Positions 1-34,600 of a stretch of DNA of 34,600 nt are shown here, piece by piece. Both the position numbers and the translations under genes were made by a program. Location: positions 1 to 34,600 of the IMG/VR virus record IMGVR_UViG_3300025460_000011, one strand, 5' to 3'. Within the stretch, counting starts at the first letter, position 1. The number at the start of each line of letters is the position of its first letter. The notes under the pieces were generated by a model. The model did no database searches. It was not told where the DNA came from and saw nothing but the letters and a program-made list of their open reading frames with translations. This DNA comes from a virus.

Positions 1-2
1 GT

Positions 3-398
3 CAGCAAGTCACACTGTGGGGGTTCACTTCACCGGCGGGAGCATATGCAAACGGCAGACCCGTTACTGTTATTGACAACAACCCGGCTTTGAAGTCGTT
101 TCGGTTCTATCTCACGGGTCCGAGCGTCACGCAAGCTGCGACATCGGATACGGGTTCAACCGCTGCGTGCCCGTTCCAGCACTATCGTGCCGTACGAATT
201 GAAATTGACCCGAGTGCTTCCGACACGATTTGGGTCGGTGATTTGAACTTGTCGTCTACGCAGTATATGGCGGCACTCTCTGCGGCTGGGCAAACATCCA
301 TTGAGATAGCGAGCGAGAACATCCCAGCGGACAGAATTTTCGTGTTGGCGAGCGGCGACCACGCTGATGACATTGTTCATTGCACGTTGATCTACTAA
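3..398 (+). CDS. Phage structural protein, 5'-truncated
   Basis: The reading frame is open from the left edge (first full codon at base 3) to a TAA ending at 398, so this is the C-terminal ~131 residues of a gene that starts outside the window. A TTG at 90 could serve as a start, but the upstream codons read as ordinary protein (LWGFTSPAGAYANGRPVTV), so truncation is more likely. The fragment has no cysteine cluster, membrane segment or catalytic motif that I recognise. Its composition, rich in Thr, Ser and Ala with alternating hydrophobics, suggests a beta-rich virion protein. It is followed 11 bases later by another structural gene, which supports a virion role. I do not recognise the family. 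Confidence 0.7.
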   Translation, partial: QQVTLWGFTSPAGAYANGRPVTVIDNNPALKSFRFYLTGPSVTQAATSDTGSTAACPFQHYRAVRIEIDPSASDTIWVGDLNLSSTQYMAALSAAGQTSIEIASENIPADRIFVLASGDHADDIVHCTLIY

Positions 399-409
399 AG
401 AGGCTCACC

Positions 410-853
410 GTGGCAAGCGAAAAAGGAAACAGCAACAGTCAATTTATTCTGGAGGCCATCTATCAGGCGGTCTTCACAGCGATTGCGGGGCTTGCTCAAA
501 ACGCGGCGTCTCCGCTGACAAATCTATACGTCAGTCTCCATACAGCAGACCCAACGGCGGCGGGCAATCAGGCATCTAACGAAGCAGCCTACGGGTCCTA
601 TGCTCGTGTCGCAGTTGCTCGGTCAACAGCAGGCTGGTCTATCACCAGTGAAACTATTTCCAACGTCGCAGCGATTACGTTTCCGACTTCATCCAGCGGC
701 ACCGAAACCGAGACATACGTCGGAGTCGGCACGGCGGCAACAGGGAACGGCGTTCTCCTGTGGGCTGGTGAGTTGACGGCTCCTCTCGCAGTTGGTAGTG
801 CAGGTATCACCCCGTTGTTTGCAATAGGTGAACTGGAAATCACCGAAGGGTAA
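410..853 (+). CDS. Phage tail-fibre/head-fibre-like structural protein
   Basis: 147-residue protein. I chose the GTG start at 410 because AAAGAGG (397-403) lies just upstream; the frame is open further back to 380, but that would overlap the previous gene. The middle, LYVSLHTADPTAAGNQASNE followed by YARVAV, and the closing LFAIGELEITEG resemble a widespread small phage protein usually annotated as a tail fibre or head decoration protein. It contains no enzyme motif. Its place between two other virion-type genes and just before terminase fits a late structural gene. The resemblance is recalled from family patterns, not searched; the exact place in the particle is not known. Confidence 0.7.
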   Translation: MASEKGNSNSQFILEAIYQAVFTAIAGLAQNAASPLTNLYVSLHTADPTAAGNQASNEAAYGSYARVAVARSTAGWSITSETISNVAAITFPTSSSGTETETYVGVGTAATGNGVLLWAGELTAPLAVGSAGITPLFAIGELEITEG

Positions 854-862
854 GGTGATTCC

Positions 863-2569
863 ATGAGTATCTTCGGTTCCCCAGTATTCACCGCAGCCGG
901 GGCAGCACCTTCATCAAGCAAAACCTCCACTGCTATTATAAATACAACCACGGGCGATTTGATCGTTGCGATAGCTCAAATCAATGGCACAGGTGTAACG
1001 GCGGCGGCTTTTTCGGATGACATTGGCGGCAACAATTACACAGTCCAAACGTTGCAAGGTACTTTTGGTTGGACGACAGTCGTGGCGTATTGCATTAGCA
1101 CTGGCACCAACGCTGCGAATCACGTTACCGTGCTTTGGACTGCTACTGGGACTCCGGGTTTCAACACGCTCGGCGTTTGGGATATCCCAATTTCTGGCGG
1201 CACTCCTGTTTTTGATGTGAATCCTTTTGGTGCGAGCCGCAGCAGTTCTAGCACCCCCACCACAGCATCATTTAACACTGTCGGTACGGATGAAATCGTT
1301 CTGACCATGACGGCAAACGATTTTACAGGCATAACGTATACCGCACAGGACGGCAGTCACACACTGGATGCTTCAAACGCCATCAGCGGGGATATGGGTG
1401 CTCAACACATTCTTTTCTCATCCGCGCAAACGGGTATTACTGAATTCATGAATCAAAGTGGAAGTACAGACTGGGTAATCGCGTCGGTCGGATTTCAAGC
1501 AGTAGTACTTAATCCAATCTCCGCGTCCCTCAGCGGGCATGCAACTATCAGCGCTTTGATTGGAACCTTGAATCCAATTTCTGCATCCATCACCGGGCAT
1601 GCGACAATCAGCGCCCAACCGACAGCGGGAATGGTTTTCACAACGCTGGCGTCTGATACATTTCACCGAGCGCCTGAAAGTCCGCTTGCATCGCCGCCAT
1701 GGCAACTGGACACGGTTGGCGACAACGGCTTACAGATCGTGAGTGATGCCTGCGAACCTCAAGTGATATTGCCGACGAACGGGAGCGGGGAATTTTATAC
1801 CGGCATCACATGGCCGACCGATTGTTGGGCTGAAATCACCATCGTTAACTTCGCTGACCCAAGTTCAGATTTTGACCTGCTTGTTCGGGACACGGCGTTA
1901 GACCGAAGCACGCCGACAGGCTATGATCTTGCCGTCAACTTAAATGGCAACGGTCCAGCCCCATGTACTGGCATCGTGGCGTTCTATAACGACACCGAAG
2001 AGGGAGAAATTTGGACGAGTTCCCTAACTGTCACCAACGGGGACATTTTCAAAGTAGCGGTTGTCGGATCAGGTTGGTATGTGTGGCAGAACGGCGTCCT
2101 GTTGCAGTCAGGCATTGATAGTTCGGTCACCACCCGTGGACTTACGGGATTGATATTGGAAGCCGACCCCACTATATCAAACTCAACAGTGAAGAACTTC
2201 AGTGGTGGTGCGGTCGGGGATTCAATTTCAGGAAACGTCGGAACGGCAGGTGTGACGGTATCCTACACTGGCACGTCCTCAGGTAGTGTGACCTCGGCGG
2301 CGGATGGCGGGTACACAATCAGCGGGCTTGCGGATGGCACGTATACGGTTACGCCGACGCTCTTACGCTACACGTTCTCGCCAACCGATGCAACTGAAAC
2401 ACTAGGCGGCGGGAATCCGAACGCCGTCACAAGCGTGAATTTCACTTCAACCTTCATTGTGAGTGGTGGAAATCCATCCGTCCTCGGGACGATTTGGTTC
2501 GGGGGACGAGAGATTTCAGGTTCCACCAACATTATGGGAACCGGTCAAAGGACAGGCACAAGCCGATAA
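863..2569 (+). CDS. Large surface/fibre protein with Ig-like C-terminal domain
   Basis: 568-residue protein; ATG at 863 follows AAGGTG. Residues ~1-215 form a Thr/Gly/Ala-rich beta region. Next come two copies of a 20-residue repeat built on NPISAS-x-x-GHATISA. Residues ~255-450 look like a jelly-roll or concanavalin-type domain (DTFHRA near its start, WYVWQNGVLL towards its end). Residues ~455-540 (GNVGTAGVTVSYTG ... DGGYTISGLADGTYTVTP) match the pattern of carboxypeptidase-regulatory/SdrD-B-like Ig folds common in phage fibres and adhesins. There is no signal peptide, as expected for a virion protein assembled inside the cell. The likely role is host or surface carbohydrate binding, or capsid decoration; this is inferred from fold type and position. 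Confidence 0.65.
   Translation: MSIFGSPVFTAAGAAPSSSKTSTAIINTTTGDLIVAIAQINGTGVTAAAFSDDIGGNNYTVQTLQGTFGWTTVVAYCISTGTNAANHVTVLWTATGTPGFNTLGVWDIPISGGTPVFDVNPFGASRSSSSTPTTASFNTVGTDEIVLTMTANDFTGITYTAQDGSHTLDASNAISGDMGAQHILFSSAQTGITEFMNQSGSTDWVIASVGFQAVVLNPISASLSGHATISALIGTLNPISASITGHATISAQPTAGMVFTTLASDTFHRAPESPLASPPWQLDTVGDNGLQIVSDACEPQVILPTNGSGEFYTGITWPTDCWAEITIVNFADPSSDFDLLVRDTALDRSTPTGYDLAVNLNGNGPAPCTGIVAFYNDTEEGEIWTSSLTVTNGDIFKVAVVGSGWYVWQNGVLLQSGIDSSVTTRGLTGLILEADPTISNSTVKNFSGGAVGDSISGNVGTAGVTVSYTGTSSGSVTSAADGGYTISGLADGTYTVTPTLLRYTFSPTDATETLGGGNPNAVTSVNFTSTFIVSGGNPSVLGTIWFGGREISGSTNIMGTGQRTGTSR
1511..1615 (+). repeat. Tandem 60-bp coding repeat (two units)
   Basis: Two ~45-base units, 1511-1555 and 1571-1615, are near copies separated by 15 bases, so the period is 60 bp (20 residues). 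Each encodes NPISAS-x-x-GHATISA. The copies differ mainly at silent positions, which suggests an old duplication kept for protein function, probably a flexible or extended spacer between two beta domains of the fibre-like protein. Confidence 0.8.
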
Positions 2570-2585
2570 GGTAGGAGCAGCTACC

Positions 2586-4508
2586 ATGATAGACATCTAC
2601 GTAGACCCCATCGCACTTGCACAATACCGAGCAGATTTTGACGCTAACATTCTGCCCCCCGAGCGTCGGAAATGGTACGATAGCGCCCCGGAAGAGAAAC
2701 TGGATAAGTGGTTCCGAGGACGATTCAAATGCATGAAGAGCCATCTCTACCTGAGTGATTGGGTTGAGCACCCGGAGACAGGTAAACTTGTGCCGATATC
2801 TGCGGACTGGGATTTCCAGTCAAACCCCCACAGCATTCTATTTAGCCGCTTTGTTCAGAAGCGTCCCGGGGAGGGTTTTGTTCTCTCCGACTTGGAATCC
2901 CTCACCAAGAAGATGATGATTCTGTGGCCTCGCGGTACTTTCAAGTCTTCCGCTGTTGTTGTTGATATCGTTCAGACCATCTTGAACTATCCGAACGTTC
3001 GCATATGCTTCCTCACCGGCGGCGAAGAACTCGGTATGCGGCGGTTGAAACAAATAAAGCGGATATTTGAAAATCCCACCGAGACCTTTGCGTATCTCTT
3101 TCCTGAGTTCTGTTTTGTGGGGCGATTGGATCAAAAGTCAAACAACTGGGGAGACGTGAATGCCAAGATGGGCAATCAGCACGAGTTTACAGTGCCCTGC
3201 CGCACGAATGAAACTTTTCCCGAGCCTACGTTTTCTATCAGCACGGCGAAGTGCGTCAAAGCCGGGGCTCACTTTGACATCATCTACATTGATGACCTCG
3301 TGAACGAGACGAACTACAAAAGCATTCCGGCTCTGGAGAAATGCTATCAAGATTACATAGATATCTGCCCGATGCTTGAACCCACAGGCTACATCGTGAT
3401 GACTGGAACTCGGTATTCGTGGGGGGATACCTACGAGCGTATTCAAGAGAACGCCCGAGAAGAGGAGAAACAGTTAGGACACACTGTATGGGCATTCTCT
3501 ATTCAAGATTGCTGGAGTTATGCGTGCGCGAACTGCAATCATCCACAGGTCTATCACGACACGGCGACGAATATTCTTCATCCGCTGTGCATGGGTCTTG
3601 CGTGCAAATGCCCCGGGTTTGTTGCGACCGGGGATCGAGGTCTTCTGTTTCCTGAGACCCGAGCGCATGACGGTCGGGCAATTGGTCATACTTTGGGCGG
3701 GTTGGAAAGTTTCAAGATTCAATACGGTGAGGAGTTCTTTGCGAATCAGTACGAGAATCGCCCTATCGCCGCTCAGACGCAGGTATTCACGGATGCACTC
3801 ATCGGAGCCCAAACGCTGTTTGACATAAACGCGATCCCGGGGTATAGCCAGTCATACACATTCGTCGTCGGCGACTTGGCGTACGTTGGACAGGAAGACC
3901 GGGACTTTTCTGTGATATTCGTGTGTCGGTTATTTCAGGGGCAGATTTTCATCTACGACTGTCTCTTTGGAAACTGGGACTCCGGGGAGGTAGCGAAGAT
4001 CACGGTTGATGTTTTACTCACACACAGACCCCGAGATGTGTTCTATGAGCAGTTCAATGGCTGGGACGCATACCAAAGGCTTATTGAATCCGAAGCGAAA
4101 AAGCGCCACATTGAGAACTTGCCTGTCCAGTGGTTGAAGTGTTCACGTACGGCGGACGCTAAAAAAATCCGTATCGGCACCGTCAAAGGCTTTCTGGCGG
4201 GAGCAAATCCCAACGAGCACGGGCGGCTGTGGTTTTACAGGAATATGGGCGGCAAGGACTACGCAGCGGCGTACGATAACCTTGTCAAACAGCTAGTGCG
4301 CTGGCCGAAGTTGGGGCGTCATGACGATTTTGCAGACTGCGCGGGGCAAGTAGTTCAGGCTCCGACTGGATTTCAGTTACAGGAGCCTCCACCTGTTCCG
4401 ACCGTGATGAATTGGCTTCGCAAACTGAACGCCGCCCAGACTGTAGAAGAGCCCGATAGCCGCCCGGCAGGCAGTTACGGGAGCGACGAGGACGACAGGT
4501 GGAAATAA
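2586..4508 (+). CDS. terL: Terminase large subunit
   Basis: 640 residues. It is the packaging motor that drives DNA into the prohead and cuts the concatemer. I chose the ATG at 2586 because AGGAG lies at 2573-2577; upstream in-frame codons overlap the previous gene. The ATPase has a Walker A-like PRGTFKSS (residues ~115-122, starting just after W114) and a Walker B HFDIIYIDDL. The RNase H-like nuclease half shows VGDLAYVGQEDRDFSV (first acidic residue), DVFYEQFNGW and a late acidic RHDDFADCAG. A zinc-like cluster, CANCNH ... CMGLACKCPG, lies between ATPase and nuclease. Length and motif order are usual for TerL. No small subunit was recognised upstream. Portal follows at once, the classic order. 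Confidence 0.95.
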   Translation: MIDIYVDPIALAQYRADFDANILPPERRKWYDSAPEEKLDKWFRGRFKCMKSHLYLSDWVEHPETGKLVPISADWDFQSNPHSILFSRFVQKRPGEGFVLSDLESLTKKMMILWPRGTFKSSAVVVDIVQTILNYPNVRICFLTGGEELGMRRLKQIKRIFENPTETFAYLFPEFCFVGRLDQKSNNWGDVNAKMGNQHEFTVPCRTNETFPEPTFSISTAKCVKAGAHFDIIYIDDLVNETNYKSIPALEKCYQDYIDICPMLEPTGYIVMTGTRYSWGDTYERIQENAREEEKQLGHTVWAFSIQDCWSYACANCNHPQVYHDTATNILHPLCMGLACKCPGFVATGDRGLLFPETRAHDGRAIGHTLGGLESFKIQYGEEFFANQYENRPIAAQTQVFTDALIGAQTLFDINAIPGYSQSYTFVVGDLAYVGQEDRDFSVIFVCRLFQGQIFIYDCLFGNWDSGEVAKITVDVLLTHRPRDVFYEQFNGWDAYQRLIESEAKKRHIENLPVQWLKCSRTADAKKIRIGTVKGFLAGANPNEHGRLWFYRNMGGKDYAAAYDNLVKQLVRWPKLGRHDDFADCAGQVVQAPTGFQLQEPPPVPTVMNWLRKLNAAQTVEEPDSRPAGSYGSDEDDRWK

Positions 4509-4518
4509 AGGTCGCAGA

Positions 4519-4587
4519 ATGAGGAGAAAACGACTTTTTGCGCCTTATGTGAGGGGGTATTTCCCCCTACTGCCCAAGGAATCGTAG
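4519..4587 (+). CDS. Possible 22-residue leader peptide before portal
   Basis: In the 83-base gap between terminase and portal, an ATG at 4519 opens a 22-residue basic frame (MRRKRLFAPYVRGY then FPLLPKES). AAAGG lies about 8 bases upstream, and the TAG at 4585-4587 falls 4 bases before the portal ATG. That spacing would allow translational coupling. A perfect 6-bp hairpin (AGGGGG 4552-4557, loop TATTT, CCCCCT 4563-4568) lies inside it. The frame is short enough to be chance; I list it because the SD, stop position and hairpin coincide. Confidence 0.3.
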   Translation: MRRKRLFAPYVRGYFPLLPKES

Positions 4588-4591
4588 ACTT

Positions 4592-6835
4592 ATGTCAGAA
4601 AACGACATCAAAGCGGTCACTCACTTCGCCGACCTCGGTCAGATTAAAATTCTGGACCTTCCCGGTGCTATTCCGTATGGTGAAACTGCCCTCCCAATAA
4701 TGCCTACGGAGGTTGCTTTCATTGACCAACGTCGTTCTGATGTGTCAATGTTGAAGGAAGCAAACCTCAACCGTGAAGAATCCGAGAGTTTTATTGCCAC
4801 GAGAGGCTTAATTGGGCGCTGGAACATGGCAGAAATCATGCTTCAGGCGTGGGTTAGCCCGATGAAGTGGAAAGGAAGCGAACAATTTCGGTCTCACCTC
4901 GGAATTCCGCTCGTCGCTGAGCAATTTTACAGCATTCACAGCGTTGTGAATCAGACTTTGTTCGGCGGATATCAAGTTTTCAAGGTTGATGCGACTTCCG
5001 GCACGCCGATGCCGTGCGCCGAGGCTCAACAAGCCCTCCTAAACGCCGAATTGAAGACGTGCGGCTTCAAAGGTGTGTCCGCTAAGACCGAAATGCGTGA
5101 AATCACGTACGACGGGCTGTTCTACGGTCTCGGTGTTGCTCACTACGGCTGGAAAACTACCAAACAGAACATCATTAAGAAGGTTCAACGGTTCCATGAC
5201 AAGTCCATGGTGGTGAACGGCGCTCTTGTAGTTGTTCCGCAGCCCACGGACGAGGATGATATTGAGGAAAAGACAATCGGGACGTGCGAAATTAACATGC
5301 CGATACTGGAACACGTGCCTGTTCGGCGTGCTCGGTACGCTCCTGACCTTCGCCGGGGTGACCCACGTGTTGCGGACTGGTTTGGACGCATCATTTACCT
5401 GACTGGATACCAACTTGATGAACTTCGTAACACCCAAGGTTGGAATATTCCGAGTCGGGAGCAACTTGTGGCGCTGACGACACCGCAAATGCAGGACCAG
5501 TCACCGACAAACCCATTAGAAACGCTCGGGTCAAACACCGGAAACCCAGTTTTTCAGCAAACGACTACGCCGCAGAAGGCGTATCCCGAAAATTACACCG
5601 AGCGTACCGCTCACGACCCGTTGGCGAGGAAATTTGAATGCTTTGATTATTGGACAGGCTCGCGTCACGCGGTTATTTTGCAAAAAGAGTACGTTCTGCT
5701 CAACGAAACGCATAAATTCGGTCGTCCGCCATTTTTGGGCTTCTGTTTCCGCAATGCACCCGACTCCCTGCACGGATACGGCGTTGCATACTGGTTGACC
5801 GACTTTCAACGGGTCTGTCAAGGCGTTGTGAACGCTTATTTGGACGACATGAACTTGAATTTGATGGGAACATACACTTCTCCCGCCGGTGCGAACAATA
5901 CGGCGCAGGCGCAGTGGATTTTCCCGGGCAAAATCTTCAAATCCGACCGGGAGGGCAAGATTGAACCGATGACTCGCAACGCCGTTGATGCAAACGAGCC
6001 TTTGGCGGTTATCGCGCAGATGAAAGCGTGGGCAGCTTCTATTTCTGGTGCAGGACCGGGTATGCTCGGGTCAAATCCGGGCAAATCGGGTGACATGCGG
6101 ACACCCGGCGGCGTTGAAGCAATCACCGGCGGCGAGAACATCAAGCTGCAAGACCTCGTGGACGTAGTTTCGGAGCAAGTCTTCGTTCCGTTCTTGGAGT
6201 TCTGCATTGAGAACAACCAAAAATTGAAGCCGTCACAAATCCGAGCGATGCTTTCACAGGAATTGGGTGAGGCATTCAAGCAAACTCCGTTGGATATTCT
6301 CAACGGCACGTACCGAGTTGAAATCTCGGCGGGCACCCGACTTATTGCCCGCGAAGCCGTGAATAAGACCATGGGTATTTTGGAAACGTTCCTTTCTGCC
6401 CCCGGAACCAAGGACATGCTGGCTGTGCAGGCTTTGAAGTTGGACGTGAACGGCATGTTCACTGCGATGTTTGATGCGTTTGGCGCACCGTACAAGGAAC
6501 ACATTGTGGTGCCGATGGATGAAGAAGACAAGAAGCGAGCGATGGCTGATACGCAGGCTGCGTTATCACAGGGTAAAGTGGCGATGATGCAGGCTCAAGG
6601 TGCCGTCAAGAAGGACATTGATAACAACCAAGCCGAGAATCGCATGCTCATTGAAACTGGTAAACATGCTTTGAATGAGCATGGGAAGACCACGGACCAA
6701 GCAAACGATATGGCGTTGCAGAAACAACAGCAGGCTGCGGATAAAGCAATGGCTGCAACACCGGAGGAACAAGGTCTTGATCGTGCAGCGAAGGGAGCCT
6801 TCGCCAACATGGATAAGAGTGCATTTTCTGGATGA
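4592..6835 (+). CDS. Portal protein
   Basis: 747 residues; ATG at 4592 with AAGGA about 12 bases upstream. It would form the dodecameric ring at the unique vertex through which DNA passes and to which the tail attaches. The assignment rests on position directly after terminase, large size as in podovirus-type portals, and sequence character: the N-terminal FIATRGLIGRWNMAEIMLQAW, a central GFCFRNAPDSLHGYGVAYWL with DFQRVCQGVVNAYLDDMNL, and a long helical C-terminus rich in Gln, Lys and Ala (residues ~650-747) typical of the barrel/crown region. It has no membrane segment or signal peptide. A GIY-YIG endonuclease gene follows, interrupting the usual portal-scaffold-capsid order. Confidence 0.85.
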   Translation: MSENDIKAVTHFADLGQIKILDLPGAIPYGETALPIMPTEVAFIDQRRSDVSMLKEANLNREESESFIATRGLIGRWNMAEIMLQAWVSPMKWKGSEQFRSHLGIPLVAEQFYSIHSVVNQTLFGGYQVFKVDATSGTPMPCAEAQQALLNAELKTCGFKGVSAKTEMREITYDGLFYGLGVAHYGWKTTKQNIIKKVQRFHDKSMVVNGALVVVPQPTDEDDIEEKTIGTCEINMPILEHVPVRRARYAPDLRRGDPRVADWFGRIIYLTGYQLDELRNTQGWNIPSREQLVALTTPQMQDQSPTNPLETLGSNTGNPVFQQTTTPQKAYPENYTERTAHDPLARKFECFDYWTGSRHAVILQKEYVLLNETHKFGRPPFLGFCFRNAPDSLHGYGVAYWLTDFQRVCQGVVNAYLDDMNLNLMGTYTSPAGANNTAQAQWIFPGKIFKSDREGKIEPMTRNAVDANEPLAVIAQMKAWAASISGAGPGMLGSNPGKSGDMRTPGGVEAITGGENIKLQDLVDVVSEQVFVPFLEFCIENNQKLKPSQIRAMLSQELGEAFKQTPLDILNGTYRVEISAGTRLIAREAVNKTMGILETFLSAPGTKDMLAVQALKLDVNGMFTAMFDAFGAPYKEHIVVPMDEEDKKRAMADTQAALSQGKVAMMQAQGAVKKDIDNNQAENRMLIETGKHALNEHGKTTDQANDMALQKQQQAADKAMAATPEEQGLDRAAKGAFANMDKSAFSG

Positions 6836-6848
6836 CCCCCGAACTTTT

Positions 6849-6872
6849 TGACTATTCCTGCCATAAGTGAGG
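6849..6872 (+). promoter_or_regulatory. Repeated late-gene leader, copy 1 (divergent)
   Basis: TGACTA, five free bases, then GCCATAAGTGAGG: the same spacing and core as copies at 7951-7980 and 9179-9208. This copy lies between portal and the GIY-YIG gene, and its 3' end merges with the GAGGAGAG ribosome binding site for the ATG at 6881. The spacing between TGACTA and CATAA is too short for a sigma70 promoter. Confidence 0.5.
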
Positions 6873-6880
6873 AGAGTCAA

Positions 6881-7498
6881 ATGTTCATCTATGTGATTGT
6901 TTGCCGTGAGACTTTGAAGTGTTATGTTGGACAGCACAAGAAGACTGATTTAGGGAAGTACCTTTCACAGAAGTATCACGATGCGAATAGGTACTCAGGG
7001 AAACGGTCGCATCTTTACGCAGCGATGCGATTGCATCCCCGCGAGACTTGGAGTATTCATCCCTTGGTTTCGGGGGTTGAATCCCGGCAAGAACTTGACG
7101 AGTTGGAAAAGCATTTTATTCGGGTTTTGAAAACGCAACACCCCGATGTCGGGTATAACATCTGTGACGGGGGCGAAGGATTCACAGGACCTCATACTTT
7201 AGAAGCAAGAAAAAAGATGGGGCGGGCGAGTCGTGGAAATCAAAACTGTAAGGGACTTAAGAATGCCTTGGGCTGCAAACACAGTTTAGAATCACTGCAA
7301 AATGCCCATTTACATTATGCAGATCGAGATTTATGGAAATTGCACCAGAGTGCAGCACAAAAACTAGAAGGAAAACATCTGTTTTGGAAGGGTAAAAAGT
7401 TTTCAGACACGCACCGCGAAAATCTACAAAAATCGCACAAAGGAATTCCATGGTCGGCTGCGCGGCGGGCTGCCCAAAAGAAACGGAGCACAAAATGA
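6881..7498 (+). CDS. GIY-YIG homing endonuclease with NUMOD3 repeats
   Basis: 205 residues; ATG at 6881 after GGAG. The N-terminus FIYVIVCRETLKCYVGQHK is the GIY-YIG core (Y...YVGQ), followed by RYSGKRSHLYAAMRLHP and an ELDELEKHFIR helix carrying the expected catalytic Glu. After residue ~105 come basic NUMOD3-type DNA-binding repeats: TLEARKKMGRASRG, then KHSLESLQNAH, and FSDTHRENLQKSHKG. Such free-standing endonucleases cut an allele lacking the insert and spread by repair. It sits between portal and the next late gene, and its stop overlaps that gene's ATG (ATGA at 7495-7498). Expression may therefore be coupled to late transcription. No intron boundary was seen. Confidence 0.9.
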   Translation: MFIYVIVCRETLKCYVGQHKKTDLGKYLSQKYHDANRYSGKRSHLYAAMRLHPRETWSIHPLVSGVESRQELDELEKHFIRVLKTQHPDVGYNICDGGEGFTGPHTLEARKKMGRASRGNQNCKGLKNALGCKHSLESLQNAHLHYADRDLWKLHQSAAQKLEGKHLFWKGKKFSDTHRENLQKSHKGIPWSAARRAAQKKRSTK

Positions 7499-7959
7499 GC
7501 GATACACCGTACGTTCCTACTACCTCTCGGAACATTGAGAGGGCAAATCGTCTACTGGCTCTGCGAGCCCATCCGGGGTTTCTTGAAATCCTTCGTATCT
7601 CTCAAGACTTAGTTGATGGGGCAACGGCAATTTGCACGGACTTTCCCGGGTGGGACCCTCAGCAAGTTATGATGTTGAAGTGCCGTGCTCAAGCGGCGAA
7701 AGAGCATCACGCTTTGCTCATCTCTGCAATCAATGATGCTATCGCTGTTGGCATCGCTGAGGACAGAGAGAATCTGGAGAAGGCGAGAACGGCGGCAGAA
7801 GCTACGCTGGAGAAGACACCTGCTGAAGTCGTTGAAACTGGGGACTACGTTCGGCAGCGAGTTTTAGAGACGTTTGACCAGATGGCGGATAATCGGATTG
7901 CGGGTTCGTACGACTCGACCGAGAGTAAAGAGTTGTTGACAACTTATTACGAAAACTGA
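7495..7959 (+). CDS. Helical late protein of unknown function
   Basis: 154 residues, mostly predicted helix, with no recognised motif. I chose the ATG at 7495, which overlaps the stop of the homing endonuclease, because GGAG lies 8-11 bases upstream inside that gene. The sequence (IERANRLLALRAHPGFLEIL; later AEDRENLEKARTAAEATLEK) suggests a soluble helical-bundle protein. Position between portal and scaffold suggests a head-assembly or head-completion factor, but that is inference from order only. Its last codons and stop form the first nine bases of repeated leader copy 2. Confidence 0.75.
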   Translation: MSDTPYVPTTSRNIERANRLLALRAHPGFLEILRISQDLVDGATAICTDFPGWDPQQVMMLKCRAQAAKEHHALLISAINDAIAVGIAEDRENLEKARTAAEATLEKTPAEVVETGDYVRQRVLETFDQMADNRIAGSYDSTESKELLTTYYEN

Positions 7960-7980
7960 CTAATTGCGCCATAATTGAGA
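7951..7980 (+). promoter_or_regulatory. Repeated late-gene leader, copy 2
   Basis: A 30-base element from GAAAACTGACTAA to GCCATAATTGAGA. It is 27/30 identical to the copy at 9179-9208, and the only differences are three bases in the middle. It straddles the stop of the previous gene and lies 22 bases before the scaffold-like gene. It may be a phage-specific promoter, an RNA processing site or a translational leader. Confidence 0.6.
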
Positions 7981-8001
7981 ACGACCCATAGGAGCACTAC
8001 C

Positions 8002-9159
8002 ATGAGCGACCCAGTACCTACAAATCTTGTGATGACCCCAGAGTTGCAGAAGGCTATCGCCGACGCCACAGACCCCGAGGCTTTGAAAGCCCTCGTGCGT
8101 GACGAAGTTTTCAAGCAGGCGAATGCTACCCAGACGCTCGCCGCTGAGCAGGCGGCTGCCGAGACTGCAAGGCTCGCCGCTGCTGAGACCGCCCGGAAAG
8201 AAGCCGAGGCTGCGGCAACTCGTGACGGGTTCTCTCGTATCGAGAATATCGGCGGGCGTGAATATGAATTCACTGCCGATACTCAAGAAGAACTCGACCA
8301 AGTGATTCTCAATGCGTATCGGGTTGCGTTCAACATCCAAGCTGACGCACACGTGGAGGAACAGATTGTTGACCCCGTGGCTCAGCAAGCTGCTGCTGAT
8401 GCGGCGGCTGCGGCTGAGATAGTTGCGAAGGCGGACCTTGATCGGCGATTCAAAGCGGGTGAAATCTCCGCTGCGGATTACATTGAACAATCGGGTGCAT
8501 TGCGAGATTACCTTGATAAACAGGGCATTCCGCTTGATGCGTTGCGTGCTTCGGTTGAACAGAGCCAAGGCACCGCGTATGAACAATCATGGGCACAAGC
8601 CACAGAAACATTTTTACGCAGTCCTGCGGGCGCAACGTGGCCCGGTGATGATCGGAACCGAGAGTTGATGGGCATGAAGATTATTGAACTCGGTCTCGTG
8701 GATGCGCCGGACAAAGCTACGGCACTTGCTCAAGCGTTCGGTGAGTTGAGACGCACGAACATGCTTTTCCAGCCAGTGGCGGAAGACCCAGCGGCGGCAG
8801 AGGCTGCACGTGTTGCGGCGGCTGCTGCGGCTGCCGAGACCGCACGGCTTGCGGCTGCCGAGACTGCAAGAATCGCTGTGGGCGGTGCGGCACCGGTTAT
8901 AGCGGCTGCCACTGCTTCAACTTCAAAACTTCCGGCAACGTCATCTTCACTGTTTGGTGTAGGGGGAGCGGCTGCATCCGGCGGGGCTCCGGCTGTGACA
9001 GGTGCGGGAGCGACTGAACGGGCTGTTGCCCCTCAATTTGTCATTGACCCGAAGGCTACTCCAGCGGAGATTTTGGACGCATGGAAGGCATACACAATCG
9101 CTCAAGGGCGAAACCCTGATGACGCCTTCAAAGAACATTACGCTTCGAAGCGAATATAA
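8002..9159 (+). CDS. Scaffold-like head assembly protein
   Basis: 385 residues; ATG at 8002 after GGAGC (7991-7995). It is acidic and Ala/Glu-rich, with long helical, likely coiled-coil stretches: residues ~45-75 (AAETARLAAAETARKEAEAA) and a second, closely related stretch at ~276-300. Between them is a more ordered region (GYEF-like EYEFTADTQEELDQVI; FKAGEISAADYIEQ). The C-terminus is Ala/Gly-rich and ends in TPAEILDAWKAYTIAQGRNP. Lying immediately before the major capsid gene, with this composition, it fits an internal scaffold that is lost or cleaved during head maturation. No protease motif is seen in it. Confidence 0.7.
   Translation: MSDPVPTNLVMTPELQKAIADATDPEALKALVRDEVFKQANATQTLAAEQAAAETARLAAAETARKEAEAAATRDGFSRIENIGGREYEFTADTQEELDQVILNAYRVAFNIQADAHVEEQIVDPVAQQAAADAAAAAEIVAKADLDRRFKAGEISAADYIEQSGALRDYLDKQGIPLDALRASVEQSQGTAYEQSWAQATETFLRSPAGATWPGDDRNRELMGMKIIELGLVDAPDKATALAQAFGELRRTNMLFQPVAEDPAAAEAARVAAAAAAAETARLAAAETARIAVGGAAPVIAAATASTSKLPATSSSLFGVGGAAASGGAPAVTGAGATERAVAPQFVIDPKATPAEILDAWKAYTIAQGRNPDDAFKEHYASKRI
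8829..8872 (+). repeat. Second copy of Ala/Glu coding repeat in scaffold gene
   Basis: The bases coding AETARLAAAETAR here repeat those at about 8158-8198 in the same gene with silent differences. It is an internal duplication of a coiled-coil-type segment rather than a mobile repeat. Confidence 0.6.
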
Positions 9160-9178
9160 GAACTCCCTCGGAATCATG

Positions 9179-9208
9179 GAAAACTGACTAACCTCGCCAT
9201 AATTGAGA
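9179..9208 (+). promoter_or_regulatory. Repeated late-gene leader, copy 3
   Basis: 27/30 identical to 7951-7980. It is followed by GAGAGAGG, which acts as the ribosome binding site for the capsid gene 14 bases downstream. Unlike copy 2 it does not overlap the previous stop (TAA at 9157-9159), so the identity is not explained by shared coding. Confidence 0.6.
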
Positions 9209-9221
9209 GAGGTACAATACC

Positions 9222-10217
9222 ATGATTCTGCCCCCGGGCGTTCAAAGCACCACCCTTGCTGCCTTCCCGCAGATTGCGTATGACCGCACTGCGATTTTGG
9301 AATGGCAGTTCAATACTCCATTTCTTGAGGAATTGTGCGACTTCCGGCCTCTGCCTCGCCGGTCTGGTCGGACGCTCCAGTTCTACGGCCAACAGCCGTT
9401 CGCTGCTGCGACCTACGACCTGTCCGAAGGTATCCCGGGTCCCAGCCTCCAGTTGACCCAAGTCTTCAGCGATGCGTTCGCTGATGAATACGGCGACTGG
9501 ATTGGCATTTCAAACGTCGCTCAACAGATGTTCCTTGCGGACATCACGATGGATGCCAGCCGCAACCTTTCGTATCGGGGCGCTCTCACGAGCAACCTGA
9601 TTGCGATTAACGGTTTCGAAGCAGCCGTCGTGGCGCAGTCGTCCGCAGCCATTGACTTGCTCGACAACGAGTTCATGCTGTCCAACACAGTCCGTAAGTG
9701 CGAGTCCCAGTTGATGGGCAACGCGGTTCCGGGTCGTGATGGCGGGCTCTACACGAGCGCGATGCACCCGTACGTTGTTTACGATTTCATGTCGGACAAC
9801 TCTGCCGGGTCCGCCGTTGACGTGCTGAAGCGTTCCGAAGCCGGGGCGTCTGTCCTGAAGTCGGACATGACTCGCGGCTACACGGTGCTGGAGTGGAGCG
9901 GAGTTCGCATTATCCGCACGCAGACGGTGCCGACGTACGCCAATTACCCCTCAACGGGTAAGACTGGATACGCAACGTATGTCGTTGGCCGTGAAGCAAT
10001 GATGGCCTCCGAGTTGCTGGGCAACCGAGTTCCTCGGAACCCCAGCTTCAAGGTGAACGTCAAGACCTTCGGCGACAATGACATTGACCTGAGCAACCCG
10101 ATGTTGCAGACACGAGCAATCGTGAGCTACGACTGGTTCCTCGGCGTGGTTGCGCGCCCGAATACCAATGGTACACCGGGTTTCAGAAGGGTCAGGTGTG
10201 AGGTGTCGGCAGTGTAA
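9222..10217 (+). CDS. Major capsid protein (N4 gp56-like)
   Basis: 331 residues; ATG at 9222 after GAGAGAGG. Features suggesting the N4-gp56/HK97-fold capsid group are the N-terminal AILEWQFNTPFLEELCDFRP, the E-loop-like RRSGRTLQFYGQQPF, repeated segments such as DEYGDWIGISNVAQQMFL, and the C-terminal RAIVSYDWFLGVVARPN. Size, position after scaffold and strong leader fit the most abundant virion protein. The very end (GFRRVRCEVSAV) is unlike the rest, and an HNH endonuclease cassette begins 114 bases later, so the C-terminus may have been altered by that insertion. The family call is from pattern, not search. Confidence 0.8.
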   Translation: MILPPGVQSTTLAAFPQIAYDRTAILEWQFNTPFLEELCDFRPLPRRSGRTLQFYGQQPFAAATYDLSEGIPGPSLQLTQVFSDAFADEYGDWIGISNVAQQMFLADITMDASRNLSYRGALTSNLIAINGFEAAVVAQSSAAIDLLDNEFMLSNTVRKCESQLMGNAVPGRDGGLYTSAMHPYVVYDFMSDNSAGSAVDVLKRSEAGASVLKSDMTRGYTVLEWSGVRIIRTQTVPTYANYPSTGKTGYATYVVGREAMMASELLGNRVPRNPSFKVNVKTFGDNDIDLSNPMLQTRAIVSYDWFLGVVARPNTNGTPGFRRVRCEVSAV

Positions 10218-10244
10218 TTTAGTATTGACTTCTGCTTTTAAGAT

Positions 10245-10282
10245 GCGAAGTTTCAGCGGTTTAAGAGACCCTGAAGTTTCGC
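10245..10282 (+). terminator. Hairpin after capsid gene
   Basis: GCGAAGTTTCAG (10245-10256) and CTGAAGTTTCGC (10271-10282) form a 12-bp RNA stem with a tandem G-U pair in the middle; an inner GGT/ACC extends it into the loop. The bases after it are TTGACTTT rather than a clean T-run, so it may be a weak terminator or an RNA-stabilising stem. It ends exactly where the -35 of the next promoter begins. Confidence 0.55.
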
Positions 10283-10312
10283 TTGACTTTCGGTTGGGGG
10301 TTGCGATATAAT
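10283..10312 (+). promoter_or_regulatory. Sigma70-like promoter for HNH gene
   Basis: TTGACT (10283-10288), 18 bp, TATAAT (10307-10312). The expected start is near 10319, giving a ~13-base leader with GGGAG ahead of the ATG at 10332. Confidence 0.75.
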
Positions 10313-10331
10313 GGTTTCGGGAGTAACCCCG

Positions 10332-10736
10332 ATGCCATACAAAGACCCAAACTGCGCAGCGGCGAAAGCCAGCGCAACACGAAAGCGGAAAAAGTATTTC
10401 GAAACGCACGGCGGGTACTTGGAAGCAACCAAGAACTGGCCGTCGAGACAACCAAGGTCACGGCAGAATCGGTATTACAAGTTTGAACACGGCGTGACGT
10501 TGGTTGAGTTCGAAGCGCAGATTGTCAGGCAAGGTGGCAGGTGTCCTATCGGGAACCACCCGTTTGGACCCCGTGGTAAGCAAGGCGATTCGCCCTGCCA
10601 AGACCACAACCACGAGAACGGCAAAAATAGAGCCATTCTCTGCCGCAATCACAATGTGGCTCTTGGGTTGTTCAACGACTCAATCGCCGACATGGAAACA
10701 GCGATTTTGTACGTGAGGCAGTACCAGAAAGTTTAG
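10332..10736 (+). CDS. HNH endonuclease, endonuclease VII-like
   Basis: 134 residues. I chose the ATG at 10332, which follows GGGAG (10319-10323) and the predicted transcription start; the frame is open to 10311, inside the -10 box. The N-terminus is basic (KASATRKRKKYF). The C-terminal half holds the recombination endonuclease VII-type core: CPIGNHPF, then CQDHNHENGKNRAILCRNHN with the catalytic DHxH and zinc Cys/His, and the usual ALGLFNDS helix. It is inserted between capsid and the next late gene, with its own terminator and promoter, as expected of a free-standing mobile endonuclease. A Holliday-junction resolving role, as in T4 gp49, is an alternative. Confidence 0.85.
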   Translation: MPYKDPNCAAAKASATRKRKKYFETHGGYLEATKNWPSRQPRSRQNRYYKFEHGVTLVEFEAQIVRQGGRCPIGNHPFGPRGKQGDSPCQDHNHENGKNRAILCRNHNVALGLFNDSIADMETAILYVRQYQKV

Positions 10737-10751
10737 AACAGGAGAACCACC

Positions 10752-11348
10752 GTGGCTAATGCTAACACGATTCGCAGGCAAGTTTCAGGGACGCAACAGT
10801 TGACGCTCGCTCCTCTACTGGAGTCCGTCATCACAACGAACGAAACTGCGTTCCAACTGAACAACAACGCATTGACTCTGGCTGGCGGGGGCGTCGTGCC
10901 TCTGTCCGTTGGCGTCACGCCGTTGTATCTCGGCACGGGACAGGTCATGCGTATCCGGGCGACTGGAACCCTCGTTGGGCTCACCAGTTCCACGGTGCTC
11001 TTCACCCTGTACGTGGCTCCGGCATCCGTTCTTCCCATCGCCGACACACTAGCGGCTGCACAAGCGAAGACCGGTTGGCAGGAAGTCTTCGTGACCGGCG
11101 GCGCGGTGAGCATTGGGGCGGTCTCTACGACCTTTACCATTGACGCTCGTTTGCAGTTGTCCGCAACGAAGGTTCTCTCCGGTGAATTCCGAAGCCAGAT
11201 TTTCAACACCGTGACGGACTGGGCGACGACAACCGACAACCCGGTACTAGCGGGCGGGGAAGCCGACCTGAACTTCGTGTTGACGGCCACCATGGCAGCG
11301 TACGCTCTCACAGCTACCTTGGACGAGTTCGCCATTGACTTTGAGTAA
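10752..11348 (+). CDS. Beta-rich virion protein
   Basis: 198 residues; GTG start at 10752 after AGGAGA. It has alternating hydrophobic/Thr-rich strands (LYLGTGQVMRIRATGTLVGL; FVTGGAVSIGAVSTTFTIDA), no cysteine and no signal peptide. It ends in ATLDEFAIDFE. A strong terminator follows, so it closes the virion operon. A head decoration, head-tail connector or tail-tube-type role would fit the position after capsid. I do not recognise the family. Confidence 0.75.
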   Translation: MANANTIRRQVSGTQQLTLAPLLESVITTNETAFQLNNNALTLAGGGVVPLSVGVTPLYLGTGQVMRIRATGTLVGLTSSTVLFTLYVAPASVLPIADTLAAAQAKTGWQEVFVTGGAVSIGAVSTTFTIDARLQLSATKVLSGEFRSQIFNTVTDWATTTDNPVLAGGEADLNFVLTATMAAYALTATLDEFAIDFE

Positions 11349-11394
11349 AAAGTAAGGGCGTTTCAAAAAAGAATCGGGCGCAAGCCCAAAACAG

Positions 11395-11431
11395 AGCCCG
11401 AGGCTGCGATATGCTTCGGGCTTTTTGTTTT
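11395..11431 (+). terminator. Rho-independent terminator closing the virion block
   Basis: AGCCCGAGGC (11395-11404), loop TGCGATAT, GCTTCGGGCT (11413-11422) make a 10-bp stem with one G-U pair, followed by TTTTTGTTTT. A short GGGC-GCAA-GCCC hairpin with a GNRA loop (11376-11387) lies just upstream. Confidence 0.92.
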
Positions 11432-11443
11432 AACGGAGGTTTT

Positions 11444-12571
11444 ATGAAGGTATCCAAGGCAATCCGTAGCATCGCTCTTGCAATGGTAATTCTTTTGACC
11501 CCCGCTCTTGCTTGCGCAAACATCAAAGAGCCCAAGGGCTTTGACCATAAGGTCTATGCCAGCACGTTCGCTCTCTACGGCTCCAGCGGCAGCACGCAAG
11601 ACCGCTTCCTCTGCACTGTGACCGCCTACGAGAAAGTCCAAGATGGCTACCTGCTTATCGGGGCGGGGCACTGTACAGGGGCGAACCCAGATTTGCCTCC
11701 CGATCTAACGTTCAAGGTCTCTACCGATCTTGGCACGGACAAAGTTCCTGTGGCACTGCTTAAATCTGCGATGGAAGAACCATTGGATTACGCGGTGTAT
11801 TTCATGCCCTCAACGGTGAAATATCCCACGATTGCAATGGGGAATGAAAGCCAGGATCGCATCGGTGATAGAACTGTTGATGTAAACTTTAGTCTTGACG
11901 CGGCCAAGCAAGTCGCCTCAGGTGTGATTGCCTCAACAGTCATATCGGCGGCAGGGCAGCACGACGACCTGTCTGGGTTCTTTCTTGTGACCCAGATGGA
12001 CTCTCACGGAGCTAGCGGCTCCTCGGTTGTAAGCGAGAAGACCCGTAAGATTATCGGGCTGGTGATTGCGGGTTGGGACGGGGCGACAATGCCATCCATA
12101 GTTGAGCCCATCTCAAAGGTTGAAAAAGAGCTAGGTGATATCCCAGCACTGCTCTACAAAGCGAGACAGGTTCCGATTCCTGTGACGGTTGTGACTCCTA
12201 TTACTCAAGACCCGAATAACGGCGAAGATTTGATGGTTGCTCAGCGTGGCGGACGCGGAGGTTCTCACGGGAACCCGGGACGCGGTGATGGCGGGCGTGC
12301 GGGTAATCCCGGGCGCGGTAATGGCGGTCGGGGTGATGGGCGGATACTCGGCAGAGATGACCATCGTAGAGTTGACCGCAACCGAGACGTGCGCGTACGT
12401 GGCGGGCGACAGGAAATCTATTGGCACGGGTTTTGGTTCGGCTACGGGAATGAATGGCCGGTGTGGGTTTTCACCGATGAAATCTACATGGAATTGATTG
12501 GGGACGACACATTTATCTTGTGCAACTACGCTGACCCGAATGAATTCGTAATCGTATACGTGGTGGAATGA
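11444..12571 (+). CDS. Secreted trypsin-like serine protease with Gly/Arg linker
   Basis: 375 residues; ATG at 11444 after GGAGGT. Residues 1-26 are a signal peptide (basic start, hydrophobic IALAMVILLTPALA, then CAN), so it should be exported. The chymotrypsin-fold triad is visible: H76 in LIGAGHC, D115 in EPLDYAVY and S191 in HGASGSS, with GLVIAGW after the serine. Residues ~267-320 are a Gly/Arg/Asp-rich linker. It leads to a ~55-residue C-terminal domain rich in Trp, Tyr and Phe (EIYWHGFWFGYGNEWPVWVF). It stands alone behind the virion terminator; no promoter was recognised for it. Possible roles are attack on envelope or competitor proteins, or virion processing; the signal peptide argues for the former. 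Confidence 0.85.
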   Translation: MKVSKAIRSIALAMVILLTPALACANIKEPKGFDHKVYASTFALYGSSGSTQDRFLCTVTAYEKVQDGYLLIGAGHCTGANPDLPPDLTFKVSTDLGTDKVPVALLKSAMEEPLDYAVYFMPSTVKYPTIAMGNESQDRIGDRTVDVNFSLDAAKQVASGVIASTVISAAGQHDDLSGFFLVTQMDSHGASGSSVVSEKTRKIIGLVIAGWDGATMPSIVEPISKVEKELGDIPALLYKARQVPIPVTVVTPITQDPNNGEDLMVAQRGGRGGSHGNPGRGDGGRAGNPGRGNGGRGDGRILGRDDHRRVDRNRDVRVRGGRQEIYWHGFWFGYGNEWPVWVFTDEIYMELIGDDTFILCNYADPNEFVIVYVVE

Positions 12572-12621
12572 ACCGAGCGTGTTTGAGTCTTGGTGTTTGC
12601 TGCGACCCGTGCATTCTAGGC

Positions 12622-12650
12622 TTGACTTTTGAGGGTTGGCGAGGTACACT
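12622..12650 (+). promoter_or_regulatory. Sigma70-like promoter
   Basis: TTGACT (12622-12627), 17 bp, TACACT (12645-12650). The expected start is near 12657, only about five bases before the ATG at 12662. Confidence 0.7.
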
Positions 12651-12661
12651 ATATGGACCAG

Positions 12662-12853
12662 ATGTCGTGTCCCCGCTGCGGCGAAACCTGTGAACGAGAC
12701 CCGGCGAATCGTACGGAGCGATTTGTTTGTAAAAGATGCGGCTGGGCAAGTTGGTCTACCCGCTGCGATAATTTGTGCGAGTGGCTGGCAAGCGAGCAGA
12801 GTGAGAGGTTCGTGAACCCGCAACTGGAATGGAAACGCAATGTTAAATCTTGA
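12662..12853 (+). CDS. Small zinc-ribbon protein
   Basis: 63 residues from the ATG at 12662. A second ATG at 12653 is possible, but it lies upstream of the predicted transcription start. CPRCGETC near the N-terminus and CKRCGWASW ~20 residues later form a four-cysteine zinc ribbon; the rest is a short charged helix. Such proteins bind nucleic acid or partner proteins. With no room for a Shine-Dalgarno on the mRNA, it may be translated from a nearly leaderless message. Its end overlaps the start of the histidine phosphatase gene by 14 bases, so the two are probably co-translated. Confidence 0.7.
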   Translation: MSCPRCGETCERDPANRTERFVCKRCGWASWSTRCDNLCEWLASEQSERFVNPQLEWKRNVKS

Positions 12854-13457
12854 CCCAAGTCGAACACTGATTGGTTATATCGTACGACATGGTGAAATCA
12901 CTCAGCCAAATGTTTGGGATGGATGGGGTGATTTCCAGTTATCCAATACAGGTCGAGAGTCCGCCGAGAAAGCCGCGCAATGGTTGTCCTTTGAGAAAAT
13001 CGGACGAGTTGTTTCCTCTGATATCCCTCGTGCCGCAGAAACCGCACAGTGCATCATGGATACATGCAACGTGGCGTGCCCTTTCGTCACATATGACCCG
13101 AACTTGCGCCCGAGGATGGTCGCTGATTACACAGGCAAAGAAAAGACGCCCGAGCGAGTTGAGGAGTTCAAAAAGTACATTGAGAATCCCGATCTCGTGA
13201 TTCCCGGCGGCGAGAGCGGCACGCAGTTAAATTTGCGAGTGCAAGTCATCTATCAGTATCTCGCAACACCGTACGCTGCACTTCCGACTGTGATGACGAT
13301 GCACAATTCCGTGATTAAGGCGCTGCTTGGAATCGACGAGGTGGGTGAAATTGTTGATCCGGGTGGTATCGTTGCTGCCTATATGGACGAGAAGGGTAAC
13401 ATCGAGTTTGAAGTAGCAATGGGAGCAGCCGCGCCAACATCTTCGGAGGTAAGCTAA
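12840..13457 (+). CDS. Histidine phosphatase (phosphoglycerate mutase-like)
   Basis: 205 residues; ATG at 12840 inside the end of the previous gene. Histidine phosphatase superfamily signs are IVRHGE with the phospho-accepting H17, SDIPRAAETA, the acidic E125 in GGESGTQ, and a second histidine H155 in TMHNSVIKALL. Length is usual for the superfamily, whose members dephosphorylate sugars, nucleotides or proteins; the substrate cannot be told here. There is no signal peptide, so it acts in the cytoplasm. Its neighbours are a zinc-ribbon protein and a linker-rich protein ahead of the giant gene, an unusual setting in a phage. Confidence 0.85.
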   Translation: MLNLDPSRTLIGYIVRHGEITQPNVWDGWGDFQLSNTGRESAEKAAQWLSFEKIGRVVSSDIPRAAETAQCIMDTCNVACPFVTYDPNLRPRMVADYTGKEKTPERVEEFKKYIENPDLVIPGGESGTQLNLRVQVIYQYLATPYAALPTVMTMHNSVIKALLGIDEVGEIVDPGGIVAAYMDEKGNIEFEVAMGAAAPTSSEVS

Positions 13458-13458
13458 T

Positions 13459-14016
13459 ATGGAACCCTATCAAGACCCCGCAGAGTCTATTCTTCGGGGG
13501 GAACCAACCATTAACGATGAGCAGCGAGCGAACCTTTTTGATATATTTCACTCAACAAAGGACGAGGGTGAACTGGCTCGGCGGCTCCAGCCATTGGCAG
13601 TGCCGGACGACTTTAAGAAGCAGCTGTATGATGCTAAACAAGGTGGGGCAATTACCAAAGGCGAGCCTCTTGACAAGGTGACCGAGGCTATCAATCGCAT
13701 GAAAACCATTGACCCGCAGGTTTTGGCGATGGCAGAAGCCCATCCGAACGTGCTCAAAGCCCTGACTGGGGCTGCTGGGGCTGCGGAGCCCACAGGCGAG
13801 GGCAAAGCTGGGGCGAAGGGTAAGGGGCAGGGCAAGGGTGCGAAGGCTACGCCGTCAATCCAGCCGCCTCGGATAGACGGTTTAGAGAACTATCCGCCGA
13901 TTCCTGAAGGACATCATCGTGTCCGGGCGTCAGATGGTGGCATTCATGATATCCCGGCTGAGAACATTGACCAAGCCCGAGAGATTGACCCACGGCTTCA
14001 GATTATGAATCCGTAA
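13459..14016 (+). CDS. Unknown protein with Gly/Ala/Lys linker
   Basis: 185 residues; ATG at 13459 after a strong GGAGG. Residues 1-105 are helical and acidic; residues ~108-135 are a flexible linker of Gly, Ala and Lys (GEGKAGAKGKGQGKG). The C-terminal ~45 residues read GHHRVRASDGGIHDIPAENI, a short beta motif also seen at the ends of phage virion or ejected proteins. It immediately precedes the polyvalent protein, 12 bases away, and may be packaged with it. No enzyme motif was found. Confidence 0.75.
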   Translation: MEPYQDPAESILRGEPTINDEQRANLFDIFHSTKDEGELARRLQPLAVPDDFKKQLYDAKQGGAITKGEPLDKVTEAINRMKTIDPQVLAMAEAHPNVLKALTGAAGAAEPTGEGKAGAKGKGQGKGAKATPSIQPPRIDGLENYPPIPEGHHRVRASDGGIHDIPAENIDQAREIDPRLQIMNP

Positions 14017-14028
14017 TCGGAGACCGCT

Positions 14029-17000
14029 GTGGCAACTGATACCGCAACGCCGACAATCAGTGCACCGCCTGCTCCTCCAGAAGACCAACTGGGTGCTGGC
14101 GGGACTCCCTCTATTCAGACTGCTCCTCCGGCAACTATTCCCGACGAAAATACTTCAACTTTAATTTGGCATCACATCATCAACAAGTCTCAGAAGTCGC
14201 CCGCAGCAGAGAAAGAATACAATGACCACGCTGCTGCTACGGAAAAAGAGAACGCCGACAAAGAGGCTCTCTACCGAGATAACCCAGCGGAATTCAAAAA
14301 GCAGAACCCATACGAGTACATCTATCGCAAGACATACGACTATGTCAAGGATAGCGTGGAAGCGGAACCGAAGCGAGCGCTCGCTCCGGGGATGGCTAAA
14401 CAGCCGGTTTCGTTAGGCAAACTCGGCACGACTACTCCAGAGAAAGCGATTGATGACCTCACCACGAATGGATTACAAGACCTCTCGCTTGGTGCGCTTT
14501 CTCAGCCGGGCGGAAAACCCACCATGATGGCTCAACCGATACCGCTCATGGGTCGGCTTGGAGAAGTTGAACCCGCCGAGACAGGAGGTGGGTTGGGTCC
14601 TGTGAAGCCGGTTGAGGGTCCAGAAACTGGTTTTGAGATGAGCCGTGAGCACGTACGAACGCTCAAAGACCTCGGCTATTCAAACCAAGCGATCACTCAT
14701 TTCAACGCTGGTGAAGTTCAAGATATCATAGCGAATAAAACTCCAGCCCCACCTGAAGCGGCTCCGGCGGCTGAAACAAAACCTACCGCCGCTGCTGAAA
14801 AGAAACCCGCAGGTAAAGAAGCTGTTGCCGCACCTGAAGGCGCTGAAATTTCGCCTCACGTCACTTTCAAAACTGTAGGCGGCAAAGAAGTAGAGGCTCC
14901 GCAGGGCATTGAACGCCGGGACTATACGACTCGTCCCTTTCCGAGTGGTCAATTAACTCGTGTTGGGCGAATGGCGGACACGACGTTCAATATCATTCGT
15001 CAACATGAAGCCGAGGCACAGGGCGGTACTGTTCAACAGCCGACGATTAAAACCGAAGGTCCTGACTGGGAGCATTTACAGAGTGCATACGTCGGCGGAA
15101 AGAAAATCGGCTCGCTCGGATACAAAACCGATGTGGAGGGAAACGCGCGGATTTATGGGGCACAAGTCACGCCAGAGATGCAGAGAAAAGGTATCGCGAC
15201 GAAGATGTATCTATCTGCATTTGATAAAGCTCGGGCGGATGGCGTGCTGAGTATTTCCAGTGACCCGACGCACGTCTCTCCGGCGGCAACGGGAGTTTGG
15301 AGAAACCTGCAAGCCAGCGGGCTACCGATTGAGAACATCACACACCCGAATGGAACGCCCGGGTTCCGATTGAACCTCCAGCCGCCAGAAACACCAGCTA
15401 CCAAAAACTTGCCGGATTGGCTCAAGAAAGACCCGCTTACTACGAACGAAACGCATGCGACTTCCGTGCCGTTGATTCCCAGTCCCGAGGGGACGGCAGT
15501 CGGGCGAGTTGATAAGCCTGACGTTCCTGTGGCGGCTCTTTCGGATTCAATGGCGAAGGTGGGCGGCAAAATGGTTGCACCGCCGACTCCCCCGAAACCA
15601 ACGGTTAATCCCGAGACGGCTCCTATTGCTGCGGTTCCTATGCCGAAACTAGAGCGGACTCAAATTCAAGGCGGGGCATCAACGCAGCCATATCCGACCT
15701 ATCATGAAGCTAGCAACGACCAGACAAATCCATGGGTGCGACGTTCTGTGGACCCGGCAAACAGCGCATCGCCGACCAACGAGAATCGCTTGCTCATGGT
15801 GCAGTTCGCATCCGATTTAATTAATGGCGGGCTCAAGACTGAAACAAAAGACGAAGCCTCGCAGTATTATGACAAACTCTATTCTGGGTTTCGTCCGGGC
15901 TATGCACGCATGCAAGACTTTTGGGAGATTCCACAGTGGCACGGGTTTGTTGCTCGGAACTTTCCCGACGCGGATGTGTATGTCGTCCGTGACATGGAGC
16001 AGGCGAAGAAATTTCTGAACGATGCGAAATATGGTAGGGTCACATTCTCTGCGCTGGATGTCAACAAGCACCTAATTCGGGACCTCGCATCAAACTACTC
16101 AGGGCATGTAGATGTTGGCGGGTATGTGGCTCCTGAGACGTTTTCGGATTTGCCGAATGTGAAATGGCACGACTCCATGGAGTCGCTCACGAAGGATGCA
16201 GGTGTAGAATATAAGGGCGGTGCCGACTATCGTCACTATGCTGGGTCAGACGTGATTCCCCGTCTCACGATGTCAAAGGGCTGCCTGCACAAATGTGCGT
16301 TCTGCACAGTTGAGAAGCAACTGGTCATGCCGCCGAAAGAAGACATTGAACAGCAGGCGGACGCTATCGCTCAGTTGGGTTCAAAACTGGTGTACCTGAA
16401 CGATAAGACATTCGGGCAAGCGAAAAACTATCAGGACTTGGCGGAACTCAATACCCGAATGAAAGAAAAGAACCCGAATTTCCAAGGGTTCGTGGTGCAG
16501 ACGACCGCAGCGCAAATGGGGAAAATCCCTGCCGATTGGTTGGCGAAATCCGGCATCAAATACGTGGAGCTAGGCATTGAGAGCTATAATGACCCCATCC
16601 TGAAGTCAATGCACAAGCCCGCTACGGAGAACATCATTAACAAAGCCGTGGATAAGTTGCGCCAGAACAACATTACCTTGATTCCGAACATCTTGATTGG
16701 CTATCCGGGGGAGACGGCAGAAACGTACGCAAACACGCTCAAGTTCTTGCAGGACAACAGAGACATCATCTCTCATGCCAACATCTACAACCTCGCTCTC
16801 TATGAGAATACAGAACTCGGGAAGTCCATGACGACCGCTTCCCCGGATGACTTCAATGAGAATGTGCTGGAGAAGTCGTTCCACAAGGACCCCGCCCTGC
16901 ACCAGCAATTCGCCGGAGACCTGTACGGTGCGGCATCAAAACTGCTTGAAGCCACGCCTACGCCACTGAGACAGCCGACGCCCGAGCCGCAGTTTCATCA

Positions 17001-20000
17001 GGCGCTTGCTCGTCGGGGCGAAATGCCGGGTCAAACTGTGAATCTGAGTCCCGCCTACGGTGAGACCGGCGGGTATATTGGCGGGCACATCAAAATGCGA
17101 CTCGGGGGCGCGACCGAAGAGGAAGACAATCAGCGATACGCCGAGGCTTTAGGTGTCACGCATGGACCTTCATGGGATGACGTGTTTCCCGCAGAATTGC
17201 TCCCCGAAGGAAACTCTCCGGTAAGTGTAGTTGGACACGAAGATGGACACATCGTTGAAGGCGAACGTGTGGGTTGGCCTATGAAGAATGTTGTCGTGAA
17301 CAGCGCCTATCACCCGACAACGAGCGGAGGAGCGGCGGCGTCAACAGATTTTGGTCCTGTTTTCCGAGAACTTCCCGGGGTCACGGAAATTGAACCCGGG
17401 CGGTTTAAGTTTTCGGCTCAAGCCCTGAAAGAGAATTGGCCGAAAGCTGTGCGGGTATATTTGGGGGGGGTGGTTTCCCAAGAAGTGAATTATGGGATTC
17501 CGATTAAGGTCACAGAGGGCGGTGCTGGGGCGGGGGATGCTCAAAACATCGTTCGCTGGGGGAAAGCTATGGGGTTGACCGATGATGAAATCGGTGACCA
17601 TATGATTAAAACGCTTGCCGAGCTAAGAAAAGACTGGCAAGACCCGGCAATCAATGCTATAGTGAAGAAGATGGCCGCAGAGCGGGAGGACGGTATCCCG
17701 AGAACCGTTCTGCAAACTCAAGAACGAGTTGACGATTTATTGAACCAAGTACGAGCAGTGTGGGAGGGACAAAAACATGGCATCACTGAAGGAACTCATG
17801 CAGCAGATGGTGGAGTCGTTCCAGCAACTGAGCCCGGCGCAGCAGGAGGAGGTAAGAAAGTCGCTGCGGAGCCAGTTCAAGGCAGACTCTTCGCCCAAAA
17901 AGGCGGAGACACCTCAGGACTCTTCGCCAAAGCAATAAAACATTACGGCACGACCGAGGACATTCGCAAGGCAGGATATATCGGGCTTGATGGGACGATG
18001 CTGGATTTCTCGGAAGGTCAGGAGGCTCGCACTCTTGACCACGGCGATATTGCATCAATCCCCGGCGTGCAGTCCGCTCACAACTCAAATCCACGTTTTG
18101 ATTTTGTAATGAAAACAGGTGCTATGCGTGTGATTGATGTTCCGCAGTCTAAATGGCTCGGGGTGATGGTTTCTGCCGAACATCCTCCTACGCATGCCCA
18201 ATTGGATAGGCTGACGCCCCTTCTAGAAGGTGGTAGAGATGTTGAGGTTGACTTAATTCACCCCGATTGGGCTCTACCGGGGGGCGCAAGCGCCAAAGAT
18301 GTTCACGACATGGATGGACTACAGCGTGTTGTTCGGGACGCTCAAAAAATGCATGCTGAAGCACAAAGGAGAATAGCAAATGGAAAAGGAACCGAAAACG
18401 CGGACAACGGAACAGTTGGGGGAGGATTTGCTGTACACAGTCAAGCAGATGTCGCCCGAGGAGAAAGCGAAGTTTCGGGAGCGGCTGGACAAAAGTCTCC
18501 AGAAGTGGCTGCCGAAGTATCAAAAACCCCAGAAGTAAAAACTGCCGAAATCCAGAAACCACCCGAGCCGTGGCACGATCAAGCTGCCAATACTATGGCG
18601 AAGGCGGGTGGTTTTACGATTCATCCGACAACGGGCAAGACGCCTACAGAGGGCTATGTCGTGGAAATTGGTCCCGAGCAGCGCAAGCCTGAGGCCGGGG
18701 CAGAGTGGCCGAAGCCCGCTGGCGAGCCTGCCGGGACATTTCATCCGAGCCCCCAAGATATGCAGGAATTTCACGGCGAGAATAAGGCGCTGTTTGACAA
18801 GCATCCTGAATTGCACATCGGCGGGTATGAGGGGGCGTTGGAAGTCAGTGGTGTGACCCGAGATAAGCAAGCGGCGATAGACTTAGCTCACAAGCTAGAC
18901 CAGAAGTCAATCTACGATATCAAAAACAAAAAGGAAATTGAAATCGGCGGAACTGGCAAGACCCGGCAGTTCCCAGACTACCCGATGGAGCAACGTATCA
19001 AGGATTTGGGCGGCGAGACTGGGGGCGTAATTTCAGGTGCCATGGAAGCCAAGAAGGGCGCGACGACGCCTATCGAATCGCCCACGGTTAGCACCCGCGT
19101 GCCGTCGCGCACCGTGAAAGGTGAGACTGTCGAAGACCACACGAACCAGTCGCTCATTTCAGACATGGAAGCCGCGAAGGCTGCACCCGGGTACATCGAC
19201 AAGATGGTGAATCGTGTTAAAGGTGTCCCCGGATTCGTGATGCCCGAAAGCGCGGATGCGCAGACTGCCGCCGATGCATACATTCGGCACGTCGCGGACA
19301 ACATCAAATTCATGTACCGCAAATTGACGCCTGCGGAGATTGCGTACAACGAGCAATGGTACCCAGTCGGCGCTCACGAGCGCGGGCTGGAGGTCGCAAA
19401 GACGCACGACATCACTCCGAACCAAGCGTGGGCAGTGACCTCAGTCGAGTCTCCGATGACGGACTGGAACCAGAACACGGCGCTTGCCGAGCGGACGGTG
19501 GATATTTGGAAGAACCAACAGAACACAAAGTTCACACCTGAGATGCAGAAAGCAGCGGACGAGATTCTCAGTGTCCCCGGGATGGGGAAGTTTGCGCCGC
19601 TCTTCAAATCGTTGCGAGGGAAAACGCTCGCAGGGCTGACGAGCATGCCAGAGAAACAAGCGTGGTGGTTGCGACTGTACGACGAAGGTCACAATCCTCG
19701 GTCATATCAAACGTGGGGACCTGACGGCAAGCCGCTCGGGCTCGCCAAGAACGTGGACGGGTCTGAAGCCAGCGTAGGCTGGAGTTTTCAGAATCACATT
19801 CAGAAAGCGATTTCGATTCTGCGAGACGGCTCTCCCGAGAATATCAGCAAGCAACTCGGCTACGGGCACAAGGTTCGCAACTTCTACAACAACCAAGCCG
19901 CACCGGACGACCCGCGATTCTTGACGATTGATACGCACGCGGTCGCGGCAGGGCAGTTGCGCCCGCTGGCGGGCAAGCACCCCGACGTTGGGTCGAACTT

Positions 20001-20508
20001 TGGAACCATCAGCAACGGTCCCCATGGACTCAGCGGCACATATCCGCTGCACGACGCCGCGTATCGACTCGCAGCGAAAGAACTTGACATTCCCATACCG
20101 AGTAGGCTACAATCACCAGTATGGGCGAAGATACGCGAGGTCTTCACGGACGACTTCAAGACCAAGGAAAATATCAACGCGGTAGATGCAATCTGGAGAC
20201 AACACAATGACGGAAAAATCACAGCCGACGAAGCCCGAAACCAAATCTGGGACTACGCAGCCCGATGGCACGATGAAGTTGCTAGAGGAGTACGGAATCC
20301 CGCTGACCAGAGAGAACTATTTACTGCTGGCGTTCGGGGGGAACCCGCCGAAGGAGCCGCTGGACGGGGAGATCGAGGCGGAACTCCCGTGGTCGATCAG
20401 ACACCTGAGACCCCTGAAGTAAGCATCTTCGCCAAGCCTGCTCCAAAAGCCAAGGGTAATATCTCGCTGGAATTCCTCAAGGGCGGTCTCAAGAAACTCG
20501 GCAAATAA
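14029..20508 (+). CDS. Giant polyvalent protein: GNAT, radical SAM, M41-like
   Basis: 2159 residues; GTG at 14029 after CGGAGA. Segments in order: ~340-455 GNAT-like (Q385-RK-G388-I-A390-T); ~584-735 Rossmann/B12-binding-like, without a visible DxHxxG; ~740-970 radical SAM with C752, C756 and C759 (CLHKCAFC), then ELGIESYNDPILKSMHKP and IGYPGET; ~1040-1245 FtsH/M41-like peptidase with H1070-E-x-x-H1074, LGGVVSQE and GAGAGD1170; ~1298-1450 a polyvalent-protein domain (HYGTTEDIRKAGYIGLDG); ~1525-1655 a second (GGFTIHPTTGKTPTEGY); ~1710-2075 a DUF7178-like domain (KVRNFYNN, IDTHAVAAGQ). Linkers are Pro/Ala/Glu-rich. Proteins of this class are thought to be ejected with phage DNA to act in the new host. 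Domain calls are by motif. Confidence 0.85.
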   Translation: MATDTATPTISAPPAPPEDQLGAGGTPSIQTAPPATIPDENTSTLIWHHIINKSQKSPAAEKEYNDHAAATEKENADKEALYRDNPAEFKKQNPYEYIYRKTYDYVKDSVEAEPKRALAPGMAKQPVSLGKLGTTTPEKAIDDLTTNGLQDLSLGALSQPGGKPTMMAQPIPLMGRLGEVEPAETGGGLGPVKPVEGPETGFEMSREHVRTLKDLGYSNQAITHFNAGEVQDIIANKTPAPPEAAPAAETKPTAAAEKKPAGKEAVAAPEGAEISPHVTFKTVGGKEVEAPQGIERRDYTTRPFPSGQLTRVGRMADTTFNIIRQHEAEAQGGTVQQPTIKTEGPDWEHLQSAYVGGKKIGSLGYKTDVEGNARIYGAQVTPEMQRKGIATKMYLSAFDKARADGVLSISSDPTHVSPAATGVWRNLQASGLPIENITHPNGTPGFRLNLQPPETPATKNLPDWLKKDPLTTNETHATSVPLIPSPEGTAVGRVDKPDVPVAALSDSMAKVGGKMVAPPTPPKPTVNPETAPIAAVPMPKLERTQIQGGASTQPYPTYHEASNDQTNPWVRRSVDPANSASPTNENRLLMVQFASDLINGGLKTETKDEASQYYDKLYSGFRPGYARMQDFWEIPQWHGFVARNFPDADVYVVRDMEQAKKFLNDAKYGRVTFSALDVNKHLIRDLASNYSGHVDVGGYVAPETFSDLPNVKWHDSMESLTKDAGVEYKGGADYRHYAGSDVIPRLTMSKGCLHKCAFCTVEKQLVMPPKEDIEQQADAIAQLGSKLVYLNDKTFGQAKNYQDLAELNTRMKEKNPNFQGFVVQTTAAQMGKIPADWLAKSGIKYVELGIESYNDPILKSMHKPATENIINKAVDKLRQNNITLIPNILIGYPGETAETYANTLKFLQDNRDIISHANIYNLALYENTELGKSMTTASPDDFNENVLEKSFHKDPALHQQFAGDLYGAASKLLEATPTPLRQPTPEPQFHQALARRGEMPGQTVNLSPAYGETGGYIGGHIKMRLGGATEEEDNQRYAEALGVTHGPSWDDVFPAELLPEGNSPVSVVGHEDGHIVEGERVGWPMKNVVVNSAYHPTTSGGAAASTDFGPVFRELPGVTEIEPGRFKFSAQALKENWPKAVRVYLGGVVSQEVNYGIPIKVTEGGAGAGDAQNIVRWGKAMGLTDDEIGDHMIKTLAELRKDWQDPAINAIVKKMAAEREDGIPRTVLQTQERVDDLLNQVRAVWEGQKHGITEGTHAADGGVVPATEPGAAGGGKKVAAEPVQGRLFAQKGGDTSGLFAKAIKHYGTTEDIRKAGYIGLDGTMLDFSEGQEARTLDHGDIASIPGVQSAHNSNPRFDFVMKTGAMRVIDVPQSKWLGVMVSAEHPPTHAQLDRLTPLLEGGRDVEVDLIHPDWALPGGASAKDVHDMDGLQRVVRDAQKMHAEAQRRIANGKGTENADNGTVGGGFAVHSQADVARGESEVSGAAGQKSPEVAAEVSKTPEVKTAEIQKPPEPWHDQAANTMAKAGGFTIHPTTGKTPTEGYVVEIGPEQRKPEAGAEWPKPAGEPAGTFHPSPQDMQEFHGENKALFDKHPELHIGGYEGALEVSGVTRDKQAAIDLAHKLDQKSIYDIKNKKEIEIGGTGKTRQFPDYPMEQRIKDLGGETGGVISGAMEAKKGATTPIESPTVSTRVPSRTVKGETVEDHTNQSLISDMEAAKAAPGYIDKMVNRVKGVPGFVMPESADAQTAADAYIRHVADNIKFMYRKLTPAEIAYNEQWYPVGAHERGLEVAKTHDITPNQAWAVTSVESPMTDWNQNTALAERTVDIWKNQQNTKFTPEMQKAADEILSVPGMGKFAPLFKSLRGKTLAGLTSMPEKQAWWLRLYDEGHNPRSYQTWGPDGKPLGLAKNVDGSEASVGWSFQNHIQKAISILRDGSPENISKQLGYGHKVRNFYNNQAAPDDPRFLTIDTHAVAAGQLRPLAGKHPDVGSNFGTISNGPHGLSGTYPLHDAAYRLAAKELDIPIPSRLQSPVWAKIREVFTDDFKTKENINAVDAIWRQHNDGKITADEARNQIWDYAARWHDEVARGVRNPADQRELFTAGVRGEPAEGAAGRGDRGGTPVVDQTPETPEVSIFAKPAPKAKGNISLEFLKGGLKKLGK
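17777..17938 (+). CDS. Small embedded gene in the giant ORF, +1 frame
   Basis: 53 residues, starting MASLKELMQQMVESFQQL and ending SSPKQ, in the +1 frame relative to the host gene. GGAGG (17763-17767) lies 9 bases before the ATG. The protein is a convincing amphipathic helix (QQLSPAQQEEVRKSL) with a charged tail. The host frame here is a low-complexity linker just after the M41-like domain, which is consistent with overprinting. It shares Q-[LM]-SP-x6-R-x-x-L with the embedded gene at 18380, suggesting paralogy. Function unknown. Confidence 0.55.
   Translation: MASLKELMQQMVESFQQLSPAQQEEVRKSLRSQFKADSSPKKAETPQDSSPKQ
18380..18538 (+). CDS. Second small embedded gene, +1 frame
   Basis: 52 residues (MEKEPKTRTTEQLGEDLLY, then TVKQMSPEEKAKFRERLDKS, ending YQKPQK), again in the +1 frame. 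AAGGAG (18366-18371) is 8 bases before the ATG, an ideal spacing. The host frame is a Gly/Ala/Glu-rich linker between two polyvalent domains. The helix with QMSPEEKAKFRERL parallels that at 17777. Two related small proteins in two linkers of the same giant gene make chance less likely than either alone. Confidence 0.55.
   Translation: MEKEPKTRTTEQLGEDLLYTVKQMSPEEKAKFRERLDKSLQKWLPKYQKPQK
20207..20422 (+). CDS. Third embedded gene: conserved-type small phage protein
   Basis: 71 residues in the +1 frame near the 3' end of the giant gene; GGAG (20194-20197) precedes the ATG by 9 bases. After a polar N-terminus it reads LLEEYGIPLTRENYLLLAFG, then GNPPKEPLDGEIEAELP. That pattern (GIPLTRENYL ... 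GNPP) I associate with many small unnamed phage proteins, so this is probably a genuine gene rather than a shadow. It overlaps the host frame for its whole length. Function unknown. Confidence 0.65.
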   Translation: MTEKSQPTKPETKSGTTQPDGTMKLLEEYGIPLTRENYLLLAFGGNPPKEPLDGEIEAELPWSIRHLRPLK

Positions 20509-20512
20509 GAAA

Positions 20513-20528
20513 GGGAGCCTTGGCTCCC
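20513..20528. terminator. Hairpin between converging genes
   Basis: GGGAGCC-TT-GGCTCCC, a perfect 7-bp stem, lies between the end of the giant gene (+) and the end of the secreted protein (-). Read on the minus strand it is followed by TTTCTTATTT, a usable T-tract, so it mainly terminates the minus-strand gene. On the plus strand there is no T-run. Confidence 0.75.
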
Positions 20529-20553
20529 CGTCCCAGACACTGCGGAATGAATG

Positions 20554-21558
20554 TTACTTGGTGATGGTGTCGTTTGTGACCACACACTTGCACGGTGGTT
20601 TGCGATACGGCATCTTCCGGGCGGCGGCTGCCACGCTAGGCGCGGGCGGGACAACCGGCGCAGGAATCACCGTCACTGGAATATTCACCGTGACATCAGG
20701 CACTGAGAGTTGCAATTGCGGTTCGGGGACTGGTGCAGGAGTAGGAACCACGACGGGAACCGCCTGAGGTAGACAGTCATCCATCGTGACGCCCGCTGCC
20801 TTCACGTACTTGTTTGTGAGATACACCTTGCATCGGGCGGTGACGCTCGGCGCTAGGCGTGCGGCTTCAAGAATGGCGCAATTCTCGTCAATCTTGCCGC
20901 CGCCGAATGAAAACCCAAATGCCGTTCCCGAACCGCCGCCGCTATAGCCTTTGAAGCACGGCGTTGTCGGAAGTACGGTCGGAGCCATCGCAGGCGGTGC
21001 TTGTCTCGGGATATTCTCGGTATAGGTTGCATTGTTAGACCCATTTGCTGACGCCGAGGAGTTGCCCGAGTTGTTCACTGACTGCGTCTGCGTTTGCTTT
21101 TGGTTTCCGCCGTTGGCGGTAGCGGAACCTCCTGTACCTCCCATTGCAGTGTTGCTTGAGGTGACAGTAGAATTCCCCGCATTGGAAACCGTAGCATAAC
21201 CGTTACCACCTGTTGCGTTCCCTCCTGTGGCGGTAGACTGAGAGGATGCCCGCCCACCAGTCGCCGAAGAGTTCGCACTAGATTGCGAAGCCGCTTGGCT
21301 GGTACTGGACGACTGCGAGTTTGCATTTGAATTTCCTCCTGTGGTCGGGGGAGCGGGTGGAGTTACAGGAACGACTTCGCACTCGTACACCTGACCGTTG
21401 TAGTTTGCAAGCTGTCCGTCACCATCACCAAAAGTTCCGGTGGTGGTTGAAGGCACGAGAACCCGCTCGGCGAGGGGGTCACTGCAATTCCACGCCTTCG
21501 CAGGCACTGCACTGCACAGCAGAAACAAAAACACGAAGAACCACGGCTTCTTGGTCAT
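20554..21558 (-). CDS. Secreted Ser/Asn/Gly-rich low-complexity protein
   Basis: 334 residues. AGGAG lies about 8 bases before the ATG at 21558. Residues 1-22 are a signal peptide (MTKKPWFFVFLFLLCSAVPAKA). A short Cys-containing domain follows (WNCSDPLAERVL ... YECEVVPV), then ~110 residues of Ser, Asn, Gly and Thr repeats. Next comes a Cys-bearing domain (CFKGYSGGGSGTAFGFSFGG, DENCAILEAARLAPS). It ends with Pro/Val-rich sequence and CKC. The C-terminal pattern, FGFS-x-GG followed by D-x-NC-x-x-LE, recalls a family of phage secreted or virion-tip proteins with long Asn/Thr tracts. It could be displayed on the cell surface or be part of a lysis or superinfection-exclusion set; this is not proven. 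Confidence 0.8.
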   Translation of the reverse strand: MTKKPWFFVFLFLLCSAVPAKAWNCSDPLAERVLVPSTTTGTFGDGDGQLANYNGQVYECEVVPVTPPAPPTTGGNSNANSQSSSTSQAASQSSANSSATGGRASSQSTATGGNATGGNGYATVSNAGNSTVTSSNTAMGGTGGSATANGGNQKQTQTQSVNNSGNSSASANGSNNATYTENIPRQAPPAMAPTVLPTTPCFKGYSGGGSGTAFGFSFGGGKIDENCAILEAARLAPSVTARCKVYLTNKYVKAAGVTMDDCLPQAVPVVVPTPAPVPEPQLQLSVPDVTVNIPVTVIPAPVVPPAPSVAAAARKMPYRKPPCKCVVTNDTITK

Positions 21559-21591
21559 TCACACTTCTCCTCGTCGGGGTTGCCGACACTT

Positions 21592-21780
21592 CTATGCTCG
21601 CTGCGTACGTTGTGCGAGCAATCTGATTTGCCGGTCCAGCATAATCCACTGGATTCGCTCGGTGAGCGTCGGCTGACTGACGTAGGCGGGAGCGGGCGGC
21701 ACAGATAGGGCTGGCTGCTCGGTTTCGCCTAACTCTTCGGCTACTTCTGGACTAAAACAACTGGAGTAGTTTCGCTGCAT
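21592..21780 (-). CDS. Small unknown protein
   Basis: 62 residues from the ATG at 21780, chosen because AGGAGG lies five bases upstream; the frame is open to 21990, but that part reads as non-protein. The sequence starts MQRNYSSCFSPEVAEELGET, has a Pro/Ala hinge, and ends in a basic amphipathic helix (LTERIQWIMLDRQIRLLAQR). It overlaps the end of the upstream small gene by 40 bases, so the two are probably translated together. Function unknown. Confidence 0.65.
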   Translation of the reverse strand: MQRNYSSCFSPEVAEELGETEQPALSVPPAPAYVSQPTLTERIQWIMLDRQIRLLAQRTQRA

Positions 21781-21968
21781 GGTGCCTCCTGTCGCGGTTG
21801 CGCTGCCTGAGAAAGGGAATCGGCGTGAAACTGAGCCTGACGGTCCACAAGTTCGGAGTCCGTCATATTCGCAAGGACACGACGAAATGTCGGGTTGCTG
21901 TGGCGTCCAAGCAGACGGGCTCGGATGGTGCCTGCCATGATTCGGACTTTCATTTCTTTTCCGCTCAT
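21741..21968 (-). CDS. Small basic protein, first of minus cluster
   Basis: 75 residues; ATG at 21968 with AGGAGG about 8 bases upstream. The N-terminal half is basic (MSGKEMKVRIMAGTIRARLL, then RHSNPTFRRVL), followed by ANMTDSELVDRQAQFHADSL and a polar tail. It may bind nucleic acid or a protein partner; no family was recognised. It is the first gene behind the operator-like promoter at 22018-22032 and is followed by the 62-residue gene and the secreted protein. Confidence 0.65.
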   Translation of the reverse strand: MSGKEMKVRIMAGTIRARLLGRHSNPTFRRVLANMTDSELVDRQAQFHADSLSQAAQPRQEAPCSETTPVVLVQK

Positions 21969-22017
21969 CGGTAATTCCTCCTGACGACATAATTACAAAG
22001 GATGCCCCCGGCTGTCC

Positions 22018-22032
22018 ATAGTACTTTCGTAC
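22018..22032 (-). promoter_or_regulatory. GTACNNNNGTACTAT operator over minus-strand -10
   Basis: On the minus strand GTAC-GAAA-GTAC-TAT; the last six bases TACTAT (22018-22023) would be the -10 for the minus cluster. The -35 is poor. The palindrome itself is 22021-22032. It lies 11 bp upstream of the divergent plus-strand -35, so one protein bound here could control both directions. Confidence 0.65.
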
Positions 22033-22043
22033 TAATTTGGGGC

Positions 22044-22073
22044 TTGACTTTTGGCGGCGGCGGGGTGTACACT
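22044..22073 (+). promoter_or_regulatory. Sigma70-like promoter, leaderless output
   Basis: TTGACT (22044-22049), 18 bp, TACACT (22068-22073). Counting seven bases on from the -10 gives 22080, which is the A of the ATG of the next gene. Confidence 0.7.
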
Positions 22074-22079
22074 CTCAGC

Positions 22080-22397
22080 ATGACGCCCATGACGCCAGAT
22101 CAATTCTTGATGTGTGTTGAGTTGATTTTGCTTGGGGTGATTGTGTGGCAGGGGGAATTGATTCGGCGGTACGAGAAGTGGACCTACGAAATGAACCGGG
22201 AACGCTGGGATGAGAGGGCAAAATGGCGCGAAGCAAAAAGGCAACAACAGTTGAAGAAAGACAGCACAATACCGACCTCCGAATCCAACGCAAATTCGGC
22301 ATCACCCTCGCCGACCGAGAGCAGCGAGCCAAAGACCAAGAAGGCCAGTGCAAAATCTGCGGGGGTCCCCTTGACGCCTACGGACCTCCCAACGTAG
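22080..22397 (+). CDS. Small membrane-anchored protein
   Basis: 105 residues from the ATG at 22080, which coincides with the predicted transcription start; a second ATG is at 22089. One membrane segment, residues ~10-28 (FLMCVELILLGVIVWQGEL), is followed by a strongly charged helix (RRYEKWTYEMNRERWDERAK) and a Ser/Thr/Pro/Lys-rich tail. Topology suggests a single-pass protein with a coiled-coil; a lysis-related (spanin-like) role is possible but unproven. The last 175 bases overlap the HNH gene in another frame, and the low-complexity tail lies exactly in that overlap. Confidence 0.6.
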   Translation: MTPMTPDQFLMCVELILLGVIVWQGELIRRYEKWTYEMNRERWDERAKWREAKRQQQLKKDSTIPTSESNANSASPSPTESSEPKTKKASAKSAGVPLTPTDLPT

Positions 22398-22711
22398 ACC
22401 ATTTTCATTTCCACGTAAGGGCGTACCGGACGATGCCCGGCGGATGGGCCCGCTTCGCGCTGGCGGGAAAGTGGAGTGCCTACGGGTACGACGAGGCAGG
22501 GCAGGTAAAATGTACACGAGTGGCGGCTACAAAAGCGGCGGCTGTGTCCGCTGTGACACAGGCGATGATGCCGTGGTCAATTCGGGGGCTTCTCTGCTTC
22601 AAATGTAATAGAGGACTAGGCTACGTTGAGCGATTCTTCAACGCCGCGTCTCATCCTGAGAATCTCCTGCCGGTCGTCGCATACCTCCGAGCGAGGCTTG
22701 AAAAGGCTTGA
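22223..22711 (+). CDS. HNH endonuclease, endonuclease VII-like
   Basis: 162 residues; ATG at 22223 after GAGAGGG. A basic N-terminal helix (RIQRKFGITLADREQRAKDQ) leads to the core: CKICGGPLDAYG, VDHFHF with the catalytic DHxH-type motif, and SIRGLLCFKCNRGLGYVERF with the second CxxC. A ~60-residue insert separates the two halves, so the protein is longer than the minimal family. The start lies inside the previous gene. It is the second of three endonuclease VII-like genes in this window and may be mobile. Confidence 0.85.
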   Translation: MARSKKATTVEERQHNTDLRIQRKFGITLADREQRAKDQEGQCKICGGPLDAYGPPNVDHFHFHVRAYRTMPGGWARFALAGKWSAYGYDEAGQVKCTRVAATKAAAVSAVTQAMMPWSIRGLLCFKCNRGLGYVERFFNAASHPENLLPVVAYLRARLEKA

Positions 22712-22736
22712 CATCTGACCCGTACTTTGGTACTAT
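22708..22736 (+). promoter_or_regulatory. Promoter with GTACNNNNGTACTAT operator
   Basis: TTGACA (22708-22713), 17 bp, TACTAT (22731-22736). The motif GTAC-TTTG-GTAC-TAT spans 22722-22736 and so covers the -10. A bound repressor would block polymerase. The expected start is about 22743, ten bases before the ATG at 22753, leaving GAGG as ribosome binding site. Confidence 0.8.
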
Positions 22737-22752
22737 ATCCGAGTGAGGTTCT

Positions 22753-23517
22753 ATGACCGACACTGCAACACCAACGAAACCCGTTTCAGAAATCACCAAA
22801 ATCTCTAATGATATAACGTGGATTAAGGCGCACATTCTTGTAGCGCTGCTCGCCATCGCTTTGATTGCTGGCAGCATCATCGGCGGCGTTGCCTTGTTCC
22901 AGAGTCTGATTGAGAAGCACGACGCTCGGGTCGCAGCGGCTCAGCTTGCGAAAGAGGGCGTAGACACGGCAACTCAGGCGGCTCTTGTCGCCGAGTTGGC
23001 GAAGGAACATTCGGACGACGTTGCCCGCGATGCCACCCAGACGGCGCTTATCACTAATCTGATTGCTCAGATGGCGGCAGAGCGTGCGGCGACCGCGAAA
23101 CAAGTCACCACGGACGCGACACTCAACGCTCAAGCGGCGGCGGCACGGCTTTTGGAGCAAACACACGCCGACGCCAGCGAATTGACTGTAAACGGCGATG
23201 CTGTTACGATGACGCTACCGATGACTCGCACGGTTGTCGCTGATATGGACCTCTATGCGCAGGCTCAGTCGGACGTGACGAATCTCACGGGGCAATTGGC
23301 GGCGCAAACGGTTCTCACGACCGACGCAAATACCGAGTTGGCGACGGCGAATAAGGTGATTGCGGCAGACAAGGACGAACTGGTTCAGGCGGTGAAAGCG
23401 GATGATGCCGCGTGCAACGTGCGGGTTGATGCTGAAGCCGCGAAGGGTCGCAAGCGCACCTTTTGGGGCACTATCGGTGGCGTAATCGCTGGTCTATTCC
23501 TCGGAGGCAAGATTTAA
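22753..23517 (+). CDS. Membrane-anchored coiled-coil protein
   Basis: 254 residues; ATG at 22753. One membrane helix at ~28-52 (ILVALLAIALIAGSIIGGVA) is followed by a long Ala/Thr/Gln-rich helical region (residues ~58-220), probably coiled coil. A C-terminal glycine-rich hydrophobic hairpin (TFWGTIGGVIAGLFLGGK) looks like a glycine zipper. It may be an inner-membrane protein with a long periplasmic or cytoplasmic rod; a spanin-like or superinfection-exclusion role would fit, but nothing proves it. It has its own operator-controlled promoter. Confidence 0.75.
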   Translation: MTDTATPTKPVSEITKISNDITWIKAHILVALLAIALIAGSIIGGVALFQSLIEKHDARVAAAQLAKEGVDTATQAALVAELAKEHSDDVARDATQTALITNLIAQMAAERAATAKQVTTDATLNAQAAAARLLEQTHADASELTVNGDAVTMTLPMTRTVVADMDLYAQAQSDVTNLTGQLAAQTVLTTDANTELATANKVIAADKDELVQAVKADDAACNVRVDAEAAKGRKRTFWGTIGGVIAGLFLGGKI

Positions 23518-23518
23518 C

Positions 23519-23547
23519 TTGACACGGCGATTGTACTCGTGTACTAT
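23519..23547 (+). promoter_or_regulatory. Promoter with operator for the replication block
   Basis: TTGACA (23519-23524), 17 bp, TACTAT (23542-23547); GTAC-TCGT-GTAC-TAT spans 23533-23547. The -35 begins two bases after the previous stop. Transcription would start near 23554 and run through the first GGCNN array, giving a ~130-base leader for the gene at 23686. Confidence 0.8.
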
Positions 23548-23558
23548 GGATTTTGCTG

Positions 23559-23618
23559 GGCAGGGCGCGGCAAGGCAAGGCTTGGCATGGCAGGGCTAGG
23601 CGAGGCAAGGCAAGGCTA
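23559..23618 (+). repeat. GGCNN pentanucleotide array 1 (12 units)
   Basis: Twelve uninterrupted GGCNN units with strict 5-base period. The NN pairs are AG, GC, AA, AA, TT, AT, AG, TA, GA, AA, AA, TA. It ends in TAGATTTTTCT, shared with array 2. It lies in the leader of the gene at 23686. Confidence 0.92.
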
Positions 23619-23685
23619 GATTTTTCTGAAGGCGAACACCGAACTTAGGCTCGACCAAAAAGTTCAAACGTTCGCGGAGAAAAAC

Positions 23686-24261
23686 ATGGCTTCTATTTCA
23701 AAGCAAATCACTAAAGACATAACTCTGACTGGACTCACCTCGATTCTTTTCGACCGATACGCGGGAGACAACAAAACGCAACTCGCACCTGAACAAAAAC
23801 TGTACCTGCAAGGCAAAATCGTCACGATGCCTTCGATGAACATCACCTCGTTCTTGTCGGCACAGAACACAGAGTCCGCTCCGAAGATGCTCCTCGACAA
23901 ACGAGAATACAAGACGGTTGCCTCTGCGCTGCTGGCGAGCACCATCATCAATCCATCCGCCATTCCGTTTACGAAAAACGGTAAACCCGTTGTGTTTGGC
24001 GGTAGCTTTGTAGACGACGTGGACCCGGTAAGCGGTATTCACCTTGTTTACCACGTTGCCCGGTTGGATAAGGGCATTCCAAATCCCAAGGTTCGCCCGA
24101 TGCTGGACACGCCGTGGGAGTTGAAGTTCAAGCTGACAATTCTTCCCCACCCCGACCTGAACGAAGACTTGATTGAGAACCTCTTCGTGGACGGCGGCGT
24201 GCGTCTCGGGCTCGGCACGTTTCGCAAGGCATTCGGTAAGTTTTCATTTGAGTGGAGATAA
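23686..24261 (+). CDS. Unknown phage protein, FGKF C-terminus
   Basis: 191 residues; ATG at 23686 after GGAG. The sequence is well ordered, with no low complexity: ITLTGLTSILFDRYAGDNKT, NITSFLSAQNTESAPKMLLD, VARLDKGIPNPKVRPML, and a glycine-rich ending VDGGVRLGLGTFRKAFGKF. I recall similar unnamed phage proteins but cannot give a function. The terminal G-x-GLGT-x-R-x-x-FGKF looks somewhat like the Gly-rich loop of RAMP-type nucleic-acid-binding folds; this is a weak analogy. It lies first in the replication block, so a single-strand-binding or recombination accessory role is plausible. Confidence 0.75.
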   Translation: MASISKQITKDITLTGLTSILFDRYAGDNKTQLAPEQKLYLQGKIVTMPSMNITSFLSAQNTESAPKMLLDKREYKTVASALLASTIINPSAIPFTKNGKPVVFGGSFVDDVDPVSGIHLVYHVARLDKGIPNPKVRPMLDTPWELKFKLTILPHPDLNEDLIENLFVDGGVRLGLGTFRKAFGKFSFEWR

Positions 24262-24267
24262 TTTCTC

Positions 24268-24332
24268 GGCGTGGCGTGGCGGGGCATGGCGCGGCAGGGC
24301 TGGGCGAGGCATGGCAAGGCAAGGCAAGGCTA
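24268..24332 (+). repeat. GGCNN pentanucleotide array 2 (13 units)
   Basis: Thirteen GGCNN units starting seven bases after the previous stop. It is preceded by TTTCTC, as is array 3, and followed by TAGATTTTTCT, as is array 1. CTAGA-TTTT-TCTAG at its end could form a small hairpin just before the AGGAGG ribosome binding site of the next gene. Confidence 0.93.
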
Positions 24333-24351
24333 GATTTTTCTAGGAGGCAAT

Positions 24352-25392
24352 ATGGCAAGGTCGAAACAGAAAGTTGTACAACCAAACTCCACGGAAGGAG
24401 CCAACAAGACGCTTACGCCGCTGTTGCATGGCGAAATTACTCGGCTCAAAGCGGCTGTCGCTCGATATGAAGCGGCGGACGCGGCGAGACTGGCAGCGTG
24501 GGCTGAATATCACCGCATCGAAGATAAGTTGACTGTGACTGCGGAGCCTGCGGACCATGAAGTCGTTGAGCAAGTCAAAATCGAGTGGATATCAACGCAT
24601 TTGGAAGAATGCCGCCGAGCCAAAGTCATCATCCCCGATTCGTGGGATAAACCCCTCATTTTTGCCAAGGGCGACGAGCAACTCGGGCACGTCACTTGCG
24701 ATACCGCCCGAGTCATTAAAGATATTGATTGGGTTGAGAAAAACCCACAGTGCTTGGTGGTTTTGCTTGGCGATGCGATTGATTCGGCGACAAAAACCTC
24801 GCCGGGTTCTATCAAAGAAAACACGATGACACCTCTTCGGCAGTGTGAATCATACATCGACCTCCACAAACGAATCGCTAACCGAATTATCGGATACGTT
24901 GGTGGTAACCACGAGCGGCGGATTGATAAGGCGCTGGACGAAGGGGGTGGGGCAATTCGGTTGATTGCGCAGGGACTGTCCCGGGAGACGACGAACAAGA
25001 TTCCCTACAGCGGCGGGTTGTTGCTCGTCGATGTGTATTGGCGGGGGCATCTGTGGACCTTCACTCTGTTCCATGGGGCAGGGGCGGCGGCAACCGCTGG
25101 GTCGAAGGTTCAGCGGATGCAACGCAACATGTTGCTGACGGATTCAACGATTACTCTGTCGGGTCACCTTCACGAAGAGGCCAAAACCAGTCGCCGATAC
25201 ACCAAGCGCCTGCCCGATGGTTCGATTACCACTGTGAAGACCGTTGCCCTTCAGTGCGGCACGTATCTGAAATATATCGGGTCGTACGGAGAAACTGGCG
25301 GCATGGCTCCTGTTGGTCCTGACATGATTGTCATCGAGCTGTTCGATGACGGGAAGTACAAGGATACGTCGAAGGGCGAGAGCGATTCTTAG
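24352..25392 (+). CDS. Calcineurin-like metallophosphoesterase
   Basis: 346 residues; ATG at 24352 after AGGAGG. The five metal-binding motifs are present in order: GDEQLGH (D108, H113), GDAID (D141), GNHERR (N186, H187), FHG (H241) and GHLH (H272, H274). An N-terminal helical region (~1-95, with charged coiled-coil character) precedes the catalytic domain. Enzymes of this group cleave phosphodiesters or phosphomonoesters with two metal ions; in a replication block, a nuclease role (SbcD/Mre11-like) or removal of nucleotide phosphates is likely. The exact substrate cannot be read from the sequence. It is flanked on both sides by GGCNN arrays. Confidence 0.9.
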   Translation: MARSKQKVVQPNSTEGANKTLTPLLHGEITRLKAAVARYEAADAARLAAWAEYHRIEDKLTVTAEPADHEVVEQVKIEWISTHLEECRRAKVIIPDSWDKPLIFAKGDEQLGHVTCDTARVIKDIDWVEKNPQCLVVLLGDAIDSATKTSPGSIKENTMTPLRQCESYIDLHKRIANRIIGYVGGNHERRIDKALDEGGGAIRLIAQGLSRETTNKIPYSGGLLLVDVYWRGHLWTFTLFHGAGAAATAGSKVQRMQRNMLLTDSTITLSGHLHEEAKTSRRYTKRLPDGSITTVKTVALQCGTYLKYIGSYGETGGMAPVGPDMIVIELFDDGKYKDTSKGESDS

Positions 25393-25399
25393 TTTTCTC

Positions 25400-25459
25400 G
25401 GCACGGCGCGGCGAGGCATGGCGCGGCGAGGCATGGCGGGGCAAGGCAAGGCAAGGCAA
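25400..25459 (+). repeat. GGCNN pentanucleotide array 3 (12 units)
   Basis: Twelve GGCNN units starting eight bases after the metallophosphoesterase stop, with TTTTCTC before the first GGC as in array 2. The last units are AA, AA, AA, AA. It ends five bases before the GGAG of the recA gene and lacks the TAGATTTTTCT tail. Confidence 0.92.
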
Positions 25460-25474
25460 TGTTTGGAGTCTTAA

Positions 25475-27286
25475 TTGAATAAAGAATCGGATAAGACAAT
25501 CGGCGGTTCACTCGACGACGCCATTGCCGGGATTGAGAAGCAGCACGGCAAGGGGTCAATTATGATGCTCGGCAGCAAGAAGTTTGTTGCCATCGACGTG
25601 ATTCCGACTTCGTCCCTTGCTCTTGATGAAGCCCTTGGCATTGGCGGACTCCCTCGGGGACGGGTTATCGAGATTTACGGTCCCGAGTGTGTTGACGCCG
25701 ACACTTTCATTCCATACGCGGTAGTAACCGGAACTCACGTCGCAAACCATAAAGGCGGGACCATTCAAAGACTGTATGAGCGGTTTCACAATCTTCCTGT
25801 CTCGGGAAGCGGACAGGGAAAGTATCCTCGCCCTGCGACAGAAAATGCGTATTATTATACTGCTTCGGTAAATGAAACGGGTCGGATTGTTCGCAACCAA
25901 ATTCTAGACGTGGTGTACGCGGGAGAAAAGGAAGCCTTCATCCTTACGGTCAAGGGCGGATATCAGATCATCACATCCGCAGACCATCAATTCAAAACGG
26001 CAGGTGGAAAATATAGGCGCTTGCGCGATTTGACTTCACATATCCTAATCGCGATTCACAATAACACCCCGTTCTCGGTTGAACAACAAAAAGATAGCAG
26101 CAAAAATCGCGTCGATTTGTATGTGAAATTTCATCCGGTCGCGGGGGTAAAAAACGTTCGAGCCGTTATCAATCACACCACCAAGGAAACAGTTACGTAC
26201 GTGTACCGTCGTTTGGCCCGCGCCCGAGCCGTAGTCGAAGCTCACATGAACAACATGTCCCTTGACGCTTATGTGGAAAAGCTGAATTCTGGGGACCTCG
26301 GCGGGTTGCGATTCCTATCTCGTGACCAGCACGTTCACCATGCGCTGGCCCGTCACAACAATCTCCGCTTTCAAGAAATCTACAAACAAGTTGAATCCAT
26401 CACTCCGATTGGTCTTCGACCGATGTTTGATTTGGTAATGGCGGAACCGCACAGAAACTACGTGGCAGATCAATTTGTAGTACACAATTCGGGAGGAAAA
26501 ACCACGCTCGCGCTCCACGTTATCGCTCAAGCACAAAAACTCGGCGGTCAGGCTGCGTTCATTGACGCCGAACACGCTCTGGACCCCGTGTACGCTCGCA
26601 AACTGGGTGTGGATGTTGACCATCTCCTCATTTCGCAGCCCGATAACGGCGAGCAGGCGCTGGAAATCACCGAAGCGCTGATTCGTTCGGGCAAAGTTGA
26701 CATCGTGGTGGTTGATTCGGTCGCGGCGCTGGTGCCGAAGGCTGAACTTGAAGGCGAGATGGGTGAGCCGCAGATGGGTTTGCAGGCGCGACTGATGTCG
26801 CAGGCGCTTCGGAAGCTGACGGCGATCACGAACAACACGAAAACCGTTCTGGTTTTCATCAATCAGATTCGTGAAAAGATTGGCGTAATGTTCGGGAACC
26901 CCGAAACCACTACGGGCGGGCGAGCGCTGAAGTTCTACGCTTCGGTGCGGCTTGATATTCGCAAGATTCAAGCTATTAAGGACGGCGATAGAGTTCTCGG
27001 TGCCCAGACTCGCATCAAAGTTGTCAAAAACAAATTGGCAAGACCGTACACTGAATGCGAGGTTCAGATTCTCTACGGTGAAGGGATATCCCACGAGGCA
27101 GACCTGTTGAACATCGGTGCTCGGGAAGGCGTGCTAGAGAAGAGTGGTTCATGGTTCTCGTACAAAGGGGAGCGGCTGGGGCAAGGATTTGACGGCGTTC
27201 GGCGATTCCTCGTGGAACATCCCGACATTGCAAGCAAGATTGAAGTGGAATTGCGTAGTCAACTGTTCAAAAAGGATAAGCCATGA
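25475..27286 (+). CDS. recA: RecA recombinase interrupted by an intein
   Basis: 603 residues as translated, 336 after splicing. The TTG start at 25475 follows GGAG by six bases; no in-frame ATG is nearby. The N-terminal part has [12 protein letters not shown] and [13 protein letters not shown]; the intein then splits the Walker A, and splicing would restore GPE-SGGKTT. Walker B is [20 protein letters not shown], followed by the MSQALRKLT region and the [25 protein letters not shown]-binding loop. It forms filaments on single-stranded DNA and drives strand exchange. It is close in length to bacterial RecA with a shortened C-terminus. The ATG of the next gene overlaps its stop (ATGA). Confidence 0.95.
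25688..26488 (+). mobile_element. Intein in the RecA P-loop
   Basis: 267 residues, from C72 ([10 protein letters not shown], block A) to N338 (ADQFVVHN, blocks F/G), followed by Ser339 as first C-extein residue. Block B is [20 protein letters not shown] and ends the N-terminal splicing part. Block F is [20 protein letters not shown]. The middle ~120 residues hold [14 protein letters not shown], a Tyr/Arg-rich helix and [12 protein letters not shown]. These look like a shrunken HNH-type homing endonuclease, though the full catalytic triad is not clear, so it may be inactive. Splicing residues Cys1, His-Asn and Ser+1 are all intact. Confidence 0.92.
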
Positions 27287-27639
27287 CCGAGAAGAAATTG
27301 CTGCTGCCGACTGAAGCTGATGAACGAAAGAAATATCCGATAGGTACCGGCGTGCTGGACTATTTTCCAGCCGCACTTGCGGAAGTCGCACGGGTTTCTT
27401 ACATCGGCAACCAGCAACACAACCCCGGTCAACCGCTACATTGGTCTCGCGGCAAATCCACGGACCAAGCGGACACGATCATTCGGCACTACATGGAGCG
27501 CGGTGGTCTCGACAAAGACGGCGTACGACACTCCGCAAAGATGGCGTGGCGTGCGTTGGCGCTCTTGCAGCTTGAACTGGAAGCCGAGGGCGCACCGATG
27601 GCTCGGAACGCCAGTTTTGACAAAGCAGAAAGTAAGTAG
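27283..27639 (+). CDS. dATP/dGTP diphosphohydrolase-like (DUF5664)
   Basis: 118 residues; ATG at 27283 overlaps the recA stop. The sequence [20 protein letters not shown], then [13 protein letters not shown] and [18 protein letters not shown] with [14 protein letters not shown], follows the pattern of the family annotated as dATP/dGTP diphosphohydrolase N-terminal domain. The conserved HNPGQPLHW and the D/H pairs are probably metal and nucleotide ligands. It would trim dNTP pools during replication. The activity of this short form is inferred from family naming. Confidence 0.8.
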
Positions 27640-27647
27640 GAGGCAAC

Positions 27648-28094
27648 ATGAAGGTGTATCTTGCAGCAATGTTTTCAACAATCAAAGAACGGAAGGCTCA
27701 GGCGGCGGAACTGCGGGCTCTTGGCATCGGCGTCACGTCCCGATGGGTTGAGGAAACCGTTCCTCACAACATAGAGACAAAAGATGTGCCGGAGAAGTAT
27801 CTGGAGGAGACCTCCCTTGTGGACTTAGAGGATATTGACATGGCGGATATCTTTGTAGCGTTCGTTCCTACGGATACGGAACTGACTAATGCTACCCTGC
27901 GAGCCAGCAGTCGGGGCGGGCGGCACGTTGAATTTGGCTATGCTCTTGCCAAGAGAATGCCCATCTTCGTGCTCGGCGGCAAAGAAAACGTCTTTCATGT
28001 CCTACCGCCACGGTACGGTATTCGTCACTACACGACGTGGGAGGATATGAAGTTCGCACTGGCGTTGATGCGAGACACGATATCCGCGTCGTAA
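27648..28094 (+). CDS. Nucleoside 2-deoxyribosyltransferase-like protein
   Basis: 148 residues; ATG at 27648 after AGGAGG. The Rossmann-like N-terminus MKVYLAAMFSTIKERKAQAA leads to LEDIDMADIFVAFVP, and RGGRHVEFGYALAKRMPIFV carries the catalytic-type Glu of this superfamily. Members exchange bases on deoxynucleosides or hydrolyse deoxynucleoside monophosphates. With the neighbouring dNTP hydrolase it forms a small nucleotide-pool module ahead of DNA polymerase. Substrate unknown. Confidence 0.85.
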   Translation: MKVYLAAMFSTIKERKAQAAELRALGIGVTSRWVEETVPHNIETKDVPEKYLEETSLVDLEDIDMADIFVAFVPTDTELTNATLRASSRGGRHVEFGYALAKRMPIFVLGGKENVFHVLPPRYGIRHYTTWEDMKFALALMRDTISAS

Positions 28095-28105
28095 AAAGGT
28101 TTCCC

Positions 28106-30463
28106 GTGGACTATCAATTTCTGTTCATGGATTACGAAACTTGCTCAATCCTTGACCTGAAGGAAGTTGGTCTTGACAATTATGCTAAGCACCCATCAAC
28201 CCGCATCACGGTGCTCGCTTGGGCGCTTGACCACGAAGAGCTTCAAGCGTGGCTCCCGCACCTCGGTCCTCCGCCAAAGAAACTTGTGGATGCGCTTCGC
28301 AATCCCAGCATCATGAAGATTGCGTGGAATTCCTCGTTTGAATATAATCTCACCCGACGAGTCCTTGTACCGAAATATCTTCACGAGGATTGGTTCGTCC
28401 CACTTGAGCAATGGCGGGACCCGATAATTCTCGCTCACAATCTCTCGCTGCCCGGGAAACTTGCCGATGTCGGCGCAATTCTGAAGATGAAAGAGCAGAA
28501 GGACCCTCGGGGCGAAGACCTTATCCAAATGTTCTGCAAGCCCGTGAACACGAAGCAGCTTCAGAAGTTCAAAGACGACCCCGCCGCGAACATGACATTG
28601 TTTGGTCCGCCGCTGCCGCTATTCCGAGACCATAATAGTCATCCCCGGGAATTTGCCGAATACGTTGAGTACTGCAAACAGGATATCCGCTCAGAACGAG
28701 ACTTGTGGTATCGCATGCTGCCGATTCCGTTTCCTGAAATTGAATGGCGAGGGTGGCTGCTTGACCAGAAAATCAATGAGTTTGGCATGCCCGGAAATCG
28801 GGAATTGGCGACAAAAATGCTGCGTATCGCTGAGCGATTTATTAGCGAGCGACGGGCTGAACTAAAGAAACTGACTGGACTGGAGAATCCCAACTCTGAC
28901 ACCCAAATAAAAGAATGGCTTTCCGCTCGGGGTTATGCGTGGGGCTCCGTGCAGGCAAAGTATGTTGACCTTGAAATGACGAATCCCGATTCAAAGCTGA
29001 CACCCGAGGCTCGTACCGTTCTCATGCTTCGCAAGGCGGCTCGGAAATCCTCCTATACGAAACTGAATCGTTTTCTGGCGCAGTTGTCGGAGGACGACCG
29101 ACTCCGCTATCAATTTAAGTACATGGGTGCCCCACGGACTGGGCGATGGTCAAGCGGAAAGACCGACAACACTGATAGTGCCGTGCAGGTTCAAAATATG
29201 TCCCGAGGGGAGGGATCGGTTCAAAAGAAACTTCAGCACGCTATTGACCTTGTGCTGGCGGAAGATTACGATACGATTTGTCGGGAGTTTATGGATGTCC
29301 CCGACAAAAAGAAATCCGTTACCCCGGTTGAACTGGTCATTACTCTGCTACGCAGTCTGTTTCAAGCGAAGCCGGGAAAGAAGCTGGTGGTTGCCGACCT
29401 AAACGCCATTGAGAATCGCAAACTCGGCTGGGCTGCCGGGTGCAAAGCGATGCTTGACGTATTTCGCACGTGCAACAAATGTGGATATATCGTCGTTGAT
29501 TTGGATGGTCCGTTTGATTGCCCGAAATGCGGCTGCACGAAGGCTCGCTGCCCATATATTTCTTTCGGTACGAAGCTGTTCAACAAGCCGTATGAGGTGA
29601 TGTGGAAGGAATACGAATCGGGGTATAAAGACGACCGCCAGAACTCAAAGCCTGCGGTTCTCGGTGCCGGTTATGGTCTCAGCGGCGGCGAGATGTACGT
29701 GAACGAGAACAACGACGAAGTCCGTGGCGGCTTGTGGGGATATGCGAAAAACGTCTGCGGCGTTGACATGCCGAAAGAACTGGCTCACAAGGCTGTGGAA
29801 GTTTTCAGAGAATCCTATCCCGAGGTTCTTCAATTCTGGGATGACTTGGAGGAAGCGTTCAAACAGGTTCTCAAGCGTGGCGGGATAATCCGAGTCGGCG
29901 AAGTCACATGGGACAAGAAGAATCGTGAGTGGATTCAGCACCCCACGCAAGGGAAGGGCTGCGTTATTGAATTCCAACGGCAGAAAATGGCGGGCGGCGG
30001 TTATCTGATTCGCATGGTACTCCCAAGTGGGCGAGCCCTGCACTATCTGAACGCCACGATTGAGGAAGAGACACGAACCAGCAAGAGAACCGGGCTACCG
30101 TACCATGTGCAGACCATCTACTATGACGGCATTGAGCACAGCGCGACCGAGGAAGCTGATGGTCGCCGCAAAAAGAAGAAGCACGAATGGGGCAGGGTTA
30201 AAACATACGGCGGCAAGATTTGTGAGAATGGCATTCAAGCGATGTCCCGGGATGACCTGCTCAATGGGATGTTTGAAGCTGACGCCATGGGCTTCCATAT
30301 CTGGGGATTGTTCCACGATGAACTTGGGACTGAAGAGGATGACACGATGTTCGGGCTCCGGGTTGAAGACCTTGTTTACTGCATGACTGTAGTCTCAAAG
30401 TCAACGCCGGGGATGTTGCTCGGTGCTGAAGGGTACGAGGGTCCAATTTATAAGAAAGGGTAG
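28106..30463 (+). CDS. DNA polymerase I family with zinc-ribbon insert
   Basis: 785 residues; GTG at 28106 after AAAAGGT. The 3'-5' exonuclease has D9-Y-E11, AWNSSFEYNL and CKQDIRSERDLWYR. Polymerase signs are GRWSSGKTDNTDSAVQVQNM, motif A VADLNAIENRKLGWAAG (D431, E436), a motif B region with KPAVLGAGYGLSGGEMYV, and motif C H737-D738-E739 (FHDELG). Between motif A and motif B is an insert with C456-x-x-C459, C472-x-x-C475, C477 and C481, a zinc-ribbon pattern. There is no 5'-3' exonuclease domain, as usual in phages. It is the likely replicative polymerase, working with RecA, SSB and the helicase begun at 34134. Confidence 0.95.
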   Translation: MDYQFLFMDYETCSILDLKEVGLDNYAKHPSTRITVLAWALDHEELQAWLPHLGPPPKKLVDALRNPSIMKIAWNSSFEYNLTRRVLVPKYLHEDWFVPLEQWRDPIILAHNLSLPGKLADVGAILKMKEQKDPRGEDLIQMFCKPVNTKQLQKFKDDPAANMTLFGPPLPLFRDHNSHPREFAEYVEYCKQDIRSERDLWYRMLPIPFPEIEWRGWLLDQKINEFGMPGNRELATKMLRIAERFISERRAELKKLTGLENPNSDTQIKEWLSARGYAWGSVQAKYVDLEMTNPDSKLTPEARTVLMLRKAARKSSYTKLNRFLAQLSEDDRLRYQFKYMGAPRTGRWSSGKTDNTDSAVQVQNMSRGEGSVQKKLQHAIDLVLAEDYDTICREFMDVPDKKKSVTPVELVITLLRSLFQAKPGKKLVVADLNAIENRKLGWAAGCKAMLDVFRTCNKCGYIVVDLDGPFDCPKCGCTKARCPYISFGTKLFNKPYEVMWKEYESGYKDDRQNSKPAVLGAGYGLSGGEMYVNENNDEVRGGLWGYAKNVCGVDMPKELAHKAVEVFRESYPEVLQFWDDLEEAFKQVLKRGGIIRVGEVTWDKKNREWIQHPTQGKGCVIEFQRQKMAGGGYLIRMVLPSGRALHYLNATIEEETRTSKRTGLPYHVQTIYYDGIEHSATEEADGRRKKKKHEWGRVKTYGGKICENGIQAMSRDDLLNGMFEADAMGFHIWGLFHDELGTEEDDTMFGLRVEDLVYCMTVVSKSTPGMLLGAEGYEGPIYKKG

Positions 30464-30483
30464 GCCATGAAAGATGATTTCAG

Positions 30484-30753
30484 TTGGTAGACACGTTTCA
30501 AGACGAAAAGATTTATCACCCCGCAGTAACGGCGTATGAGCGAAAGGTTGTTCGGCAAATTGATGGGCACTGGTGCAACGACTGGGATGGACTCGCCGTC
30601 AGTGCTTGGACGCTCGAATACAATTGCTGTGCTTGCTATCCGAAGTCACGCCTCGGCAGGCTCATCAATCGCTTCGCCGTCTGGCGGTTCAATCTCGGCT
30701 GGTGGTGGATTGTCGGTCGGCACGGGGAACGTGCGGAGAAGTCTGATGACTGA
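30484..30753 (+). CDS. Small Trp/Cys-rich protein, start uncertain
   Basis: 89 residues from a TTG at 30484; no strong ribosome binding site. The sequence has natural protein character: GHWCNDWDGLAVSAWTLEYN, CCACYPKSRLGRLINRFAVW, then FNLGWWWIVGR. I do not recognise it. An ATG at 30467 with AAGGG upstream opens in a different frame and stops after seven codons; a single-base change would join it to this frame, so the real gene may be frameshifted. Its last 108 bases overlap the converging minus-strand gene. Confidence 0.5.
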   Translation: MVDTFQDEKIYHPAVTAYERKVVRQIDGHWCNDWDGLAVSAWTLEYNCCACYPKSRLGRLINRFAVWRFNLGWWWIVGRHGERAEKSDD

Positions 30754-30918
30754 CTCGCGGGCGTCCCAGTTGGCATGCTCATCCTCTACGTATTTCCATG
30801 CGCTTTTGAAATCATATCGGCAGTCGGGGTCCGCGAGCAGCGCGGCAAGGATTCGGAGCAAGATGCGTCGGCGGTCTTCAATTTTATACGTCGGGTGCTC
30901 AAGCAGGTTAGCTATCAT
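30646..30918 (-). CDS. Small helical protein, minus strand
   Basis: 90 residues; its ATG overlaps the stop of the upstream minus gene (ATGA at 30915-30918), so translation is coupled. Helical segments (NLLEHPTYKIEDRRRILLRI, DFKSAWKYVEDEHANW) precede an acidic Pro/Glu tail (PPPAEIEPPDGEAIDEP). The acidic tail could mimic DNA, as in some anti-restriction or anti-host proteins, but this is only a suggestion. It converges with the 89-residue gene. Confidence 0.7.
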   Translation of the reverse strand: MIANLLEHPTYKIEDRRRILLRILAALLADPDCRYDFKSAWKYVEDEHANWDARESVIRLLRTFPVPTDNPPPAEIEPPDGEAIDEPAEA

Positions 30919-31100
30919 TCAAATATACCTACCTTTCGGAGAAATTCGGCTTCAACTTCGAGAGTGTGGAGGTCTTCCAAGGCTCTCTTGCAGCGAGCAT
31001 CGTATATCTCGGCTTTGTACCAGTTATCGGGACGTTTGGTAAGGATGCGAATGACACTGATTTCCATACCATCGTCGGCGGGGTCTTTAATGTTGTCCAT
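30915..31100 (-). CDS. Small unknown protein, minus strand
   Basis: 61 residues; ATG at 31100 with GGAGG nine bases upstream. The sequence (MDNIKDPADDGMEISVIRIL, then KRPDNWYKAEIYDARCKRAL) is ordered and ends in a charged helix. No family recognised. It is first in a two-gene minus-strand unit that diverges from the ERF operon. Confidence 0.7.
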   Translation of the reverse strand: MDNIKDPADDGMEISVIRILTKRPDNWYKAEIYDARCKRALEDLHTLEVEAEFLRKVGIFE

Positions 31101-31149
31101 CGGGTCTTGCCTCCAGAACCCATTGTCTCACAGGCGAGACGGGAATGCA

Positions 31150-31164
31150 ATAGTACTAAAGTTT
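31150..31164 (-). promoter_or_regulatory. Degenerate operator/-10 for minus unit
   Basis: On the minus strand, AAAC-TTTA-GTAC-TAT: the second half and TACTAT match the four perfect sites, while the first half is AAAC instead of GTAC. It lies ~50 bases before the ATG at 31100 and 10 bases from the divergent plus -35, copying the arrangement at 22018-22044. Confidence 0.4.
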
Positions 31165-31174
31165 GGAAAAGGAC

Positions 31175-31203
31175 TTGACTTTTGACCAGTACGGATGTAC
31201 TAT
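31175..31203 (+). promoter_or_regulatory. Promoter with operator for the ERF operon
   Basis: TTGACT (31175-31180), 17 bp, TACTAT (31198-31203); GTAC-GGAT-GTAC-TAT spans 31189-31203. The expected start is ~31210, so the leader is nine bases and begins with GGAG. Confidence 0.8.
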
Positions 31204-31218
31204 GGGGAAGGAGCAGAA

Positions 31219-31557
31219 ATGAGCGAGCGACTTATAGCCCAATTGAAACAGATTGTGCAAGCAGCGGGCGGCGAGTTTTGCGGCATCCAGACAGCTATCA
31301 CGGCTGGGGACGACCTCTTGCTGTTCAACAGCCCAACGACGGGAAGCACTCTTGCCGTGAAATTCAATCCAATCAACTTTGATGATAACCCGACCGCGCT
31401 TGTGACCGCTATTCGGAAACGGCTCCTTGAGAGCGACAAGGACTTCGCTGACCGCAAAATCCACGTTAAAGCGTCCGTGCTGGAAAGCATCCATGACACC
31501 TTGATTGCTATCGCTTCAGAACTTCAAGAGTTATATACAAAGAAGGAAAAATCATGA
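31219..31557 (+). CDS. Small protein preceding ERF
   Basis: 112 residues; ATG at 31219 preceded by AAGGAG. The sequence MSERLIAQLKQIVQAAGGEF, then STLAVKFNPINFDDNPTALV, looks like a small alpha/beta protein with a helical C-terminus (SIHDTLIAIASELQELY). Its stop overlaps the ATG of the ERF gene, so it is likely an accessory to recombination. No family recognised. Confidence 0.75.
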   Translation: MSERLIAQLKQIVQAAGGEFCGIQTAITAGDDLLLFNSPTTGSTLAVKFNPINFDDNPTALVTAIRKRLLESDKDFADRKIHVKASVLESIHDTLIAIASELQELYTKKEKS

Positions 31558-32567
31558 CACTTAGAGAAAAACTACATGCGGTGTACCAGAACATTGACTT
31601 CATTGAAAAGACCGGTTCAAACAGCCTGAAGTACGACTTTCTACAGGCTGTGAATGTGGTTCGGGCGGTGCGAAAGCAACTCATTGAACTGAAGGTCTAC
31701 GCTGAGATCAATTTTGACTTCGTTGGCGACACCTACACCATTGCCCGAGAGAAAGCCCCAACCGCTCCGTTCTCGGCAGTGCGAGTCAAGTGCTCCATCA
31801 TTTTTCACGATTTGGAGTCCTTTGAAACTTCAACGGCCAGCGGGCTAGGCACCAGTGCTGACACCGGCGACAAAGCGGGGTACAAGGCTCAAACGGGGGC
31901 TCTCAAATACGCCCTGAAGAATGCCTTCCTGATTCCCGACGAGGCAGACCCCGAAGCCGACGAAACCGTGGATGAGAACGAGAGACCGCACCGACCAGCC
32001 CCTCAGGAGGCTATGCCTGACTTTCAGGACGCCCAGCGGGGCGAGGCAGCCCCCAGACCGACTCCGAAGCCCAAGGCGGCTGCTGAACGCCCTACGCAAG
32101 CCCCAGAGGTCAGCAAGCCCGTAATGACGCAGACTACGTCATCGACCTCTGCGGCTTTCGCGACGGTTTCTGCTCCGACTGCGGCAGAGATACCGACGAC
32201 TCTGGCTGCCCCTGCTGCGGCACCGGCGTCTATGCGTGAGCCCGGGGACGAGGATTCAGCGGATGAGGTTCTACCGACCGAGGCTGAAATGGTTGAAATT
32301 CGTAAGAAGTGGAAAGCATTCGGCGACGACATGACAGACCCGAATAAGGGCAACCTGAAGTCCAGCGGGAAACTCCCGGTGAACCGAAAGACGCTGGTCT
32401 TCTTGCTCCAGACGACGAAGGCTCTTGACTCGGGGAAAATCACCAAGGCGGGATGGGACTCTTTTTTCCGGCGGGTTGATGCAGCCGTTCAACTTGAAAA
32501 TGGCTGGGTCGGACTTGCCAAACTCATCAACAAGGCAAACGGCATCGAAACGAAAGTAAATAGTTGA
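31554..32567 (+). CDS. ERF-family single-strand annealing protein
   Basis: 337 residues; ATG at 31554 overlaps the previous stop. Residues 1-140 form the ERF core: LREKLHAVYQNIDFIEKTGS, KCSIIFHDLESFETS, and ASGLGTSADTGDKAGYKAQT followed by KYALKNAFLIP, which is diagnostic. Residues ~145-240 are a Pro/Ala/Glu linker. The C-terminal ~95 residues form a helical domain (AEMVEIRKKWKAFGDDMTDP). ERF proteins form rings on single-stranded DNA and anneal complementary strands; here it probably works with the SSB two genes on and with RecA. Confidence 0.92.
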   Translation: MTLREKLHAVYQNIDFIEKTGSNSLKYDFLQAVNVVRAVRKQLIELKVYAEINFDFVGDTYTIAREKAPTAPFSAVRVKCSIIFHDLESFETSTASGLGTSADTGDKAGYKAQTGALKYALKNAFLIPDEADPEADETVDENERPHRPAPQEAMPDFQDAQRGEAAPRPTPKPKAAAERPTQAPEVSKPVMTQTTSSTSAAFATVSAPTAAEIPTTLAAPAAAPASMREPGDEDSADEVLPTEAEMVEIRKKWKAFGDDMTDPNKGNLKSSGKLPVNRKTLVFLLQTTKALDSGKITKAGWDSFFRRVDAAVQLENGWVGLAKLINKANGIETKVNS

Positions 32568-32592
32568 CTTTTGATTGCAACGGGCGTATCCT
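32564..32592 (+). promoter_or_regulatory. Sigma70-like promoter, leaderless output
   Basis: TTGACT (32564-32569, sharing bases with the ERF stop), 17 bp, TATCCT (32587-32592). Seven bases beyond the -10 is 32599, the A of the HNH ATG. Confidence 0.65.
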
Positions 32593-32598
32593 GTTAGG

Positions 32599-33015
32599 AT
32601 GAAAACATGCAACCGCTGCGGCAAAGAAAAAGAACTATCAGAATTTTGCAGGGTCACAAGCTACAAGGATGGATTGAACTGCCATTGTCGCCAGTGCGCC
32701 CATGTACTCCACGAGAAGTACAAAGCGAGTCAGCGTAATCGCTTTTTGATGGTTCATTATGGAATTACTCAAGTTCAGTTCGACGAGATGGAAAGACAAC
32801 AAAATCACCGATGCGCTATTTGTGGCACAGGCGACCCCGGTAACACGGGTTGTAGCAGATTTCGGCGAAGCGTTTGGCATGTAGACCACGACCATCAACG
32901 TAAAGTTGTACGAGGCTTGCTGTGTCATCTTTGTAATCGTATGCTGGGTTTAGCTAAAGACAACCCAGAAGTTCTAGAAAAAGCCAGTGAGTATCTCAAG
33001 GAGAAATCAAAATGA
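32599..33015 (+). CDS. HNH endonuclease, endonuclease VII-like
   Basis: 138 residues from the ATG at 32599. It has an N-terminal zinc finger (CNRCGKEKELSEFCR ... CHCRQC) and a helical spacer (HYGITQVQFDEMERQ). The core is CAICGTGDPG, WHVDHDHQRKVVRGLLCHLC and NRMLGLAKDN, with DHDH as catalytic motif and two CxxC pairs. The frame is open upstream to 32575, but that would lie inside the promoter. It sits between ERF and SSB and overlaps the SSB start by ATGA. It may be a mobile endonuclease or a functional junction resolvase of this recombination operon. Confidence 0.88.
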   Translation: MKTCNRCGKEKELSEFCRVTSYKDGLNCHCRQCAHVLHEKYKASQRNRFLMVHYGITQVQFDEMERQQNHRCAICGTGDPGNTGCSRFRRSVWHVDHDHQRKVVRGLLCHLCNRMLGLAKDNPEVLEKASEYLKEKSK

Positions 33016-33476
33016 GCGCAAGCGTAAATAAAGTCACCCTCATCGGTCGGTTGGGCAGGGACCCCGAGGTTCGATACACATCGAGCAATCAGGCGGTGTC
33101 GAACTTCACGCTCGCCACGGACGAGTCCTACAAGGACCGCTCCGGCGAGAAGGTCAAGAGAACCGAATGGCACAACATCGTCGTGTGGGGCAAGGCGGTT
33201 GAAAGTTTCGTTCAGCCGTACATCCACAAGGGCGACATGGTCTACATCGAGGGTCGATTGCAGACCCGCCAGTGGGAAGACAAGCAGGGCGTCACGAAGT
33301 ACACGACCGAAATTGTCGTGGACGACATCCGAGGCTTGGTGACCAGCGGCAACGGCGATGCGAAGCCTGCGGCGAAGACCACGAAGCCTGCGACGACGAA
33401 GCGGGCAGCGGCTCCGGCGACGCAGGAACCCGAGGACTTCAACGGGCAAATTGATGATAGCGACATCCCCTTCTGA
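33012..33476 (+). CDS. ssb: Single-stranded DNA-binding protein
   Basis: 154 residues; ATG at 33012 overlaps the HNH stop. The OB fold is clear: SASVNKVTLIGRLGRDPEVR, AVSNFTLATDESYKDRSGEK, TEWHNIVVWGKAVESF, VYIEGRLQTRQWEDKQGV. A Lys/Ala/Thr-rich linker follows, and the protein ends in DDSDIPF, the acidic tip that recruits replication and repair partners. Length and layout are typical of bacterial SSB. Confidence 0.96.
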   Translation: MSASVNKVTLIGRLGRDPEVRYTSSNQAVSNFTLATDESYKDRSGEKVKRTEWHNIVVWGKAVESFVQPYIHKGDMVYIEGRLQTRQWEDKQGVTKYTTEIVVDDIRGLVTSGNGDAKPAAKTTKPATTKRAAAPATQEPEDFNGQIDDSDIPF

Positions 33477-33487
33477 TTCCTTTTTAG

Positions 33488-33515
33488 TTGACTTTGGGCG
33501 GAATGGGAGTATACT
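33488..33515 (+). promoter_or_regulatory. Sigma70-like promoter, leaderless output
   Basis: TTGACT (33488-33493), 16 bp, TATACT (33510-33515). Seven bases on is 33522, the A of the ATG of the next gene. Confidence 0.68.
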
Positions 33516-33521
33516 GGGTGC

Positions 33522-34025
33522 ATGAAAACTTGCTTCAAGTGCGGAGTTCCAAAGGAACTGGACGAGTTTTACAAGCACCCGCAGATGGCGGACGGGCATC
33601 TAGGCAAATGCATTGAGTGTGCCAAGGCTGACGTTCTTCGCCATCGGGAACTGAATCTGGCGGCAGTCCAAGCGTATGACCGTGAACGGGGGAAACTTCC
33701 CCATCGGCTGGCGAATGTACGGGCGTATCACAAAGCACATCCCGCTACTATCGCCAAGGCACACCGGCGGTATGAAGAAAAATACCCTGAACGATACGCA
33801 GCCAAAAACACAGTTAGTAACGCCATCCGTGACGGGAAACTGGTGAAGCAGCCATGCGAAGTTTGCGGCAGCAAGAAAACAGAAGCACACCACGACGACT
33901 ATACCAAACCGCTGGAAGTGCGATGGCTGTGCAACCAACACCACAAGACGGCGGATGCAGAAAGACGGTCGCATGAACGTCCTTCGATACATGTGGATAG
34001 GATTCTGTCAGGGCGTTGGAGTTGA
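33522..34025 (+). CDS. HNH-type zinc protein
   Basis: 167 residues from the ATG at 33522. The N-terminus MKTCFKCGVPKELDEFYKHP with CIEC is a zinc finger like that of the gene at 32599 (both begin MKTC-x-x-CG). The middle is a basic, Tyr/Ala/His-rich helix (RAYHKAHPATIAKAHRRYEE). The C-terminus CEVCGSKKTEAHHDDYTKPL, then WLCNQHHKTAD, is an HNH fold with AHHDDY as catalytic candidate. It is probably a free-standing homing or DNA-nicking endonuclease with its own promoter. Confidence 0.82.
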   Translation: MKTCFKCGVPKELDEFYKHPQMADGHLGKCIECAKADVLRHRELNLAAVQAYDRERGKLPHRLANVRAYHKAHPATIAKAHRRYEEKYPERYAAKNTVSNAIRDGKLVKQPCEVCGSKKTEAHHDDYTKPLEVRWLCNQHHKTADAERRSHERPSIHVDRILSGRWS

Positions 34026-34137
34026 GGTTTCATTTCTGATGCTCTGGGTCGGCTGGCACCTTGTGCACCGCAAGATGGCGCATAAGTTTGACCCGGAGCA
34101 TTTCTTTCATCAGATTCATGAGTATTTCACGAAATGA
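33973..34137 (+). CDS. Small single-pass membrane protein
   Basis: 54 residues from the ATG at 33973 (another in-frame ATG at 33955). One membrane segment, residues ~5-30 (YMWIGFCQGVGVEVSFLMLW), is followed by a short charged tail with several His (HRKMAHKFDPEHFFHQIHEY). The start lies inside the HNH gene in another frame, and the stop overlaps the helicase ATG. Its ribosome binding site is weak. Function unknown. Confidence 0.5.
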   Translation: MNVLRYMWIGFCQGVGVEVSFLMLWVGWHLVHRKMAHKFDPEHFFHQIHEYFTK

Positions 34138-34600
34138 CGCCTCTTGACCAAGACCAACAAGCAATCGTTAATGACTTCCGGGGGGCGGTGTGCGTAATTG
34201 CAGGCCCAGGAACGGGCAAGACCACCACGATGGTGGACCTGATTCAAGATTTGCTGGACAACGGCGTGATGCAATCTGAGATTCGTGCAGTGACCTTCTC
34301 CAGAGAAATGGCAGAGACCCTCGAAAAACGACTTCGTGTCAAAGGAATCGCATCAACTTTCCACAGTCTTGGGTATGATATCTGTTCGGAGACCGAGCGC
34401 AAGCCCGTAGAGCCCGAGAAGCGACATCGGCTGATGTTCAAACTGACTCGCAAGTGGGGCGTTGATTACAAAGCGTTAGATATGTTTATTTCAAATGCAC
34501 GGCGGGGTGTCATCGACCCCAACGACGCAGAAACCCACGCTTATAGTCTGACACGAGCGTACGCCGAGTACGAGCGCGTGCGTGCCGCCGAAGGCTGGAT
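34134..34600 (+). CDS. UvrD/Rep-like SF1 helicase, 3'-truncated
   Basis: The frame opens at the ATG at 34134, overlapping the previous stop (ATGA), and runs off the window with 155 full codons visible. Q motif: TPLDQDQQAIVNDF. Walker A: VCVIAGPGTGKTTTMVDLI. Motif Ia: IRAVTFSREMAETLEKRL. Motif Ib: GIASTFHSLGYDIC. This is the 1A domain of a superfamily 1A DNA helicase, a 3'-5' translocase. It would unwind DNA for the Pol I-type polymerase or assist recombination. The rest of the gene is beyond base 34600. Confidence 0.9.
   Translation, partial: MTPLDQDQQAIVNDFRGAVCVIAGPGTGKTTTMVDLIQDLLDNGVMQSEIRAVTFSREMAETLEKRLRVKGIASTFHSLGYDICSETERKPVEPEKRHRLMFKLTRKWGVDYKALDMFISNARRGVIDPNDAETHAYSLTRAYAEYERVRAAEGW

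Follow-up and report, generated by a model that had tools for sequence, protein, structure and literature searches.

A giant phage protein joining a radical SAM module of an apparently phage-restricted family to DUF7178, a likely DNA glycosylase-like domain

Why would a phage carry a radical SAM enzyme inside a giant protein encoded close to its capsid genes? The question is raised by a 34.6-kb IMG/VR virus record, taken in full and probably fragmentary, which is here called the window. An initial annotation, made from the sequence alone, had proposed that one chain of 2159 residues fuses a radical SAM core to a Rossmann-like region, an acetyltransferase-like fold, an HExxH peptidase, two ordinary polyvalent domains and a DUF7178-like domain. 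If ejected into the host with the DNA, the protein was thought able to modify host or phage macromolecules by radical chemistry at the start of infection. The open reading frame has the proposed coordinates and length (Table 1), and the interpretation as a whole was partly supported.

Table 1 Positions of the giant ORF, its segments and neighbouring genes in the window.
Feature	Position	Strand	Basis or remark
Giant polyvalent-type protein, 2159 aa	14029..20508	+	GTG start; identical full-length ORF in L002-L005
GNAT acetyltransferase domain, residues 348-409	15070..15255	+	Pfam PF00583, 23.5 vs cutoff 20.7 bits
Segment without counterpart in the homologous L201 giant, residues 457-983	15397..16977	+	L201 residues 401/405 flank the gap
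Phage radical SAM module, residues 583-978, Rossmann domain then radical SAM core	15775..16962	+	Pfam, model, Foldseek
CX3CX2C cluster motif, C752/C756/C759	16282..16305	+	Kept in 66/66 distinct modules
HExxH metallopeptidase-like domain, HEDGH at 1070-1074, FtsH/M41-like at best	17026..17778	+	
Uncharacterised conserved segment, residues 1290-1440	17896..18348	+	82% identity to L008; no Pfam match
Uncharacterised segment, residues 1515-1681	18571..19071	+	Homologous to parts of giants lacking the radical SAM module
DUF7178 domain (HhH-GPD glycosylase/lyase-like), residues 1687-2074	19087..20250	+	Invariant K1948, D1968
Histidine phosphatase (His_Phos_1), solo in the window	12840..13457	+	Fused into giant protein in L006
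185-aa protein immediately upstream of the giant ORF	13459..14016	+	Weak tape-measure-like PHROG match
Major head protein	9222..10217	+	PHROG 1357
Portal / head-tail adaptor	4592..6835	+	PHROG 332 and 1216
Terminase large subunit	2463..4508	+	PHROG 38

The cysteines of the cluster motif and the GIES (residues 849-852) and GYPGET (891-896) motifs were all found where they had been reported. The Pfam Radical_SAM profile matched residues 748-907 above its cutoff (E 8e-14), and the DUF7178 profile matched residues 1745-1844 (E 4e-17; 63.3 bits against a gathering cutoff of 27). The acetyltransferase-like fold was identified as GNAT, again above the Pfam cutoff. Other parts of the proposal held less well. 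The HExxH motif is present, but its assignment to the M41 peptidases was weak, with FtsH only the third match for the region (E 0.11). The two supposed polyvalent domains had no Pfam match, but homologous stretches occur within other giant phage proteins. The terminase, portal and major head genes lie upstream, which puts the giant ORF in a late-gene position. Scans for promoters, terminators and Rfam families gave nothing specific.

As all data are metagenomic, the fusion could be an assembly artefact, or the module a decayed and functionless remnant. However, the intact ORF was found unchanged in four other contigs from other metagenomes. The five separately assembled contigs agree at the DNA level to at least 99.7% (99.7-100% identity), and assembly error was rejected on this basis. 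A more distant version of the giant protein (L008) has 69% identity to that of the window. Between these two, the module (92% identity) and DUF7178 (90%) were the most conserved parts, with the other segments at 33-82%, among them GNAT plus its leader (41%) and the HExxH region (62%). For the module, dN was 0.054 and dS 1.53, and the resulting dN/dS of ~0.035 points to strong purifying selection. With conservation over 66 sequences as well, artefact or decay is very improbable.

The AlphaFold model of the module (pLDDT 85, pTM 0.84) predicted a Rossmann domain followed by a radical SAM barrel. The proposed Rossmann-like region in front of the core was thus backed by both the model and Foldseek. 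The best Foldseek matches in the PDB were AprD4 (E 4e-13), MiaB, MtaB, MgmA, CysS, TsrM, OxsB and TokK. The CX3CX2C motif, the partial TIM barrel of the model and the profile score above cutoff place the module in the radical SAM superfamily, and it is probably a SAM-cleaving [4Fe-4S] enzyme. Many NCBIfam radical SAM family models matched the core. The best included PhpK (1e-21), RiPP-maturation methyltransferases and MgmA, and as every score was far below its cutoff, the module family is a branch of its own. Two candidate memberships were rejected. For PhpK-type P-methyltransferases, TIGR04479 scored 76.8 bits against a cutoff of 600, over the core only. For MiaB/RimO methylthiotransferases, TIGR00089 scored 56 bits against 251, and the module is without the three N-terminal cysteines of their second cluster. 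In 63 aligned modules the only conserved cysteines were those of CX3CX2C, so one cluster is expected.

With AprD4 and the cobalamin-type enzymes (TsrM, OxsB, CysS, MgmA, PhpK) the module shares the order of Rossmann domain and barrel, the single cluster, and the GxE and GYPGE motifs. It differs from them by its low identity (12-17%), by its apparent restriction to phages, and by motifs of its own (WEIPxW, GGY, DKTFGQ, QTT). A relation to B12-binding families had also been suggested. A Rossmann-type domain was indeed predicted, with AprD4 as best match, but Pfam gave no B12-binding match, and cobalamin binding by this modelled domain is unproven. Gp36 of Streptomyces phage SF3 is likewise a phage-encoded radical SAM protein of the B12-binding type. 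In contrast to the fused module, gp36 is a solo protein in a nucleotide-metabolism neighbourhood; it has 22.5% identity to the module and fell outside the family by the searches used.

Successive IMG/VR searches yielded 66 distinct module sequences, many from related phages, including the L008 homologue and dozens of differently built giants. Besides CX3CX2C, the motifs WEIPxW, FSxxDxN, GGY, DKTFGQ, QTT, GxE and PGE were near-invariant. Of the 66 modules, 44 formed part of ORFs 713-4989 aa long. The other 22 came from shorter ORFs: contig ends truncate two of these, and ~20 were genuine solo genes of 370-560 aa. In the module tree, the fused modules formed nearly one group, with four solo ones among them. 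Two genome scans with short patterns, covering 84,980 prokaryote species genomes and liable to miss distant kin, found no cellular relatives, and annotated phages gave only distant, general radical SAM matches. The family appears to be restricted to phages, with no cellular member in the searches made.

The module is a mobile, exchangeable unit of ~395 aa. It is cleanly absent from the giant protein of L201, a close relative, where the GNAT part stops at residue 401 and the HExxH segment begins at 405. In the protein of the window, residues 457-983, with the module among them, lie between these two segments. Giant proteins that combine DUF7178 and HExxH but have no module also occur in other relatives (L198-L200). 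Fusion partners varied among the giants: ART-PolyVal, NUDIX, histidine phosphatase, GNAT, DUF7178, a DnaJ zinc-finger region and DUF3293. The histidine phosphatase is encoded two genes upstream of the giant ORF in the window. In the giant ORF of L083 (4673-16363), the module itself is split just past the PNIMVGL stretch by a ~140-aa insertion (residues ~2078-2218) that looks like an ADP-ribosyltransferase-type domain. In L033, a second, unrelated radical-SAM-like ORF (11618-12148, beginning MRNNCRVVLTDRCNLDCSFCC) directly follows a solo module.

These features agree with the proposed polyvalent class. Phage polyvalent proteins were surveyed by Iyer et al. 2017 (PMC5512222), and the giant protein of the window shares with them a multidomain chain, unrelated enzymatic domains and a location beside virion genes. 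Disparate domains (GNAT, radical SAM, the HExxH motif and DUF7178) are joined here in a single chain of 2159 aa, the late or virion gene vicinity is similar in relatives, and domains are shuffled among homologues. Other module records often had genes for virion structure, internal virion proteins and the tail nearby. ART-PolyVal, GNAT, NUDIX and metallopeptidase-like domains are partners common to the surveyed proteins and the module giants. The words "radical" and "glycosylase" do not occur in the main text of that survey; the giant protein of the window has a radical SAM and a glycosylase-like domain. The class itself is established; what appears new relative to that text is the enzymatic module, together with the family it belongs to and its association with DUF7178.

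Virion delivery is suggested by the polyvalent class, the size and the gene position (PMC5512222), and with modules in giant ORFs beside capsid genes, a redox enzyme may enter the host together with phage DNA. A [4Fe-4S] enzyme in a virion would need its cluster assembled after entry, which counts against such delivery. A protein made late could instead act within the infected cell or on capsids under assembly, for instance by modifying DNA before packaging. Solo modules encoded as separate genes fit this. Giant size, varying partners and late-gene location are, however, marks of ejected polyvalent proteins (PMC5512222), and we hold a protein that is not ejected to be improbable.

What the module acts on may be indicated by DUF7178 (PF23802). 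A profile built from 16 diverse members was compared with the PDB, and it matched an archaeal N-glycosylase/DNA lyase (3fhf, E 5e-4); the resemblance is modest, as a chance match to a haemagglutinin was only about tenfold weaker. K1948 and D1968 were invariant in the 16 members, and both align with 3fhf, in keeping with the catalytic Lys/Asp arrangement of HhH-GPD enzymes. In 3knt the Asp aligns too, and a Gln stands at the position of the invariant Lys, which we take to be the catalytic-Lys mutant of that structure. DUF7178 shares with archaeal OGG2 and AGOG the spacing of Lys and Asp (~20 residues, as in 3fhf) and an HhH-like GxKVxxFxxNL motif. It differs from them by very low identity and by large insertions in the window version, and the structural match was not significant: Foldseek of this insertion-rich model gave Pa-AGOG at rank 4 (E 0.26). 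Mycobacteriophage homologues of DUF7178 are annotated as DNA glycosylases. From these resemblances, DUF7178 is likely, though not proven, to be an OGG2-type HhH-GPD DNA glycosylase/lyase. The isolate Roseobacter phage CRP-738 has DUF7178 in a gene of 835 aa that lies between those for the portal and the coat protein.

DUF7178 was fused to the module, adjoined it or was found in the same record in 27 of 67 records (17/23 plus 10/44). Most module records were without it, though many are fragments. Among control records, chosen by RecA, it was present in 5 of 48 (Fisher p 6e-4); this p value serves only as a guide, given the phylogenetic non-independence of the loci and the many fragmentary records. 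Four of the five positive controls were giants of the window's relatives that lack the radical SAM module, so DUF7178 also exists without it. Around solo modules, DUF7178 was the commonest neighbour (8 of 21 loci). By Pfam, 7 of 96 neighbouring ORFs were DUF7178 and 2 were D12 adenine DNA methylase. The module gene adjoins the DUF7178 gene in L093 and L089 and lies ~400 bp from it in L036. A reciprocal search from solo DUF7178 recovered the module in 4 of 12 records, three of them already in the set; in the fourth (the L041 contig), the module is fused and DUF7178 solo. The D12-class methylase gene lies directly upstream of a solo module in two large phage records, L096 (1241-2059) and L098 (9168-10001), on contigs of 107 kb and 291 kb. 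A small family of ~100 aa (FAM2) recurs beside solo modules in five loci (L030, L031, L092, L093, L102) and was not found in giant ORFs.

The link to a glycosylase-like domain favours nucleobases over host or phage macromolecules in general, and together with the DNA methylases in two loci it points to a nucleobase substrate. Our preferred reading, to which we give somewhat less than an even chance, is an ejected polyvalent protein whose radical SAM module modifies or repairs a nucleobase in DNA with DUF7178 as partner. The giant protein would most likely be packaged in the virion, ejected with the DNA and folded once in the host cell. The module would then take up a [4Fe-4S] cluster from the host machinery and make a 5'-deoxyadenosyl radical. 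It could thereby modify or repair the base, which DUF7178, bound to DNA, would flip out or excise. The likely benefit would be that incoming DNA is shielded from restriction or that damage is repaired. The fuller claim of a hitherto undescribed, phage-only radical SAM family that, with DUF7178, forms a nucleobase-editing system, delivered pre-made in virions and altering or repairing incoming DNA in the first minutes, is doubtful, and we put it forward only tentatively. Thymine hypermodification, with its amino-acid:DNA transferase, is a possible parallel for the pairing of HhH and radical SAM; literature searches did not confirm it, and we do not use it as evidence.

Against a DNA substrate it counts that sugars, tRNA, proteins and small molecules are also among the substrates of the nearest solved folds. 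The module could modify a host protein or peptide by C-methylation, epimerisation or crosslinking, similar to MgmA or RiPP maturases, with DUF7178 as an unrelated co-passenger in the polyvalent array. The NCBIfam core matches listed above and the high rank of MgmA among the structures suit this reading, as do ART and GNAT, protein-modifying domains frequent in polyvalent proteins (PMC5512222). A mere co-passenger, however, would not be expected to be repeatedly the neighbour of solo modules outside any giant, and a protein substrate seems unlikely to us. Slightly less likely still is that the module resembles MiaB, MtaB or other tRNA radical SAM enzymes in its action and, early in infection, modifies RNA, for example tRNA of the host or the phage, to sustain translation or resist anticodon nucleases. 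MiaB and MtaB were among the best Foldseek matches, RimO-type structures were the best PDB sequence matches, and MiaB/RimO models were among the NCBIfam matches. Yet the 63 aligned modules share no further cysteines that could hold a methylthiotransferase's second cluster, and instead of an RNA-acting neighbour, DUF7178 and DNA methylases recurred.

If the pair does act on DNA, as in the preferred reading, it would represent a new way of modifying or repairing DNA when a phage enters its host. The range of activities apparently brought in with phage DNA is extended by radical chemistry, and the radical SAM family concerned is widespread among phages, with no cellular member found in the searches made. 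The repeated link to the module gives the unnamed DUF7178 family a testable function and a partner.

Some further features of the window were observed. The best NCBIfam match of the histidine phosphatase was the alpha-ribazole phosphatase CobC, far below cutoff; a cobalamin link is tempting but unproven. A reverse-strand ORF of 334 aa (20554-21951), for which no family match was found, has no counterpart in the phage of L003, which shows a gap of ~1.35 kb here but is otherwise 99.9% identical. Genes of the GIY-YIG homing endonuclease type and endonuclease VII-like type are present at 6848-7498 and 22223-22711. A RecA/UvsX-like recombinase (25475-27286, + strand) is split by an intein-splicing domain (Pfam Intein_splicing, ~residues 134-338). 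The nearest isolate by terminase was Tunturiibacter phage Tunturi_3 (23% identity), a resemblance that weakly hints at an Acidobacteriota host.
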